A DNA stretch of 64,000 nt from Pseudomonas sp. LFM046 (GTDB lineage Bacteria > Pseudomonadota > Gammaproteobacteria > Pseudomonadales > Pseudomonadaceae), in contig NZ_JYKO02000001.1 of assembly GCF_000949385.2 (NCBI RefSeq), positions 4,102,770-4,166,769 of the forward strand, written 5' to 3'. The notes under the pieces are model-generated. The model was not told where the DNA came from and searched no databases. It saw nothing but the letters and a program-made list of their open reading frames with translations. Positions 1-64,000 of the stretch are shown here, piece after piece. Every line of letters starts with the position of its first letter. Positions within the stretch are counted from its first letter, which is position 1. The position numbers and the translations under genes are program-made.

Positions 1-3000
1 GTGTAGTTGGCGCGGTCGCCACCGAACACCGCCGTATCCACACTGTCATCGGTGTCGAGGATCTCGCGGACGATGCTCAGCTGGCTCGGGTTGATCTCGC
101 CGGAGAGCATGCGCGGAATCAGCTCCTGGATGCTCTGCACGGTCGTTACATTGGGGTTGCCGGTGACCTGCACGCGCACGTTGAGCCAGCGGTCGCCGTC
201 GATCAGGTCGTTGCCGCCACGGCCTTCGATGATGTCGCTGCCCGCACCGCCCAGCAGGATATTGCCGGCGCTGAAGGACACCACGCCAGGCCCGAAGGCA
301 TCGTCGAACAGGTCCTGCAGTCCGTTGATCAGGGCGATGTTGGTCAGGGTGCTGCCGAGTTCGCCATCGGTGGGGATGGTGGTGGCATCGGAGTGGTCGC
401 CCTTGAGGATGTCGCTGAACGAAGAACCGGAAAGCCCTTCGACTTCCGCGAAGCGGTCGAGCAGGCCGGCATTGGAGGCCGGGACCGGCGGTTCCACCAG
501 ATCGTTGACCAGCAGGTCGACATTGACGCCACGCGGATCGCCACGGTAAGTGGCCCAGTCCCAACCGGACATGCCGTCGAAGTGGTCGGAACCTTCGGAG
601 CCGACCATGATGTCGTCGCCGCCCTCGCCCATCACCTCGTCGAAGCCACCGCCACCGACGAAGACGTCGTTACCGGGCACCTCGTCGCGGGAGAACGGTG
701 AGAAGTTGTCGCCGGGGGCACCGTCCTGGGTGCCGATCTCGATCCAGTCGTCGCCTTCGTTGCCCGCGGTCTGCAGGTTGCCCTTGGCGCCGTAGATGAA
801 GTCATTGCCGGTACCGCCAAAGGTTTCCGACACGTCTTCGCCGGTGATGATGAAGTCACTGCCGCCACCACCGAGGATCAGGTTGAAGCCGTTGCCGCCG
901 TGGATGACGTCGTTGCCCTCGCCACCCTTGATGTTATCGTCGCCACCCCAGTCGGTAATGATGTCGTCACCCGCGCCGCCATCGAGGTTATCGACGCCGT
1001 CGCCGCCTTCCAGGCGGTCATTGCCGGCATCGCCCCAGAGGGTGTCATCGCCGATGCTGGCGATCAGGATGTCGTTGCCGTCCGTGCCGCCGAGCACCAC
1101 ATGATCCACGCCGGTGTAGCGCAGGTAGTTGGTATCGGGCCCGGCGGTGTCCGGGTTGTCACGGATTACCAGCCCCAGCAGCGGGTTGTCGCCCAGCGGG
1201 TCGGAGTTGCCGGCAATGCCGTCCGTCCCTACCACATCGTCGGCGGTTCCCTGGATACCATCGGCGCCCGCCTCGTTCAGGCCGGTGTGCTGCGCCAGTT
1301 GATTGACTTCGAGAATCCACGCCGGGGTGGAGAAGATGTCCGCCGGCAGCCGGGTGATGTCGGTGTTCTCCATCACCATCTTGGCGAAGGAGTTGTTCTC
1401 CATCTCGGTGAGGAAGTTCAGCCCTGCCAGGCGACTCAAGTAATAGAAGCGGTCGCCGTTCTGCAGCGCCTCCATCTGGGTCTCGAAGACGAAGTTGAAG
1501 GTGGAGCCAAGCAGGCCGCCGAACGGCATCTGCTGCTCGGCCAGGCCGCCGATCCAGAAGTCCACCAGATCCAGGCCGGTGGTGGTCACGCCGTTGGCGC
1601 CATTGGCCCAGGCCCCTGTGCTGTTCAGGAAGTCCAGTCGGTCGATGGGAACATTGGCCCCCGTGCCGAGGACAATTGCCATCGCCGCAGCGCGCTTGGC
1701 TTCCAGGCTCGTCGCCCCGGTGATCGTGGAGTGAGTCCCGTAAGCGGCGATGAAATTGATCAGGGACGTTTCATGCTTGAGGTTGTCCATGAAATCGACC
1801 CAGCTGGTGTAGGCCGCCAACTGGCTGTCGCCGGTCATCGCGTGGAACTCGCGGCGCGCGGCGTTCAGTGACGGAATACCGGTGTCGCGGCCACGGGCGA
1901 TGTTGATGGTGGCCAGGTCCAGTGGCAAGCCCAGCAGGTTGTTGCGCAAGGCTTCGGTTACGAACTCGTCGACCTCGTTGCCTTCCTGGCGGGTGGTACC
2001 GCGGATGATGGCCCCGGCCGCCGCTTCAGGCGTCGCGCCGCTGCCGGCGAATGCCAGCGGATTGAGGAAGGCAGTAATCAGGCCGATCTCGCTGCTGGCG
2101 AAATTCGGGTCGAGCCGGTCGATGGTCTCGGTCAGCATGGAGTGACCGAAGCGATAAACCGTGTGGGCGAACTCGGCGACGATGGCCGGGTTGATGGTGG
2201 CGTCGAAGCCGTTGGGCGCCAGGAATGCGTCGACGGCGGGCTGCACCTTGCGGGCGAACTCTTCGAACACGAGGTGCTGGTACTGCATCTCGGTACCGAA
2301 CTTGGCGGCCTGGAACAGACGCTCGCCGTTCCAGTTCAGCCCATCCGGGGTCGCTGGCACGGCAGCCACCGGCGTCAGCAACCACTGGTTGAGGAAAGCC
2401 AGGTCGCCGGAGGCCAGGATCACTTCCTTGGTGTGTTCGACCAGGCGGTTGTGCTCGGAGTGGAACACATGGTGAACGGCGGTCAGGCCGATGTTTTCGT
2501 TGGCGCGGCCATCGCCGGCCATGTAGTGGGCGTCCAGCAGCTCGTTGTCGTAGGTGGCCGAATTCCCGTCATCCACCCCGGCCACTGCGTCGGCATCGAC
2601 GCCCAGCAAGGCGCCGGTCTGGCTGTTGAATGGATTGGCGCTATGGGCGATGTCATCGAGGAAGGCATGGCCGGTGCGGATCGCGCCCACCAGGCTGATG
2701 GGTGCCGCTGGGTTGCCCTCGACCAGCACATTGCCGGGGAAGACCACTTGCGGGAATCCGTTCGGCCCCTTGATGAAATTGCCGTAGGCATCGGTGGCCA
2801 GCAGCGGGACGCTACCCACGTCGGCGTCGGTCAGGTCGATGCCGAGGATGTCGCGGGCCTGCGCCTTGACCACCGCCCAGGTCGCCATGCCACCCAACTC
2901 GACGTCGTCCGCCGTACCGAATCTGAGGTCTGCGCCCAGGTCACGATTGGTAATCAGCCGGCCGGTGGACACCGGGTCACCATCGGCATTCAGCTCGTAG

Positions 3001-3800
3001 GCACGCAGGAACACCTGGTGGGACGGGTGCGAGCTGTAGGTCTGATTCTGGTCGACGAAGGGCGAGGTGGTGTTCTGGGTTTCCTGGGTGTCATCGGCGG
3101 TGCCCAGCACGCCATCGGCTCCAGGACCGGCGAACTGGGTGGCGCGGGTCAGGACCAGGAAGTTGGTCTGGCTGCCCGGGACGAACAGCGGGTCGTCTTC
3201 CTGCAGCGGAATGAAGACAATCTCGTTGCCTCCCTTTGTAACCAGGTCCAGGCCATGGTCGAAGAATTGGCCGAAGAAGGTGAACCAGGTGTTGAAGGGG
3301 GCGGAAAGCCCTGCGTCCGGAGCGGTGTTGGGAGCAAACAGCGGCTGCCCGGCGGGGACCGGAACCCCGGCGAGGTCGAGCAGCGTGCCGACCGGGAATG
3401 GAACACCGCCAGGATCCAGTTGCGTGCCATCGGCCAGGACGCCGAAGCCGGCATCGACGAAGGTCTGGACCGCCGCCGGGTTGCTGATGGTCTGATCAAC
3501 GATCAGGTTGCTGATGATCCGCGGCTGGGAGTCGACCACCGTACCGCTGCCCAGGTAGGAGGTGCCGTCTTCTCCCGGACGGAATACCGGTTCCAGCATG
3601 CGCGGGAAGAGTTCGTCGGCAGCGCCGACGGTTTCCTGCCCGCCCAGCAGATGGTTGAAGGAGCCGTCCACCGTGCGCAGGCCCCAGGGCACTTGCGAGT
3701 TGGGCACAAGAGACGTCAGTTCGATGCCGGCCGCGTGGGCCTCGGCGATCAGGATCTGCTGGAGAATGAACTCGAGGTCAGACTTGATGAAGTTGGCCAT
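1..3800 (-). CDS. Giant animal-type heme peroxidase / RTX protein, 5' part only (runs off left edge)
   Basis: The frame is open from an ATG at 3800 to the window edge, about 1266 codons. A GAGGT Shine-Dalgarno lies about 10 nt upstream of the ATG. The N terminus (MANFIKSDLEFILQQILIAE) matches the other two giants. One animal heme peroxidase module is visible: distal FGQFFDHGLD with Asp181/His182, GDGRANEN with the catalytic Arg at about 432, and YRFGHSML with proximal His at about 553. Then come GGxGxDxx RTX nonapeptides (about residues 940-1010) and the start of the region that follows each module in the paralogs. By analogy it is a type-I-secreted, calcium-dependent extracellular peroxidase; the C terminus and any second module lie outside the window. 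Its leader carries a small ORF and a promoter shared with the third giant. Substrate unknown; Mn(II) or halide oxidation is conceivable from MopA/PehA-type relatives. Confidence 0.9.
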   Translation of the reverse strand, partial: MANFIKSDLEFILQQILIAEAHAAGIELTSLVPNSQVPWGLRTVDGSFNHLLGGQETVGAADELFPRMLEPVFRPGEDGTSYLGSGTVVDSQPRIISNLIVDQTISNPAAVQTFVDAGFGVLADGTQLDPGGVPFPVGTLLDLAGVPVPAGQPLFAPNTAPDAGLSAPFNTWFTFFGQFFDHGLDLVTKGGNEIVFIPLQEDDPLFVPGSQTNFLVLTRATQFAGPGADGVLGTADDTQETQNTTSPFVDQNQTYSSHPSHQVFLRAYELNADGDPVSTGRLITNRDLGADLRFGTADDVELGGMATWAVVKAQARDILGIDLTDADVGSVPLLATDAYGNFIKGPNGFPQVVFPGNVLVEGNPAAPISLVGAIRTGHAFLDDIAHSANPFNSQTGALLGVDADAVAGVDDGNSATYDNELLDAHYMAGDGRANENIGLTAVHHVFHSEHNRLVEHTKEVILASGDLAFLNQWLLTPVAAVPATPDGLNWNGERLFQAAKFGTEMQYQHLVFEEFARKVQPAVDAFLAPNGFDATINPAIVAEFAHTVYRFGHSMLTETIDRLDPNFASSEIGLITAFLNPLAFAGSGATPEAAAGAIIRGTTRQEGNEVDEFVTEALRNNLLGLPLDLATINIARGRDTGIPSLNAARREFHAMTGDSQLAAYTSWVDFMDNLKHETSLINFIAAYGTHSTITGATSLEAKRAAAMAIVLGTGANVPIDRLDFLNSTGAWANGANGVTTTGLDLVDFWIGGLAEQQMPFGGLLGSTFNFVFETQMEALQNGDRFYYLSRLAGLNFLTEMENNSFAKMVMENTDITRLPADIFSTPAWILEVNQLAQHTGLNEAGADGIQGTADDVVGTDGIAGNSDPLGDNPLLGLVIRDNPDTAGPDTNYLRYTGVDHVVLGGTDGNDILIASIGDDTLWGDAGNDRLEGGDGVDNLDGGAGDDIITDWGGDDNIKGGEGNDVIHGGNGFNLILGGGGSDFIITGEDVSETFGGTGNDFIYGAKGNLQTAGNEGDDWIEIGTQDGAPGDNFSPFSRDEVPGNDVFVGGGGFDEVMGEGGDDIMVGSEGSDHFDGMSGWDWATYRGDPRGVNVDLLVNDLVEPPVPASNAGLLDRFAEVEGLSGSSFSDILKGDHSDATTIPTDGELGSTLTNIALINGLQDLFDDAFGPGVVSFSAGNILLGGAGSDIIEGRGGNDLIDGDRWLNVRVQVTGNPNVTTVQSIQELIPRMLSGEINPSQLSIVREILDTDDSVDTAVFGGDRANY

Positions 3801-3836
3801 GTTGTTTACCTCAATCCGACAGCAATAAGTCAGGCC

Positions 3837-3862
3837 GAATCGCGCCCGCGCGGGTGCGATTC
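3837..3862. repeat. Inverted repeat in the 5' leader of the first giant gene
   Basis: GAATCGC and GCGATTC arms (7 bp) flank a CCCGC/GCGGG core, giving a near-continuous 12-bp GC-rich stem. It sits about 36 nt upstream of the giant's ATG. It could be a translational-control or attenuation hairpin, but no T-tract follows it on the minus strand, so it is not a standard terminator. Confidence 0.5.
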
Positions 3863-3999
3863 CACGTTTCGTCGAAGGAAAGCGATCAAGCCGGGCAAAT
3901 CGCAGTCGCGGCCGAACCCGCCAAGCCTTGGTAGTGGCTCAGTTCCGACTGAATGGATTTGTCCCTGTCAGCGGCCGTCGTCGAAGGCGGCGCGTAAGC

Positions 4000-4092
4000 T
4001 CAGGCGTGAGGTGGTCCGTGGAAACGGACGCGGGGGGCGGCACAGGTCGATGGGCCGTTCGGCCCACCGGGCGAGACTGAATCGATGCTCAT
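4000..4092 (-). CDS. Leader small ORF (30 aa) ahead of first giant peroxidase gene
   Basis: The ORF runs from ATG at 4092 to TGA at 4000, 30 codons, with GGGAG about 12 nt upstream of the ATG. The peptide begins MSIDSVSPGGPNGP and ends RFHGPPHA. The ORF at 28923-29009, in the same place before the third giant, also begins MS, also ends in HGPP plus one residue, and shares the GCTAGGGAG block upstream. The peptide has no signal sequence or membrane segment. Conservation of position, ribosome site and C-terminal HGPP at two loci argues for real translation. It may be a regulatory leader peptide, since Pro-Pro motifs can stall ribosomes, or a tiny functional peptide. No known family recognised. 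Confidence 0.55.
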   Translation of the reverse strand: MSIDSVSPGGPNGPSTCAAPRVRFHGPPHA

Positions 4093-4188
4093 TGCGGTGT
4101 TCTCCCTAGCACTCTTGTGGCCGGCGCCGCAGCTGCGTCCCTCAACGCCCCTGCGTGCCAAATAACAGTCATGCTCGTTCACACCCTG

Positions 4189-4217
4189 ACTAAAGTTCCG
4201 GGCCCATGCACTGTCAA
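4189..4217 (-). promoter_or_regulatory. Sigma-70-like promoter of first giant gene
   Basis: On the minus strand, TTGACA (4217-4212), a 17-nt spacer and TTTAGT (4194-4189) are followed by CAGG. The same boxes, spacer length and downstream CAGG occur at 29104-29132 before the third giant. In both, the -10 box lies exactly 389 nt from the giant's ATG. The upstream flank is AT-rich. Confidence 0.65.
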
Positions 4218-4563
4218 TAAACTGTCGCAATGTATTTCCATATGTAAAATGCAATTAAGCTATTGAATTAACTGGATTAAATGCAAAAACCACCTCCCTT
4301 GAATCGCACGGCAGGCCATAGCACCCTTCCAGCACACCTGGCACGCCTGTTCGGACACAGCTGAAAGCACCGTCCTAGAGCGGCTGAAGCCCATCTCCCC
4401 ACTCATCAGCGGAATACAACCGTTGACGCTAATGGGAAATCCATGCATTTCGGCGGCACCTTTCTTGCTTGGAATCTGACGTGGCGCGGCAATGCGCGGT
4501 CCGCGACCCGAACCGGCCGAAATCCAGACAGTGATCGATTCCCGGGAAGGTTCTGCAGGCAGC
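4218..4563. other. Intergenic stretch without a convincing gene
   Basis: This lies between the promoter of the first giant and the terminator of the second. The part next to the promoter (about 4218-4285) is strikingly AT-rich for this genome and could be an UP element or nucleoid-protein site. The 110-codon minus ORF crossing it reads through the terminator hairpin and looks non-coding. Nothing else recognised. Confidence 0.5.
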
Positions 4564-4601
4564 AAAAAGGGGTGAAGCGCCAGGCGCTCCACCCCTTTTT
4601 T
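4564..4601 (-). terminator. Intrinsic terminator downstream of second giant gene
   Basis: A 13-bp stem (GGGGTGAAGCGCC with its near-perfect complement, one A-C mismatch, 2-nt loop) is flanked by A5 on the left and T6 on the right. It can therefore end transcription in either direction. It lies 30 nt past the stop codon at 4631. Confidence 0.85.
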
Positions 4602-4630
4602 CGTTACCGCAGACTACTGGCGGCGCCTCC

Positions 4631-7600
4631 TCAGGTCGCCAGGATGAAGTCCGCCTGAGTCACGGTGGTGGCATCGGCCACACCCACCAGAACGATATGG
4701 TTCGCGCCGATGGTGACCTGAGTGTTCGCTCCCTGGTCGACGATGCTGACGCTGGCAACAAAGTTGGCGGCGGTGATCCCCAAGCCGGAGATGTCCATCA
4801 GGTCCTGACCGCCTGCGGGGTTGGCATCGAACCCCGCTATACGGTCGAGACCGAATCCGGCCGCCGCGAATCGGAATACATCGTTACCCAGTCCTCCGTT
4901 CATGACGTCGTTGCCGGCACCCCCTTCCAGGTGGTCGTTTCCGGCGCCACCGTTCAGAGTGTCGTTCCCAGCTCCGCCGTTCAGGGTGTCGTTGCCCACC
5001 CCCCCTGTGAGGGTATTGGCCAGCCCGTTGCCGGTGCCGTTGAAGTTGCCACTGCCTCCGTAGTTCAGGTTCTCCAGGTTGGCGCCCAGGGTGTAGCTCG
5101 CCAGCGAGGTCCAGACCGTATCCGTACCCGCACCGGCCAACTCGACCACCACATCGCCCGCATCGGTGACCTCGTAGGTATCGTTCCCCGCACCACCGCG
5201 CATGGTGTCCGCGCCGCCCTTGCCCATCAGCACGTCGTTACCCTTCCCACCGCCCATCTGGTTGTCCAACGCGTTGCCAGTGCCGGTGAAATTACCGGTG
5301 CCGCCGTAGTTCAGGTTCTCCAGGTTGGCGCCTAGCGTGTAGTTCGCCAGCGAGGTCCAGACCGTATCCGTACCCGCACCGGCCGACTCGACCACCACAT
5401 CGCCCGCATCGGTGACCTCGTAGGTATCGTTCCCCGCACCACCGCTCATGGTGTCCGCACCGCCCTTGCCCATCAGCACGTCGTTACCCACGCCCCCGCT
5501 CATATGGTTGGCCAGCGCGTTGCCAGTGCCGGTGAAGTTACCGGTGCCGCCGTAGCTCAGGTTCTCCAGGTTGGCGCCCAGGGTGTAGCTCGCCAGCGAG
5601 GTCCAGACCGTGTCCGTACCCGCACCACCCGACTCGACCACCACATCGCCCGCCTCGGTGACCTCGTAGGTATCGTTCCCCGCACCACCGCGCATGGTGT
5701 CCGCACCGCCCTTGCCCATCAGCACGTCGTCACCCACACCGCCCACCAACAGGTTGGCCAGCGCGTTGCCAGTACCCACGAAGTTGCCGGTGCCATCGTA
5801 GAGCAGGTTCTCGACGTTGGCGCCCAGGGTGTAGCTCCCCAGCGAGGTCCGGACCGTATCCGTACCGCCGCCAGCCAGCTCGACCACCACGTCCCCAGCC
5901 TCGCGCACGTCATAGGTATCGTTGCCCGCACCACCGGTCATCACGTCGTTGCCCGCCCCCCCGATCAGCGTGTCATTCCCGCCATCACCGTTGAGGATGT
6001 CGTTGCCGGCCAGGCCGTTGAGGATGTCGCTGCCAGCGCCGCCATTGGCAATGTCATCCCCTGCGGTGCCGAGGAAGTTGTCCACCCCGGGGCCACCGTT
6101 GAACAGGTCGCCGACCACCCCCGTGGACGCAGAGATGACCTGTTCGAGCGTGCCGAGATCATCGACGTAGCTCACCACCACCCGCATCAGCTGACCGACC
6201 TGTGCCTGGGTGGGCGTGAAGGCCGGGCCCGTCGCGCCAGCGATATTAGTGAAGACCGCCCCCGTCCCGGCCTGCCACTGGAAGCTGAATACCGAGGTCG
6301 TGGTGCCATTGGCATCGGTAAACGCATTGGTCGCCGTCAGCGCCGAGCCTTCCGTCGGCGTCGTATCACTGATCAGCACGGTTCCGACGGGTAGCACGTT
6401 CACGGTGCCCGTACCGGCCGCTGTAATCGGTGCGGTCGGTGCCGAGAACACCTCTTCCAAAACGCCGTTCTGGTCCTTGTAGACCGCCCGTACGCGCAGG
6501 GCGAGACCCGTCGCCACCACCAGCTCCGGCACAGCCGGTACGGCACCGATGAGTGTGGCCGGCGGGGCGACCCTGAGTTCCGAGCCCACCACGGCCGTGG
6601 TGCCTTCCGCCCGCGCGACCTCACCGGCGGCGAAGAAGGTGATGTCTTCAAACACCCCGGACCCCGGACGCGCCTCGAACTGCCAGAAGTAGCTGATCGG
6701 TCCGGTGATCGCGCCGCCGGTGGCGGTATTGTCGGGGTCGGTAATCCCAGCGGCCGATACCGTCAGCAGCTGGTCGACCGCCGGGGTGGTATCGTCTATC
6801 GTCAACGCGCCGACCGGCGCCGCGTTCACACCGCCGAGCACGACCGCCTGATCGGCGAACTGCAGCCGCTCGATATTGGTGAGGGTGTCGGTGCCGTCCC
6901 TGCCGGCGACGCTGTCGACGACCGTGAAGGTGCCGTTGGCATTCTGGGTAACGCTGTAGTCGGCCAGGTTGCCGGAGAAGAGCGCCGTGTCGAAGTTGGG
7001 GCCGGCGGCCGTCAGGATTTCACGGACGATCTTCAGCTGCCCAGGGTTGTAGGTGCCGTTCAGCATCAGCGGGGCCAGCGCCGTCATGTTGGCGAAGCTG
7101 GCGATTTCCGGGCCTGTGCCATCGATATTCTGCCGCACGCTGATGCGCACGTTCAGCCACTTGTCGCCGTCGATCAGGTCGTCGCCGCCACGGCCCTCGA
7201 TGATGTCGCTGCCCGCACCACCCAGGATGATGTTGCCGCCGTCGAAGCGATCGTCTGCGGTCCCCAGGATGCCATCGGCGCCGGCTCCCGCCGCGCCCAC
7301 GAAATCTCGCAGACCACTGATGAGGTCGAAGTTGGTGAGGATGCTGCCCTTGGCGCCGGCCACGGCGAGCAGGCCCGCGGTCGAGTCATCGCCGCTCAGG
7401 AAGTCCGCATGGGACGATCCAGACAGCCCTTCCACCAGGTCAAGCCGCGCCAGGATCGACGCCGTGGAACCGGGCACTTGCGGCTGGTCGAAGAAACGCA
7501 GCCTGGAGTTGAGGCCGATGGTCACACCGGCCGGGTCGTCCTTGTAGGTTGCCCAGTCGTAGCCGGAGAACCCGATGAAACGGTCCGCCTCGCTGGGGCT

Positions 7601-10600
7601 GCCGACCATGATGTCGTCGCCGCCTTCACCGTCGAAGTTGTCCGGCCCGCCATCCCCCATGAAGACGTCGTTGCCATTGATCGGGTCGTTGCCGAACGCG
7701 TCGAAGTTGTCGCCGGCAACACCGTCGGCGGAACCGCCCTGGATCCAGTCGTCCCCTTCCCCGCCCCTGGCGAATTCGTTCGCCTTGCTGCCGAGGATGA
7801 AGTCGTTGCCCAGCCCGCCGCTGGAGTCGGCCGCATCTTCACCGGTAATGATGAAGTCCTGGCCGGCCTGGCCGAGGATCAGGTTGAGCCCGTTGCCGCC
7901 CTGGATGACGTCGTTGCCGTCCTCGCCATGGATGACGTCGTCGCCGCCGATGTCGGTGATGATGTCGTCGCCGGTGCCGCCGAACAGCTGGTCGTTGCCG
8001 TAGCCGCCATCGATCCGGTCATTGCCGCCATCGCCGTAGACCGTGTCGTCGTCCGAATCACCGGCAATGATGATGTCATTGTTGGCCGTACCGCCAAGCA
8101 CCACCGTGTCCGCGCCCGTGTAGTGCAGGTAGTTCGTATCCAGCCCCGGAGTCGCCGGGTTGTCGCGAATCACCAGCGGTGTGAGGAAATCGGAGCGCGG
8201 CGAACCGATGGGATGGTTCGATGGACCGGTGGGGTCTGCGGTGACGGGCAGGTCGTCGGCCGTACCGACGATGCCGTCGGGGCCGGCCACCACGCTCGGG
8301 TTGTATTGGTGCACCTGGTCGACCTCGAGGATGTAGGCCGGCGTCAGGAAGACCCGTGCCGGAAGGTGCGTGGCATCGGTATTGGTCATGACCAGGTTGG
8401 CGAAGGTGTTGTTCTCCAGTTCCGCGCCAAAGTCCATCGAGGCGGTGCGCTCCAGATAGTAGAAGCGGTCGCCGTTCTGGAGTTTCTCCATCTGGTTCTC
8501 GAACACGAAGTTGAAGGTCGAGCCCAGCATCCCGCCGAACGGCATCTTCTCCTCGGCCAACCCGCCGATCCAGAAATCGACGTTATCCAGGCCGGTGATG
8601 GTGACGTCGTCCGCCGTGTGCAGGACGCCGTCCGCGCCGGCATTGCTGGCCCAAACCCCTGTGCTGTTCAGGAAGTCCACGCGATCCGCCGGTGCCGTGG
8701 CGCCACCCAACACAATGGCGGCGGCCGCGGCACGCTTGTCCGCCAGGGTCGTGGCGCCGGTGATGGTGTCGTGCGTGCCGTAGGCGGCGATGAAGTTGAT
8801 CAGCGATTCCGGGTGCTTCATATGCTGCACGAAATCCGCCCAGCTCGAGTACGGCTTGAGCTCCGCGTCGCCGGTGGCGCTGTAGAACTCCCGCCGGGCC
8901 GCGTTCAGCGACGGAATGCCGGTATCGCGACCGCGCGCCAGGTTGATGGAGGCCAGGTCCAGTGGCAGTCCGAGCAGGTTGTTGCGCAGGGCTTCGGTGA
9001 CGAACTCATCGATCTCGTTGCCCACCTGGCGGGTCACCCCGCGCACGATGGCACCGGCCGCTTGTTCCGGAGTGGGGCCACTGCCGGCGAATTCCAGCGG
9101 ATTGAGGAAGGCCTGGATCAGCCCGATGTCGCTCGAGGCGAAGTTCGGGTCCAGACGGTCGACCTGCTCCAGCAGCATCGAGTGCCCGAAGCGATACACC
9201 GTGTGCGCGAACTCGGCGACGATCGACGGATCGAGGTTGACGTCATACACCTGGGTCGGTGCGAAAAACGGGTCGACCATCGGCTGGATGGTCCGCGCGA
9301 ACTCCTCGAACACCAGGTGCTGGTACTGCATCTCGGTGCCGAACTTGGCCGCCTGGAACAGCCGCTCGCCATTCCAGTCGAGGGTCGAGGTATCGGCTGG
9401 AAGGGTCGTGACCGGGGTCAGCAGCCACTGGTTCAGGAACGACAGGTCACCGCTTGCCGCAGTCGCCAGGACCACCTCTTTGGTGTGGTCGACCAGGCGG
9501 TTGTGCTCATGGTGGAAGATCGAGTGGACGGTGGTCAGGCCGATGTTCTCGTTGACCCGACCGTCGCCGGCGATGTAGTGCGCGTCCAGCAGTTCGTTGT
9601 CGTAGAAGCCCGGCGCCGGTGTACCGCCGGCAACCGTGTCGGCATCGGGCAGCAGCGCGGCGCCGGTTTGCTCATTGATCGGAACGGCGGTATGGGCGAT
9701 GTCGTTGAGGAAGGCATGACCGGTGCGCACGGCATTGGTCAGGTCGACCGGCGCCAGCGGGTTGCCTTCCACCAGCACATCGTCAGCGGTCCCGGCAATG
9801 CCATCCGGCCCCACCATCACCACCTGCGGGAATCCGTTCGGGCCCTTGATGAAATTGCCGTAGGCGTCAGTGGCCAGCAGCGGCACATTGTTGAAGTCGG
9901 CATCGGTCAGGTTGATGCCGAGGATGTCATGGGCCTGCGCCTTGACCACCTTCCAGGTCGCCATGCCGCCAATTTCCACATCGTCGGCGGTACCGAAGTG
10001 GCCGTCGGCGCCCAGGTCGCGGTTGGTGATCAACTTGCCAGTGGCCACCGGGTCACCGGCAGCATTGAGCACGTAGGCACGCAGGAACACCTGGTGCGAC
10101 GGATGGGAGCTGTACGTCTGGTTCTGATCCACGAACGGTGAGGTGGTGTTGGTGTTCTCGTGGATGTCGTCGGCCGTGCCAAGCACACCGTCCGGGCCAG
10201 GCAGGTTGGTCGCCCGCGTCAGCACCATGAAGTTGGTCGGGCTGCCCGGTACGAACAGTGGATCGTCCGGCTGCAGCGGGATGAACACGGTGCCGCTGCC
10301 CCCCTTGGTCACCAGGTCCAGACCATGGTCGAAGAACTGGCCGAAGAAGGTCATCCACTGGTTGAACGGCGCGGTCAGGCCCGCATCGGGGCTCACGTTC
10401 GGATTGAAGAAGGTCTGGAACGTCGTGCCATCGGTACGGGTTCCGGTGACCACTTGGGCACCGACCTTCAACACGTCGTCAGCCGTACCGAGGATGCCAT
10501 CCAGGCCAGGATCGAAAGTGGCCGCGACCGCTGCCGGGTTGCTGGCGGTCTGATCGACGATCAGGTTGCTGATGGTGCGCGGCTGCGAATCGATCACCAG

Positions 10601-13600
10601 GCCGCTGGTCTGGGTGTAACTGGTGCCCGCGTCAGCCGCCCTGAAATTCGGCGTGGTCAGGCGCGGGAAGACCGTATCGGCCGCGCCAAACTCGGTCTGA
10701 GACTGAAGCACGTTGTTTTCCGTGCCCAGTACGGTGCGCAACCCGAAGGGCACCCGGACGTTCGGCAGCAGCGACTGCAGATTCTCACCCGCGGCGTTGC
10801 GCTCCGCGATCACGATCTGATCGAGGATGAAGGCAAGGTCCGATTGCGTGTAATGCACGCCGGTACTGGGTGCCGTGGTTTGGGGATCGATCAGCGAAGG
10901 CGTCGGCGCGGCAGCCGGAGCACCGGCCACAACCGCCGTGGTCGGAGCCGAGAACACCTGCTCGGCCACGCCGTGGTCGTCGACATAGATCGCCTTGACC
11001 CGGATGACCAGGCCGGCCAGATCCGGTGTCACGACCAGGGTCGGCGAATCCGCCCGCTCGAAGCCTACGCCGATGCGCCCCGGTCCGACGATGATGTCTT
11101 CGAAGACGCCCGAACCGGCCGCCGCCTCCACCTGCCACACGTAACTGATGGAGTTGTGGATGACGCCACCTGCATTGTCGCCATCACGAATGGCCGCCGC
11201 CGACGCGGTCAGCGTCTGGCCAACGGTCGGGGCGGTGTTGCTGATGGTCAGCGCGCCCACCGGCTCGGCATTGAGACCGGCCACGAGGACCACGGCCTGA
11301 TCGGAGAACTGCAGGCGCTCGATATGGGTCAGGCGATCGGTCTCTTCCTGGCCGACATTGTCGGTGACGGTCACGATGTCATTGGCGCCGATATTCAGCG
11401 GGACGGTGGGGTCTATTTCCACCCCGTTGACCGCGATGCTGTAGTTGGCCAGCGGACCGAGGAAGTTGGCGGTGTCGAAGCCGCCCTGCCCCGGCAGGAT
11501 CTCCCGCGTGGCGACCAGTTGGCCGGGGTTGTAGGTGCCGTTCAGCATGAGCGGAATCAGCGGCACCATGCTGTCGAAGCTGGCAATCTCCGGCCCGGTG
11601 CCGTCCAGGTTCTGGTGCACGCTGATGCGGACATTCAGCCACTTGTCGCCGTCGATGACGTCGCTGCCGCCACGGCCTTCGATGATGTCGCTGCCATCGC
11701 CGCCCAGGATGATGTTGCCCGCACCGAATTGGTCATCCGCCGTGCCCAGGATGCCGTCCGGGCCGGCCGCCGCCTCGCCGAGCAGGTCACGTAACCCGCT
11801 GATGAGGTCGAAGTTGGTGAGGATGCTGCCCCGGGCGGTGATGTTGGCGATGATCGCCGCGTTCTGCTCATCGCCGCGCAGGAAGTCGCCGAATGCCGAC
11901 CCGGACAGGCCCTCCACCTCCGCGAAACGGTCGTAGACGGCATCGGCCGATTGCGCGAATGCGCCCACGATGGCGTCGTCCGCGTTCACCATCGGGTGGT
12001 AGGGGCTGAAGAACGGCACCACCATGTCGACGGTGACGCCGTACTTGTCGTTCTTGTAGGTGGTCCAGTCGAACCCGGACATGCCGTCGAACTTGTCCTG
12101 GGCGTCGCTGCCGACGGAAATGTCGTCGCCGCCCTCGCCGATCATTTCATCGAAGCCGCCCTTGCCGACAAAAATATCGTTGCCCGGCACATCGTCGGTC
12201 AGGGTCGGGCTCATGTTGTCGCCCGGTGCGCCGTCCTGGGTGCCGCCTTCGATCCAGTCATCGCCTTCGTTGCCGGTCGGCGCGAGGTTCACCGTGGCGC
12301 CGAGGATGAAGTCGTCACCGGCACCGCCGAAGGTCATCGTGATGTCTTCGGTGGTGATGACGAAATCCTTGCCCGCGCCGCCGAGCACCAGGTTGTTCCC
12401 GGCGATGGTCGAGTTGCCGGCCTGGATGACGTCGTTGCCGTCCTCGCCACGGATGGTGTCATCACCGCCCATGTCGGTGATGATGTCGTCGCCCGCCCCC
12501 CCGAACAGGTTGTCGTTGCCATAGCCGCCGTCGAGCCGGTCATTGCCGGCGTCACCGTAGACCGTGTCGTCGTCCGAATCACCGGAAATAATGATGTCGT
12601 CGCCCGCGGTGCCGCCAAGCACCACGGTGTCAGCGCCGGTGTAGTGCAGGTAATTGGTGTCCGGCCCGACCGTGTCGGGGTTGTCGCGAATCACCAGCGG
12701 CGTGATGAAGTCGGTGCGCGGCGAACCGATCGGATGCACCGACGGACCGAAGGGATCGGCGGTGGCGGGAAGGTCATCGGCCGTGCCGACGATACCGTCC
12801 GGGCCGGCCACCACGCTCGGGTTGAACTGGTGGGTCGGATCGACCTCCAGGGTGAAGGCCGGCGTCAGGAAGATGTTGGCCGACAGGTGGGTGGCGTCGC
12901 TGTTGAGCATCACCAGGTTGGAGAACGAGTTGTTCTCCAGTTCAGTGCCGAAGTTGAGCCCTGCTGTGCGCGCCAGGTAATAGAAGCGGTCGCCGTTCTG
13001 CAGGTTCTCCAGCTGGGTTTCGAAGACAAAGTTGAAGGATGAGCCCAGCAGGCCACCGAAGGGCATCTTTTCTTCGGCCAGGCCGCCGATCCAGAAGTCG
13101 ACGCTGTCCAGGCCGGTGATGGTGACGTCGTCAGCCGTGTGCAGGATGCCGTCCGCGCCGGCCTGGCTGGCCCAGGCACCCGTGCTGTGGAGGAAGTCGA
13201 GGCGGTCTGCCGGCGCCCCGGCACCACCCAGGACGATGGCTGCGGCGGCGGCGCGCTTGTCCGCCAGCGTGGTGGCACTGGTGATGGTGGAGTGGGTCCC
13301 GTACGCGGCGATGAAGTTGATCAACGACTCCGGGTGCTTCATGTGCATCACGTAATCAGCCCAACTGGTGTACGGGGTCAGCTGGCTGTCGCCGGTCATG
13401 TGGTAGAACTCACGCCGTGCCGCGTTCAGCGAGGGGATGCCGGTATCACGACCGCGCGCCAGGTTGAGGGCGGCCAGGTCCAGCGGCAGTCCGACCAGGT
13501 TGTTGCGCAGGGCTTCGGTGACGAATTCATCGATCTCGTTGCCGACCTGCCGGGTGACGCCGCGCACGATGGCGCCCGTGGCCTCCTCCGGTGTCGGTCC

Positions 13601-15415
13601 GCTGGCGGCGTAGGCCAGCGGGTTGAGGAAGGCGGCGATCAGGCCGATCTGCTGGTCATTGGTCGGGTGCATCGGGTCGGCAACGACCGGGTTGAAGTTC
13701 GGGTCGAAGCGGTCGATGTTTTCCAGCAGCATCGAGTGGCCAAAGCGGTACACGGTGTGCGCGAACTCGGCAACGATCGACGCGTCGATGGTGGTGTCGT
13801 TGCCCATGGGCGCCAGGAACACGTCCACTTGCGGCTGGATCGTGCGGGCGAATTCTTCGAACACCAGGTGCTGGTACTGCATTTCAGTGCCGAACTTGCC
13901 CGCCTGGAACAGTCGCTCGCCGTTCCACTGGAGGGCATCGATATCGGCCTGGGTCACTGGCAGTGCGGTGACCGGTGTCAGCAGCCACTCGTTGAGGAAT
14001 GCCAGGTCGTTCGACGCCAGCACCGTGGACTTGGTCTGGTCGATCAGGCGGTTGTGCTCGGAATGGAAGATCGCGTGAACGGTGGTCAGGCCGATGTTCT
14101 CGTTCACCCGACCGTCGCCGGCCATGTAGTGCTTGTCGAGCAGTTCATTATCGTAGGTACCGGGTGCCTGGACGCCGCCGATGACATTATCGGCGTCCGC
14201 CACCAGCCCGCCGGTGGGGTCGGCACTGTGGGCGATGTCGATCAGGAACTGGTGACCGGTGCCGACCGCATTGGTCAGGTCGATGGGGGCCAGCGGATTG
14301 CCTTCCACGAGCACGTCATCGGCGGTGCCGGCCAGTCCATCGGGGCCCTTCATCACGACCTGCGGGAAGCCGTTCGGGCCCTTGATGAAATTGCCATAGG
14401 CGTCGGTGGCCAGCAGCGGCACATCGAACACGTTGGCGTCAGTCAGGTTGATGCCCAGGATGTCACGCGCCTGTGCCTTGACGACGGCCCAGGTGGCCAT
14501 GCCGCCTATCACCGTATCGTCGGCGGTGCCGAAATGGCCGTCGGCGCCGAGGTCACGGTTCACGATCAGCTTGCCGGTGGCATGGGGATGCCCGTCAGGC
14601 CCGATTTCATAGGCGCGCAGGAACACCTGGTGCGACGGGTGCGAGCTGTAGGTCTGGTTCTGGTCGACAAAGGGCGAAGTGGTGTTGCTTTGCGCGTGAA
14701 TATCGTCGGCGGTGCCGAGGATGCCGTCGGGGCCAGGCAGGTTGGTGGCCCGCGTCAGCACCATGAAATTGGTCGGGCTGCCCGGCACAAAGAGCGGATC
14801 GTCAGGCTGCAACGGAATGAAGATGGTGCCACTGCCCCCCTTGGTGACCAGGTCCAGGCCATGGTCAAAGAACTGGCCAAAAAAGGTCATCCACTGATTG
14901 AACGGCGCCGTCAGGCCCGCGTCTGGCGTGATGTTGGGAATCTGGAAGACCGTCTTGTCATCAGCTGTGCCGAAGAGACCATCGAGGCCAGGGCTCGTGA
15001 CGACCTGTGAGCCGGGATTGGCGGCGGCAGCCGCAACGGCCGCCGGGTTATTGGCCGTCTGGTCCACAATCAGATTGCTGATGGTGCGTGGCTGCGAGTC
15101 GAAGACCGGCCCGCTGGTCTGGAGATAGGAGGTCGGCGTGGTACCACCGGGGTCCGCGGGACCGAAGAATCCGACCGGCTGGACCTGCGCGGTGATGAAT
15201 ACCGGATCGGTCAGGCGCGGGAAGACGTTGTCGGCAGCACCAAACTGGATTTGTCCAAAGGTCAGGTTGTTATAGATGCCAGAGACCGTGCGCAGGCCAA
15301 ACGGGACTTCTACGTTCGGCAGGATGTCGAGCAGACTTTCGCCTGCGGCATTGCGTTCAGCGATGAAAATTTGTTCGAGAATGAACTCGAGGTCGGACTT
15401 GATGAAGCTGGCCAT
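4631..15415 (-). CDS. Giant tandem double animal-type heme peroxidase with C-terminal RTX repeats (3594 aa)
   Basis: The start is the ATG at 15415 (MASFIKSDLEF), preceded by GAGGAAA and matching the paralogs; the frame stays open further upstream without homology. Module 1 has FGQFFDHGLD (Asp184/His185), GDGRVNEN (Arg436, Glu439) and YRFGHSML (His560). Module 2 repeats them at Asp1696/His1697, Arg1953/Glu1956 and His2078. These align with the myeloperoxidase distal Asp-His, catalytic Arg, heme-ester Glu and proximal His. Each module is followed by GGxGxDxx repeats and Ig-like segments ending ADxxxVSFQWQ-type. From about residue 3105 a purely RTX region holds four 82-residue repeats, and the end (TVTQADFILAT) looks like a type I secretion tail. 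There is no Sec signal. The xDGxxGTADD motif occurs 14 times. Probably secreted and calcium-dependent; PehA/MopA-like. Substrate unknown. Confidence 0.93.
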   Translation of the reverse strand: MASFIKSDLEFILEQIFIAERNAAGESLLDILPNVEVPFGLRTVSGIYNNLTFGQIQFGAADNVFPRLTDPVFITAQVQPVGFFGPADPGGTTPTSYLQTSGPVFDSQPRTISNLIVDQTANNPAAVAAAAANPGSQVVTSPGLDGLFGTADDKTVFQIPNITPDAGLTAPFNQWMTFFGQFFDHGLDLVTKGGSGTIFIPLQPDDPLFVPGSPTNFMVLTRATNLPGPDGILGTADDIHAQSNTTSPFVDQNQTYSSHPSHQVFLRAYEIGPDGHPHATGKLIVNRDLGADGHFGTADDTVIGGMATWAVVKAQARDILGINLTDANVFDVPLLATDAYGNFIKGPNGFPQVVMKGPDGLAGTADDVLVEGNPLAPIDLTNAVGTGHQFLIDIAHSADPTGGLVADADNVIGGVQAPGTYDNELLDKHYMAGDGRVNENIGLTTVHAIFHSEHNRLIDQTKSTVLASNDLAFLNEWLLTPVTALPVTQADIDALQWNGERLFQAGKFGTEMQYQHLVFEEFARTIQPQVDVFLAPMGNDTTIDASIVAEFAHTVYRFGHSMLLENIDRFDPNFNPVVADPMHPTNDQQIGLIAAFLNPLAYAASGPTPEEATGAIVRGVTRQVGNEIDEFVTEALRNNLVGLPLDLAALNLARGRDTGIPSLNAARREFYHMTGDSQLTPYTSWADYVMHMKHPESLINFIAAYGTHSTITSATTLADKRAAAAAIVLGGAGAPADRLDFLHSTGAWASQAGADGILHTADDVTITGLDSVDFWIGGLAEEKMPFGGLLGSSFNFVFETQLENLQNGDRFYYLARTAGLNFGTELENNSFSNLVMLNSDATHLSANIFLTPAFTLEVDPTHQFNPSVVAGPDGIVGTADDLPATADPFGPSVHPIGSPRTDFITPLVIRDNPDTVGPDTNYLHYTGADTVVLGGTAGDDIIISGDSDDDTVYGDAGNDRLDGGYGNDNLFGGAGDDIITDMGGDDTIRGEDGNDVIQAGNSTIAGNNLVLGGAGKDFVITTEDITMTFGGAGDDFILGATVNLAPTGNEGDDWIEGGTQDGAPGDNMSPTLTDDVPGNDIFVGKGGFDEMIGEGGDDISVGSDAQDKFDGMSGFDWTTYKNDKYGVTVDMVVPFFSPYHPMVNADDAIVGAFAQSADAVYDRFAEVEGLSGSAFGDFLRGDEQNAAIIANITARGSILTNFDLISGLRDLLGEAAAGPDGILGTADDQFGAGNIILGGDGSDIIEGRGGSDVIDGDKWLNVRISVHQNLDGTGPEIASFDSMVPLIPLMLNGTYNPGQLVATREILPGQGGFDTANFLGPLANYSIAVNGVEIDPTVPLNIGANDIVTVTDNVGQEETDRLTHIERLQFSDQAVVLVAGLNAEPVGALTISNTAPTVGQTLTASAAAIRDGDNAGGVIHNSISYVWQVEAAAGSGVFEDIIVGPGRIGVGFERADSPTLVVTPDLAGLVIRVKAIYVDDHGVAEQVFSAPTTAVVAGAPAAAPTPSLIDPQTTAPSTGVHYTQSDLAFILDQIVIAERNAAGENLQSLLPNVRVPFGLRTVLGTENNVLQSQTEFGAADTVFPRLTTPNFRAADAGTSYTQTSGLVIDSQPRTISNLIVDQTASNPAAVAATFDPGLDGILGTADDVLKVGAQVVTGTRTDGTTFQTFFNPNVSPDAGLTAPFNQWMTFFGQFFDHGLDLVTKGGSGTVFIPLQPDDPLFVPGSPTNFMVLTRATNLPGPDGVLGTADDIHENTNTTSPFVDQNQTYSSHPSHQVFLRAYVLNAAGDPVATGKLITNRDLGADGHFGTADDVEIGGMATWKVVKAQAHDILGINLTDADFNNVPLLATDAYGNFIKGPNGFPQVVMVGPDGIAGTADDVLVEGNPLAPVDLTNAVRTGHAFLNDIAHTAVPINEQTGAALLPDADTVAGGTPAPGFYDNELLDAHYIAGDGRVNENIGLTTVHSIFHHEHNRLVDHTKEVVLATAASGDLSFLNQWLLTPVTTLPADTSTLDWNGERLFQAAKFGTEMQYQHLVFEEFARTIQPMVDPFFAPTQVYDVNLDPSIVAEFAHTVYRFGHSMLLEQVDRLDPNFASSDIGLIQAFLNPLEFAGSGPTPEQAAGAIVRGVTRQVGNEIDEFVTEALRNNLLGLPLDLASINLARGRDTGIPSLNAARREFYSATGDAELKPYSSWADFVQHMKHPESLINFIAAYGTHDTITGATTLADKRAAAAAIVLGGATAPADRVDFLNSTGVWASNAGADGVLHTADDVTITGLDNVDFWIGGLAEEKMPFGGMLGSTFNFVFENQMEKLQNGDRFYYLERTASMDFGAELENNTFANLVMTNTDATHLPARVFLTPAYILEVDQVHQYNPSVVAGPDGIVGTADDLPVTADPTGPSNHPIGSPRSDFLTPLVIRDNPATPGLDTNYLHYTGADTVVLGGTANNDIIIAGDSDDDTVYGDGGNDRIDGGYGNDQLFGGTGDDIITDIGGDDVIHGEDGNDVIQGGNGLNLILGQAGQDFIITGEDAADSSGGLGNDFILGSKANEFARGGEGDDWIQGGSADGVAGDNFDAFGNDPINGNDVFMGDGGPDNFDGEGGDDIMVGSPSEADRFIGFSGYDWATYKDDPAGVTIGLNSRLRFFDQPQVPGSTASILARLDLVEGLSGSSHADFLSGDDSTAGLLAVAGAKGSILTNFDLISGLRDFVGAAGAGADGILGTADDRFDGGNIILGGAGSDIIEGRGGDDLIDGDKWLNVRISVRQNIDGTGPEIASFANMTALAPLMLNGTYNPGQLKIVREILTAAGPNFDTALFSGNLADYSVTQNANGTFTVVDSVAGRDGTDTLTNIERLQFADQAVVLGGVNAAPVGALTIDDTTPAVDQLLTVSAAGITDPDNTATGGAITGPISYFWQFEARPGSGVFEDITFFAAGEVARAEGTTAVVGSELRVAPPATLIGAVPAVPELVVATGLALRVRAVYKDQNGVLEEVFSAPTAPITAAGTGTVNVLPVGTVLISDTTPTEGSALTATNAFTDANGTTTSVFSFQWQAGTGAVFTNIAGATGPAFTPTQAQVGQLMRVVVSYVDDLGTLEQVISASTGVVGDLFNGGPGVDNFLGTAGDDIANGGAGSDILNGLAGNDILNGDGGNDTLIGGAGNDVMTGGAGNDTYDVREAGDVVVELAGGGTDTVRTSLGSYTLGANVENLLYDGTGNFVGTGNALANLLVGGVGDDVLMGKGGADTMRGGAGNDTYEVTEAGDVVVESGGAGTDTVWTSLASYTLGANLENLSYGGTGNFTGTGNALANHMSGGVGNDVLMGKGGADTMSGGAGNDTYEVTDAGDVVVESAGAGTDTVWTSLANYTLGANLENLNYGGTGNFTGTGNALDNQMGGGKGNDVLMGKGGADTMRGGAGNDTYEVTDAGDVVVELAGAGTDTVWTSLASYTLGANLENLNYGGSGNFNGTGNGLANTLTGGVGNDTLNGGAGNDTLNGGAGNDHLEGGAGNDVMNGGLGNDVFRFAAAGFGLDRIAGFDANPAGGQDLMDISGLGITAANFVASVSIVDQGANTQVTIGANHIVLVGVADATTVTQADFILAT
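5028..5945 (-). repeat. 246-bp tandem repeat, about four copies, inside second giant gene
   Basis: The landmark gtgtag recurs at 5091, 5337, 5583 and 5829, an exact 246-bp (82-codon) period. Each unit encodes a YTLGANxENL strand segment, a TGNALxN turn, two GGxGxD RTX turns and a GNDTYEVTDAGDVV strand. Copies are nearly identical at DNA level and also match the block in the third giant. Confidence 0.9.
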
Positions 15416-15570
15416 TATTGTTTCCTCGATATTTAAACAATCAGGAAACCACGCACGCGAAATAACTACGCAATCACGCGACCTGGTTATAAGAGAACAA
15501 CGACTGAACGGCAGAATCCGGTATTGCGGCCATACGATCCCCTTGCCGGGCACCAGAGACCAGCGGCGCA

Positions 15571-15600
15571 AGTTCGGGGATCAGTTCCCCATGCCGAACT
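15571..15600. repeat. Inverted repeat in divergent region between second giant and the kinase operon
   Basis: Outer arms AGTTCGG and CCGAACT enclose inner arms GGGGA and TCCCC. It lies 155 nt upstream of the giant's ATG (15415) and 42 nt upstream of the small ORF at 15642. Possible operator or transcript hairpin. I see no TTGACA-N17-TTTAGT block or HGPP ORF in this leader, unlike the other two giants. Confidence 0.4.
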
Positions 15601-15641
15601 TATTCAGACACTTGAGTTATGTATCAGGGAGGCAGGGGGCG

Positions 15642-15794
15642 ATGAACACAGTGCAGATGAATGACCACGACGCGACAGGAACAGCACGCTCTTTCCTGTC
15701 GGAATTTTTGATTTACCAGACTAATCGAGAAGCCTCCAACGTCATTCACGGCCATCTCCTGGCATCAATAGTCAATACACCTAACATTGAGTAA
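15642..15794 (+). CDS. Small protein (50 aa) upstream of sensor kinase
   Basis: The ORF is ATG to TAA, 50 codons, with GGGAGG and a purine-rich stretch before the ATG, and it ends 15 nt before the kinase ATG at 15810. The peptide (MNTVQMNDHDATG... ending VNTPNIE) is hydrophilic with one mildly amphipathic central stretch (SFLSEFLIYQ) and has no signal peptide. Good ribosome site and tight spacing suggest co-transcription with the kinase. It could be a regulator or partner of the kinase, or a leader ORF that couples translation. No family recognised. Confidence 0.55.
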   Translation: MNTVQMNDHDATGTARSFLSEFLIYQTNREASNVIHGHLLASIVNTPNIE

Positions 15795-15809
15795 AGAGGT
15801 GCCACCTGA

Positions 15810-17318
15810 ATGTGTACAGAGACAAAAGACCAGCCAAATGGTGAGACCAAGGTCAGTGAGTCGGATGCGACCTTGGTCGAATCGGAAGCAGACGAGAATG
15901 CCAGTCAGGGCGCGGCTTACAGCGAAGTCGGTCGTTTCCGGCTACGCCAACTGAGCCGCTCGACCCAGTTCGTCATCTCCGCCGCGCTCATTCTCGGCCT
16001 GACCATGACGTTCGTCGGCAACCTCGTCACCCAGAGCATCGAAGATGCAACGGTTCAAGCAGCGGCAGAAACCGGTGCGCGTTACATGGAGAACTTTCTG
16101 GAACCGTTCGTGCAGGAACTCGGCACATCCAGAGTTATTCCTGAAGAGACCATCCAGACCATTGACAAACTTCTTTCTGAAACTTCGCTCAGCACCCATA
16201 TTGTTTCGGTGAAGATTTGGCTTCCGGATGGCACCATTGTCTACAGCACCGACAAGTCCGTGATCCAGAAAAAATTCAAAATCACCGAAATTTCCAATGC
16301 ACTGGCAGGCAATATCACCACGGCACTGGACGAAGACATTGGCGTCAACCCCGTGGATGACGTGGAGGATGCTTTCGAAAAAAGACTTAACGTACCGCTC
16401 TACGAAATATTTGCCCCATTGCGCGAAGCCGGCACCGGAAAAATCCTCGCTGTGGGTGAGTTTTATGAGACTGCGGAAGCGTTGCAACGTGAAATCACGA
16501 AAGTCCACAAGAAGGTCTGGCTGATCGTCGGCACGGCAACGATCTCCATGCTTCTTCTGCTCTTCTTCATCGTCCGGCGCAGCGACCTGATCATAAGGAA
16601 ACAGGAAGAAATCCTGAGAGCCAGAATGCGTGAGCAGGCCATGCTGCTCTCGAACAATGCCTTTCTACAGAACAGGGTCGACGCCGCCAATCGCGAGTTT
16701 TCCAGGATCAACGAACTGACTCTTCGCCGCATCGGGGCTGACCTTCATGACGGCCCGGCGCAATTGTTGTCGCTCATCCTGCTGCGCCTTGAAGAGCTCG
16801 ATGACTCGGAAAACGCCGCGAACAAGGAAGTATTCGAAATGGTCCGCCACGCCGGCCAGGATGCCTTGGACGAAGTTCGCGAAATCTCGCTTGGTCTGGC
16901 ACTTCCGGAGATCAACGACCTGACGCTTCAGGAAGCGCTGGTCCTGCTCGCCGCGCGCCACGAGGATCGAACCGACACGCAGGTGGACATGGAGCTTGAA
17001 GCACTGCCCGACGACGTCCCCGTCTCGCACAAGATCTGCATCTATCGGTTCGCCCAGGAAGCGCTCAACAACGCCTATGCCCACGCCGGCGGCAAGGGGC
17101 AAAAGCTCAGCGCCGCGTATCGCGACGGATTGCTGGAAGTGCAGGTGGAGGATTCGGGGGACGGAATTTCAGCGGAGAAACCCGGTGTTCAGGCCCGGGG
17201 CCGGACTCACTTGGGCCTTGTCGGCATGCGCTACCGTGTCGAATCCCTGGGTGGTGTATTCACCATCGATTCTGCGCCCCATGCCGGAACCAGGGCCAAG
17301 GCGCAGTTCAGGATCTGA
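15810..17318 (+). CDS. Membrane sensor histidine kinase, HisKA_3 (NarX/DegS-like) type
   Basis: 502 residues; AGAGGTG lies about 8 nt upstream of the ATG. Two membrane segments (about 54-73 and 231-252) bracket an extracytoplasmic sensor domain of roughly 155 residues that I do not recognise. A linker coiled coil leads to the dimerisation/phosphoacceptor helix ADLHDGPAQLLS with His313, the HisKA_3 signature. The ATPase domain follows, with N-box QEALNNAYAHAG, EDSGDGIS and HLGLVGMRYRVESLGG. Such kinases pair with NarL/LuxR-type regulators, and one is encoded convergently 20 nt away (17339-18016), so the two are likely cognate. Its place between two giant peroxidase genes suggests it may control them; no direct evidence. 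Confidence 0.9.
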   Translation: MCTETKDQPNGETKVSESDATLVESEADENASQGAAYSEVGRFRLRQLSRSTQFVISAALILGLTMTFVGNLVTQSIEDATVQAAAETGARYMENFLEPFVQELGTSRVIPEETIQTIDKLLSETSLSTHIVSVKIWLPDGTIVYSTDKSVIQKKFKITEISNALAGNITTALDEDIGVNPVDDVEDAFEKRLNVPLYEIFAPLREAGTGKILAVGEFYETAEALQREITKVHKKVWLIVGTATISMLLLLFFIVRRSDLIIRKQEEILRARMREQAMLLSNNAFLQNRVDAANREFSRINELTLRRIGADLHDGPAQLLSLILLRLEELDDSENAANKEVFEMVRHAGQDALDEVREISLGLALPEINDLTLQEALVLLAARHEDRTDTQVDMELEALPDDVPVSHKICIYRFAQEALNNAYAHAGGKGQKLSAAYRDGLLEVQVEDSGDGISAEKPGVQARGRTHLGLVGMRYRVESLGGVFTIDSAPHAGTRAKAQFRI

Positions 17319-17338
17319 TCGGCCAGGCCCCCGGCCTC

Positions 17339-18016
17339 CTAATCACGGCCCTGGCTGACGGCGTACAGGCTGGCAGCCTGCTCTTTCTCCCAATGCCGCC
17401 GCACCGCTACCACGGCCTCGGTCCGGTTGCGCACATGCAGCTTGTACATGACATTGGTCATGTAGTACTTCACGGTCTTTTCGCTCAGTTCGAGCTTGAT
17501 GGCGACTTCACGATTGGTCAGCCCCTTCGCCACCTCGCGAATGACTTGCTCCTCGCGATAACTCAACTCGACCTTCTGCTTGTCACCGGTGTGCTTCCGA
17601 AGATTGCCCAGCAACTTGCCGGCGAGCTTGGCCGTGATGAAGGTTTCACCGTCAACGACGTTTCTGATCGCCATGACCAGTTCACGGCCGCTGATGCCCT
17701 TGAGCACATACCCCTGGGCGCCCGCTTCAAATGCGGAATAGGCATCCTCGATGGACTCGGACACCGTCAGCATCATGATCCTGACGTCCGGCGTACGCTC
17801 GGTGATTGTCCGGGCGGCGGCAAAGCTGTCACCCGGCATGTTCACATCCATCAGCAGGATGTCCGGAGCAAACCGCGTGGCAATGTCGACGGCATCGTCC
17901 GCCGACTCGCCCTGCTCGACTACCTCGAAGTCAGCAATTTTCTGCAGCGCCATTGCCACCCCATCCCGCAACAACGGATGGTCGTCGACAATGCCGATTC
18001 TGATCCTCGAATCCAT
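17339..18016 (-). CDS. NarL/LuxR-family response regulator
   Basis: 225 residues, with AGGAGG before the ATG at 18016. The receiver domain (1-120) has the acidic pair Asp11/Asp12 (DDHPLLRDG), phosphoacceptor Asp57 (LLMDVNMPG), Thr84 and Lys106. The C-terminal LuxR-type helix-turn-helix spans about 150-215 (LSYREEQVIREVAKGLTNRE, LSEKTVKYYM). Its 3' end faces the 3' end of the kinase gene, an unusual layout for a cognate pair. It lies 97 nt downstream of the third giant on the same strand, past a hairpin, so some transcription could come from read-through. Likely partner of the 15810-17318 kinase. Confidence 0.92.
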   Translation of the reverse strand: MDSRIRIGIVDDHPLLRDGVAMALQKIADFEVVEQGESADDAVDIATRFAPDILLMDVNMPGDSFAAARTITERTPDVRIMMLTVSESIEDAYSAFEAGAQGYVLKGISGRELVMAIRNVVDGETFITAKLAGKLLGNLRKHTGDKQKVELSYREEQVIREVAKGLTNREVAIKLELSEKTVKYYMTNVMYKLHVRNRTEAVVAVRRHWEKEQAASLYAVSQGRD

Positions 18017-18046
18017 GGGAACCTCCTCGCGAGACTTCAGCTAGAG

Positions 18047-18080
18047 CGAAAGGTGCGGGGCATTGGCCCCGCACCTTTCG
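18047..18080 (-). terminator. Hairpin after third giant gene, before response regulator
   Basis: A perfect 15-bp stem (arm CGAAAGGTGCGGGGC) with loop ATTG lies 33 nt past the giant's stop and 31 nt before the regulator's ATG. On the minus strand only a short T run exists, inside the stem, so termination may be partial. Confidence 0.6.
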
Positions 18081-18113
18081 AACCTTCAACTCAACGCAAC
18101 GTGAACGACCTCC

Positions 18114-21100
18114 TCAGCTCACGATGAAGTCCGCCTGGGTCACCGTAGTGGCATCCGCCACCCCCACCAGGGTGATGATGTTGGCCCCGATGGTCACTCG
18201 GGTATTCACCCCGACGTCGAGGATGGTGACGTTCGCCGCGAAGTTCGCCGCAGTGATACCCATGCCGGTGATGTCGATGTGGTCCTGGCCACCAGCCGGA
18301 TCGGCATCGAAGTCCAGGATGCGGTCCTGGCCGAAGCCGGCTCCGAACGCGAAGGTGTCGTTGCCCAGGCCGCCAATCAGGGTGTCGATGCCGCCCGCCC
18401 CGTTCAGGGTGTCGTTGCCCGCCCCCCCTCTGAGGGTGTTGGCCAAACCGTTGCCGGTGCCGTTGAAGTTGCCACTGCCTCCGTAGTTCAGGTTCTCCAG
18501 GTTGGCACCCAGGGTGTAGCTCGCCAGCGAGGTCCAGACGCTATCCGTGCCCGCACCGGCCAACTCGATCACCACATCGCCTGCATCGGTTACCTCGTAG
18601 GTATCGTTACCTGCACCACCGCGCATGGTGTCCGCGCCGCCCTTGCCCATCAGCACGTCGGTACCTGTCCCACCGCCCATCTGGTTGTCCAACGCATTGC
18701 CTGTGCCGGTGAAGTTGCCATTGCCGCCGTAGTTCAGGTTCTCCAGGTTGGCACCCAGGGTGTAGCTTGCCAGCGAGGTCCAGACCGTATCCGTACCCGC
18801 ACCGGCCGACTCGACCACCGTATCGCCTGCATCGGTGACCTCGTAGGTATCGTTCCCCGCACCACCGCTCATGGCGTCCGCACCGCCCTTGCCCATCAGC
18901 ACGTCATTACCAACGCCCCCGCTCATCTGGTTGCCCAGCGCATTGCCAGTGCCGGTGAAGTTACCAGTGCCGATGTAGCTCAGGTTCTCGACATTGGCAC
19001 CCAGGGTGTAGCTCGCCAGCGAGGTCAAGACCGTATCCGTACCCGCACCACCCGACTCGGCCACCACATCGCCCGCCTCGGTGACCTCGTAGGTATCGTT
19101 CCCCGCACCGCCGCGCATGGTGTCCGCGCCGCCCTTGCCCATCAGCACGTCGTTACCCACGCCGCCCACCAACAGGTTGTCCAGCGCGTTGCCCGTGCCG
19201 GTGAAATTGCCGGTGCCGCCGTAGAACAGGTTCTCGACATTGGCGCCCAGGGTGTAGCTCGACAGTGAGGTCCAGACCGTGTCGGTTCCCTCCCCGGCCA
19301 ACTCAGTCACTACATCACCGGCATCGGTTACCTCGTAGGTGTCGTTGCCCACACCACCGGCCATCACGTCGTTGCCCACCCCTCCGATCAGCGTGTCATT
19401 CCCGCCATCACCGTTGAGGGTGTCGTTGCCGGCCAGGCCGCGGAGGATGTCGTTGCCAGCGCCGCCATTGGCAATGTCATCCCCTGCGGTGCCGAGGAAG
19501 CTGTCCGCCCCGGGTCCACCGTTGAACAAGGCACCCACCACACTGGTCGCCGCCGAGACCACCGATTCAGCGGTGCCGCCATCATCGGTGAAACTCGCCA
19601 CCACCCGCAGCAGTTGGCCGACCTGCGCCGCGCCGACCGTGAAGTTCGCCCCCGTGGCACCAACGATGTTGGAGAAGGTCGCACCGCCGTTGGTGGAAAC
19701 CTGCCACTGGAAGCTGAACACCGAGGTGGTCGTGCCATCGGCATCGGCGATGGTCCCGCGGGTCGCGGTCAGCACCTGGCCCTGCGTCGGCGTGGTGTCG
19801 CTGATCGCCGGCGCACCGGTCGGCGCGTCGTTGACCGCGACGGTCGCGACCGGAGCTGTCACATTCGACAGTACGGTCTCCAGCACACCGTTGGCGTCCT
19901 TGTAGATCGCCATGACCCGCAGGTTCAGGCCAGCCTGGTCGGCGGTAACGCGGAAGGACCGGCCAGTAGCACGGGCGACCTCACCTGCGGCAAAGGTGAT
20001 GATGTCTTCGAAGATGCCGGACCCCGGGTTGGTTTCCACCTGCCAGTAATAAGACACCGGTCCGGTGATGGTGCCGCCGGGGTTGTCGGCGTCGGTCACG
20101 CCGGCCAGGGAAGCGGTGAGCAGCGTGCCAACTTCAGGCGTGGCGTCGCTGATGCTCACTGCGCCCACCGGCAGCGCATCGGTGCCGGACAGGTCGATGA
20201 CGCCGTCGGTGAACCGCAGGCGCTCGATGCTGTTCAGGTGGTCGGTGCCGTCACGGCCGGCCACCTGGTCGGCGACGGTCACGGTGCCATCCGCGTTCAC
20301 GGTCCAGACGTACTCGGACGAAAGCCCTTGATAGGCCGCTGTATCCAATGCAGCAGTCCCCTGCAGGAGCTCCCGCACGATCACCAGTTGCCCCGGGTTG
20401 TAGGTGCCGTTGACCATCAGCGGCACCATCTCCTTCATGGTGTTGAAGCTGGCGATCTCTGCACCGCTGCCGTCCAGGTTGGCCCGCACACTGATGCGCA
20501 CGTTCAACCATCTGTCACCATCGATCAGGTCATCGCCACCCCGTCCCATGATGATGTCGCTGCCGCTGCCGCCGAGGATGATATTGCCACCGTCGAAGAA
20601 GGCCACCGACGGCACGGCCACGGTACCGACCATCTGGTTGAGGAAGCCCTGCAGGCCCGAGATCAGGGCGATGTTGGTCAGCACGCTGCCCTTGGCGCCG
20701 GCCACGGGCAACGAAACGGCATCGGAATCGTCACCGCTCAGCACGTCGCCGAAGGCGGAACCCGACAGGCCCTCGACAAAGTCGAAGCGGGTCAGCACCG
20801 AGGCACCCGAGCCCGGCATCTGCGGCTGGTCGAAGAAACGATCGCTGATGTCGATGGTGACACCACGGGTATCGTTCTTGAAGGTCGCCCAGTCGTAGCC
20901 TGATCCACCGATGTAACGGTCGCCCTGGCCGGGGCTGCCGACCATGATGTCGTCACCGCCCTCGGCGTTGAACTTGTCGTTCTCGCCGCTGCCGACGTAG
21001 ACATCGTTGCCGGCGATCGGGTCGTTGCCTGCCGGGTCGAAGTTGTCGCCAGGGGCGCCATCGGAGGTACCGGCCTCCAGCCAGTCGTCACCTTCGTTGC

Positions 21101-24100
21101 CCATGTCCTGCTCGTTGGCCTTGGAGCCCAGGATGAAGTCGTTGCCCTGGCCACCGAAGGCTTCGCTGGCGTCCTCACCGGTGATGATGAAGTCCTTGCC
21201 GAATCCGCCGAGGATCAGGTTGACGCCGTTACCGCCCTGGATCACGTCGTTGCCGTTGTCACCCTTGATGTTGTCGTCGCCACCCACGTCCGTGATGATG
21301 TCGTCGCCGTCGCCACCATTGATGAAGTCATTGCCGTAGCCGCCATCCAGACGGTCGTTGCCGCCGTCGCCGTAGAGGGTGTCGTCACCCTCGCTGGAAC
21401 GCAGGATGTCGTTGCCGGCACTGCCGCCCAGCACCACGTGGTCTTCGCCGCGGTACATCAGGTAGTTGGTGTCCAGCCCGGCAGTCGCCGGATTGTCGCG
21501 ATCCACCAGCGGTAGCAGCGGGTTGTCGCCCAGCGGATCGGAGTTGAGGGCGATGCCGTCGGCGCCGATCACGTCGTCCAGAGTGCCCTGGATGCCGTCG
21601 GCCCCCGGGTCGTTGAGGCCGGTGTGCTGCGCCAGCGGATTGACCTCGAGGGTGAAGGCCGGGGTCAGGAAGACCACGCCCGGCAGGTGGGTGGCAGTGG
21701 TGTTGGCCATGATCAGCTTGGCGAACGAGTTGCCTTCCAGCTCGGCGTTGAAGTTCAGGCCGGCGGTGCGCTCCAGGTAGTAGAAGCGGTCACCGTCCTG
21801 GAGTTTCTCCAGCTGGTTCTCGAACACGAAGTTGAAGGTCGAGCCCAGCATGCCGCCGAACGGCGTGACCTTCTCGGCCAGGCCGCCGATCCAGAAGTCC
21901 ACCAGGTTGAGACCGGTTTCCACGCCGGTCCATGCGCCGGTGCCATTGAGGAAGTCCAGCCGGTCGGCAGGCGCCGTTGCCCCGCCCAGGACGATGGCGG
22001 TCGCAGCGGCACGCTTGTCGGCCAGCAGGGTGGCACCGGTGATGCTGGTGTGGGTGCCGTATGCCGCGATGAAGTTGATCAGCGACTCCGGATGCTTCAG
22101 GTGCAGCACCATGTCCGCCCAGCTGACGTAGGGCTTCAGGTTGGCGTCGCCGGTAGCTTCATAGAACTGCGCACGAGCATGGTTGAGCGTTGCCACGCCC
22201 GTATCGCGACCACGGGCGATGTTCAGCGTGGCCAGGTCCAGCGGCAGGCCGACCAGGTTGTTGCGCAGGGCTTCGGTAACGAACTCGTCGATCTGGTTGC
22301 CCACGGTGCGGGTCACACCACGCACGATGGCACTGGTGGCGTCTTCCGGGGTCACCCCACTGGCGGCATAGGCCAGCGGGTTGAGGAAGGCAGCGATCAG
22401 GCCCAGTTGCTGGTCGTTGGTCGGGTGCAGCGGGTCGACCGTGACCGGGTTGAAGTTGGCGTCGAAGCGATCGACCGTCTCGGTCAGCATCGAGTGGCCG
22501 AAGCGGTAAACCGTGTGGGCGAACTCGGCGACGATCGATGGATCGAGGTTGACGTCATAGACCTGCGTCGGCGCGAAGAACGGGTCGACGTTGGGCTGGA
22601 TGGTCCGCGCGAACTCCTCGAACACCAGGTGCTGGTACTGCATTTCGGTACCGAACTTGGCGGTCTGGAACAGACGCTCGCCATTCCACTGCAGGGCATT
22701 GATCTCGGCCGCAGTGATCGGGAAGGCTGCAGGAGCCGTACCCGGCAGCAGCCACTCGGTGAGGAACGCCAGGTCGTTGCTGGCCAGCACGGTGCTCTTG
22801 GTCTGTGCCACCAGGCGGTTGTGCTCGGAGTGGAAGATCGCGTGCACGGCGGTCAGGCCGATGTTCTCGTTGACCCGGCCGTCACCGGCCATGTAGTGCG
22901 CATCCAGCAGCTCGTTGTCGTAGGTCCCCGCTGCCGGCGGGGTGCCGACGTTGATGACGTTGTCCGCATCCGCGGTCAGACCGCCGGTAGGATCGGCGCT
23001 GTGAGCGATGTCGATGAGGAACTGGTGACCGGTGCCGACCGCACCGGCCAGGCTGATACCCAGACCGCCGTTGGCGGCCGGATTGCCTTCGACCAGCACA
23101 TCGTCAGCCGTACCCGGCAAGCCGTCAGGACCGACGAAGACCACTTGCGGGAAGCCGTTCGGACCCTTGATGAAATTGCCATAGGCGTCGGTGGCCAGCA
23201 GCGGCACGTTGAAGACGTTGGCATCGGTCAGGTTGATCCCGAGGACGTCACGGGCCTGAGCCTTGACCACCGCCCAGGTGGCCATGCCGCCGATTTCCAC
23301 ATCGTCGGCAGTGCCGAATTCGCCATCTGCACCCAGATTGCGGTTAGTGATCAGCTCACCGGTCGCTACCGGACCATTGGGCGTGGAGATGTACTCCCGC
23401 AGGAACACCTGATGCGACGGATGCGAGGTGTAGGTCTGATTCTGGTCAACGAACGGAGAAGTCGTGTTCTCGTTCTGCCCAGGCACACCGCCCAGTTGGG
23501 TGGCACGGGTGAGGACCATGAAGTTGGTCGGACTACCGGGCACGAAGCGCGGATCGTCCGGTTGCAGCGGGATGAACACCGTCCCACTACCGCCCTTGGT
23601 CACCAGGTCCAGGCCGTGGTCGAAGAACTGGCCGAAGAAAGTCATCCAGGCGTTGAACGGCGCGGTCAGGCCAGCGTCCGGCATGGTGTTGGCGATGAAG
23701 TTCACCTGCTGGTCATCGGCCGTGCCGAACAGACCGTCCAGGCCAGGGCTGGTCACGACCAGGTTGCCCTCCTTCAACACGTCGTCGGCCGTTCCGAGAA
23801 TCCCGTCCACACCCGGATCGAAGGTCGACGCCACCGCCGCCGGGTTGTTGGCGGTCTGGTCGACGATCAGGTTGCTGATGGTGCGCGGAGCGGTGTCCAC
23901 CACGCTGGTGGAGCTGTTGTAGTTGGTGTTGGTAATGCCCGTCGCGGCGGAGAAATTCGGGTCGCCCTGGCCGTTGGTGAACTCCGCTGGCAGCAGCCGC
24001 GGGAAGGCATTGTCGGCAGCGCCGAACTGGCTCTGATCGATGCCGGAGAAGTTCAGCAGGTTGTTGAACTCACCAGTGACGGTACGCAGCCCCATGGACG

Positions 24101-27100
24101 CACGCACGTTCGGCAACAGCGACAGCAGATCGACGCCTGCTGCATGGGCCTCGGCGATGCGGATCTGATCAAGGATGAAGTTCAGGTCCGAACGCACCAG
24201 TTGAATGCCAGGGCCACTCTGGGCCACGCCAGGCCCCAGGTCGACCACCGGAGTGGGCGGCGGCGGGATGAAGGCTGCCACGGCAGCGGAAGGCGCGGAG
24301 AACACCTGTTCGGTGACGCCGCCAGCATCCTGATAGACGCCCTTGACCCGAATCGACAGGCCGGCAAGGTCCGGCGTGATCCTGAAGCGGATACCGTTGG
24401 CACTCTGGAAGGCCAGGTCGCCTGCCGGTGCGGCAATGATGTCCTCGAATACGCCGGTACCCGGAACGCGTTCGACCTGCCAGACATAGTTGACGTTGGT
24501 GATATCGCCACCGGGGTTGTCGCCGTCGGACACACCGGCCGCGGAGACGGTCAGGAAATCACCCACCTCCAGGGCACCGCCATTGGTGTCAGTGATGGCA
24601 AGGGAGCCCACGGGTTCGATGTTGAGGCCGGGGACCAGCACCTGGACAGCGTCGGAGAACTGGATGCGCTCGACGTTGGTCAGACGGTCGATGCCGTCAC
24701 GGCCAGCCACCGAGTCGGTCACCGTCCAGGAACCATCGGCATTGGCCACCACCGTGTAATCGGCGGCGAGTCCCTGGTAGTTGGCGGTGTCGAAGGAGGC
24801 ACCACCATTGAGCAGTTCACGCACCGCCACCAGTTGCCCCGGGTTGAAGGTGCGGTTCAGCATCAGCGGGACCAGGTCCTCCATGCTGTCGAAGCTGGCG
24901 ATTTCCGCGCCGGTGCCATCGGCATTGGCACGCACGCTGATACGCACGTTCAGCCACAGGTCACCATCGATCAGGTCGTTGCCGCCGCGACCTTCCATGA
25001 TGTCGCTGCCGCCACCACCGAGGATGATGTTGCCGCCGATGAAGGTGTTCACCAGGTCGTCCGCGGTGCCGAGAATGGCGTCCGCGCCCACCGAGGCCTG
25101 GTCACCCAGGAAAGCCCGCAGGCCGGTGATCAGATCGAGGTTGGTCAGCGCACCACCGGTGGCGCCGCCATGGTTGATGATGGTGGTCGGGTCCACGTCA
25201 TCGCCGCGCAGGATGTCCGCGAAGTCGGAGCCAGACAGACCTTCCACTTCGGCGAAACGGTCGAAGATCGAGGCCGGCGACTGCGCCACCGGGAAGGCAA
25301 TGTGGTCACCCACCTCGCCGATGCCGAGGAAGGCCGCCAGGGCCAGGTCGACGGTGACGCCGATGTTGTCATTCTTGTAAGTGACCCAGTCGTAGCCGGA
25401 CATGCCGTCCATCTTGTCCTGGGCATCGCTGCCCACGAAGATGTCGTCGCCGCCCTCGCCGATCATCTCGTCGAAACCACCGCCACCGACGAAGATGTCG
25501 TGACCGATCACGTTGTCAGCCAGCAGGGGCGCGAAGTTGTCGCCGGGCGCACCATCCTGGGTGCCCTTCTCGATCCAGTCGTTACCCTCGTTGCCGGTGG
25601 GCGGCAGGCTGGTCTTGGCGCTCAGGATGAAGTCGTCGCCCTGGCCGCCAAAGGTGGTGGACATGTCTTCGCTGGTGACGATGAAGTCCTTGCCGTTGCC
25701 ACCGAGGATCAGGTGCCCGGCGCCGCCGGCCATCATGTTGCCGACATGGATGACGTCGTTGCCGTCACCGCCCTCCATGCGGTTGTCGCCGCCGGCATCG
25801 GTGAGGATGTCGTCGCCGGCACCACCCATGACGGTGTCGTTGCCGTAGCCGCCTTCCAGTTCGTCATTGCCGCCATCACCGTAAACGGTGTCGTCGCCGT
25901 CGCCGGAGATGATGGTGTCGTCAAGCGCGGTGCCACCGAGCACTACGTGGTCTTCACCGGTGTAGCGCAGGTAGTTGGTTTCCACGGCGGCGGTATTGGG
26001 GTTGTCGCGCATCACCAGCGGGTTGATTTCAATACCGTTGATGATGATGCCCCCAATGGGATCGGAGTTGCCGGCGATACCGTCCGCGCCAACCACGTCA
26101 TCCGCCGTGCCCTGGATGCCATCCGGGCCGGGGTCGTTCAGGCCGGTGTGCTGCGCCAGCGGATTGACCTCCAGGGTCCAGGTCGGGGTGGAGAAGATCG
26201 CGTTGGACAGGTGGGTAGCATCGGTGTTGAGCATCACCAGTTTGGCGAAGGAGTTGTTCTCCAGCTCGGTGCCGAAGTTCATCCCGGCAGTGCGCGACAG
26301 GTAATAGAAGCGGTCACCGTTCTGCAGGGACTCCAGCTGGGTCTCGAAGACGAAGTTGAAGGTCGAGCCCAGCTTGCCGCCGAAGGGCATCTTCTCTTCT
26401 GCCAGGCCGCCGATCCAGAAGTCCACCAGGTCCAGGCCGGTGGTGGTGACGCCGTCGGCGCCGCTGGCCCAGGCCCCGGTGCTGTGCAGGAAGTCCATGC
26501 GGTCAGCCGGTTCGCCGGCACCGCCCAGCACCAGCAGGGTCGCAGCGGCACGCTTGGCCGCCATGGTGGTAGCGCCAGTGATGCTGGAGTGGGTGCCATA
26601 GGCGGCGATGAAGTTGATCAGCGATTCCGGGTGCTTCAGGTGATCGAGGAAGTCCACCCAACTGGTGTAGGCGGTCAGTTGCTCGTCACCGGTCATGTGG
26701 TAGAACTCGCGGCGCGCAGCGTTCAGCGAAGGAATGCCGGTGTCACGACCACGGGCAATGTTCAACGCAGCCAGGTCCAGCGGCAGGCCCACCAGGTTGT
26801 TGCGCAGGGCTTCGGTGACGAATTCGTCGATCTCGTTGCCCACGGTGCGGGTCACACCACGGACGATGGCGCCGGCCGCAGCTTGCGCCGTCGGTCCGCT
26901 GGCGGCGAAGGCCAGCGGGTTGAGGAAGGCGGCGATCAGGCCGAGTTGCTGGTTGTTGGTCGGGTGCAACGGGTCGACGGTGACCGGGTTGAAGTTCGGG
27001 TCGAAGCGATCGATCGTCTCGGTCAGCATCGAGTGGCCGAAACGGTAAACCGTATGGGCAAACTCAGCGACGATGGACGGATCGATGGTGGTGTCATAGC

Positions 27101-28715
27101 CGGTTGGCGCCAGGAACTCGTCCACTTGCGGCTGGATAGTGCGGGCGAACTCTTCGAACACCAGGTGCTGGTACTGCATCTCGGTGCCGAACTTGGCGGC
27201 CTGGAACAGGCGCTCGCCGTTCCAGTCCAGGGCCGCGATATCCGCAGCAGCGACCGGGAAGGCCGTTACCGGAGTCAGCAGCCACTGGTTGAGGGTGGCC
27301 AGATCGGCGGCGGTAGCCAGGGCACCGGGAGACAGCAGCGTGGTCTTGGTCTGTTCCACCAAGCGGTTGTGCTCGGAGTGGAACACGTGGTGCACGGTGG
27401 TCAGGCCGATGTTTTCGTTGACCCGGCCGTCACCGGCCATGAAGTGGGCGTCCAGCAGCTCGTTGTCATAGGTGCCGGCTGCCGGCGGGGTGCCGACGTT
27501 GATGACGTTGTCGGCGTCCGCGGTCAGGCCACCGGTGGGGTCGGCGCTGTGGGCGATGTCGATGAGGAACTGGTGGCCGGTGCCGACCGCACCGACCAGG
27601 CTGATCCCCAGACCGCCGTTGGCGGCCGGATTGCCTTCGACCAGCACGTCGTCAGCCGTACCCGGCAAACCGTCCGGACCGACGAAGACCACCTGCGGGA
27701 AACCGTTCGGGCCCTTGATGAAGTTGCCGTAGGCATCGGTGGCCAGCAGCGGCACGTCGAAGACGTTGGCGTCGGTCAGGTTGATCCCGAGGATGTCACG
27801 GGCCTGGGCCTTGACCACCGCCCAGGTGGCCATGCCGCCGATCTCCACATCGTCGGCGGTACCGAATTGACCATCGGCGCCCAGGTCACGGTTGGTGATC
27901 AGCTTGCCGGTGGCATGGGGATGACCATCGGCACCGATCTCGTAGGCACGCAGGAAGACCTGGTGTGACGGGTGCGAGCTGTAGGTCTGGTTCTGGTCGA
28001 CGAAGGGCGACGTGGTGTTCTGGTTCAGGCCGGGGCCGCCGAACTGGGTAGCGCGGGTCAGGACCATGAAGTTGGTCGGACTGCCTGCGACGAAGCGCGG
28101 GTCGTCCGGCTGCAACTGAATGAAGATGACGTCATTGCCGCCCTTGGTTACCAGGTCCAGGCCGTGGTCGAAGAACTGGCCGAAGAAGGTCATCCAGGCG
28201 TTGAACGGGGCGGACAACCCGACGTCAGACGCAACGTTCGGGATGAAGAAGGTCGGCTTGTCATCCGCCGTGCCGAACAGCCCGTCGAGGCCGGGGCTGG
28301 TCACGATCTGGACGCCGTCCTTCAACACATCGTCGGGCGTTCCGAGAATCCCGTCCACGCCGGGATCGAAGGCCGCCGCCACGGCCGCCGGGTTGCTGGC
28401 GGTATCATCGACGATCAGGTTGCTGATGATGCGCGGCTGGGAATCGAACACCGTACCCGTCGTCTGCGCGTAGTTGGTTCCCAGCTCGGCTGGCCGGAAC
28501 ACCGGGTCCAGCAGACGCGGGAAGATGTTGTCCGCAGCGCCGAACTCCGACTGTCCCAGGAGCAGGTTGTTGAACGAGCCATCGATGGTGCGCAAACCGA
28601 AAGGCACCTGCACGTTGGGGAGCAAGTCCAGGAGGTTCTCCCCGGAAGCATGGGCCTCTGCGATGAGAATCTGCTGAAGGATGAAATCCAGGTCCGCAAG
28701 GTTGAAGTTGGCCAT
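18114..28715 (-). CDS. Giant tandem double animal-type heme peroxidase with C-terminal RTX repeats (3533 aa)
   Basis: Paralog of the second giant. The start is the ATG at 28715 (MANFNLADLDFILQQ), with GAGGAATC about 12 nt upstream. Module 1 key residues are Asp183/His184 (FGQFFDHGLD), Arg431/Glu434 (GDGRVNEN) and His561 (YRFGHSML). Module 2 begins near residue 1505, with Asp1699/His1700, Arg1947 and His2074. RTX GGxGxDxx blocks and Ig-like segments follow each module. The C-terminal RTX region (from about 3062) has four 82-residue repeats, and the last residues (TQADFIVS) resemble a type I secretion tail. The xDGxxGTxDD-type motif occurs 11 times. No Sec signal and no transporter gene in the window. 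The leader contains a small ORF and a promoter matching those of the first giant. Confidence 0.93.
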   Translation of the reverse strand: MANFNLADLDFILQQILIAEAHASGENLLDLLPNVQVPFGLRTIDGSFNNLLLGQSEFGAADNIFPRLLDPVFRPAELGTNYAQTTGTVFDSQPRIISNLIVDDTASNPAAVAAAFDPGVDGILGTPDDVLKDGVQIVTSPGLDGLFGTADDKPTFFIPNVASDVGLSAPFNAWMTFFGQFFDHGLDLVTKGGNDVIFIQLQPDDPRFVAGSPTNFMVLTRATQFGGPGLNQNTTSPFVDQNQTYSSHPSHQVFLRAYEIGADGHPHATGKLITNRDLGADGQFGTADDVEIGGMATWAVVKAQARDILGINLTDANVFDVPLLATDAYGNFIKGPNGFPQVVFVGPDGLPGTADDVLVEGNPAANGGLGISLVGAVGTGHQFLIDIAHSADPTGGLTADADNVINVGTPPAAGTYDNELLDAHFMAGDGRVNENIGLTTVHHVFHSEHNRLVEQTKTTLLSPGALATAADLATLNQWLLTPVTAFPVAAADIAALDWNGERLFQAAKFGTEMQYQHLVFEEFARTIQPQVDEFLAPTGYDTTIDPSIVAEFAHTVYRFGHSMLTETIDRFDPNFNPVTVDPLHPTNNQQLGLIAAFLNPLAFAASGPTAQAAAGAIVRGVTRTVGNEIDEFVTEALRNNLVGLPLDLAALNIARGRDTGIPSLNAARREFYHMTGDEQLTAYTSWVDFLDHLKHPESLINFIAAYGTHSSITGATTMAAKRAAATLLVLGGAGEPADRMDFLHSTGAWASGADGVTTTGLDLVDFWIGGLAEEKMPFGGKLGSTFNFVFETQLESLQNGDRFYYLSRTAGMNFGTELENNSFAKLVMLNTDATHLSNAIFSTPTWTLEVNPLAQHTGLNDPGPDGIQGTADDVVGADGIAGNSDPIGGIIINGIEINPLVMRDNPNTAAVETNYLRYTGEDHVVLGGTALDDTIISGDGDDTVYGDGGNDELEGGYGNDTVMGGAGDDILTDAGGDNRMEGGDGNDVIHVGNMMAGGAGHLILGGNGKDFIVTSEDMSTTFGGQGDDFILSAKTSLPPTGNEGNDWIEKGTQDGAPGDNFAPLLADNVIGHDIFVGGGGFDEMIGEGGDDIFVGSDAQDKMDGMSGYDWVTYKNDNIGVTVDLALAAFLGIGEVGDHIAFPVAQSPASIFDRFAEVEGLSGSDFADILRGDDVDPTTIINHGGATGGALTNLDLITGLRAFLGDQASVGADAILGTADDLVNTFIGGNIILGGGGSDIMEGRGGNDLIDGDLWLNVRISVRANADGTGAEIASFDSMEDLVPLMLNRTFNPGQLVAVRELLNGGASFDTANYQGLAADYTVVANADGSWTVTDSVAGRDGIDRLTNVERIQFSDAVQVLVPGLNIEPVGSLAITDTNGGALEVGDFLTVSAAGVSDGDNPGGDITNVNYVWQVERVPGTGVFEDIIAAPAGDLAFQSANGIRFRITPDLAGLSIRVKGVYQDAGGVTEQVFSAPSAAVAAFIPPPPTPVVDLGPGVAQSGPGIQLVRSDLNFILDQIRIAEAHAAGVDLLSLLPNVRASMGLRTVTGEFNNLLNFSGIDQSQFGAADNAFPRLLPAEFTNGQGDPNFSAATGITNTNYNSSTSVVDTAPRTISNLIVDQTANNPAAVASTFDPGVDGILGTADDVLKEGNLVVTSPGLDGLFGTADDQQVNFIANTMPDAGLTAPFNAWMTFFGQFFDHGLDLVTKGGSGTVFIPLQPDDPRFVPGSPTNFMVLTRATQLGGVPGQNENTTSPFVDQNQTYTSHPSHQVFLREYISTPNGPVATGELITNRNLGADGEFGTADDVEIGGMATWAVVKAQARDVLGINLTDANVFNVPLLATDAYGNFIKGPNGFPQVVFVGPDGLPGTADDVLVEGNPAANGGLGISLAGAVGTGHQFLIDIAHSADPTGGLTADADNVINVGTPPAAGTYDNELLDAHYMAGDGRVNENIGLTAVHAIFHSEHNRLVAQTKSTVLASNDLAFLTEWLLPGTAPAAFPITAAEINALQWNGERLFQTAKFGTEMQYQHLVFEEFARTIQPNVDPFFAPTQVYDVNLDPSIVAEFAHTVYRFGHSMLTETVDRFDANFNPVTVDPLHPTNDQQLGLIAAFLNPLAYAASGVTPEDATSAIVRGVTRTVGNQIDEFVTEALRNNLVGLPLDLATLNIARGRDTGVATLNHARAQFYEATGDANLKPYVSWADMVLHLKHPESLINFIAAYGTHTSITGATLLADKRAAATAIVLGGATAPADRLDFLNGTGAWTGVETGLNLVDFWIGGLAEKVTPFGGMLGSTFNFVFENQLEKLQDGDRFYYLERTAGLNFNAELEGNSFAKLIMANTTATHLPGVVFLTPAFTLEVNPLAQHTGLNDPGADGIQGTLDDVIGADGIALNSDPLGDNPLLPLVDRDNPATAGLDTNYLMYRGEDHVVLGGSAGNDILRSSEGDDTLYGDGGNDRLDGGYGNDFINGGDGDDIITDVGGDDNIKGDNGNDVIQGGNGVNLILGGFGKDFIITGEDASEAFGGQGNDFILGSKANEQDMGNEGDDWLEAGTSDGAPGDNFDPAGNDPIAGNDVYVGSGENDKFNAEGGDDIMVGSPGQGDRYIGGSGYDWATFKNDTRGVTIDISDRFFDQPQMPGSGASVLTRFDFVEGLSGSAFGDVLSGDDSDAVSLPVAGAKGSVLTNIALISGLQGFLNQMVGTVAVPSVAFFDGGNIILGGSGSDIIMGRGGDDLIDGDRWLNVRISVRANLDGSGAEIASFNTMKEMVPLMVNGTYNPGQLVIVRELLQGTAALDTAAYQGLSSEYVWTVNADGTVTVADQVAGRDGTDHLNSIERLRFTDGVIDLSGTDALPVGAVSISDATPEVGTLLTASLAGVTDADNPGGTITGPVSYYWQVETNPGSGIFEDIITFAAGEVARATGRSFRVTADQAGLNLRVMAIYKDANGVLETVLSNVTAPVATVAVNDAPTGAPAISDTTPTQGQVLTATRGTIADADGTTTSVFSFQWQVSTNGGATFSNIVGATGANFTVGAAQVGQLLRVVASFTDDGGTAESVVSAATSVVGALFNGGPGADSFLGTAGDDIANGGAGNDILRGLAGNDTLNGDGGNDTLIGGVGNDVMAGGVGNDTYEVTDAGDVVTELAGEGTDTVWTSLSSYTLGANVENLFYGGTGNFTGTGNALDNLLVGGVGNDVLMGKGGADTMRGGAGNDTYEVTEAGDVVAESGGAGTDTVLTSLASYTLGANVENLSYIGTGNFTGTGNALGNQMSGGVGNDVLMGKGGADAMSGGAGNDTYEVTDAGDTVVESAGAGTDTVWTSLASYTLGANLENLNYGGNGNFTGTGNALDNQMGGGTGTDVLMGKGGADTMRGGAGNDTYEVTDAGDVVIELAGAGTDSVWTSLASYTLGANLENLNYGGSGNFNGTGNGLANTLRGGAGNDTLNGAGGIDTLIGGLGNDTFAFGAGFGQDRILDFDADPAGGQDHIDITGMGITAANFAANVTILDVGVNTRVTIGANIITLVGVADATTVTQADFIVS
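18451..19368 (-). repeat. 246-bp tandem repeat, about four copies, inside third giant gene
   Basis: The gtgtag landmark recurs at 18514, 18760, 19006 and 19252, the same exact 246-bp period as in the second giant. Unit sequence is almost interchangeable between the two genes, making this a likely site of gene conversion or unequal recombination. Confidence 0.9.
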
Positions 28716-28922
28716 TTTTGCTGATTCCTCAATTCCGACTGCGTAAGGGCGTGCGCCGTGGCAGCAAGGACAGGGCTCCACGCTTTCGACTTGACTACGG
28801 GATGTGGGGGGACGAGATGACGCCTGCCTTCAAGCGGCGCAGGTGCGAGCGCTACTCATGCACTTGAGCAGGTGGTTCTACCCCTTTTTGCGCCGGACAA
28901 TTGACGTCGGCGCCGTGGGTCA

Positions 28923-29009
28923 TCAGCCCGGCGGACCGTGAATTTCGGTGAGGTAAGAGGCAATGGGGGGCATCGCCCCTGACGGCGGGATCAGCGAAAC
29001 AGTGCTCAT
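28923..29009 (-). CDS. Leader small ORF (28 aa) ahead of third giant peroxidase gene
   Basis: The ORF runs from ATG at 29009 to TGA at 28923, 28 codons, with GGGAG about 10 nt upstream inside a GCTAGGGAG block shared with the 4000-4092 ORF. The peptide starts MSTVSLIPPSGAMPP and ends EIHGPPG, so it contains three Pro-Pro pairs. The counterpart before the first giant ends RFHGPPHA. Position relative to the promoter (95 versus 97 nt from the -10 box) and to the giant is conserved. Candidate regulatory leader peptide or tiny functional peptide; no family recognised. Confidence 0.55.
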   Translation of the reverse strand: MSTVSLIPPSGAMPPIASYLTEIHGPPG

Positions 29010-29103
29010 GACGAACTCCCTAGCGTGTGTTGTTCCCCGGCTAAGGCTGCAGCGCCCTCACGATGCAGCTGCCCGCAAAGCGAAACAATCTCTTACACAC
29101 CTG

Positions 29104-29132
29104 ACTAAAGATTCGCCAAAAAACACTGTCAA
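29104..29132 (-). promoter_or_regulatory. Sigma-70-like promoter of third giant gene
   Basis: On the minus strand, TTGACA (29132-29127), a 17-nt spacer and TTTAGT (29109-29104) are followed by CAGG. It is identical in both boxes and spacing to the promoter at 4189-4217. The predicted leader to the giant's ATG is about 380 nt. Confidence 0.65.
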
Positions 29133-29435
29133 GCGACCGTCGGATAGGCCTTAACATCGAAAAATAGGCACGTAACTTGTTGTTTTATATCGTCTTTAAT
29201 CGGAAATATTATCTTACAAAGATGATAATCCCTGGCAATTAGCCCCGGTCAAACGCCCCCCACCACTCATCGAACCAGCCCGGAACGCCCGAGATAGAGC
29301 CATCCGAGCAGTGTCTTTCCGTTAATCCGCTGTTTGCCACCGCCCGGAAGAGCCGGCCCTGATGGGCACAGTGTGCGGTCACGAGCGCCAGAAAACCGTG
29401 CTTTTTGCCTGATCGAAGGTGGGGATAAAGGAGAT
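29133..29435. other. Intergenic AT-rich region upstream of third giant's promoter
   Basis: About 29133-29235 is AT-rich with short runs of A and T and fits an upstream activating or silencing region for the promoter at 29104-29132. The remainder to 29435 shows no gene; the 151-codon minus ORF at 29267-29722 is a shadow of sfnR. Confidence 0.4.
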
Positions 29436-29457
29436 GGCCCGGACTGAACGCCGGGCC
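29436..29457 (-). terminator. Possible terminator after sfnR-like gene
   Basis: GGCCCGG and CCGGGCC arms (7 bp, perfect, 8-nt loop) lie 9 nt past the stop codon. Only a short T run follows on the minus strand, so this is a weak call. Confidence 0.4.
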
Positions 29458-29465
29458 GACAGGAC

Positions 29466-30542
<1,077 letters not shown>

Positions 30543-30658
30543 GGTGCGTTCCTGGCATCCGATAGCGCAGAAAGATGATGCCCGAAACCCACATAGATTA
30601 AAAAATTATTGATTGATATTTATATATATCTTTATGGAATAACAATGCTGCCCTTCGC

Positions 30659-30671
30659 TGCTGATCCAGCA
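30659..30671. promoter_or_regulatory. Candidate upstream activator site for SfnR
   Basis: The perfect inverted repeat TGCTG-ATC-CAGCA lies about 90 nt upstream of the sigma-54 promoter of msuE, a normal distance for an enhancer site. An AT-rich stretch between it and the sfnR start could aid DNA bending. Assignment to SfnR is inference. Confidence 0.35.
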
Positions 30672-30758
30672 ACACCCCGCCAACAGACCTGCTGCCCATC
30701 CATCAGAAGAAACCGGGCGACCAACTGCCAACCCCAGGGTTCATGGGTATCCGACGCC

Positions 30759-30775
30759 TTGGTACGTCCCTTGCT
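30759..30775 (+). promoter_or_regulatory. Sigma-54 (-24/-12) promoter of msuE
   Basis: TTGGTACGTCCCTTGCT has GG at 30761-30762 and GC at 30773-30774 with the required 10-nt gap. It closely fits TGGCACG-N4-TTGCW. The predicted start is about 31 nt before the msuE ATG. Confidence 0.8.
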
Positions 30776-30816
30776 CTCCCCTGCCGCACCCAGAGCAACA
30801 TCGCAAGGAACCTCCC

Positions 30817-31380
30817 ATGAGCAGACCGATCAACGTGGTCGCCGTTTCCGGCGGCGTCTTCCGTCCTTCTCGCACGCTGGTGCTGACCCAGGCCATCCTC
30901 GCCGAGCTCGGCAGACACCTGCCCATCCACAGCCACCTCATCGAGCTGGGCGATATCGCCCGCCCGGTGGGCGGCGCCCTGTCGCGCCAGGAGCTGCCGG
31001 AAACCGTCGAGCACGAGCTGCGCGCCATCGAGAAGGCCGACCTGCTGGTGGTGGCGGCGCCGGTCTATCGCGGCTCCTACCCCGGCCAGTTCAAGCACCT
31101 GTTCGACCTGATCGACCTCAACGCCCTAGTGGACACGCCGGTGCTGCTGGCCGCCACCGGTGGCAGCGATCGCCACGCGCTGGTCCTGGATCACCAGTTG
31201 CGTCCGCTGTTCAGCTTCTTCCAGGCACTGACCCTGCCCATCGGCGTCTACGCCTCGGAGGCCGATTTCCAGAACTACCAGATCACCAGCGAGACGCTGA
31301 AGGCCCGCATCGCCCTGGCCGCCGAACGCGCGGCACCGCTATTCGGAGGTGCCCCCGCCGACCTGCGGAAAATCGCCTGA
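30817..31380 (+). CDS. msuE: NAD(P)H-dependent FMN reductase MsuE
   Basis: 187 residues, flavodoxin-like fold. An N-terminal beta strand and phosphate loop (VVAVSGGVFRPSRT) bind FMN. VVAAPVYRGSYPGQFKHLFD is the conserved second FMN-binding segment of the SsuE/MsuE family. The length matches the family. It supplies reduced FMN to FMNH2-dependent alkanesulfonate/sulfone monooxygenases (MsuD, SfnG), which are not in this window. AAGGA precedes the ATG. Expression is expected from the sigma-54 promoter at 30759-30775 under sulfate limitation, activated by the divergent SfnR-like protein. Confidence 0.88.
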   Translation: MSRPINVVAVSGGVFRPSRTLVLTQAILAELGRHLPIHSHLIELGDIARPVGGALSRQELPETVEHELRAIEKADLLVVAAPVYRGSYPGQFKHLFDLIDLNALVDTPVLLAATGGSDRHALVLDHQLRPLFSFFQALTLPIGVYASEADFQNYQITSETLKARIALAAERAAPLFGGAPADLRKIA

Positions 31381-31412
31381 ATCCTCTGGCCCGAAAGCAC
31401 AGGGCGCGCCAC

Positions 31413-31841
31413 TCAGATAGGCCTGGAGGCTCCGGCGGGGACCAGGTCGGGGGTGCCGCATGCCCCCTGATCTTCCGGAGAACTGTCCTCGGCGGACAGC
31501 TCCCCGCCTTCGGCATCGAAGCCGACGACGTCGGCAACCTGGTAGCAGTCGATGCCATTCTCCAGGGGGAAGGAGAACAGCTTCACCAGCTCCGACAGTG
31601 CGACCTGCCGTACCTCCTCGCCGACGAAGATGCCGTCGCGAAAGGCCTCCAGATGCAACTCGACGGACACCGCGGCGCCTCCTGCATCGCGGCTCAACAC
31701 ACCGACGAAGCGCTCCTCATCCTCGATCGGCTGCACCCAGTGGCCGCGCAGGTGGACCTCCGCGGCGCGCACCGGGCCGGAAGTGGCCAGGGCGCAGAAC
31801 GCCAGCGCGGCCAGCTGCACGGCGATTGCCCGTTGTTTCAC
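31413..31841 (-). CDS. Secreted protein of unknown function (142 aa)
   Basis: The start chosen is GTG at 31841 because it gives a clean Sec signal peptide (MKQRAIAVQLAALAFCALAT, cut after VRA, leaving AEVHLRGHW). A TTG one codon upstream is possible; the longer frame is a shadow of the neighbouring gene. The mature part of about 115 residues is acidic with two cysteines (DCYQV and GACGT) and no recognised domain. It starts 10 nt after the stop of the upstream membrane protein gene, so the two are probably one operon. Function unknown. Confidence 0.6.
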   Translation of the reverse strand: MKQRAIAVQLAALAFCALATSGPVRAAEVHLRGHWVQPIEDEERFVGVLSRDAGGAAVSVELHLEAFRDGIFVGEEVRQVALSELVKLFSFPLENGIDCYQVADVVGFDAEGGELSAEDSSPEDQGACGTPDLVPAGASRPI

Positions 31842-31851
31842 CAAGCTGCGC

Positions 31852-32928
31852 TCAACGGCTGGACAGCTGGCCGCGGTTGCCGGGCGCTGGCAGGTCAAGC
31901 CACTCCTGCCAGCGCGGCAGGTCGGCGCGGGTCTGCTCGAACACCGCGTTGGCTTCCATGTTTTCCAGGGACGCCACGCATTCTTCGAGCGGCGTTTCCT
32001 GCCGCAGGCAGGGGTTGTCCGCCGGCAGCTTGGTGCCCGCCAGGTAGGAAACCAGGAAGTAGGACGCCGCATTGTCGGTGGGGAAAATGTGCTTGCCGCC
32101 GGTACTCAGCCAGCCACGCAGGGCTTCGGTGAGGTTGTCCGCATAGGCCTTGGCCTCGGGGCTGAAGTTCACTTCCGTGCAGTCCTTCAGGTAGACGTTG
32201 CTCGCGGTGTCGTCGCTGACCTTGCCGAACACGGTGCAGTAAAGGTTCACGTACTTCCCTTCCATGACCGGCGACGAGAACTTCTCGGGATCGCGATGGA
32301 GCTGCGCCTGGACGTTGAACAATTCGTTGACGCCGGGAAGCTCGAGGACCACGTCATCGGAGAAGTTCATGCGGACCCCCAGGATCTCGCCCGTGACGAT
32401 GATCTTGCGGCCCTTGTAGAACTGATCGATGGACTCCTCGTCGCCTTCGTACAGCCGCGCCAGTTTCGAACTGGGCACACGCTCGATCGGGTTGACCATC
32501 GACAGGATGTTCAGCGCCGACTTTCCGCCGGCCAGGGCGATCAGGTAGTCCTGCTCCATGAGGTGCCGGAAGAAGTTCAGCGCGCCCGCGTCCACTTCCG
32601 GATGATCCCCGGCGTCCGCCTTCACGGTGGAGTCCCCGTTGGACATCATTCTCCAGCCTTCCGCCGGCCGATCCAGGTCCCGCGCGGTCGTCGTGATGTG
32701 GATGCCAAGGAGGAAGAGCGGGACCGCCAGAACGGCGACGGCGATGCCGCTGCCCTTCTTCCCGGCGAGGCTTTCAATCGCCCGCCAACTGGCGGGGCAT
32801 AGCCAGATGGCGCCGGACAGCATCAGCAGCCCGCCGATGAGCGAATGGCGCATGAGCGCGACGGACACGGCGATCAGGATCGCGCAGACGATCCAGCAGG
32901 CAAGCCTGATGACAGGTACACATTTCAT
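31852..32928 (-). CDS. Membrane-anchored protein with OB-fold (tRNA_anti-like) domain
   Basis: 358 residues. Three hydrophobic segments lie at the N terminus (about 8-28, 30-48 and 62-80), followed by a soluble region. Around 160-260 the pattern KIIVTGEILGVRMNF ... VNLYCTVFGKV resembles tRNA_anti-like OB-fold domains found in uncharacterised bacterial envelope proteins. The C-terminal part has paired cysteines (PCLRQETPLEECV). GGGAC lies before the ATG. It heads a two-gene unit with a secreted 142-residue protein. The role is unknown; an envelope function is inferred from topology only. Confidence 0.65.
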   Translation of the reverse strand: MKCVPVIRLACWIVCAILIAVSVALMRHSLIGGLLMLSGAIWLCPASWRAIESLAGKKGSGIAVAVLAVPLFLLGIHITTTARDLDRPAEGWRMMSNGDSTVKADAGDHPEVDAGALNFFRHLMEQDYLIALAGGKSALNILSMVNPIERVPSSKLARLYEGDEESIDQFYKGRKIIVTGEILGVRMNFSDDVVLELPGVNELFNVQAQLHRDPEKFSSPVMEGKYVNLYCTVFGKVSDDTASNVYLKDCTEVNFSPEAKAYADNLTEALRGWLSTGGKHIFPTDNAASYFLVSYLAGTKLPADNPCLRQETPLEECVASLENMEANAVFEQTRADLPRWQEWLDLPAPGNRGQLSSR

Positions 32929-33258
32929 GAGTCGTCCCTTTTCGCGACAAGACGGGTCCCGGCTACTCCCGACAGGCTTTGCCTGCTCCGGGTCGTCGAG
33001 CTGGGGTCTGGAGGATTCTTCGCAGGGAGGCGGTGGAAATGAAAATTACCAATCTTCATTTTCTGTCAACGCCGCCCCTCCCCTGCGCGCCAGGGCCCTG
33101 GAGGGAAACAGGACGGCTTGCCCGGAAAGGATCGACCGCGCCCGGCAGTCCGTGGGCTGAGCGCCACGGCGCCGGAAGCAATGACCATTTTTGATTCGCA
33201 TCTTCCAGGCAGCGAATTCGACAATCGACAGCGAGACAACTTCACCAGGGAGTTCGCA
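32929..33258. other. Divergent intergenic region without a gene
   Basis: This separates the OB-fold membrane gene from the CsrA-like gene. I see no clear sigma-70 boxes. ATTTTTGATTC at 33187-33197 matches half of the palindrome at 34907-34928 and may be a regulator half-site. Confidence 0.35.
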
Positions 33259-33438
33259 ATGCTGATCCTGTGTCGCAACGTCGGGGAAAGCGTGGTGGTC
33301 CAGCGCACGCCGGACACCATCACCCGCATCAAGGTCATTCGCGTGGAAAGGCCCACGGTCGTCCTCAGCGTCGAAACCCGGACGCTGGACGGAAGGCTTA
33401 CGGAAAGTCGTGAACTGCGCCTTCTGGAGTCCGCCTGA
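33259..33438 (+). CDS. Divergent CsrA/RsmA-like RNA-binding protein (59 aa)
   Basis: The start is ATG at 33259 with GGGAG upstream; the longer in-frame extension has no homology. The N terminus MLILCRNVGESVVV matches the CsrA strand beta-1 (MLILTRRVGE), keeping Leu4 and Arg6. The C-terminal SRELRLL lines up with the VHREEIY segment that carries the second RNA-binding Arg (Arg44 in E. coli CsrA). The middle differs strongly from canonical RsmA: there is a TPDTITRIKVIRVE stretch and none of the usual GVNAP motif. It is probably a dimeric post-transcriptional regulator binding GGA loops, but an accessory paralog. It is convergent with the ToxR/ToxS-like pair. Confidence 0.78.
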   Translation: MLILCRNVGESVVVQRTPDTITRIKVIRVERPTVVLSVETRTLDGRLTESRELRLLESA

Positions 33439-33490
33439 AGGGCAGGAAAAAAGAGATCGGGGAGCCGCAACGCGAGCCCCCCACGGAACC

Positions 33491-33508
33491 CTGACCCGGC
33501 CGGGTCAG
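33491..33508. terminator. Palindrome between convergent csrA-like and ToxS-like genes
   Basis: CTGACCCGGCCGGGTCAG is a perfect 18-bp palindrome overlapping the stop codon of the minus-strand gene. It could form a hairpin at the end of both transcripts, but no T-tract is present. Confidence 0.35.
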
Positions 33509-33978
33509 CGGTTCAGGCAGCGGACGTTGTCGATCTCGCGGGCGTAGTAGCAGATCACCTTGCTATCCGGCACCGGCAGGAACTCCAGGCGCAGCGTCGC
33601 ACCGGTGGCCAGGCCATACTGCCGGCCGAAGAACACATCCGGGATTTCGCTCAGCCGCTCCAGGGGACTGCTGCGGCTGGTCTTGGCCTTCTGCAAGCGC
33701 ACGTCGAGGCTGCGGGCACCGAAGTCGACGACATCCGCCGAGAGGGACGCGTAGTTGACCTCCGAGCCAACCCGCTCCATGGCGGCCAGGCTCAGCACAT
33801 CGCCGATGATGAGGCGCTCTTCCGAACGAATCGGGGTGCCGTCGTTGAGCAGGATGGTGTTAGCCCCGTGGTAGGACACACCCCGGGTGTAGGCCGGGCG
33901 CTCGAACACCAGGCCGGCCACCGCCAGCAGGGCGAGGCCGCCGAGGATGAATCCGTGCTTGACCCTGCCAAGTTTCAT
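33505..33978 (-). CDS. Membrane-anchored periplasmic partner of ToxR-like regulator (ToxS-like architecture)
   Basis: 157 residues. The ATG at 33978 overlaps the stop of the upstream regulator by 4 nt (ATGA), which fixes the start and implies coupled translation. There is a single N-terminal membrane segment (about 9-25, GFILGGLALLAVAGLVF), then a periplasmic domain with two cysteines near the end (VICYYAREIDNVRCLNR). This size and topology mirror ToxS and TcpH, which stabilise the periplasmic domains of ToxR and TcpP. I see no clear sequence identity, so the analogy rests on architecture and gene order. Confidence 0.65.
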   Translation of the reverse strand: MKLGRVKHGFILGGLALLAVAGLVFERPAYTRGVSYHGANTILLNDGTPIRSEERLIIGDVLSLAAMERVGSEVNYASLSADVVDFGARSLDVRLQKAKTSRSSPLERLSEIPDVFFGRQYGLATGATLRLEFLPVPDSKVICYYAREIDNVRCLNR

Positions 33979-34820
33979 CGCCACCCCCTCATGCAGCGCC
34001 TGACCATCTCCAGCTCCAGGTTGGCCATCGTGTTGTCCTCGCGAAAGATCAGGTTTTCGGTAACGCCGCCCGCGCGGACGCAACTCAGGTCGTAGAGCCG
34101 GTTCGACTTGTTGATCCAGATATCCCCCTCGAGCCCCTCTTCGCCGGTCTCCATGGCCAGCCTGAAGGCTTCACGGGCCGTCGCGTTCTCCTCTTCACTC
34201 TCGCCAATGAAGTGGTAGGTCAGCGGTCCGACCTTGACGTCCTCGATCACCAGATCAGGCGTCGCGCCGCCGAGGACGCCAGTACGGTACAGAGCCACCA
34301 GCACCAGCAGGCAGAACATCAGGGCATAGGCAGGGACCAGCAGCCTGCGGGAGCCGAACAGGCCAATCAGTTGGCGGGGCATCTCCCCTGCCGCAAGCTC
34401 GGCGTCAGGCTCGATGACCTCCCGGGGGCTGTCGTCGGGCAATTCCGGGCTGGCCGCGCCGGCCTCGTTCGCGGAGTCGTCCGCGAGGTACTGCGCATTG
34501 AACCGATAGCCTCGCCGGGGGACGGTTTGCAGCAGGTCATGATCGGTGCCGTCATCGATCAGGTTGCGCAGGGTGAATATCGCCTGGTTCAAACTTCCCG
34601 CCGCCACGACGCGGTTGTCCCAGGCATATTCCATTATTTCGTTGCGACTTCTGGTTTCCCCCGGATTATCCAGCAGAAGTTGCAGTAATCGGGATTCCGA
34701 ATAGGACAGCGTAACGCTGCGGGGCTCGCCTGAACCTGAGCTTAAGAGCAGCTGATTGGTCGCGGCATCGAACATCACGCTATCGCCACACTTCAGGAAG
34801 AAATTGAATTTGCTTTTCAT
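33975..34820 (-). CDS. Transmembrane transcriptional regulator, ToxR/CadC-like
   Basis: 281 residues. The N-terminal OmpR-type winged helix (about 10-112) includes LSYSESRLLQLLLDNPGET, SLNQAIFTLRNLIDD and TVPRRGYRF, the typical ToxR/CadC recognition helix and wing. An acidic linker, a membrane segment at about 159-179 (LLVPAYALMFCLLVLVALY) and a periplasmic domain of about 100 residues follow. It binds DNA from the membrane in response to an envelope signal. Translationally coupled to the ToxS-like gene and divergent from a lipoprotein/outer-membrane-protein operon that is a natural target. A 22-bp palindrome lies in the intergenic region. Confidence 0.85.
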   Translation of the reverse strand: MKSKFNFFLKCGDSVMFDAATNQLLLSSGSGEPRSVTLSYSESRLLQLLLDNPGETRSRNEIMEYAWDNRVVAAGSLNQAIFTLRNLIDDGTDHDLLQTVPRRGYRFNAQYLADDSANEAGAASPELPDDSPREVIEPDAELAAGEMPRQLIGLFGSRRLLVPAYALMFCLLVLVALYRTGVLGGATPDLVIEDVKVGPLTYHFIGESEEENATAREAFRLAMETGEEGLEGDIWINKSNRLYDLSCVRAGGVTENLIFREDNTMANLELEMVRRCMRGWR

Positions 34821-35171
34821 GATCGCTTATTGATCGTTATGACTTGATCACCCGGAAAAGTGGAGGCGAATTCTCTCGCACAACGGCACCGGACTGTTTG
34901 CCTCACATCAAAAATAACGATTTTTGATTCTCCTTTTTCGCCCACCTGCTTCAGAGTGCAAACGCGCCGAACGTGGCGCGGCACAACGGATTACAAGGCC
35001 ACCTCCCACCGGGAGAACCGCCCGACGACGTACCGCGCCGCCCACCGACAAGGCCTGCCGAAACGATACGAGACCGTCCGGGCAAGTTGCCCCTGAACAT
35101 CGGCATTTCCCTTGCGAAAACTCCCCTGAGTCACAGTCGAGTAATTCGATCCGACTTCAACAGGAATACCC
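34821..35171. other. Divergent intergenic region between ToxR-like gene and lipoprotein/OMP operon
   Basis: There is no gene of its own; the small ORFs across it are unconvincing. It contains the palindrome at 34907-34928 and repeated TTGATC words near the regulator start. The first 110 bp are AT-rich compared with the flanks. Confidence 0.4.
34907..34928. promoter_or_regulatory. 22-bp AT-rich palindrome, candidate operator
   Basis: ATCAAAAAT-AACG-ATTTTTGAT is a perfect 9-bp inverted repeat 86 nt upstream of the ToxR-like start. Half of it (ATTTTTGATTC) recurs at 33187-33197 before the CsrA-like gene. Binding by the ToxR-like protein is inference. Confidence 0.45.
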
Positions 35172-35855
35172 ATGCATTTCAAAACGCTTTCAACTCTCTC
35201 ACTTTCGATGGCATTGCTTGGTTGTTCGATGGCTCCGAAAATCGATCAGACCAGCGTTGAACAACAGCAAGCCAACAGCAAACTTCAGTTGATCGAAAAC
35301 GACGGGGAAACCGTAGTCTGGAAGCGGTATCCCGAACCGCTGTCCAAGCGCTATGGCAAGAAGATATTCATCAACTTGCCGAAGCCGGTTCCCGTCGCGG
35401 ACAAGAACTCGCTCCATGGCGAATCCGAGGAGGACTTCAACCGGCTGCTCGTCCACTTCAGCGGCAAGCTGAGGCTGGAACTCGTCTCCGCCGGCTACCG
35501 CGTGGTGAACAAACCCGAACCCGGCGCGCTCTCGCTCAAGGTCGCGATCACCGACATCAAGCGCACGCCTCGTGATCCCAGCGTCACGGAATACATCCCC
35601 ATCGGCATGCTGATCGGGGCCTCCCTGCACGTTGCCGGTGTACGCGACGAAACCCTCTACGTGATGTTCGAGACCGAAATCGCCGACAGCCAGAGCGGCG
35701 AGCTCCTCGGCCGGTCCCTGACCCGGGTTCGTGGCAAGAACATCGAGCAATCCGAACGAAACACCCTCGACGCCATGTACCCCGCGCTGGACGCCAAGGC
35801 CCAGCAGATCCGCGAACGCCTGGACAAGGAGTTCCCGGGCAAGAAACCCGCCTGA
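35172..35855 (+). CDS. DUF3313-type outer-membrane lipoprotein
   Basis: 227 residues. A lipoprotein signal (MHFKTLSTLSLSMALLGCS) has a lipobox ending at Cys18. The mature protein has the DUF3313 pattern: an early KRYPEP ... KKIFINLPKPVPVA segment, an alpha-beta domain ending ELVSAGYRVVNKPEPGALSLKVAITDIK, then a second half IPIGMLIGASLHVAG ... MFETEIADSQSGELL. A relative of the same family is at 40686-41339. A purine stretch (CAACAGGAA) precedes the ATG. First gene of a two-gene unit with an outer-membrane barrel, divergent from the ToxR-like regulator. Molecular function unknown. Confidence 0.75.
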   Translation: MHFKTLSTLSLSMALLGCSMAPKIDQTSVEQQQANSKLQLIENDGETVVWKRYPEPLSKRYGKKIFINLPKPVPVADKNSLHGESEEDFNRLLVHFSGKLRLELVSAGYRVVNKPEPGALSLKVAITDIKRTPRDPSVTEYIPIGMLIGASLHVAGVRDETLYVMFETEIADSQSGELLGRSLTRVRGKNIEQSERNTLDAMYPALDAKAQQIRERLDKEFPGKKPA

Positions 35856-35901
35856 TTCCACAGACTCCCCCTCACCTCCAACAGACCTTGCAGGAAGAAA
35901 C

Positions 35902-36402
35902 ATGAAAATCGGCAACAAGCTGGCAGCTGCACTACTGGCCTTCACCTCCCTGGGCGCAATCGCGGATGACAAGGGCCTCTACCTCGGCGGCGGCGTGACC
36001 CGCGTGGAGATCGACGAAAGCACCCTGGGCGACGACGACAACAGCTACAAGGCCTACGTCGGCTACCGCCTGAACCCCTACCTGGCCTTCGAGGGTGCCT
36101 GGGTCGACCTGGGCAGCTTCAGCGGCTCCGGCGGCGACTTCGATGGCCACTCCGTTCAGGCCGCCGCCCATTTCGGCATTCCGGTGGGCGACCGTCTGCG
36201 CCTGTTCGGCAGCGCCGGCGTCCACGCCTGGGAAGCCGACGATGACGCCGCCGGAGACAGCAGCGACCTGGACCTGACCTATGGCGTCGGCGTCGAGCTG
36301 GACGTGCTGCGCAACGTTGGTGTGCGCGTGGAGCAGGAAGTGCTCAAGGTCGGCGACATCGAGCTGGACCAGACCACCGCCAGCGCCTACCTGCTGTTCT
36401 GA
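35902..36402 (+). CDS. Small outer-membrane beta-barrel protein (OmpA/OmpW-like)
   Basis: 166 residues. The start is ATG at 35902 with AGGAAG upstream. A Sec signal peptide (MKIGNKLAAALLAFTSLGAIA) is cut before DDKGLYLGGGVTR. The mature part alternates polar and hydrophobic residues in about eight strands with acidic turns (EIDESTLGDDDNSY, ADDDAAGDSSD), and ends in a C-terminal Phe (SAYLLF), the usual outer-membrane assembly signal. Fits OMP_b-brl/OmpA-like barrels. It lies 46 nt after the lipoprotein gene, so probably same operon. Confidence 0.82.
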   Translation: MKIGNKLAAALLAFTSLGAIADDKGLYLGGGVTRVEIDESTLGDDDNSYKAYVGYRLNPYLAFEGAWVDLGSFSGSGGDFDGHSVQAAAHFGIPVGDRLRLFGSAGVHAWEADDDAAGDSSDLDLTYGVGVELDVLRNVGVRVEQEVLKVGDIELDQTTASAYLLF

Positions 36403-36410
36403 TGTCCCCT

Positions 36411-36437
36411 GCGGCTCCTGTCCCGACAGCGAGCCGC
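36411..36437 (+). terminator. Hairpin between convergent OMP and MltF-like genes
   Basis: GCGGCTC and GAGCCGC arms enclose CTGT/ACAG, giving an 11-bp stem starting 8 nt after the stop. No T-tract follows. Confidence 0.4.
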
Positions 36438-36457
36438 CTCTCCCCGCCAAGGGCATC

Positions 36458-37957
36458 TCAGCGATGCCCCTGGCCGTCAGCCAGGCTGAGCGGCCGCTCT
36501 TCTTCCAGGTCCTGGGCGAACCGGTACGCCACGTAGTACTTGTAGACGTTGTTGACGTAGTTCAGCGTCTCTCGCCCCAGCACCCTCCCCGCCACCTTCT
36601 CCACGTTGCCGAACCAGCGATCGGGATCGAGTCCGCTCTCCCGGGTCATGCGCCGGACCTTCTGCAGGTTGCCCGGCCCGGCGTTGTACGCCGCCAGGAG
36701 CATGAACATCCGGTTCTCCGGCGTCAGCGACGGATCGTCCAGGTAGGTATCCGCCAGGAAGCGCAGGTACTTGCTGGCCGCTTCGACATTCTTCTCCGCA
36801 CTGGCAACCACGCCCGATACCCGCACATTGGGGTCCGCCGCGGTGCTTGGCAGCACCTGCATCACCCCCACCGCGCCGCGGCGGCTGCGGGCACGCTGGT
36901 TGAACTGGGATTCGTGGAAGGCCTGCGCCATCAGCATCAGCGGGTCCAGGTCATAACGCTCGGCGGACGCGATGAAGGCCCGGTTGAGGCGGCGGAAGCT
37001 GCGCAGCTCGTCCGCCGAGGCGGAGGTTCCCAGGTAGCGCCCGGCCTCGATTTCTCCTGAATCGAGCCGGGTCCCGCGTCGGTGCCCGGCAAAGAACGCC
37101 GCCAGCACCCGCTGCAACTCGGGGTTGCCCCGGCGCACCACCCAGGCGTACTGACCGCCCCAGTCCAGCTCGACCTCGTCCTGGATCTCGATCCGTCCCA
37201 GGGCCGGTTTCCACGCCTGAGCCACTCGGCGGTCCACCACGGCCGCCGGCACGGTTCCGGCATTGACCAGCTCCAGCAGGTCCTCCGGTTCGATCCCCTC
37301 CGCCAGCGGCACCAGGTGGATCGGTTGCAGGCCGCGCTCGCTGAACTGGCTGCTCAGCTCCACCAGCTCCCAGAAATCGCTGTTCATGGCGGGCACCGCG
37401 ATTTCCTTTCCCGCCAGTTGGTCGAGGCTACCGACCGGCTTGCCGCCCGGTCCGTTCACCAGCACCGGGTCGGCCCTGAAGGAGCCGGGCGCGGCAACGA
37501 CCTGCTCGCCGAATCGTGGCCGGTCGCCTTCCACCAGGCCGCCTGCGGCGATATCGCCGACACCCCGGACCAGGCTGGGAATCAGTTGGTCGCGGGCGAC
37601 TGGAATGAACATCACGTGCCAGCCGAGGCTGCCGCCCTTGCGCGGGTAGCGCTTGTTCAGCCAGCGCTCGAAGGCGATGCCGACCTCATGGGTGACACCT
37701 TTCTGCCGGCCGTGGTCGATGTGGAAGAACGTCCGGCTGTAGGGCACCAGGACGCGAATGGTTCGGCGCTCCTGGAGAAGGTCGAAATCATCGGTCCGGT
37801 TGGGCGGCGCGTCGGGCGCCAGCACGACCGGCCCCGCTGAATGCGCGGCACTGGCCAGGGCCGTTGGCTGCGCCGCAATGGCCATGGCCAGAGCCGTCGG
37901 CAGGACGAGCCTTCCCGCCAGCCTGCGCAGCGTTTCGCGCCTTGGGTGATATCCCAT
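36458..37957 (-). CDS. MltF-like lytic murein transglycosylase
   Basis: 499 residues from the ATG at 37957, which has AGGAAACCC upstream and gives a signal peptide (LVLPTALAMAIAAQPTALA); the longer frame upstream lacks a signal. Residues about 60-280 form a solute-binding-protein-like (SBP_bac_3) domain (TIRVLVPYSRTFFHID ... GKEIAVPAMNSDFWELV). The C-terminal 320-490 is an SLT goose-lysozyme-like domain with catalytic Glu in AQAFHESQFN, then GAVGVMQVLPSTA and LLAAYNAGPGN. It cleaves peptidoglycan glycan strands in the periplasm, and the first domain would sense or regulate. Clear MltF layout, but probably a paralog rather than the housekeeping mltF. Confidence 0.87.
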   Translation of the reverse strand: MGYHPRRETLRRLAGRLVLPTALAMAIAAQPTALASAAHSAGPVVLAPDAPPNRTDDFDLLQERRTIRVLVPYSRTFFHIDHGRQKGVTHEVGIAFERWLNKRYPRKGGSLGWHVMFIPVARDQLIPSLVRGVGDIAAGGLVEGDRPRFGEQVVAAPGSFRADPVLVNGPGGKPVGSLDQLAGKEIAVPAMNSDFWELVELSSQFSERGLQPIHLVPLAEGIEPEDLLELVNAGTVPAAVVDRRVAQAWKPALGRIEIQDEVELDWGGQYAWVVRRGNPELQRVLAAFFAGHRRGTRLDSGEIEAGRYLGTSASADELRSFRRLNRAFIASAERYDLDPLMLMAQAFHESQFNQRARSRRGAVGVMQVLPSTAADPNVRVSGVVASAEKNVEAASKYLRFLADTYLDDPSLTPENRMFMLLAAYNAGPGNLQKVRRMTRESGLDPDRWFGNVEKVAGRVLGRETLNYVNNVYKYYVAYRFAQDLEEERPLSLADGQGHR

Positions 37958-38199
37958 CGGGTTTCCTGCTTTGGGTTCACGGCTCGTGCGGGTCCAGCGC
38001 CCCGAACCGGGCGAAACAGCTCGTGGGCGGCGAACGCCTGCCTTGAGCGATTCAATGAAGCGGGAGTCGTCCTTTTTCCCACGAAACTTGGGCACACACC
38101 GGAACATGAATGACAGGCTCCGGTACCTGTTCTGGCCGCCCCTCCGGTGTATCGGGACGGCAAGGCACGCAAGGTCAGGTCCGGCGCCCGGGCGGAGCC

Positions 38200-39018
38200 T
38201 TAGTACTTCTCGGCGATGTAGCGGAAGTCATACTCCGGGGACTTGTACTTGCCGAGCTTGCCGCGCTTGGGCAGCTTCACCGGCTTCTCATCCCGGATTT
38301 CCTGATAGGGAACCTGGTCCAGGATGTGCTGGATCACGTTGAGGCGTACCCGGCGCTTATCCTCGGATCGGGCGACATACCAGGGCGCCCACTCGGAGTC
38401 GGTGGCCGCGAACATCTCGTCACGGGCCCGGGTGTAATCGTCCCAGCGGCTGAAGGACTTGATGTCCATCGGCGAGAGCTTCCAGGTCTTGCGGCCATCA
38501 TGGATGCGGTCCTCAAGACGGCGCTCCTGCTCCTCCGGGCCGACCTCCAGCCAGTACTTCAGCAGGATGATCCCCGACTCCACCATCGCCCGCTCGAACA
38601 GGGGCGTGACGGCGAGGAACTTCTGCACCTCGGCCTCGCTGCAGAACCCCATCACCCGCTCGACGCCGGCGCGGTTGTACCAGCTCCGGTCGAAGATCAC
38701 GACCTCACCGCCCGCCGGGAAATGCGTGATGTAGCGCTGCACGTACATCTGCGATTTTTCCCGCTCGGTCGGCGTGGGCAGCGCGACGGTGCGGAAGATG
38801 CGCGAGCTGGTGCGCTCCGTCAGGGCCTTGATCACGCCGCCCTTGCCGGCCCCATCCCTTCCTTCGAAGACGATGCAGACCTTCATGCCCTGCTGCACCA
38901 CCCAGCGCTGCATCTTCACCAGTTCGACGTGCAGCCTTTTCAGCTCCGCCTCGTACGCCTTGCGAGGCATCCTGAGCGCCTCGGTCTCACCCTTGGACTT
39001 GTCGGATTTTCCGGCCAT
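38200..39018 (-). CDS. ppk2: Polyphosphate kinase 2 (PPK2)
   Basis: 272 residues, one PPK2 domain. Walker A is EGRDGAGKGG (about 52-61), the lid region contains RTVALPTPTEREKSQMY, and Walker B is VIFDRSWYNRAGVERVMGF. KYWLEV and SPMDIKSFSRWDDYTRARDEMF are family signatures. The enzyme transfers phosphate between polyphosphate and nucleoside di- or monophosphates; single-domain class I enzymes favour NDP to NTP. The start MAGKSDKSKGE follows AGAGAGGGA. Stands alone between the MltF-like and yiaV-like genes. Confidence 0.92.
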   Translation of the reverse strand: MAGKSDKSKGETEALRMPRKAYEAELKRLHVELVKMQRWVVQQGMKVCIVFEGRDGAGKGGVIKALTERTSSRIFRTVALPTPTEREKSQMYVQRYITHFPAGGEVVIFDRSWYNRAGVERVMGFCSEAEVQKFLAVTPLFERAMVESGIILLKYWLEVGPEEQERRLEDRIHDGRKTWKLSPMDIKSFSRWDDYTRARDEMFAATDSEWAPWYVARSEDKRRVRLNVIQHILDQVPYQEIRDEKPVKLPKRGKLGKYKSPEYDFRYIAEKY

Positions 39019-39199
39019 ATATCCCTCTCTCTTCTAGACATCCGGATTTCGCACAGCGGAATCCACCTGGTTGTCCAGACGCGCTGGGGTACTCCCTGTG
39101 ACCGCCCCACGTCCGGCCTGGCGGGAACGCGTCCCGCCAATCCTCGACGCCGGTGGACGGCGAAGCCCAAGGGCTCCGGCCACCGGCAAGTGCTCGTCC

Positions 39200-40159
39200 T
39201 CAGTGGAAGGGGAAGATGTAGTTCATCCAGGCCGCCATGCGCAGAAGGATCTTGCGCATGATCGCCACATGGTGGAAATGCTCGCTGTAGAGCGCCGCCT
39301 GACCGTAGGCACCGCCAGGCATCAGGGCCGCGTAATTGGCGAAATCGGGATCGGTGATCTCGATGATCACCGGCACCCGGCCGGGAGGCGGCGAGCCGCT
39401 GAAGCTGGTCAGGTTGCCGGACGGCTGCACCTGGCCTTCTCCGATCACGCCGAGCACCTGCTTGACGTGGCCCTTGAACACCTGGCCGGGAATGCCGTCG
39501 AAGGCCACTTCCGCCTCGTCGCCGGGGGTCAGACGCAGCTGGCTGTTCTGGCGCATCCAGGCGGCGAAGTAATGCCCTTCATCCGGGATGAAGACCATGG
39601 AAGGGCGCAGCGGCATGCGGGTCGCCATCATCCCCGGGCGCAGGGACACATGGGTGACGAAGCCCTTGCTCGGGGCGCGCACCACAGTGTTGTCCAGCTC
39701 GAACTGGGCGATGTTCAACTGCGCCTGCAGGTCCTCCACCCGCGCAGTGGTGAGGTCCACATCGCGGCGGTTGCCGACATTGCGAGCGGCCAGTTCGCGG
39801 GCACGGGACTGGTCGGCGCGAGCCGAAACCAACTGGGCCTTGATCGACTTCACCCGGTTCTCGAAGGGCGTCGGGTCGATACGGAACAGCACATCGCCTT
39901 TTTCCAGCGGCTCGTTGCCCTTGACCGGCACGTCGATCACCTGGCCGGTCACCGCCGGGATCACCGGCGTCGACACGAAGTAGCTACGCGCCACCTCGGA
40001 GTACGGGTGGTTGTAGTTCATCAGGAAGACCAGCGTACCGATCAGGACCACGCCGCCCAGTGCCGCCGTGGGCACGCTCCACTTGTTCAGCGGAATCTTG
40101 AAGATCTTGAAGATGGCGACGCAGATGGCGGTGTAGGTGAGGATGAGCAACAGATCCAT
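39200..40159 (-). CDS. yiaV: HlyD-family membrane fusion protein, YiaV-like
   Basis: 319 residues. Two N-terminal hydrophobic segments (about 3-20 and 31-49) are followed by the lipoyl/barrel-sandwich half TPVIPAVTGQVIDVPVKGNEPLEKGDVLFRID, an alpha-helical hairpin (about 100-160) and the second half VVRAPSKGFVTHVSLRPG. The late PGGAYGQAALYSE is common in EmrA/AaeA/YiaV proteins. It would bridge an inner-membrane component to the outer membrane, but no RND, MFS or ABC pump gene adjoins it. Its ATG follows the YiaW-like stop by one base, the yiaW-yiaV pairing known in enterobacteria. Confidence 0.82.
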   Translation of the reverse strand: MDLLLILTYTAICVAIFKIFKIPLNKWSVPTAALGGVVLIGTLVFLMNYNHPYSEVARSYFVSTPVIPAVTGQVIDVPVKGNEPLEKGDVLFRIDPTPFENRVKSIKAQLVSARADQSRARELAARNVGNRRDVDLTTARVEDLQAQLNIAQFELDNTVVRAPSKGFVTHVSLRPGMMATRMPLRPSMVFIPDEGHYFAAWMRQNSQLRLTPGDEAEVAFDGIPGQVFKGHVKQVLGVIGEGQVQPSGNLTSFSGSPPPGRVPVIIEITDPDFANYAALMPGGAYGQAALYSEHFHHVAIMRKILLRMAAWMNYIFPFH

Positions 40160-40160
40160 G

Positions 40161-40514
40161 TCAGGCCTCCTCTACCTTGGCCGAAGTGCGGGAAGCACCC
40201 TGCCCTTCCAGCTGTTCGAGGCGCTGACGCATGTCGGCCAGTTGCTGTTGCAGGTCCCCCTTGGGAACGTTGAAGCCCCAGCCCCGGTCCTCGCGGTACA
40301 ACATCGCCCAGATCCACAGGAACGGCCACAGCGCGTGGAGGGTGAACAGGCTCACCCAGCCAGCGGCGTGGATGGCGTCCTGATGGGGATGGTTGCGGTG
40401 CTTGGCGATCTCGTAGGGAATGTCGTGCAACAGGATGATCCCGTAGAACAGCACGATCACGACAAAGAACAGCACGCCCAGGGCGAAGTAATCCAGAACG
40501 CCATCACTAACCAT
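40161..40514 (-). CDS. yiaW: DUF3302 inner-membrane protein, YiaW-like
   Basis: 117 residues with two membrane segments: LDYFALGVLFFVVIVLFYGI (about 7-28) and WVSLFTLHALWPFLWIWAML (about 53-72). A HDIPYEIAKHRNHPHQDAI loop between them is characteristic of DUF3302/YiaW. The C-terminal third is a coiled coil (DLQQQLADMRQRLEQLEG). Co-transcribed with the YiaV-like gene. Function unknown; presumed partner of the fusion protein. Confidence 0.85.
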   Translation of the reverse strand: MVSDGVLDYFALGVLFFVVIVLFYGIILLHDIPYEIAKHRNHPHQDAIHAAGWVSLFTLHALWPFLWIWAMLYREDRGWGFNVPKGDLQQQLADMRQRLEQLEGQGASRTSAKVEEA

Positions 40515-40685
40515 TTCATCACCTGATTGGCGGGGCCGGCCCGTCGCCGGAGTGTTCCCGCCTGCATGGGGGTTTCACGTCCGGGCCAGCGGGCCCGGTA
40601 CGACTGGCGAGCACACGAACACGCACCGGCTACCCGCGTGGCGGGTGCCGGTTACGGCGTGTGGCTCGTTCGGAAAGGTGGCCCG

Positions 40686-41339
40686 TCAGGGCCGGAAATC
40701 ACGCGCGTCCTTGGCCCACTCATCGAGCACGGGCTTGACGTCATCCAGGATCAACGGGGTCTTGCGGTTCTCCAGGCTCAGTCCCTGGCCCTTGCGCACC
40801 GTGCGGGCCACCGGCTCGCCGGTGGTGCCGTCCAGCGCTTCCACTTCCGCGTAGATCGCCACTTCCTGGTCACGGGTTCCTGCGGCGGTGGTCGCTGCGG
40901 CCGCCAGCAGGGCGATCGGGATGACCTCGTAGACTTTCAGGTCCTCATTCGACACGGCAACCGCGGAAATGGAGGGGCGCAGGATGAGGGTGTCCGCTTC
41001 CGGCTCGCCCACCAGCCGCATCTTGCCAACCATCTCGCGCTGCAAGGCCAGGCGCATGTAGGTGGCGATCTTGTCCATGGTTTCCTGGCTCAGTTGGTCG
41101 CTGGGGGCCTGGGCGGGGTAGAAGACGGGCTTCTCCACCATCAGCGAGCCATAGCGCTGGGGATCGAAGCCCGGCGCCGTCCAGCGCATGACCGGCTTGC
41201 CGCTGGCGGACATGGTTTCCTCAAGCTTCGAATAATCGCCGAGGAACCCCGAATACTGCTCGGGCTTGGTGATCGTGCTGGAACAGCCACTGCCGAAAAG
41301 GACCAGGCCAGCCAACGCAAATCCGAAAAGCGGTTTCAC
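40686..41339 (-). CDS. DUF3313-type outer-membrane lipoprotein
   Basis: 217 residues from GTG at 41339, which has GGAG 9 nt upstream and gives a typical lipoprotein signal (MKPLFGFALAGLVLFGSGCSS, lipobox GSGC). An ATG at 41354 would add five residues and has no good ribosome site. The mature part matches DUF3313: YSGFLGDYSKLEE, then RWTAPGFDPQRYGSLMVEKPVFYPA near the N terminus and YEVIPIALLAAAATTAAGTRD ... VYAEVEALDGTTGE-type sequence later. Same family as 35172-35855 but more canonical. Function unknown. Confidence 0.83.
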   Translation of the reverse strand: MKPLFGFALAGLVLFGSGCSSTITKPEQYSGFLGDYSKLEETMSASGKPVMRWTAPGFDPQRYGSLMVEKPVFYPAQAPSDQLSQETMDKIATYMRLALQREMVGKMRLVGEPEADTLILRPSISAVAVSNEDLKVYEVIPIALLAAAATTAAGTRDQEVAIYAEVEALDGTTGEPVARTVRKGQGLSLENRKTPLILDDVKPVLDEWAKDARDFRP

Positions 41340-41535
41340 CACAGGTATCTCCATGACAATCGGGGCGAACCGCGCAGGTCCTCCACCCCTTGTGACAGGC
41401 CGCAAAGCCTAGGGGTGCGCAACTATCACCACTTCGCATTTCATGACAATTTCTTACCACTTCATGACAACGTGACGCACTTCCTTGCAACAAAACATGT
41501 CGATCAGATCGGCGAAAACGAAGCTCACTGCCCCC

Positions 41536-41775
41536 TCAATCTCCCTGCCGGCGCACCTTGCCGGTGCCTACCGGCGAGGCCAAGGCGGAGGCCGTGGCGC
41601 CATGGATTCCCCTCCACACCGCCCCGGAGCGAACCTGCCACCGGAAGCTGAACGCGCCAGCACCTGAGGGAATGCCATCGGCGTCCTGGATGGCAAAGGT
41701 GCTGGCGGTCAGACGGTACTGCGTCGGCAACGGCCGGTTGGGGATGGATAGAGCGGTGGCGTAACCGGAAACCAT
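41536..41775 (-). pseudogene. Fragment of an Ig-like domain resembling those of the giant RTX proteins
   Basis: In a 130-codon minus-strand frame, the C-terminal half (LPTQYRLTASTFAIQDADG, then GAFSFRWQV, then GIHGATASAL) follows the Ig-like segment of the third giant (TPTQGQVLTATRGTIADADG, FSFQWQV, NIVGATGANF). The N-terminal half of the frame has no such similarity, and the frame stops where the domain should continue. No start with a ribosome site or secretion signal is present. It is best read as a decayed remnant of a larger repeat protein. Confidence 0.5.
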
Positions 41776-42208
41776 CGGCTTGCCAGTGGGCAGGTGGTGA
41801 CCGGATCCGAGACTGAGCGTGCGGTCAGCAAAACGCCCTCGGGGGTGCTGCCCAACACACGCAGCGTGGGGAAACTGCCTTGCTGCAGAGTCCTTCACGT
41901 TGTGCGTGGAGCTTTTCAGGCTGTACATGGCTGCCTCCCACCACCCGGCCCGGTTTTATCCAAGGGCGTGGAAAGAGCATCAACGACTCCAGCAACCGTG
42001 CATAGCTGCGAAAGTCGAACCATTTCATCGGACGTTGGGCCAGAACGACGACCCGACCTTGGTCGAGTGCGCCGCCGAATGCAGGGTTTCCCCAACCCGA
42101 GGGCACACGGGCGATCTGTCGGCCATATTTCGACGAACGCCTGTTCGCGGCGAGTGGCGCAACTGGTAAAACTGCATCCGTAGCAGCCGAGGAGCCCGAT
42201 CCATCGCA
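41776..42208. other. Gene-poor stretch, probably decayed
   Basis: Several overlapping frames on both strands exist but none has a ribosome site, a domain or coherent composition. It adjoins the Ig-like fragment and may hold further remnants of the same lost gene. Nothing else recognised. Confidence 0.4.
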
Positions 42209-42868
42209 ATGTACGGCCCGGACCCCGTCCTCCAGAACCTGTCCTACCCGCCGCTGCTGGACCAGCCGGTGCAGCTCACGCGGGCGGAACTGCTCGCCTC
42301 ACTGGAAACCACGATGGCCCGGCACCGGGGCGGCGCCGTCTGGCTGTTCGCCTATGGGTCGCTGATCTGGCGGCCGGAATGCCCCACGGTGGAAACCCGG
42401 CGCGCGCGTATCCATGGCTATCACCGCGGCCTTTATCTCTGGTCGCAGATCCACCGTGGCACCCCGGAAACGCCGGGTCTGGTACTTGGGCTGGATCGTG
42501 GCGGCTCCTGCGCCGGTTTCGCCTACCGCCTGCCGGAGCAACAGCTGGAAGAGCACCTCTTCGCCCTCTGGCAACGGGAAATGCCCGACGCGGCCTATCA
42601 ACCGAAATGGCTCAATTGCCAGTTGGAAAGAGGCGCCAAGGTGCAGGCCCTGGGCTTTGTGCTCAAGCGAAACATTTCCTGCTATGCCGGGGCCTTGCCG
42701 GACCACGTGCTGCGCCAGGTCTTCGACAGCGCCAGCGGCCGCTATGGCAGCACCCGCGACTACGTGGAGAAGACTGCCCGAACCCTGCGCGCCCATGCCA
42801 TGCCCGACCGCAAGCTGGAAGAAGCCCTGGTGCGCTGCTGCCGACAAGGCGCGCTGGATTTCAGCTGA
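42209..42868 (+). CDS. chaC: ChaC-like gamma-glutamylcyclotransferase
   Basis: 219 residues. The GGCT-fold signature VWLFAYGSLIWRPE (about 44-57) holds the YGSL substrate loop. RARIHGYHRGLYLWSQIHRGTPETPGLVLGLDRGG and GFAYRLPE continue the ChaC pattern, and KWLNCQLERGAKVQALGFVLKR leads to the CYAGALP segment. Such enzymes degrade glutathione to 5-oxoproline and Cys-Gly in the cytosol. The start at 42209 has only a distant GAGGAG. Single gene, downstream of the decayed region. Confidence 0.87.
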   Translation: MYGPDPVLQNLSYPPLLDQPVQLTRAELLASLETTMARHRGGAVWLFAYGSLIWRPECPTVETRRARIHGYHRGLYLWSQIHRGTPETPGLVLGLDRGGSCAGFAYRLPEQQLEEHLFALWQREMPDAAYQPKWLNCQLERGAKVQALGFVLKRNISCYAGALPDHVLRQVFDSASGRYGSTRDYVEKTARTLRAHAMPDRKLEEALVRCCRQGALDFS

Positions 42869-43020
42869 GGGCTCTGGGCCGCGCGTTCCAAGGGAATCAG
42901 TATTTATCCCCTCTTCATCCCTACCCGCCAACGCGAAAATTCGCACACGGATCCTGCCTTGAACACCTACAGGAGGCCTGGGTAATTTTTCCGCGCCCCT
43001 GCCTCCATGAAGTCCACGCC

Positions 43021-43293
43021 ATGACTACTCCACACCGTTTTCCGACCCTGAACGACTTCTCCGACGACGTGTTGGACGTGCGCGCCGACTCCAGCCCGGA
43101 AGCCTGCCGCCGCCTGGCCGACTACCGCCTGGTGCAGGTTTCCCGCCTGATCGAGCGCCTGCGCCTGGAACAGGACAGCAGCACCGCCGGCCGCCTGCGG
43201 CAGGAGGCCGTGCTCTCCGGCATGGAGGCGCTGCTGATGGATGCCCACCTGATGTATGCAAGGGCCCAAGGGCAACCCGAAGGCAAGGCTTAG
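43021..43293 (+). CDS. Small helical protein of unknown function (90 aa)
   Basis: 90 codons from ATG at 43021. The product is predicted mainly helical and charged (EACRRLADYRLVQVSRLIER, RLRQEAVLSGMEALLMDAHL), with no signal peptide. Codon usage and GC3 look coding, unlike the overlapping frames. The ribosome site is weak. It stands alone between the ChaC-like gene and nirD. No family recognised. Confidence 0.6.
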   Translation: MTTPHRFPTLNDFSDDVLDVRADSSPEACRRLADYRLVQVSRLIERLRLEQDSSTAGRLRQEAVLSGMEALLMDAHLMYARAQGQPEGKA

Positions 43294-43354
43294 CCCCTGG
43301 AAGGGCTCGAATCCTCCCCCTGCACAAGATCCCCCCTTTAGCCTGGCCTGGACC

Positions 43355-43440
43355 GTAGGGTGTGCTGCGCGCACCGACAACAGGACCGTCTTCGGCACCG
43401 CGTCACACCGCCGGCGCGCACGGCGCACCCTACCGGATCG
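43355..43440. repeat. Dispersed extragenic palindromic element, copy 1
   Basis: About 86 bp beginning GTAGGGTGTGC and ending GCGCACCCTAC plus CGGATC. Its ends are imperfect inverted repeats (GTAGGGTGYGC/GCRCACCCTAC). A second copy at 62684-62768 shares the order of blocks, including CTTCGGCACC and CGCACGGCGCACCCTACC. Confidence 0.75.
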
Positions 43441-43491
43441 GTCTCATCCTGCTAGCCCGGGCATTCGAAAGATTCATCAGCGCATGACCGG

Positions 43492-43860
43492 TCAACCCAC
43501 CCCGATTTCCACCACATCCCCCTGCAACCGCACCGGCCAGACCCGCAGCTGCTGCTCCGGATACTCCAGGCAGCTACCGTCTTCCAGGCGGTAGTGCTGC
43601 TTGTACAGCGGCGAGGCGATCACCAGAGCGCCGCCCAGGTGGCCGACGATGCCCCGGCCGATGACGTTGGCCCGCGCCAGCGGATCATGGTTCTGCACCG
43701 CGAAGAGCTGCTCGCCGGCCTCTCCCGGCAGATAGAAAAGCGCCACCTGGATATTGGCCACCCAGGCCACCACGCCGGAATTGGGCACCAGGTCGGCGCG
43801 ATTGCAGACGGCTTGCCAACGGCCCCGAACTTCACTGGGTTGCACGCTTGCTTGGTTCAT
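43492..43860 (-). CDS. nirD: Assimilatory nitrite reductase small subunit NirD
   Basis: 122 residues, Rieske-like fold without the usual metal ligands, as in NirD proteins (WQAVCNRADLVPNSGVVAWV, QLFAVQNHDPLARANVIGRG, SPLYKQHYRLEDGSCLEYPE). The start ATG at 43860 overlaps the nirB stop by one base (TGATG), indicating translational coupling. Works with NirB to reduce nitrite to ammonium using NAD(P)H in the cytoplasm. Confidence 0.92.
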   Translation of the reverse strand: MNQASVQPSEVRGRWQAVCNRADLVPNSGVVAWVANIQVALFYLPGEAGEQLFAVQNHDPLARANVIGRGIVGHLGGALVIASPLYKQHYRLEDGSCLEYPEQQLRVWPVRLQGDVVEIGVG

Positions 43861-46412
43861 CAGACCACCTCCTCCACCAAGGGAATAAGCTCGGCCTCGT
43901 CCGCCCGGAGCGGGCGGATCTGGCCGCGTTCTTCGATGAAACGGATATCCGGGTCGCCGCGACCGTCGTTGACGAAGGTGCGGAAGCGCTTGAGCTTCTC
44001 CGGGTCCTGGATGGCGTTGGCCCACTCGCATTCGTAGCGGTCCACCACCAGTTGCATCTGTGCCTCCAGCTCCTCGGCCAGCCCCAGGCTGTCGTCGATG
44101 ATCACCGCCTTGAGGTAGTCCAGGCCGCCCTCCAGGCTTTCACGCCAGACCGAGGTGCGTTGCAGCTTGTCGGCGGTGCGGATGTAGAACATCAGGAAGC
44201 GGTCGATGTAGCGGATCAGGGTTTCGTCATCGAGATCAGTGGCGAACAGCTCGGCGTGGCGCGGGCGCATGCCACCGTTGCCGCAGACGTAGAGGTTCCA
44301 GCCCTTCTCGGTGGCGATCACACCCACGTCCTTGCTCTGCGCTTCGGCGCACTCGCGGGTGCAGCCGCTGACCGCGAACTTCAGCTTGTGGGGTGAGCGC
44401 AGGCCCTTGTAGCGGTGCTCGATATCCAGGGCCATCTTGACGCTGTCCTGCACGCCGTAGCGGCACCAGGTGCTGCCGACGCAGGACTTCACGGTGCGAG
44501 TGGACTTGCCGTAGGCATGGCCCGTCTCGAAGCCGGCGGCGATCAGCTCGCCCCAGATATCCGGCAATTCGTGCAGCTGGGCGCCGAACAGGTCGATGCG
44601 CTGGCCACCGGTGATCTTGGTGTAGAGGTTGTACTTCTTCGCCACCTCGCCAATGGCGATCAGGCCTTCCGGGGTGATCTCGCCACCGGGGATGCGCGGC
44701 ACCACCGAGTAGGTGCCGTTCTTCTGCATGTTGGCCATGAAGGTGTCGTTGGTGTCCTGCAGCGGCACCAGCCACGGGTTCTGGATCGGGCGGTTCCAGC
44801 AGGACGCGAGGATGGAGCCGATGGCCGGCTTGCAGATCTCGCAACCGACATGGCCGCGACCGTGCTTGGCGAGCATTTCCTCGTAGGTCTCGATGCCTTC
44901 CACACGAACCAGCGCATAGAGCTCCTGGCGGGTGTAGGCGAAGTGTTCGCAGAGGCTCTTGTCCACGGCCACGCCACGGGCCGACAGCTCATGCTCCACC
45001 ACCTGCTTGAGCAGTGCCGCGCAGCCGCCGCAGCCTGTGGCCGCCTTGGTGCAGGCCTTCACTCCGGCGACATCGGTGCAGCCGGAATCGATGGCGGAGC
45101 AGATGGCACCCTTGCTGACGTTGTGGCAGGAGCAGACGGTGGCGGTGGCCGGCAGCGCATCGGCGCCCAGGGCCGGTGCGCCCTCGCCCGCCGGCAGGAT
45201 CAGGCTGGCCGGGTCGGCCGGCAGCTTGATGCCGTTCTGCACGTACTGCAGCAGGGTGTCGTAGTAGCTGTTGTCGCCCACCAACACGGCGCCGAGGGCC
45301 TGCTTGCCGTCGGCGGAGACCACCAGGCGGCGGTAGCTGGCGGTGGCTTCGTCGATGAATCGGTAGCTGCGCGCGCCCGGCAGAGCGCCGTGGGCATCGC
45401 CGATGGAGCCCACGTCCACGCCCAGCAGCTTCAGCTTGGTGGACATGTCGGCACCGATGAAGGGATCGGCGTCTTCGCCGCACAGCTGCGTGGCGACGCT
45501 GCGGGCCATCTGATAGCCGGGGGCGACCAGGCCGAAGATGCTACCGTTCCAGGCGGCACATTCGCCGATGGCGTAGATGTTGGCGTCCGAGGTCAGGCAC
45601 TGGCCGTCGATGGCCACGCCACCGCGCGGGCCCAGTTCCAGACCACTCTGACGGGCCAGGGCGTCCTGCGGGCGGATACCCGCGGAGAAGACGATGAGGT
45701 CGGTTTCGAGGAAATCCTCTCCGGCGAAATTCATCCGGTAGCGGTACGCCTCACCCGCGCTGATGGACTGGGTGGCCTTCGACAGGTGCACGCCCACGCC
45801 CAACTCCTCGATCCGGGCCTTCAGCGCCAGGCCGCCCTGATCGTCGAGCTGAACCGGCATCAGACGCGGGGCGAACTCCACCACGTGGGCATCGAGGCCC
45901 AGGGACTTCAGCGCATTGGCGGCTTCCAGGCCCAGCAGGCCGCCACCAACCACCACGCCACGGCGCGCCTGCGCGGCGGCGGCGCGAATGGTGTCGAGAT
46001 CCGCCAGGGTGCGGTAGACCAGACGCGAGTTGCCCTCGGCACCCTCGATGGGCGGCACGAACGGATAGGAGCCGGTGGCCAGCACCAGCTTGTCGTAGGC
46101 CACGCAACCGTTGGCGGTGATCACTTCACGGCGTTCGCGGTCGATTTCCAGCACCGGCACGCCCAGGTGCAGTGTCACGCCGGGGGTCTGGTAGAGGCTG
46201 GCTTCGCTCAGGGCCAGGGACTCGGCATCACGACCGCCAAAGTACTCGGACAGGTGCACCCGGTCATAGGCGCGCAGCGGCTCCTCACTGAAGACTTCGA
46301 TGCGATAGCGGCCCAGCGCACCGCGCTCGATCAGTTGCTCGACGCAATGATGGCCGACCATGCCATTGCCGATGACGACCAGCGTTTGCACATCAGGAGT
46401 GGAAGTGTTCAT
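43860..46412 (-). CDS. nirB: Assimilatory nitrite reductase large subunit NirB
   Basis: 850 residues from ATG at 46412. An N-terminal FAD/NAD(P)H oxidoreductase domain (VIGNGMVGHHCVEQL dinucleotide fold; VVVGGGLLGLEAANAL second fold) is followed by a BFD-like [2Fe-2S] domain (CSCHNVSKGAICSAI ... CGGC), a second cysteine pair (GCEICKP), then the nitrite/sulfite reductase repeat and the siroheme-4Fe4S site (GSTWCRYG ... SGCTRECAEAQSKD). It reduces nitrite to ammonium with NirD. The transcript starts from a sigma-54 promoter and passes an intrinsic terminator 41 nt before the ATG, so expression likely needs NtrC plus an antiterminator. Confidence 0.95.
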   Translation of the reverse strand: MNTSTPDVQTLVVIGNGMVGHHCVEQLIERGALGRYRIEVFSEEPLRAYDRVHLSEYFGGRDAESLALSEASLYQTPGVTLHLGVPVLEIDRERREVITANGCVAYDKLVLATGSYPFVPPIEGAEGNSRLVYRTLADLDTIRAAAAQARRGVVVGGGLLGLEAANALKSLGLDAHVVEFAPRLMPVQLDDQGGLALKARIEELGVGVHLSKATQSISAGEAYRYRMNFAGEDFLETDLIVFSAGIRPQDALARQSGLELGPRGGVAIDGQCLTSDANIYAIGECAAWNGSIFGLVAPGYQMARSVATQLCGEDADPFIGADMSTKLKLLGVDVGSIGDAHGALPGARSYRFIDEATASYRRLVVSADGKQALGAVLVGDNSYYDTLLQYVQNGIKLPADPASLILPAGEGAPALGADALPATATVCSCHNVSKGAICSAIDSGCTDVAGVKACTKAATGCGGCAALLKQVVEHELSARGVAVDKSLCEHFAYTRQELYALVRVEGIETYEEMLAKHGRGHVGCEICKPAIGSILASCWNRPIQNPWLVPLQDTNDTFMANMQKNGTYSVVPRIPGGEITPEGLIAIGEVAKKYNLYTKITGGQRIDLFGAQLHELPDIWGELIAAGFETGHAYGKSTRTVKSCVGSTWCRYGVQDSVKMALDIEHRYKGLRSPHKLKFAVSGCTRECAEAQSKDVGVIATEKGWNLYVCGNGGMRPRHAELFATDLDDETLIRYIDRFLMFYIRTADKLQRTSVWRESLEGGLDYLKAVIIDDSLGLAEELEAQMQLVVDRYECEWANAIQDPEKLKRFRTFVNDGRGDPDIRFIEERGQIRPLRADEAELIPLVEEVV

Positions 46413-46452
46413 ACGTAGCACCCGGCCCAAGCCAATCACGTTTTTCGGGGGC

Positions 46453-46488
46453 AAAAAAAAGCGCCTGGGACTCAGCCGTCCCAGGCGC
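46453..46488 (-). terminator. Intrinsic terminator in the nirB leader (attenuator)
   Basis: On the minus strand an 11-bp perfect stem (GCGCCTGGGAC/GTCCCAGGCGC) with a 6-nt loop GGCTGA is followed by eight T. It lies between the nirB promoter and its ATG, so it must be read through for nirB expression. A second hairpin (GGTGC ... GCACC arms, roughly 46507-46537) precedes it. Two hairpins, one ending in a terminator, is the arrangement recognised by NasR/NasT ANTAR antiterminators in other nas operons. Confidence 0.8.
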
Positions 46489-46614
46489 CTTTGCCTGTTC
46501 ATTCGTGGGTGCCGCCGAGCAGCATTGCCTGGCGCACCTGTCAGCCCGGGGAGCGATCGCCATTGATCTGCCGGGCCGCCCTCCGCCGTGTTCGCGGTGG
46601 GTCTGGTCCTGCCT

Positions 46615-46631
46615 ATGCAGTGGCTGTGCCA
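46615..46631 (-). promoter_or_regulatory. Sigma-54 promoter of nirBD
   Basis: On the minus strand TGGCACAGCCACTGCAT has GG and GC separated by 10 nt. The predicted start is near 46604, giving a leader of about 190 nt that contains the attenuator. Confidence 0.7.
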
Positions 46632-46757
46632 GTTCGGCGAAAAGCCAATTGGACCGCCGCACCGGACGCGTTCCGACGCAGCAGCGGCGCGGTTTGCAGC
46701 GATTCGCACAAAAATCGACCTCCTCTTCAGTAGCCTTCCCGCCGACCGCCGGCTCAA

Positions 46758-46772
46758 GTACCAAAACGGTGC
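46758..46772. promoter_or_regulatory. NtrC-like activator site between nirBD and nasA
   Basis: GTACC-AAAAC-GGTGC matches GCACC-N5-GGTGC at nine of ten half-site positions. It is about 127 bp from the nirB sigma-54 promoter and about 111 bp from the nasA one, so one site could serve both. Confidence 0.55.
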
Positions 46773-46882
46773 GAAGGCACCTCGCGCGCCCCATCCTGAA
46801 GCCGGCTGACCACCCTTGCCCATGACCCGAAAAATGCCCGCAAAGGCCGCCGCGCAATGCCTGCGAGGAAGGCTGGCCAACT

Positions 46883-46898
46883 TGGCATGTGCCTTGCG
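46883..46898 (+). promoter_or_regulatory. Sigma-54 promoter of nasA fusion gene
   Basis: TTGGCATGTGCCTTGC followed by G: GG at 46884-46885 and GC at 46896-46897, 10 nt apart, close to TGGCACG-N4-TTGCW. The predicted start is about 108 nt before the ATG at 47017. Confidence 0.8.
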
Positions 46899-47016
46899 AT
46901 AGCCCCGGCAAGGCAATCAATGCCGATTGCCCATCCCACGACAAAGGCGCCGTGTCTCCCCCGTTTCGAACGGAGGGTGGCATGGCGCTTTTTCGTTTCT
47001 GCGGCAGGTGTTGGAT

Positions 47017-50000
47017 ATGGCGAACAAGACAGTACGAAGCGTGTGCCCCTATTGCGGTGTCGGCTGCGGCATCGTCATGGAGGTGGCGGACAACCGCGTG
47101 GTCAAGGTAAGTGGCGACAAGGCCCACCCCACCAACGTCGGCCGCCTCTGCACCAAGGGCAACACCTGCGCCCAGCCGCTCACCGAATCCGGCCGCATGG
47201 AGCACGCCTACCTGCGCCACGAACGCAGCCGCGACCCGGTGCGCACCGGCATCGACCAGGCCATCGCGGACACCGCCAACCGCCTGCGCGCGCTGCTCGA
47301 TGCACATGGCCCGGATGCCATTTCCTTTTATGTGTCCGGGCAGATGTCTCTGGAGGCCCAGTACCTGGCCAACAAGCTGGCCAAGGGTTTCATCCGCACC
47401 CGCCATATCGAATCCAACTCGCGGCTGTGCATGGCCAGCGCCGGCAGCGGCTACAAGCTCTCCTTCGGCTCGGACGGCCCGCCCGGCGCCTACCAGGATT
47501 TCGACCAGGCGGACCTGTTCCTGGTGACCGGCGCCAACATGGCCGACTGTCACCCGATCCTTTTCCTGCGCATGATGGACAGGGTCAAGGCCGGGGCGAA
47601 GCTGATCGTGGTCGATCCGCGCCGCACCGCCACCGCCGACAAGGCCAGCCTCTACCTGCCGATCAAGCCGGGCACCGACCTGGCGTTGCTCAACGGCCTG
47701 CTGCATCTGCTGTACAAGCATGGCCACATCGATCCGGCCTTCATCGCCGCCCACACCCAGGGCTGGGAAGCCATGCCGGCCTTCCTCGAGGACTACTCCC
47801 CGGAGCGGGTCGCGGCCATCACCGGCCTGTCTGAAGCGGATATCCGCAAGGCCGCCCAGTGGATTGGCGAAGCGCAGGAGTGGATGAGCTGCTGGACCAT
47901 GGGCCTCAACCAGAGCACCCATGGCACCTGGAACACCAACGCCCTGTGCAACCTGCACCTGGCCACCGGCGCCATCTGCCGCCCTGGCAGCGGCCCCTTC
48001 TCCCTCACCGGCCAGCCCAACGCCATGGGCGGCCGCGAGATGGGCTACATGGGTCCCGGCCTGCCGGGCCAGCGCTCACTGCTGGTGGAGGCCGACCGCC
48101 ACTTCATCGAAGACCTCTGGCAGCTGCCGCGCGGCCACCTGCGCCAGGACGGCGGCAACGGCACCGTGGCCCTGTTCGAAGCCATGAGCGCGGGCGAGAT
48201 CAAGGCCTGCTGGATCATCTGCACCAATCCGGTGGCCACCGTGCCGAACCGCCGCACAGCCATCGAAGGCCTGCAGGCCGCCGACCTGGTGATCACCCAG
48301 GACGCCTTCCTCGACACCGAAACCAACCGCTACGCCGACATTCTCCTGCCCGGCGCCCTGTGGGCCGAAGCCGAGGGGGTGATGATCAACTCCGAGCGCA
48401 CCCTGACCCTGACCCAGAAAGCCGTGGACGCCCCCGGCGACAGCCTGCCGGACTGGCAGATCATCGCCCGCGTCGCCTGCGCCATGGGCTTCGCCGATGC
48501 CTTCAGCTACGAAAGCGCCGCCGAGGTGTTCGAGGAAATCAAGCAGGCCTGGAACCCGAAAACCGGTTACGACATCCGTGGCGCCAGCCACACCCTGCTG
48601 CGCGACGGCCCACTGCAATGGCCCTGCGCACCGGGCAGCGAAGCCAACGCGCGCAACCCGATCCGCTACCTCAACGACGGCGTTAGCCAGGCGCTGAAAC
48701 TGGACGCCGACGGCAACCGCCCCGCCATCGTCTTTGCCACCGAGCATGGCAAGGGCGTGTTCTTCGCCCGCCCGCACCTGGACCCGGCGGAGATGCCCGA
48801 CGACGCGTTTCCGCTGGTCCTCAACACCGGGCGCGTGCAGCACCAGTGGCACACCCTGACCAAGACCGGCAAGGTGGCCACCCTGAACAAGCTCAATCCC
48901 GGCGCCTTCCTTGAGCTGAACCCGCTGGACGCCGAACGCCTGGGCATCGCTGACAAGGGCCAGGTGGAAGTGCGCTCGCGCCGGGGCCGCGCCGTGCTGC
49001 CGGCGGTGGTCACCGACCGCGTGCAGCCGGGCCACTGCTTCGCGCCGTTCCACTGGAACGACCGTTATGGCGAGGACCTGGCGATCAACGCCGTGACCAG
49101 CGACGCCATCGACCCCATTTCGCTGCAGCCGGAATTCAAGTACAGCGCCGTCTCCCTGGCGCCTGTCGCCCCGGCCAGCTCCCAGCTCATCCCCTTGGTC
49201 GAAGTCGAGCCGGTCGCGGCCTGTACCGCTTCCGGTTTCGCGGAGGAACTCGCCGACATGCCAATCAACGCCTTCGCCCGCCTGCTGAACCTCGACGCCA
49301 GCGCCGAAGTCAGCCTGGCCCCCACCGAACAGCGCTACCTGCAGGGCTACCTGCTCGGCCTGCGCAGCGAGGAAGGCCGCAAGCTGGGCGGCGTGCCCAC
49401 CCTGCCTTCCAGCGCGCCCCTGGCCCCGGACACCCGCCTGCTGCTGGACGGTATCCTTGCCGGCCTGTTCTCCCGCAACCGGGAAGCGCCCGCCGCTGAT
49501 AAAGCGCCAGTCCAGGCCGAACAGAAGCCACTGCTGCTGCTCTGGTGCTCGCAGACCGGCAATGCGGAACGCTTCGCCGCCGTCTGCGCCGAAACCTTCC
49601 AGGCCGAGGGACGCGCCGTGACGGTGCGCTCGATGGATGCTGTCCAGCCTGCCGAACTCGCCGCTGCCGGCACCGCCCTGCTGATTGCCAGCACCTTCGG
49701 CGATGGCGATCCATCCGACAATGGCGCGTCGCTCTGGAGTGCGCTGAGCGCGGACGATGCGCCGTCCCTCGCTGGCCTCGACTTCGCCGTGCTGGCCATG
49801 GGCGACTCGAACTACGACCAGTTCTGCGGGTTCGGCCGCAAGCTGGATGTCCGCCTGGAAGAACTCGGCGCGCGCCGCCTGGCCCCGCGCATGGACTGCG
49901 AACCGGAGTACGACGAACCCGCGCGGGCCTGGCTGGCCGCCGTGCGCGACGCCCTGGTCGGCGCTCCCGCCCCGCAGGCCGTGGTCGAACTGGCCGGGGC

Positions 50001-51150
50001 GGACGCCGAGCCCGAAGTCGAAACCGCGCCTCGCTACAGCCGCCAGCAACCGCTGCGCAGCCGCCTGTTGCACAACCGCGTGCTCAACAGCCCGGAATCG
50101 GCCAAGGAAACCCGGCAGATCGTGCTGGACCTCAAGGGCAGCGGCCTCGCTTACCAGGCCGGCGATGCGCTGGGCGTATGGCCGAGCAACTGTCCTGCGC
50201 TGGTGGAGGAAGTCCTGACCGCAGCCGGTCTGGACGGCCGTCTGGAGGTAGAGGTGAAGGACCAGGGCACCCTGCCCCTGGCGACCGCCCTGGATCGGTA
50301 CTTCGAAATCGCCAGGATCACCCCCGACATGCTGCGCTTCGTCGCCGAGCGCTCCCGCAGCCCGGAACTGGCGCGGCTGTTGGATCCGGCGAACAAGGCC
50401 AAGCTGGATAACTGGCTCTGGGGCCGCCAACTGGCCGACCTGCTGCGGGCCTTTCCCATCCAGATCAGTGCGGATGAGCTGCTGGGCCAGCTCAAGCGCT
50501 TGCAGCCACGCCTGTACTCCATCGCTTCCAGCTCACTGGCTACGCCGGACGAGGTGCACCTGACGGTCTCCACCGTGCGCTACCAGTGCGACGACCGCGA
50601 GCGTGGCGGCGTCTGCTCCGCCTTCCTCGCCGACCGTGCAGGCCAGGGCGAGGTGCCGATCTTCATCCAGAAATCCGCACACTTCCGCGTACCAGCCGAC
50701 CCCGAGCGGCCGATGATCATGGTCGGCCCCGGCACCGGCATCGCCCCCTTCCGCGCCTTCCTCCAGGAACGCGAGGCAGCCGGTGCGAAAGGGCGTAACT
50801 GGCTGTTCTTCGGTGAGCAGCGGGAAGCCACCGACTTCTACTACCGCGAAGAACTGGAGGGCTGGCGGGCGTCTGGTCACCTGTACCGCCTGGACACCGC
50901 CTTCTCCCGCGATCAGGCGGAGAAGGTCTACGTCCAGCAACGCATGCTCGAACAGGGTGCCGAACTCTGGCGCTGGCTGGAGGATGGGGCGCACTTCTAC
51001 GTCTGTGGCGACGCCAGCCGCATGGCCAAGGACGTGGACACAGCGCTCAAGTCAGTGGTGCGGGAACATGGGGGGATGAGCGCGACGGAAGCGGAGGCCT
51101 ACGTGGGCGCGATGGCGAGGGATAAGCGGTATGTGAGGGATGTGTATTGA
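47017..51150 (+). CDS. nasA: Assimilatory nitrate reductase fused to CysJ-like flavoprotein
   Basis: 1377 residues from ATG at 47017. Residues 1 to about 720 are a NasA-type molybdopterin oxidoreductase: the N-terminal [4Fe-4S] motif CPYCGVGCGIVMEV ... GRLCTKG, VTGANMADCHPI, and the C-terminal molydopterin-dinucleotide domain LVLNTGRVQHQWHT ... HCFAPFHW. From about 838 a flavodoxin domain (WCSQTGNAERFA, ASTFGDGDPSDNG), an FAD domain (RLYSIASSS, GGVCSAFLADR) and an NADPH domain (MVGPGTGIAPFRAF, YVCGDASRMAKDV) follow, as in sulfite reductase CysJ. The fusion supplies electrons from NAD(P)H to nitrate reduction in one chain. Divergent from nirBD, with its own sigma-54 promoter. Confidence 0.94.
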   Translation: MANKTVRSVCPYCGVGCGIVMEVADNRVVKVSGDKAHPTNVGRLCTKGNTCAQPLTESGRMEHAYLRHERSRDPVRTGIDQAIADTANRLRALLDAHGPDAISFYVSGQMSLEAQYLANKLAKGFIRTRHIESNSRLCMASAGSGYKLSFGSDGPPGAYQDFDQADLFLVTGANMADCHPILFLRMMDRVKAGAKLIVVDPRRTATADKASLYLPIKPGTDLALLNGLLHLLYKHGHIDPAFIAAHTQGWEAMPAFLEDYSPERVAAITGLSEADIRKAAQWIGEAQEWMSCWTMGLNQSTHGTWNTNALCNLHLATGAICRPGSGPFSLTGQPNAMGGREMGYMGPGLPGQRSLLVEADRHFIEDLWQLPRGHLRQDGGNGTVALFEAMSAGEIKACWIICTNPVATVPNRRTAIEGLQAADLVITQDAFLDTETNRYADILLPGALWAEAEGVMINSERTLTLTQKAVDAPGDSLPDWQIIARVACAMGFADAFSYESAAEVFEEIKQAWNPKTGYDIRGASHTLLRDGPLQWPCAPGSEANARNPIRYLNDGVSQALKLDADGNRPAIVFATEHGKGVFFARPHLDPAEMPDDAFPLVLNTGRVQHQWHTLTKTGKVATLNKLNPGAFLELNPLDAERLGIADKGQVEVRSRRGRAVLPAVVTDRVQPGHCFAPFHWNDRYGEDLAINAVTSDAIDPISLQPEFKYSAVSLAPVAPASSQLIPLVEVEPVAACTASGFAEELADMPINAFARLLNLDASAEVSLAPTEQRYLQGYLLGLRSEEGRKLGGVPTLPSSAPLAPDTRLLLDGILAGLFSRNREAPAADKAPVQAEQKPLLLLWCSQTGNAERFAAVCAETFQAEGRAVTVRSMDAVQPAELAAAGTALLIASTFGDGDPSDNGASLWSALSADDAPSLAGLDFAVLAMGDSNYDQFCGFGRKLDVRLEELGARRLAPRMDCEPEYDEPARAWLAAVRDALVGAPAPQAVVELAGADAEPEVETAPRYSRQQPLRSRLLHNRVLNSPESAKETRQIVLDLKGSGLAYQAGDALGVWPSNCPALVEEVLTAAGLDGRLEVEVKDQGTLPLATALDRYFEIARITPDMLRFVAERSRSPELARLLDPANKAKLDNWLWGRQLADLLRAFPIQISADELLGQLKRLQPRLYSIASSSLATPDEVHLTVSTVRYQCDDRERGGVCSAFLADRAGQGEVPIFIQKSAHFRVPADPERPMIMVGPGTGIAPFRAFLQEREAAGAKGRNWLFFGEQREATDFYYREELEGWRASGHLYRLDTAFSRDQAEKVYVQQRMLEQGAELWRWLEDGAHFYVCGDASRMAKDVDTALKSVVREHGGMSATEAEAYVGAMARDKRYVRDVY

Positions 51151-51153
51151 GGG

Positions 51154-51195
51154 GCAGCCCTTCGGGCTGCTTGGCGAATGAATTCGCCCCCAAAG
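51154..51195. repeat. REP-type extragenic palindrome, copy 1
   Basis: GCAGCCC-TTC-GGGCTGC hairpin followed by TT and the palindrome GGCGAATGAATTCGCC. The same two-part arrangement occurs at 59973-60015. It lies just after the nasA stop and may act in transcript 3' processing. Confidence 0.75.
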
Positions 51196-51218
51196 GAAGC
51201 CCCCATCGTCCGAGAGGA

Positions 51219-52004
51219 TCAACCCCCGCGCATCATCTCCAGCACCTGGGCATGGAGACGCGGGTCGCCGCAGGCGATGACGTCGCCGCCGTTCTGCGCG
51301 TCGCCGCCGTCCCAACGGGTCACCACGCCGCCCGCACCCTGGATGATCGGCATCAGGGCCTGGATGTCGTAGGGCTTGAGGCCCGGATCGAGGACGATGT
51401 CCACCAGCCCGAGGGCCAGCATGCAGTACGCGTAGCAATCGCCGCTGTAGCGCACCAGGCGCACTTCACTGGACAGATCCCTGAACAGGCTGCTGTAGGG
51501 CGGCTGCAGAAAGTGCTCGGGACTGGTGACCATCAGGGTGGCGTCGCTCAGCTTGCGACAAGCGCGGGTCTGGATCGGTCGGCCGTTGAGGGAAGCATGC
51601 TTGCCATCCCCGATGAAGCGCTCGCGGGTGAAAGGCTGGTCCATCACCCCCAGTGCCGGACGGGTGCCATCGTTGAGGGCGATCAGCGTGCCCCAGAGCG
51701 GGATGCCGCTGATGAAGGAGCGGGTGCCGTCCACCGGGTCCAGCACCCAGGTCCAGGGCTCTTCGCCCTTGATGTTCTCTTCTTCCTCACCAAGGACGCC
51801 GTGGCCGGGATAGCGCTGGGCGATCAGCTCGCGCATGGCCCGCTCGGCGCCCTTGTCGGCCAGGGTCACGGGGTCGAAGCGCTCCGCTTCCTTGTTTTCC
51901 ACCTCAAGCGGCAGGCGAAAATAGGTCAGGGTCACCCGGGACGCCGCTTCAGCCAGTTCTTCGGCGAATTCCAGGTACTCGGGAGGGAGGGTTTGCTCGT
52001 TCAT
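51219..52004 (-). CDS. hisN: Histidinol-phosphatase HisN-like (inositol monophosphatase family)
   Basis: 261 residues. IMPase metal motifs are GVLGEEEENI (about 69-78), WVLDPVDGTRSFISG (about 86-100) and YSGDCYAYCMLALGLVDIVLDPGLKPYDIQAL. The DPVDGTRSFISG segment with Arg-Ser-Phe fits HisN-type histidinol-phosphate phosphatases better than SuhB. Magnesium-dependent cytosolic phosphatase. The start MNEQTLPPEYLEF has a weak purine-rich site. Monocistronic as seen. Substrate assignment is by family resemblance. Confidence 0.82.
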   Translation of the reverse strand: MNEQTLPPEYLEFAEELAEAASRVTLTYFRLPLEVENKEAERFDPVTLADKGAERAMRELIAQRYPGHGVLGEEEENIKGEEPWTWVLDPVDGTRSFISGIPLWGTLIALNDGTRPALGVMDQPFTRERFIGDGKHASLNGRPIQTRACRKLSDATLMVTSPEHFLQPPYSSLFRDLSSEVRLVRYSGDCYAYCMLALGLVDIVLDPGLKPYDIQALMPIIQGAGGVVTRWDGGDAQNGGDVIACGDPRLHAQVLEMMRGG

Positions 52005-52143
52005 GGGGACTCCGGGTTACAGGCGTATTGGCAGAATTCCAGCATAGGTTGTGAACCCGCTCCAACCCCCGCCCCGGAGTGGGTCACCATGCCCCCTCTA
52101 TGGCAAGACCTCCCGCGTCAGCGCCGGTTCCCGGCGTTCGGCA

Positions 52144-52698
52144 TCAGTTCTGCTGCGCGAGGTACTCGTCAGTGGACACCACCTTGGCGTAGGCAAAGCC
52201 CAGCGAGGACATGAAAGCGGCATGGACCTGCTCGGCGGGGATGACCTTGCCGTTGAACTCCTGGTCCCGCGTGGCGCAGGCATCGTGGATCACAGTGACG
52301 TCGTAGCCGTAGTCCGCCGCCGCGCGGGTAACGCCGTCGACGCACATGTGGCTCATGCTGCCGACGATGGTCACCTGTTCCACGCCGTTCCGGTCGAGGA
52401 TGTCCTTCAAATCGGTCTCACGGAAGGAATTGACGAAGTGCTTCAGGACCACGGGCTCGCCTGGGGCGTTCAGCACCTTGGGATGGATCTGCGCGCCTTC
52501 CGAGCCGGGCCGGAAGAAGGGAGCGTCCTGACTGGTGAACTCGTGACGGACGTGTACCACCAGGTCCCCGGCCTCGCGCGCGCCGGCAATGATGCGGGCG
52601 GCGTTGTCGGCCGCGGCGTCGGCGCCGTGCAGGGTCCAGAGGCCACCGGGGAAATAATCGTTCTGGATATCGATGACGATGACGGCTTGTTTGCTCAT
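52144..52698 (-). CDS. Isochorismatase-like cysteine hydrolase
   Basis: 184 residues from ATG at 52698 with GAGGTGAAC upstream. The fold signature VIVIDIQNDYF gives the catalytic Asp (about 10), HFVNSFRETDL follows the Lys-containing strand, and GSMSHMCVDGVTRAAADYGY contains the nucleophile Cys (SHMCVD) with the cis-peptide context typical of nicotinamidase/isochorismatase-family hydrolases. Substrate unknown. Divergent from the GlxA-type regulator 105 bp away, which probably controls it. Confidence 0.85.
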   Translation of the reverse strand: MSKQAVIVIDIQNDYFPGGLWTLHGADAAADNAARIIAGAREAGDLVVHVRHEFTSQDAPFFRPGSEGAQIHPKVLNAPGEPVVLKHFVNSFRETDLKDILDRNGVEQVTIVGSMSHMCVDGVTRAAADYGYDVTVIHDACATRDQEFNGKVIPAEQVHAAFMSSLGFAYAKVVSTDEYLAQQN

Positions 52699-52803
52699 GG
52701 TGTTCACCTCGGGTTGTAGGAGTGGAGACATGGGGCCCAAGATGAACGTCCGCGCGCCGGTTGAGGATCGGCGCGACCGACAAATTCGCAGGAAAAACTG
52801 ACA

Positions 52804-53784
52804 ATGACGACCCTGCTGGAGATCAGCCTCCTGCTCTATCCCGGTGCCCAGCTCGCAGCCGCCCATGGCCTCTCCGACCTTTTTGCGGTGGCCAATCGCA
52901 TGGCCGCCGAACGCGCCGACGCCGACCTTCCCGTCCTTCGGGTCCGGCACCTGACCACCGACGAGAACGGCGAAATCCGCTGCACCCTCGACAGCCATCC
53001 CGGTGCCGACAGCCGCCCGACCGTCGTCGTGGTGCCGCCCTGCATCGGTACGCTGCCGCCGGCCGAAACCTTGCAGCCCCTCGCCGACTGGCTCAGCCGC
53101 CAGCATGCAACCGGCGCCACGCTGAGTTCGGTATGCGCAGGGGCCTTCGTGCTGGCGCAGACGGGGTTGATGGCCGGTCGTGTCGTGACCACGCACTGGA
53201 GCCTGGCCAAGGACCTGGGGGAACGTTTCCCCGAGGTGAAGGTGGATGCCGACAAGCTGGTGGTGGACGACGGCGACATCATCACCGCCGGTGGCGTGAT
53301 GGCCTGGACCGACCTGGGCCTGACCCTGGTGGACCGGCTGCTGGGGCCGACCATCGCCGCCGACACCGCACGTTTCCTGGCACTGGACCTGACCCGTCAT
53401 TCCCAACAGTACTTCCGCCGTTTCACCCCGCGACTCACCCACGGCGACGAAGCGGTGCTCAAGGTGCAGCATTGGCTGCAGCGCCAGGCTGCGCGCAATG
53501 TCAGCGTCGCCGCCATGGCCACTCAGGCCGGGCTGGGGGAACGCACCTTCCTGCGGCGCTTCCAGCAGGCCACCGGCCTGCGCCCCACGGAGTACTGCCA
53601 GCAATTGCGCGCGGCCAAGGCCCGCGAACTGCTGGAGCTCACCAACCGCTCGGTGGACCAGATCGCCTGGGAAGTCGGCTATCAGGACCCGGCGGCCTTT
53701 CGCAAGGTGTTCAACAAGATGGTCGGGCTGTCACCCACGGACTATCGCCGGCGATTTGGACGGAGGAGTCCGGGGGCCGCTTGA
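52804..53784 (+). CDS. GlxA-family AraC-type transcriptional regulator
   Basis: 326 residues. The N-terminal DJ-1/PfpI-like domain (about 1-190) has the nucleophile-elbow region SSVCAGAFVLAQTGLMAGR and ITAGGVMAWTDLGL. The C-terminal AraC domain has two helix-turn-helix units (VAAMATQAGLGERTFLRRFQ and SVDQIAWEVGYQDPAAFRKVF) and ends GLSPTDYRRRF. GlxA-type regulators often sit divergent from the hydrolase or catabolic gene they control, here the isochorismatase-like gene. The effector is unknown. Confidence 0.9.
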   Translation: MTTLLEISLLLYPGAQLAAAHGLSDLFAVANRMAAERADADLPVLRVRHLTTDENGEIRCTLDSHPGADSRPTVVVVPPCIGTLPPAETLQPLADWLSRQHATGATLSSVCAGAFVLAQTGLMAGRVVTTHWSLAKDLGERFPEVKVDADKLVVDDGDIITAGGVMAWTDLGLTLVDRLLGPTIAADTARFLALDLTRHSQQYFRRFTPRLTHGDEAVLKVQHWLQRQAARNVSVAAMATQAGLGERTFLRRFQQATGLRPTEYCQQLRAAKARELLELTNRSVDQIAWEVGYQDPAAFRKVFNKMVGLSPTDYRRRFGRRSPGAA

Positions 53785-53857
53785 GGCGGCAACCTGCACC
53801 CGCCGCCAGCGCCGCGGTCCAATGCAGAGTCCACCCTGTTCGATGAGGTGATCCGCC

Positions 53858-54514
53858 ATGTCCCGGCCCGGTCTGCTGCTCGCCACCTGTGTCGGAACCC
53901 TCGCCTACCTGGGCCTTGCCATCCTCGGCGAAGGCGGGTTCAGCGCGTTCTTCAGCCATTCCCCCCTGGTGGCGCTGACCCTGGTGCTCTTCGTCCTGTC
54001 CTTCGTGGCGCCCTTCTCCGGCGGCAACCTCAGCAGCGGCATCCGCGAAGACCGGCACAATCGCTGGGTGCTGTGGGTGTTCGGCCTCATCGGCTTGCTC
54101 AGCGCCTTCCTCCCGGCCTACACCGACCGCCTCAATGTCTGGACCTTCGGCGGCGAAGGTGTGCGCTGGCTCGGCGTACTCATCTTCGCTGCGGGCGGCG
54201 CGCTGCGGCTCTGGCCGGTGTTCGTGCTGGGCCATCGCTTCAGCGGCCTGGTGGCCATCCAACCCGGCCACCGCCTGGTGACGGACGGCATCTACGGAAC
54301 GATCCGCCACCCCAGCTACCTGGGCCTGATGGTCGGCTCGATCGGCTGGGCCCTGGCCTTCCGCTCCGGCGCCGGCCTGGCGCTGGCCGTGCTGACCCTG
54401 CCGCCTCTGCTGGCCCGCATCGATGCTGAAGAGGCGCTGCTGCGCACGGAGTTCGGCGAGGCATACGAAGCCTATTGCGCACGCACCTCACGGTTGATTC
54501 CCGGACTCTACTGA
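53858..54514 (+). CDS. Isoprenylcysteine/phospholipid methyltransferase-like membrane protein
   Basis: 218 residues with about five hydrophobic segments (roughly 5-22, 35-53, 69-86, 102-122 and 157-175). The C-terminal SAM-binding signature of the ICMT/PEMT group is present: GHRLVTDGIYGTIRHPSYLGLMVGS, then EEALLRTEFGEAYEAY. These inner-membrane enzymes methylate small lipophilic or thiol substrates; the bacterial substrate is generally unknown. It follows the GlxA-type regulator by 73 nt, same strand, possibly same transcript. Confidence 0.82.
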   Translation: MSRPGLLLATCVGTLAYLGLAILGEGGFSAFFSHSPLVALTLVLFVLSFVAPFSGGNLSSGIREDRHNRWVLWVFGLIGLLSAFLPAYTDRLNVWTFGGEGVRWLGVLIFAAGGALRLWPVFVLGHRFSGLVAIQPGHRLVTDGIYGTIRHPSYLGLMVGSIGWALAFRSGAGLALAVLTLPPLLARIDAEEALLRTEFGEAYEAYCARTSRLIPGLY

Positions 54515-54560
54515 GGCCCGCAGTCGACGAAAGCCTTGATGCCGTTGCGCGCCGCCAGCT

Positions 54561-54881
54561 TCAGACCCGCAGGCGCTCGGCGCTGATCTCCGGCAGGTCG
54601 GTGCGGCGCAGGTACACCAGCAGCACGTCGCCCAGATTGAGGCGGTCATTGATGTTCTGGTCCAGCAGGATCTGCAGGCACTCGCGGCTGAGGGTCATCA
54701 CCTGGCCGGCTTTCTGCACCCAGACGAACTCGCTGGCGGGGGTGATGCTGTTGTCGGGCACGTCCATGCCAAACGAGTCCTCGCTGAAGCGCACGATGTA
54801 CTTGCCCAGCTTGCGGTTGAAACCGACGAACCCCGTGAGGGCATCGGCGGCCTTGCAGATATCGGCGGATGTGATGCTCAT
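54561..54881 (-). CDS. Conserved-looking hypothetical protein (106 aa)
   Basis: 106 residues from ATG at 54881 with GGGAAG upstream. Soluble, no signal peptide. The sequence alternates beta-like and helical parts (GFVGFNRKLGKYIVRFSEDS, then VMTLSRECLQILLDQNINDR) and ends with a basic LPEISAERLRV. No domain recognised. Stands alone, convergent with the methyltransferase gene. Coding character looks genuine; function unknown. Confidence 0.65.
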   Translation of the reverse strand: MSITSADICKAADALTGFVGFNRKLGKYIVRFSEDSFGMDVPDNSITPASEFVWVQKAGQVMTLSRECLQILLDQNINDRLNLGDVLLVYLRRTDLPEISAERLRV

Positions 54882-55091
54882 GCTGTACTTCCCTGGATTG
54901 GATCGGGACGGGTTGGGCACGCATGACAGGCAGAAAGGCTCCCACTCTGAGCGGTGGGTAGGCGCGCCATTCTGCCAGCCCGGACCAGCGCCGGGGATGT
55001 CGTCATGAGAGGCGCGTTGTCGCACCCCGGGGAGCTTCTGGTGGGATCGGAGGGAAGCCAGGGGCCGGCAGGCAGCCCCCGGCTGAACAGG

Positions 55092-56417
55092 TCAGTGCGC
55101 CGGCTGGACGATGGCGTTGCCCGGCAGGGCCGGAAGCCGCGCCAGGTGCAGGGCCACGGCCACAGCAACCACCAGCAGGGCGCCGATGAACAGGCCGACG
55201 CCTTCCCAGCCGAAGTGGTGCCAGAACAGGCCGCCAAGGGTGCCGGCCAGGCTGGAGCCAACGTAGTAGCTGAACAGGTAGAGGGACGACGCCTGGCCCT
55301 TGGCACGCTGGGCGCGGCGGCCGATCCAGCTGCTGGCCACCGAGTGGGCGCCGAAGAAGCCGAAGGTGAAGATCGCCATGCCGGCCAGAATCACCCCCAG
55401 CGGGCTGAACAGGGTAAGCAGGAGGCCGCCCAGCATCAGCAGGATCGCCGCCCAGAGCACCTTGCGCCGGCCCAGCTTGTCCGCCAGGGAGCCGACCCAG
55501 GCCGAGCTGTAGATGCCCGAGAGGTAGACCACCGAAAGCACGCCCACCACGGCCTGGCTCATCTGGTACGGCGACGCCAGCAGGCGGTAGCCGATGTAGT
55601 TGAACAGGGTGACGAACGCGCCCATCAGCAGGAAGCCGGTGAGGAACAGCCACGGCAGGCCGGCATCGCGGAAGTGCAGGCGATAGCCCTCGATCAGCGT
55701 GGCGGGTTTGAGCGGCATCGGGCGGAAGTGCTTCGACTCCGGCAACACACGCCAGAACACCACGCCGGCGACCAGGGCCAGGCCGCCGAGCGCTGCCAGC
55801 GCCGCGTGCCAGGAGACAAAGTCCACCAGCACGCCGCTGATCAGCCGCCCGCTCATGCCGCCGATGGCGTTGCCGCCGATGTAGAGCCCCATGGACAGGC
55901 CCAGGTGGTGCGGATGGATTTCCTCGCTCAGGTAGGTCATGGCCACGGCGGCCAGGCCGCTCAGGGACAGGCCGACCAGCGCGCGCATCACCAGCACGCC
56001 TTCCCAGGTGGGCATGGCGGCGCTGGCCAGGGTGAACAGGGCGGCGGCGAGCAGCGACACCACCATCACGGGCTTGCGGCCAAGGGCGTCGGACAGCGGA
56101 CCGGTCACCAGCAGGCCGAGGGCGAGCATGGCGGTGGACACCGACAACGCCAGGCTGCTCTGGGCGGCGGTGACGGAGAACGCCTTGGACAGCACCGGCA
56201 TCATCGGCTGGATGCAGTACAGCAGGGCGAAGGTGGCGAAACCGCCGGAGAACAGCGCCAGGGAGGTGCGCTTGAACTGCGGCGTGCCCTTGCGGATGAA
56301 GGTGGGGAGTTCGGGATCGTTGGCGGCGGCGTCCGGCAGCTCGCTGGCTGCGTCACGGACCGCCTCGCTAAGCGCGGGTTCGTCTTCGTTCTTGAGTACT
56401 GCCTGGGATTTGCTCAC
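55092..56417 (-). CDS. MFS transporter, YnfM-like
   Basis: 441 residues from GTG at 56417 (AAGGTG ribosome site 4 nt away); a long acidic N-terminal tail (about 1-40) precedes twelve membrane segments. The MFS loop 2-3 signature is GPLSDALGRKPVMV and its repeat in loop 8-9 is GSLADKLGRRKVL. CIQPMMPVLSKAF and SEEIHPHHLGLSMGLYIGGN resemble the YnfM/arabinose-efflux-like subgroup. Proton-driven export of an unknown compound is the likely role. Divergent from a LysR regulator that probably controls it. Confidence 0.87.
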   Translation of the reverse strand: MSKSQAVLKNEDEPALSEAVRDAASELPDAAANDPELPTFIRKGTPQFKRTSLALFSGGFATFALLYCIQPMMPVLSKAFSVTAAQSSLALSVSTAMLALGLLVTGPLSDALGRKPVMVVSLLAAALFTLASAAMPTWEGVLVMRALVGLSLSGLAAVAMTYLSEEIHPHHLGLSMGLYIGGNAIGGMSGRLISGVLVDFVSWHAALAALGGLALVAGVVFWRVLPESKHFRPMPLKPATLIEGYRLHFRDAGLPWLFLTGFLLMGAFVTLFNYIGYRLLASPYQMSQAVVGVLSVVYLSGIYSSAWVGSLADKLGRRKVLWAAILLMLGGLLLTLFSPLGVILAGMAIFTFGFFGAHSVASSWIGRRAQRAKGQASSLYLFSYYVGSSLAGTLGGLFWHHFGWEGVGLFIGALLVVAVAVALHLARLPALPGNAIVQPAH

Positions 56418-56559
56418 GGGGCACCTTCGGGCGTTTGCGGCGAGCGGGCACAACGAGGCCGCGCCGCCTGGATCAGGGGCTGGGGGATTCGTTGTTGGGG
56501 TTGTGGGGCAAAGAATATCGGCGGGTTTACATTATCTCCAATATATTGTTCGACACATT

Positions 56560-56578
56560 TGATACTCGAAACATATCA
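56560..56578. promoter_or_regulatory. Candidate LysR-type operator
   Basis: TGATA-N9-TATCA inverted repeat in the 173-bp MFS/LysR intergenic region, 13 bp before the LysR ATG. It fits the T-N11-A type of LysR box. The region is AT-rich relative to its surroundings. Confidence 0.5.
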
Positions 56579-56590
56579 ATAGGCCGCCCC

Positions 56591-57505
56591 ATGGAACTGA
56601 GACACCTGCGCTACTTCATCGCCGTGGCCGAAGAGCTGCATTTCGGCCGGGCCGCCGAACAACTGGGCATCTCCCAGCCACCCCTGAGCCAGCAGATCCA
56701 GGCCCTGGAGGAAGAAATCGGCGCGCGCCTGCTGGACCGCACCAACCGGCGTGTGGAGCTGACCGAAGCCGGCCGTCGTTTCCTCGATGAGGCCCGCCAG
56801 GTACTGGTGCAGGTAGACCGGGCGGTGCAACTGGCGCGGCGTGCCCACCGTGGCGAACTGGGGGAACTGAAGGTGGGCTTCACCTCGTCGGCGCCCTTCA
56901 CCTCGACCATCCCCCGCAGCATCAACGCCTTCCGCCAGGCCTACCCGGACGTGCACCTGGAACTCACCGAAGGCAGCAGTGCCGAGACGGTGAAGGCGCT
57001 GCTGGAGGAGAGCCTGCAAGTCGGGGTGATCCGCCCCCTGGCCCTGCCGGACAATTTGCAGGCGGTGGAGCTGTTCCGCGAACCCCTGGTGGCCGTGCTG
57101 CGTGCCGACCACCCCCTGGCCCAGGGCAGCGAGGACGGAATTGCCGTCGCCGCCCTGGCTGAGGAACCCTTCGTATTTTTCCCCCGCACGTTCGGCACCG
57201 GCCTCTATGACCAGTTGCTGGCCCTCGCTCGGGAGGCCGGCTACACCCCGCGCATCGCCCAGGAGGCCAGCGAGGCCATGACTATCATCGGCCTGGTGTC
57301 GGCGGGCCTGGGGGTATCGGTGCTGCCGGCCTCGTTCCGCCGCACCCGCATCGATGGGGTGGTCTACCGCACCCTGCTGGACCCCGGCGCCACCACCGCC
57401 GTCTGGCTGGTGCGCCGGCGCTGCGAGCGTTCGGCCCCGGCCCTGGCGTTCGTCGAACTGGTGACCCGTGAGGCCGCCGCCCTGGCGGGCCGAAGGATGA
57501 ATTGA
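56591..57505 (+). CDS. LysR-family transcriptional regulator
   Basis: 304 residues from ATG at 56591. The N-terminal winged helix is classical (MELRHLRYFIAVAEELHFGR, AAEQLGISQPPLSQQIQALE). The effector domain follows (GELKVGFTSSAPFTSTIPR ... VGVIRPLALP ... GLVSAGLGVSVLPASF). The HFGRAAEQLGISQPPLSQQI start resembles the BenM/CatR-type subgroup. Divergent from the MFS gene, its probable target; the effector is unknown. Confidence 0.92.
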   Translation: MELRHLRYFIAVAEELHFGRAAEQLGISQPPLSQQIQALEEEIGARLLDRTNRRVELTEAGRRFLDEARQVLVQVDRAVQLARRAHRGELGELKVGFTSSAPFTSTIPRSINAFRQAYPDVHLELTEGSSAETVKALLEESLQVGVIRPLALPDNLQAVELFREPLVAVLRADHPLAQGSEDGIAVAALAEEPFVFFPRTFGTGLYDQLLALAREAGYTPRIAQEASEAMTIIGLVSAGLGVSVLPASFRRTRIDGVVYRTLLDPGATTAVWLVRRRCERSAPALAFVELVTREAAALAGRRMN

Positions 57506-57836
57506 GCGGAGCGATAGGCATCAGGACGCGTGTTGGAAATCGCTGTTCATTTCCACCGCCCCTGCCATTCCGTACGCCGATAGTGGACCGATGAAGCGTG
57601 GTCACCCTGCGGGCTGCCCGGTGAGAGCGAGTCTGTGGAGCGCCCCGCCCCGAAACAGTCCGACACATCTTCGGACGCTGCCCCTCCCCCATTCGACGTT
57701 TTCTTCACATCCCGTCTGGCAGAGTCCGTCCGGCTTCGGCCGCCTACTGGAACTAATGTACTATCGGGCGGTCTGCTAGCCCCCCGGCCCCAAGCGGCGC
57801 CGGCCCTGTCTTGAAGCCCTATGGACGCTTGATCGC
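57506..57836. other. Intergenic region before sulfatase gene, no gene seen
   Basis: 331 bp. The small ORFs on both strands overlap without ribosome sites. The promoter of the sulfatase gene should lie here; I could not pick convincing boxes. Confidence 0.4.
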
Positions 57837-59921
57837 ATGACCGCACCGGAAACCGTCACCACCCGGCGGGCCTCGTTCACCCTGAACGGCCCCACCGTCA
57901 AGAGCCACCTCGCCTTCACCCTGCTCAGCGCCGCCGCATTGGTGGTGATGTACAGCCTCCTGCGCGTGGCGCTGCTGGTGTACAACAGCGACCAGATCGG
58001 TGACAGCCCGGCCTCGGTCTTCGTTGAAGCCTTCTACAACGGCCTGCGCTTCGACCTGCGCCTGGTGGTAATCGCTTGCGCCCCGCTGCTGCTGTCCCTG
58101 CTCAGCGTCCGCGCCATGGCCGCCCGTGGCCTGCACCGGATCTGGCTGACCCTCTTCGCCAGCCTGACGCTGTTCCTCGGCATCTCCGAACTGGACTTCT
58201 ATCGCGAGTTCCACCAGCGCCTGAACAGCCTGGTATTCCAGTACCTGCAGGAAGACCTCGGCACCGTTTCCAGCATGATCTGGAACGGCTTCCCGGTGGG
58301 CCGCTACCTGATCGCCTGGGCCCTGGCCACCGGCCTGCTCTACCTGATGTTCCGCGGCCTGGACCTGCTCAGCCGTCCGCGCACCCGCGCCACACTCTCG
58401 ACTGGCCCCCGCCGCGCCGCGCCCTGGTTCGGCCGCCTGGCGGTCTTCATGGTCTGCCTGGTGGTGGCCGTGATCGCCGCCCGTGGCCACCTGCGTCAGG
58501 GCCCGCCACTGCGCTGGGGCGATGCCTACACCACCGACTCGATGTTCGCCAACCAGCTCGGTCTCAACGGTACCCTGACCCTGGTGGAAGCCGCCCAGCA
58601 CACCTTCTCCGCCCGCCGCGACAACGCCTGGAAGGCCACCCTGCCCGAGGCTGAGGCCCTGGCCAGCGTGCGCGAAATGCTGCTGACCCCCAACGACAAG
58701 CTGGTGGACGCCGACAAGGCTGCCATCCGCCGCGACTTCACCCCGCCGGCCGACGGCACCCTGCCGATCCGCAACGTGGTGGTGATCTTGATGGAGAGCT
58801 TCGCCGGTCGCTATGTCGGCGCCCTGGGCAACCCCGACGGCATCACGCCCAACTTCGACAAGTTGGCCAAAGAGGGTCTGCTGTTCGACCGCTACTTCTC
58901 CAACGGCACCCATACCCACCAGGGGATGTTCGCCACCATGGCCTGCTTCCCCAACCTGCCCAGCTTCGAATACCTGATGCGCACCCCCGAGGGCTCGCAC
59001 AAGTTCTCCGGCCTGCCGCAGCTGCTCAGTGCCCGCGATTACGACGACCTTTACGTCTACAACGGCAACTTCCAGTGGGACAACCAGTCCGGCTTCTTCA
59101 GCAACCAGGGCATGACCCGCTTCATCGGCCGCGAGGACTTCGTCAATCCGGTGTTCATGGACAAGACCTGGGGCGTATCCGACCAGGACATGTTCGACCG
59201 TGGCGCCGCGGAGCTGGCCAAGCAACCGGCCGACAAGCCCTTCTACGCCCTGCTGCAGACCCTCTCCAATCACACGCCCTACGCCCTGCCCGCCAACCTG
59301 CCGGTGGAGCGGGTGACTGGCCACGGAGGCCTGGACGAGCACCTCACCGCCATGCGCTACGCCGACTGGGCCCTGGGCCAGTTCTTCGAGAAGGCACGCA
59401 AGGAGCCCTACTTCAAGGACACCCTGTTCGTGCTGGTCGGTGACCACGGCTTCGGCAGCGACAAGCAGCTCACCGAAATGGACCTGTTCCGCTTCAACGT
59501 ACCAATGCTGTTGATCGGTCCGGGTGTGCAGGAGAAGTTCGGTACGCGCAACCACACCGTCGGCACCCAGGTCGACATCGTGCCCACCATCATGGGGCGC
59601 CTGGGCGGCGACGTGCGTCACCAGTGCTGGGGCCGCGACCTGCTCAATCTGCCGGCCGGCGACCCGGGTATCGGCGTGATCAAGCCGTCCGGCGGCGAAC
59701 AGACCGTGGCCATCGTCAGCGACGACCGCATCCTGATCCAGCCAAAAGGCTTCCCGGCACGCCTCTACAACTACCAGCTGGGCGCCGACGCCAAGGCGGA
59801 ACGCATCCCTGGCGACAGCGACCCGCGCCTGCAGAAGTACCTGGAGGCCTTCCTCCAGACCGCCACCGGCAGCCTGCTGAACAACACCGCCGGCGTCGAG
59901 GACGCCAAGCAGAACCAGTGA
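57837..59921 (+). CDS. LTA-synthase-family membrane sulfatase/phosphotransferase
   Basis: 694 residues. Five N-terminal membrane segments lie within about 1-220 (such as HLAFTLLSAAALVVMYSLL and YLIAWALATGLLYLMFRGL), then a periplasmic alkaline-phosphatase-fold domain from about 310: NVVVILMESFAGRYVGALG carries the metal-ligand Glu, SNGTHTHQGMFATMACFPNL contains the nucleophile Thr region, and LFVLVGDHGFGSDKQ and NHTVGTQVDIVPTIMGRLGG complete the site. Family members transfer glycerol-phosphate or phosphoethanolamine groups to envelope glycans; the Gram-negative substrate is not predictable here. A large opposite-strand frame (57819-59957) is a shadow. A terminator follows directly. Confidence 0.9.
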   Translation: MTAPETVTTRRASFTLNGPTVKSHLAFTLLSAAALVVMYSLLRVALLVYNSDQIGDSPASVFVEAFYNGLRFDLRLVVIACAPLLLSLLSVRAMAARGLHRIWLTLFASLTLFLGISELDFYREFHQRLNSLVFQYLQEDLGTVSSMIWNGFPVGRYLIAWALATGLLYLMFRGLDLLSRPRTRATLSTGPRRAAPWFGRLAVFMVCLVVAVIAARGHLRQGPPLRWGDAYTTDSMFANQLGLNGTLTLVEAAQHTFSARRDNAWKATLPEAEALASVREMLLTPNDKLVDADKAAIRRDFTPPADGTLPIRNVVVILMESFAGRYVGALGNPDGITPNFDKLAKEGLLFDRYFSNGTHTHQGMFATMACFPNLPSFEYLMRTPEGSHKFSGLPQLLSARDYDDLYVYNGNFQWDNQSGFFSNQGMTRFIGREDFVNPVFMDKTWGVSDQDMFDRGAAELAKQPADKPFYALLQTLSNHTPYALPANLPVERVTGHGGLDEHLTAMRYADWALGQFFEKARKEPYFKDTLFVLVGDHGFGSDKQLTEMDLFRFNVPMLLIGPGVQEKFGTRNHTVGTQVDIVPTIMGRLGGDVRHQCWGRDLLNLPAGDPGIGVIKPSGGEQTVAIVSDDRILIQPKGFPARLYNYQLGADAKAERIPGDSDPRLQKYLEAFLQTATGSLLNNTAGVEDAKQNQ

Positions 59922-59928
59922 TGGACCC

Positions 59929-59954
59929 AGCCCCCGCTCGATGCGGGGGCTTTT
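59929..59954 (+). terminator. Intrinsic terminator after sulfatase gene
   Basis: AGCCCCCGC and GCGGGGGCT arms (9 bp, 5-nt loop TCGAT) with TTTT, beginning 8 nt after the stop. Confidence 0.85.
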
Positions 59955-59972
59955 CATTCTGGGCGCCTCAGG

Positions 59973-60015
59973 GCAGGCCTTCGGCCTGCTTGGCGAATGA
60001 ATTCGCCCCTACAGG
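59973..60015. repeat. REP-type extragenic palindrome, copy 2
   Basis: GCAGGCC-TTC-GGCCTGC hairpin, TT, then GGCGAATGAATTCGCC and CCTACAGG. Same two-part structure as 51154-51195, with compensating changes in the first hairpin. Confidence 0.75.
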
Positions 60016-60182
60016 AAAAGCGCCACAGCCAGGCACTGTCCGCCCCCCGCCTATCCCGCCTCCCCTCCCGACGCTTGACAGGCCCGCCCCCAGCCCGCAA
60101 ATTACGCAAAGTGTAAATTGATTACGAAAACAACAATGCCGGCTTCCGGGCCTCCCGGACCGCCTGCCGCCAAGTGAGTGCC

Positions 60183-60815
60183 ATGGATCTCTACACCTAT
60201 TACCGCTCCACGTCCTCTTACCGGGTGCGCATCGCCCTGGCACTGAAGGGACTGGACGTCCGGCACATGCCGGTGAACCTGATCCAGGACGGCGGCCAGC
60301 AGCACACGCCCGAATACAAGGCGATCAACCCCCAAGGCCGCGTGCCCAGCCTGCGCACCGACGAAGGCCAGGTGTTGATCCAGTCCCCCGCCATCATCGA
60401 ATACCTCGAAGAACGCTATCCCCAGCCCGCCCTGCTCCCCCAGGACCTGGAAGCCCGCGCCCGCCAGCGTGCGGTGGCGGCGATCATCGGCTGCGATATC
60501 CACCCCCTGCACAACGTCGCGGTCCTCAACCGACTGCGTGGCCTGAAGGTGGAGGAAGCCGAGGTGATGAACTGGATTCGTCACTGGATCGCCGAAGGCT
60601 TCAACGCGGTCGAAGCACTGATAGGCGATGACGGTTTCTGCTTCGGTGAGCCGGGCCTGGCGGACGTCTACCTGCTACCGCAGGTCTACGCCGCACGCCG
60701 CTTCGAACAGGACCTGTCACACTATCCGAAGATCACCCGGGTCGAACGCCTCGCCCTTGAGCATCCGGCGTTCATCCAGGCGCACCCTGACCAGCAAGCC
60801 GACAAACCGGCCTGA
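60183..60815 (+). CDS. maiA: Maleylacetoacetate isomerase
   Basis: 210 residues, GST zeta class. The N-terminal thioredoxin domain has the zeta signature with the active-site Ser-Ser (YYRSTSSYRVRIALALKG) and GRVPSLRTDEGQVLIQSPAIIEYLEERYP; an all-helical C-terminal domain follows. It isomerises maleylacetoacetate to fumarylacetoacetate in tyrosine/homogentisate breakdown, using glutathione. The start at 60183 gives the usual MxLYTYYRS beginning. Its neighbour hppD belongs to the same pathway; fumarylacetoacetase and homogentisate dioxygenase are not in the window. Confidence 0.93.
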   Translation: MDLYTYYRSTSSYRVRIALALKGLDVRHMPVNLIQDGGQQHTPEYKAINPQGRVPSLRTDEGQVLIQSPAIIEYLEERYPQPALLPQDLEARARQRAVAAIIGCDIHPLHNVAVLNRLRGLKVEEAEVMNWIRHWIAEGFNAVEALIGDDGFCFGEPGLADVYLLPQVYAARRFEQDLSHYPKITRVERLALEHPAFIQAHPDQQADKPA

Positions 60816-60825
60816 GGCAACGCCC

Positions 60826-60921
60826 ATGAAAAGCCTCGGATTCAAAGTCACCATCGGCGACTACCTCGCCCGCAGCGTACGGGGCATTTCCTGTGCACCG
60901 CCCGCAGCCACCTCGCATTGA
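60826..60921 (+). CDS. Small ORF (31 aa) between maiA and hppD
   Basis: ATG at 60826 to TGA at 60921, with GAGGCA 6-7 nt upstream of the ATG. It begins 10 nt after the maiA stop. The peptide starts MKSLGFKVTIGDYLARSVRG, contains one Cys followed by APP, and ends ATSH. It is basic and has no signal sequence. The good ribosome site and operon position suggest translation, but I recognise no family. Confidence 0.5.
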   Translation: MKSLGFKVTIGDYLARSVRGISCAPPAATSH

Positions 60922-60958
60922 CCTATAACTTTCAATCAAATGCTTGAGGTGCCAAAAA

Positions 60959-62035
60959 ATGGCTGACATCTTCGAAAACCCCATGGGCCTGATGGGCTTT
61001 GAATTCATCGAGTTCGCCTCGCCCACCCCGAACACCCTGGAACCCGTCTTCGCGATGATGGGCTTCACCAAGGTCGCCACCCACCGCTCCAAGGATGTGC
61101 ACCTGTATCGCCAGGGCGAGATCAACCTGATCCTCAACAACGAGCCCAAGAGCCAGGCCGCGTACTTCGCCGCCGAGCACGGTCCGTCCGTCTGCGGCAT
61201 GGCCTTCCGCGTGAAGAACGCCCACCAGGCCTACGCCCGCGCCCTGGAACTGGGCGCCCAGCCCATCGACATCCCCACCGGACCGATGGAACTGCGCCTG
61301 CCGGCGATCAAGGGCATCGGCGGCGCGCCGCTGTATCTGATCGACCGCTTCGGCGAAGGCTCGTCGATCTACGACATCGACTTCGAGTTCATCGAAGGCG
61401 TGGACCGCAACCCCGAAGGTGCGGGCCTGAAGCTCATCGACCACCTGACCCACAACGTGTACCGCGGCCGCATGGCCTACTGGGCGGACTTCTACGAGAA
61501 GCTGTTCAACTTCCGCGAGATCCGCTACTTCGACATCAAGGGCGAGTACACCGGCCTGACCTCCAAGGCCATGACCGCGCCGGACGGCAAGATCCGTATC
61601 CCGCTGAACGAGGAATCCTCCAAGGGCGCCGGGCAGATCGAAGAGTTCCTGATGCAGTTCAACGGCGAAGGCATCCAGCACGTGGCCTTCTTCACCGACG
61701 ACCTGCTCAAGACCTGGGACAAGCTCAAGGCCCTGGGCATGCGTTTCATGACCGCGCCGCCGGCTACCTACTACGAGATGCTCCAGGGTCGCCTGCCGGA
61801 CCACGGCGAACCGGAAGCCGAGCTGCAATCGCGCGGCATCCTGCTGGACGGCACCACCGAAGGCGGCAGCAAGCGCCTGCTGCTGCAGATCTTCTCGGAA
61901 ACCCTGATGGGCCCGGTGTTCTTCGAGTTCATCCAGCGCAAGGGTGACGACGGCTTCGGCGAGGGCAACTTCAAGGCCCTGTTCGAATCCATCGAGCGCG
62001 ACCAGATCCGCCGTGGCGTTCTGAGCACCGAATAA
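60959..62035 (+). CDS. hppD: 4-hydroxyphenylpyruvate dioxygenase
   Basis: 358 residues from ATG at 60959 with GAGG upstream. Two vicinal-oxygen-chelate domains are present, and the C-terminal one is catalytic: iron ligands are His in LIDHLTHNV (about 162), His in [11 protein letters not shown] (about 240) and Glu in [21 protein letters not shown] (about 322). It converts 4-hydroxyphenylpyruvate to homogentisate in tyrosine catabolism. Length is typical for pseudomonads. A strong terminator follows. Confidence 0.96.
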
Positions 62036-62051
62036 GGCGCGATCCCCTTCG

Positions 62052-62079
62052 AAAAGCCCGGCTTCGTGCCGGGCTTTTT
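62052..62079 (+). terminator. Intrinsic terminator after hppD
   Basis: AGCCCGGC and GCCGGGCT arms with loop TTCGT, flanked by A4 and followed by T5. Confidence 0.9.
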
Positions 62080-62160
62080 CGTTCCGGCCGCGCGCCTGCG
62101 CGGGCCTTCGCCGACCAGACCCTGACTATGCTTGTCCCATGGGGGTTGGAGGCGCTTCAC

Positions 62161-62646
62161 ATGCAACTCATCAGCGTCAGCATCGACAAGCCGGAAGCGA
62201 TCAACTTCATCTTCGGCCAGACCCACTTCATCAAGTCCGTCGAAGACATTCACGAAACCCTGGTGGGCGCCGTCCCCGGCATCCGCTTCGGCCTCGCCTT
62301 CTGCGAAGCCTCGGGCAAGTGCCTGGTGCGCTGCTCTGGCACCGACGACGCCCTGCTCGAACTGGCTCGCCGAAACGCCCTGGCCATCGGCGCCGGACAC
62401 AGTTTCATCGTCTTCCTCGGGGAAGGCTTCTATCCGGTGAATGTGCTCAACAGCCTGAAGCTGGTGCCCGAGGTCTGCCGCATCTACTGCGCCACCGCCA
62501 ACCCCACCGAGGTCATCCTCGCCGAGACCGACCAGGGGCGCGGCGTGCTGGGCGTGGTGGACGGTTTCCGGCCCAAGGGAGCCGAGGGAGAAGAGGACGT
62601 CGCCTGGCGCAAGGGGCTGCTGCGGCAGATCGGCTACAAGCTCTGA
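62161..62646 (+). CDS. Adenosine-specific kinase family protein
   Basis: 161 residues from ATG at 62161 with GGAGG upstream. The whole length matches the DUF355/adenosine-specific-kinase family (VSIDKPEAINFIFGQTHFIK, VPGIRFGLAFCEASGKCLVR, GAGHSFIVFLGEGFYPVNVL, VCRIYCATANPTEVILAE). The family is named from a structure of an archaeal member with adenosine-nucleotide binding; enzymatic role in bacteria is unproven. Single gene. Confidence 0.87.
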   Translation: MQLISVSIDKPEAINFIFGQTHFIKSVEDIHETLVGAVPGIRFGLAFCEASGKCLVRCSGTDDALLELARRNALAIGAGHSFIVFLGEGFYPVNVLNSLKLVPEVCRIYCATANPTEVILAETDQGRGVLGVVDGFRPKGAEGEEDVAWRKGLLRQIGYKL

Positions 62647-62683
62647 GGCCAGGAGTTTGCCCCCGAAGTTCGTAGGACGGGTC

Positions 62684-62768
62684 GTAGGATGCGCTGTGCG
62701 CACCGATCCCGAGATCGGCTTCGGCACCCCGTCAAACCGCCGGTGCGCACGGCGCACCCTACCGGATC
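62684..62768. repeat. Dispersed extragenic palindromic element, copy 2
   Basis: About 85 bp starting GTAGGATGCGC and ending GCGCACCCTACCGGATC. It shares block order and most bases with 43355-43440. Its ends form imperfect inverted repeats. Confidence 0.75.
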
Positions 62769-62811
62769 AGCTTCAACCTGCTGGTTCGGCCTGAGCCGCC
62801 AGCGGACGCGC

Positions 62812-62839
62812 AAAAAAAAGCTGCCATCGCCGGCAGCTT
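62812..62839 (-). terminator. Minus-strand intrinsic terminator with no minus-strand gene upstream
   Basis: AAGCTGCC and GGCAGCTT arms with a 6-nt loop; the T-tract (eight T) is on the minus strand, so it would stop leftward transcription. All adjacent annotated genes read rightward. It may end an unannotated small RNA from 62840-63019 or be a relic. Confidence 0.6.
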
Positions 62840-63019
62840 CAGTTTGCACCCTGGCACGTCCTGTGCCGTTTCTGTTCCTGCAAGCAGGATGCCCCACGGG
62901 GATGACATCCCCGAGTCAGCGGCATGACGGCCAGGCGACAGACACTGAGCCCGTCTTCAGGCTCCCTTAAGACTTCCTCCGGATACTCCCTCCATCTGCC
63001 ATTCGCCCGGAGGGCACCG
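62840..63019. other. Intergenic region before thermostable hemolysin gene; possible leftward small RNA
   Basis: No protein gene. On the minus strand it contains several GGA triplets, one in the loop of GGCAC-AGGAC-GTGCC (near 62852-62866), and a GGGGATG-containing palindrome near 62897-62912, ending at the terminator above. The rightward promoter for the hemolysin gene should also be here. Confidence 0.3.
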
Positions 63020-63694
63020 ATGAACAGCGCCGAGTGGAACGCCCTGTTTCCTTTCCGTTTCGGTCAAAAGTCTCAGGAACACTACCTGGCCCTGCTGCAG
63101 GCGGGAGACAGCGGACGTGGCGCCGCGGAGGACTTTGTCCACCGCCGGTTCTTCAGCGCCCACCACGCCGATATCCGCCAGTACATGCCCGAGCTGCTCA
63201 GCATGCGCAATTACCACGGTGCCCTCAGCGCCGTGACCGGCATCCGCCTTGCTGAACAGGAGCCGCTGTTCCTGGAGCAATACCTCGAAGCACCCGCCGA
63301 AGCCCTGATCGCCGGGCTGACATCCCGCCCCGTGGCAAGAAGCGAGGTGGTGGAAGTCGGCAACCTCGCGTCGATCAACGCCGGCAACGCGCGGCTGATC
63401 ATCGTTGCCGTCACCTGGCTGCTGAACCTGCGCGGCCTGGAGTGGGTGGTGTTCACCGGCTCCCCATCGCTGATCAACAGCTTCCGCCGCCTCGGCCTGG
63501 ACCCCCTGCTGCTGGGCGACGCCGACCCCGAGCGCCTGAGCTCAGGTCAGCAGGAATGGGGCACCTACTACGAGCAGAAGCCTCACGTGTACACCGGCAA
63601 CATCCGCTACGGATTCGAGCAACTGCAGCGCGCCGGCATCCTCGCTCGCCTGGGCTTTCCGGAAGACGGAGGAGCGGCGCCCCATGCAGCCTGA
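63020..63694 (+). CDS. Thermostable hemolysin family protein
   Basis: 224 residues from ATG at 63020 with GGAGG upstream. It matches the Vibrio thermostable delta-VPH hemolysin family (PF12261): ADIRQYMPELLSMRNYHGAL, AVTGIRLAEQEPLFLEQYLE, SEVVEVGNLASINAGNARLI and GLEWVVFTGSPSLINSFRRLGL. The GNAT-like fold of the central part suggests the native role may be acyl transfer rather than lysis. Its 3' end overlaps the next gene by 11 nt, so the AMP-ligase is probably co-translated. Confidence 0.85.
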   Translation: MNSAEWNALFPFRFGQKSQEHYLALLQAGDSGRGAAEDFVHRRFFSAHHADIRQYMPELLSMRNYHGALSAVTGIRLAEQEPLFLEQYLEAPAEALIAGLTSRPVARSEVVEVGNLASINAGNARLIIVAVTWLLNLRGLEWVVFTGSPSLINSFRRLGLDPLLLGDADPERLSSGQQEWGTYYEQKPHVYTGNIRYGFEQLQRAGILARLGFPEDGGAAPHAA

Positions 63695-64000
63695 AGCCCT
63701 GCGCGACATCCTGCGGGAGTACGCCACCCGCCTTCCCCAGCCCCTCGCCCTGCGTGGCGACACCCGCCGCTACACCTACGCCCAGTTGCTGGCCGAGGTG
63801 GAGCGGCGCGAAACCCTGCTGCGCGCCGAACCCGAAGGTGTGCTCGCCCTCGGCCTGGACAACGGCCCCGAGGCACTGCTCTGGGATCTGGCCGCACTCT
63901 TCTCCGGGCGTCCCTGCCTGACCCTGCCGCCCTTCTTCAGTCCCCAGCAGCGCACCCATTGCCTGGAGCAATGCCACGCTGCACTGGCGGTGATCGACAG
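63684..64000 (+). CDS. AMP-dependent acyl/long-chain synthetase, N-terminal part (cut by right edge)
   Basis: 106 codons visible from ATG at 63684 (GGAGGAG 9 nt upstream). The start of an ANL-superfamily ligase is seen: ALRGDTRRYTYAQLLAEVER is the usual first subdomain, followed by GLDNGPEALLWDLAALFSGRPCLTLPPFFSPQQ. The catalytic motifs lie beyond the window. It overlaps the thermostable hemolysin gene, a pairing that suggests lipid or acyl metabolism. Confidence 0.75.
   Translation, partial: MQPEALRDILREYATRLPQPLALRGDTRRYTYAQLLAEVERRETLLRAEPEGVLALGLDNGPEALLWDLAALFSGRPCLTLPPFFSPQQRTHCLEQCHAALAVID

What the first reader, a model, noticed from the sequence alone, without database searches (positions are those of the whole stretch)
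28923..29009. Paralogous HGPP-ending small ORFs in the leaders of two giants
The 28-codon ORF here and the 30-codon ORF at 4000-4092 share MS at the start, a GCTAGGGAG ribosome-site block and a C-terminal HGPP plus one or two residues, while the middle differs. Conservation of the ends and translation signals with drift between suggests selection on the peptide end, as for stalling leader peptides (Pro-Pro near the stop), or a tiny secreted or modified peptide. I know of no described leader peptide for RTX peroxidases.
Basis: partly seen in the sequence, partly recalled or inferred. Interest (0 to 1): 0.8.

Follow-up and report, generated by a model that had tools for sequence, protein, structure and literature searches.

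The report
Conserved stalling-type leader peptide before oxidases
Ahead of the genes for giant secreted peroxidases, and of some multicopper-oxidase-like genes, pseudomonads keep a tiny gene whose main conserved letters are its start and an HGPP about 23 residues later, a motif known to jam ribosomes, which suggests that a stalled ribosome controls these enzymes.

Summary
Both small ORFs exist as described, on the minus strand. Among 69 distinct leaders of homologous peroxidase genes, not chosen by the motif except for those already fetched by promoter pattern, 57 carry an upstream ORF with HGPP (54), RGPP (2) or HDPP (1). A stricter rule gives 50 of 69, against 0.03 expected in shuffled leaders. 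HGPP is kept as protein (pN/pS 0 to 0.07) while the middle drifts (0.65 to 1.23). Yet the start-to-HGPP distance is nearly fixed: 22-24 residues in 54 of 57. Six of 30 fetched leaders of unrelated multicopper-oxidase-like genes carry such a uORF; four of the six share the promoter-like block. HGPP is a published ribosome-stalling motif. Best explanation: a short arrest leader peptide controls these extracellular oxidases in cis. Stalling is not shown here. How a stall would reach the downstream gene is open: unmasking of its ribosome site is not supported by folding. The input signal is unknown. I found no report of it in the held papers. A new variant of the RAPP-like arrest-peptide kind.

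The parts
28923..29009 (-). uORF C, 28 codons, MSTVSLIPPSGAMPPIASYLTEIHGPPG
   Evidence: translation; homologous uORFs; profile hit E 3e-7, profile includes it
28929..28940 (-). HGPP codons CAC GGT CCG CCG of uORF C (predicted arrest site)
29016..29024 (-). GCTAGGGAG, ribosome-binding site of uORF C
   Evidence: AGGGAG before 35 of 57 uORFs
29100..29132 (-). promoter-like block TTGACA-N17-TTTAGTCAGG of leader C
   Evidence: not listed by the sigma-70 scan
28890..28913 (-). hairpin just downstream of uORF C
   Evidence: pairing in alignment A2
28716..28889 (-). 3' part of leader C, conserved among relatives, predicted structured
   Evidence: 88% mean column identity; pairs formed in 95.7% of cells without compensatory change; fold z-score only -0.19
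18114..28715 (-). giant peroxidase C (animal haem peroxidase domains + RTX repeats)
   Evidence: Pfam
4000..4092 (-). uORF A, 30 codons, MSIDSVSPGGPNGPSTCAAPRVRFHGPPHA
   Evidence: translation; profile hit E 8.8e-9, profile includes it
4009..4020 (-). HGPP codons CAC GGA CCA CCT of uORF A (predicted arrest site)
4102..4110 (-). GCTAGGGAG, ribosome-binding site of uORF A
4185..4217 (-). promoter-like block TTGACA-N17-TTTAGTCAGG of leader A
3971..3993 (-). hairpin just downstream of uORF A
   Evidence: alignment A3
3801..3970 (-). 3' part of leader A, conserved, predicted helices
   Evidence: 85% mean column identity; pairs formed in 99.1% of cells, one compensatory pair; fold z-score -0.78
1..3800 (-). 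giant peroxidase A, runs off the window's left end

Best explanation
Each uORF is a translated cis-acting leader peptide of the ribosome-arrest kind. A promoter about 120 nt upstream makes an mRNA on which the uORF is translated first. When the chain is about 26 residues long, the ribosome halts with ...HGP on the P-site tRNA and the last Pro codon in the A site. At arrest the chain is too short to reach far out of the exit tunnel, so the release signal must be inside the cell (a ligand in the tunnel, a translation factor or the state of translation), not pulling by a secretion machine. The halted ribosome stands just before a hairpin whose pairing is kept while its letters change. Whether it is halted or runs on sets how much of the giant gene's mRNA is made or kept. 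Shown: amino-acid selection at HGPP in an open frame, a nearly fixed start-to-HGPP length, a tie to oxidase genes, a following hairpin. Inferred: translation, stalling, the sign of control, and the step from stall to gene (I favour transcription attenuation or mRNA stability over unmasking of the ribosome site).
For: 57 of 69 leaders carry the motif in frame. Strict rule: 50 of 69 against 0.03 in shuffles. pN/pS at HGPP 0-0.07, middle 0.65-1.23, other frames above 1. All four Gly codons, all four codons of the second Pro and both His codons are used, so the peptide and not a DNA or RNA word is kept. H lies 22-24 residues after the start in 54 of 57; spread 3.4 nt, after two starts were re-chosen by hand, against 11.1 nt for the HGPP-to-gene distance. 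HGPP and RxPP are published arrest motifs. Hairpin after HGPP in the group of giant C: 92% of cells paired against 33-60% when slid, 4 pairs changed on both sides, 14 of 15 leaders given; the other two groups are weaker. An HGPP uORF precedes 6 of 30 multicopper-oxidase-like genes. All 46 profile hits with E below 0.01 in 34 genomes lie before a peroxidase (40) or a multicopper-oxidase-like gene (6); the profile was built partly from them.
Against: No stalling or expression data. The arrest literature says residues before HGPP matter (passage in PMC10951233), yet here they drift. EF-P may relieve such stalls in cells (passage in PMC10987492). Blocking the stalled-ribosome footprint does not change predicted access to the giant's ribosome site (0.465 to 0.466, 52 leaders). 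Rho-site-like pattern in 29 of 57 leaders against 15.1 in shuffles and 4 on the other strand, so not general. In giant A's group the hairpin's covariation is no better than shuffles (117 of 500 reach it). The two window 3' leaders do not fold better than shuffles. 12 of 69 leaders lack the motif, including giant B of this window; 24 of 30 oxidase-like leaders lack it too.
Confidence: 0.62

Rival explanations
1. Plain uORF with a slow Pro-Pro end: translation of the uORF merely protects the mRNA or couples transcription and translation. HGPP slows elongation but no signal regulates it.
For: No ligand-binding residues are conserved besides HGPP; the middle is near neutral.
Against: A constitutive role does not easily explain a nearly fixed start-to-HGPP length, the choice of His before GPP (xGPP counts: H 49, R 1, others 0), or its presence before two oxidase families.
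Confidence: 0.2
2. The peptide itself acts in trans after release (small secreted, modified or signalling peptide).
For: Conserved ends and open frame.
Against: Tail after the motif varies from 0 to 56 residues, the middle drifts, no core other than HGPP is conserved. The profile hits with E below 0.01 each sit in cis in front of an oxidase gene.
Confidence: 0.05
3. Selection is on RNA or DNA and the reading frame is incidental.
For: The 3' leader is 85-88% identical in columns within two groups and predicted structured. The first Pro codon is almost only CCG or CCA.
Against: At HGPP almost all differences are synonymous, and frames +1 and +2 around it give pN/pS above 1. The motif lies outside the helices modelled.
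Confidence: 0.03
4. Unmasking of the giant's ribosome site by the stalled ribosome, as reported for CutF-cutO.
For: CutF precedes a multicopper oxidase, has a C-terminal stalling-like motif and acts through an mRNA stem-loop that shields the oxidase's ribosome site (abstract of PMC9973294).
Against: Predicted access of the giant's site is unchanged by the stalled footprint: up in 3, down in 2 of 52 leaders. The giant start lies 175-239 nt from HGPP.
Confidence: 0.1

Closest known systems
RAPP-like arrest peptides (ApdA, ApdP, ApcA, RQH family)
   Same: uORF; C-terminal [R/H/Q]-[A/G]-P-P type motif; HGPP was among the query motifs for the RQH family (passage in PMC10987492).
   Different: Those described in that paper lie upstream of secA, secDF or yidC; seven RAPP/RGPP peptides of Streptomyces lividans precede other genes (PMC12992588). 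The uORFs here are about 28 codons, with HGPP and a nearly fixed length, upstream of extracellular oxidases.
CruR (Bordetella) uORF
   Same: C-terminal RAPP; needed for expression of the downstream gene; stalled ribosome proposed to block Rho (passages in PMC9426467).
   Different: 145 residues, predicted exported, copper-binding CXXC. Here the chain before the motif is 22-24 residues and no Cys is conserved.
CutF (Rhodobacter capsulatus) uORF of multicopper oxidase CutO
   Same: Stalling-like end; regulates a multicopper oxidase; stem-loop before the oxidase gene (abstract of PMC9973294).
   Different: CutF is an exported copper sensor. Here the chain is too short at arrest to be exported (inference) and folding does not suggest shielding of the gene's ribosome site.
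TnaC-type short leader peptides (recalled, no call)
   Same: About 24 codons, proline-ended, act in cis.
   Different: No Trp or Asp position is conserved; the stall is expected within the ORF, not at its stop, since in L106 and L107 the frame runs 56 and 24 residues past the motif.

Membership tests
RAPP-like (RQH) ribosome-arrest peptides | [R/Q/H]-[A/G]-P-P or related motif near the end of a uORF | tested here: met
   57 of 69 leaders; HGPP 54, RGPP 2, HDPP 1; tail 0-7 residues in 53 of 57, longer in 4
RAPP-like (RQH) ribosome-arrest peptides | N-terminal localization signal (monitoring substrate) | tested here: inconclusive
   by eye only: 22-24 residues before H, no conserved hydrophobic segment; no signal predictor run
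RAPP-like (RQH) ribosome-arrest peptides | upstream of sec or yidC genes | tested here: not met
   all 46 hits with E below 0.01 lie before peroxidases or multicopper-oxidase-like genes
RAPP-like (RQH) ribosome-arrest peptides | ribosome arrest at the motif | not testable with these tools
   needs toeprinting or a peptidyl-tRNA assay
CruR / CutF-like metal-sensing uORFs | CXXC metal site | tested here: not met
   no conserved Cys in alignment A5, 38 peptides
TnaC-type leader | conserved Trp and Asp at fixed distance before the terminal Pro (feature recalled) | tested here: not met
   only M1, H, G, P, P are invariant or nearly so in A5
Known cis-regulatory RNA family | match to an Rfam model | tested here: not met
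   no match up to E 1 in 28700-29260; leader A was covered only by the gathering-score scan of the window, no match there

The most novel reading that the evidence does not exclude
A portable leader cassette (promoter, strong ribosome site, fixed-length HGPP arrest peptide, hairpin) defines a regulon of extracellular metal-oxidase-type enzymes in pseudomonads. Its arrest depends on four residues placed a set distance from the start codon, not on a specific nascent chain: a length-gauged arrest peptide that reads an intracellular state (Mn, haem, c-di-GMP or EF-P function).
Probability: 0.35. Interest if true: 0.85.

Novelty: new variant of a known kind. Interest (0 to 1): 0.72.

Why it matters
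Published work reports that two of three mop peroxidase genes of Pseudomonas resinovorans MOB-513 are induced by Mn(II) and c-di-GMP, and that deleting fleQ in P. putida GB-1 leads to overproduction of MopA (passages in PMC9765421; the word leader does not occur in its held main text). A conserved arrest-type leader in front of such genes gives a specific, easily mutated control point. It would extend arrest-peptide regulation to environmental Mn-oxidase-type enzymes, and the fixed length with a drifting middle asks what an arrest motif needs.

Tried and rejected
Ribosome-site unmasking by the stalled ribosome: folding with and without the footprint shows no general change. Rho loading site: 29 of 57 leaders against 15.1 shuffled, 3 of 16 in group A. 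Intrinsic terminator: none found in 28700-29260. Rfam: nothing in the leaders. Unusually stable 3' leaders: z-scores -0.19 and -0.78. RsmA/CsrA-like AnGGA words occur at the uORF ribosome site and after the hairpin in leaders of groups A and C that were printed, six of each; not tested further. First-Pro codon is CCG 35, CCA 21, CCT 1, CCC 0 of 57 against CCG 265, CCC 82, CCT 25, CCA 16 of 388 Pro codons in the giants of the window; perhaps frameshift avoidance or shared descent, not pursued. Leaders outside the family: 10 loci examined, no HGPP uORF; profile A6 in 369 genomes of the class hit only the own genome at E up to 5e-4. Weaker profile hits: three of the four fetched hold HGPP or RGPP; one is the L152 uORF, the other two look like chance. 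The promoter-distance column rests on a faulty pattern and is not used; one search replaces it.

Rows dropped. The set of 69 leaves out identical leaders, the internal second-module starts L031 and L032, and loci whose N-terminus my pattern did not find: L012, L015, L016, L028, L030, L033, L036, L109, L110, L111, L113. For L109-L111 the later profile found HGPP uORFs. Starts of L078 and L096 were re-chosen by hand (25 and 24 instead of 7 and 38 codons). Hairpin alignments: 14 of 15 leaders of group C (L029 left out), 11 of 16 of group A (L038, L050, L061, L064, L065 left out), 11 of group GM plus L085. One search read L173 on the wrong strand; one search repeats all 30 oxidase loci with the strands and gives the same six.

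Full report
What is there. Both ORFs are present on the minus strand exactly as described. They sit in front of two of three giant RTX/animal-haem-peroxidase genes (Pfam on giants B and C; giant A by similarity of its N-terminal module). The leaders also share TTGACA-N17-TTTAGTCAGG about 120 nt upstream of the uORF; this pattern occurs only at these two places in the genome at up to 2 mismatches. I read it as a promoter; the sigma-70 consensus scan does not list it. The third giant (start 15415) has neither block nor uORF. A histidine kinase and a LuxR/NarL-type response regulator lie between giants B and C, and a sigma-54 activator beyond giant C's leader.

Survey. The promoter pattern is in 14 of 18 genomes of the genus, at 30 places, and each of those 30 leaders has a uORF ending in HGPP, or HDPP in L045, plus 0-4 residues. 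To avoid choosing by the motif, I searched 398 genomes of the family with a 60-residue profile of the giants' N-terminus; 40 have a match. With the loci this gave 69 distinct leaders. In 57 there is [H/R]GPP or HDPP 120-330 nt before the gene, in frame with a start codon within 41 codons upstream: H 55 and R 2 at the first position, G 56 and D 1 at the second. The 12 without: L014 (giant B here), L034, L035 and L037 (Ensifer and a Rhizobium MAG), L112, L086-L088 (promoter block only 205-283 nt from the gene), and L095, L098, L099, L100 (block kept at about -405; the three printed, L095, L098 and L099, have a remnant ...LHGSxTA with the prolines lost). A stricter rule (ribosome site, start 150-360 nt upstream, motif beginning at residues 21-28) gives 50 of 69, against 0.03 per shuffled set.

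Selection on the peptide. In three groups (15, 15 and 11 leaders) pN/pS is 0.07, 0 and 0 at HGPP, 0.65, 0.96 and 1.23 in the middle, and 1.2-2.0 in the two other frames around the motif. Third bases of the H, G and second P codons are free; the first Pro codon is CCG or CCA in 56 of 57. Upstream of H, Phe is commonest at -1 (33 of 57) and Arg or Glu at -2 (42 of 57). Leaders within a group are related, so these are not independent counts.

The ruler. With starts chosen by ribosome site and ATG, H follows 22, 23 or 24 residues in 54 of 57, although alignment A5 shows only M1 and HGPP conserved and the tail runs from 0 to 56 residues. L046 is a clear exception (16). The chain at arrest would be about 26 residues, which fits inside the exit tunnel (established knowledge). 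A TTGAC lies 102-126 nt before the uORF start in 52 of 57, with the search limited to 90-150 nt.

Hairpin and 3' leader. A hairpin can be drawn within 65 nt after HGPP in every one of the 57 leaders, of varied strength. In the group of giant C it is paired in 92% of cells against 33-60% when slid, with four pairs changed on both sides (5 of 500 shuffles reach that); giant A's group 97.4%, one such pair, no better than shuffles; the third group 71.9% with three (2 of 500). Some outlying leaders were left out of these alignments (see Tried and rejected). Beyond the hairpin the leaders are 85-88% identical in columns within groups A and C, predicted helices pair in 99.1% and 95.7% of cells but with one and no compensatory pairs, and the two window leaders do not fold better than shuffles.

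A second gene family. A profile of 38 uORF peptides in 19 genomes led to a uORF, MDSSAVHHRVARLFAATRLAPALHGPPLAKVLP, in front of a gene with a twin-arginine signal match just under Pfam's cut-off and multicopper-oxidase matches (PhsA, FtsP, CueO models, E 1.6e-27 to 5.8e-17, all far below the curated cut-offs). I therefore call it multicopper-oxidase-like. Relatives occur in 24 of 398 family genomes, all 24 among the 40 with giants. Of 30 fetched loci 6 carry an HGPP uORF with H after 22-23 residues. Four of the six have TTGACA-N17-TT[TA]A[GC]T 118-124 nt upstream; L180 has TTGACG and CTTAAGT at a shorter spacing, L156 none; three have the GCTAGGGAG site. A profile with these included, in 34 genomes (33 of the 40 with giants, plus one without), gave 46 hits with E below 0.01: 40 before peroxidases and 6 before multicopper-oxidase-like genes (places compared); part of these built the profile. 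Hits from E 0.02 to 0.3 were not followed, apart from three that also came up.

Limits of range. 369 genomes of the class gave only the own genome at E up to 5e-4. Ten homologous starts outside the family have no such uORF.

Mechanism. HGPP and RxPP were found as elongation stallers in random screens in E. coli, and HGPP is under-represented in proteomes (passages read in PMC7897499, PMC12992588 and PMC10951233; the primary screens were not read). HGPP was also a query motif for the RQH arrest-peptide family (passage in PMC10987492). So the conserved four residues are those that stall ribosomes, and RGPP replaces them in two leaders. I infer a cis-acting arrest peptide. The step from stall to gene is unresolved: folding with the stalled footprint blocked leaves the giant's ribosome site as accessible as before (0.465 and 0.466, 52 leaders); a Rho-site-like pattern is in 29 of 57 leaders against 15.1 shuffled and 4 on the other strand. 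CruR (stall proposed to prevent Rho termination; passages) and CutF (delayed export opens a stem-loop before a multicopper oxidase; abstract) are the nearest precedents; CutF is, and CruR is predicted to be, exported, and both sense copper.

Biology. Two mop genes of P. resinovorans respond to Mn(II) and c-di-GMP, and a fleQ deletion raises MopA in P. putida GB-1 (passages in PMC9765421). Multicopper oxidases and animal haem peroxidases are the enzymes typically used for Mn oxidation (passage in PMC11930936). That the enzymes found here oxidize Mn was not tested.

Literature search. Searches for HGPP with arrest peptide or stalling, leader peptide with RTX and stalling, uORF with polyproline and arrest peptide, leader peptide with manganese oxidation, arrest peptide with multicopper oxidase, and CutF/CutO showed no description of these leaders in the listings and passages seen. 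The word peroxidase does not occur in the held main text of PMC12992588, the widest RAPP-like survey; its supplements could not be read. Subscription papers and preprints are not held.

Noticed in passing
L152:1272-1373 (minus): HGPP uORF 31 nt upstream of a multicopper-oxidase-like gene; five more such leaders carry one (L157, L161, L164, L180, L183).
   Followed up: yes
window 4631-15415: Giant peroxidase B has a different leader without the promoter block or HGPP uORF, although it lies between the other two giants.
   Followed up: partly
L108 leader: The uORF ending HGPPPP is followed at once by a perfect inverted repeat of about 20 bp without a T run.
   Followed up: no
L094, L096, L106, L108, L157, L164, L180, L183 leaders: A GGAGAGGG element about 45 nt upstream of the uORF, with TGAGGGC or TGAGGGA at the same place in most leaders of groups C and A; it looks like a second ribosome site without a start codon.
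   Followed up: partly
57 leaders, first Pro codon of HGPP: Never CCC (0 of 57) and often the rare CCA (21 of 57), unlike Pro codons of the giants.
   Followed up: partly
window 46884-46953 (plus): Rfam narK RNA (RF03032), 56.2 bits.
   Followed up: no
window 15810-18016: Histidine kinase and LuxR/NarL-type response regulator genes between giants B and C, possible regulators of the cluster.
   Followed up: no
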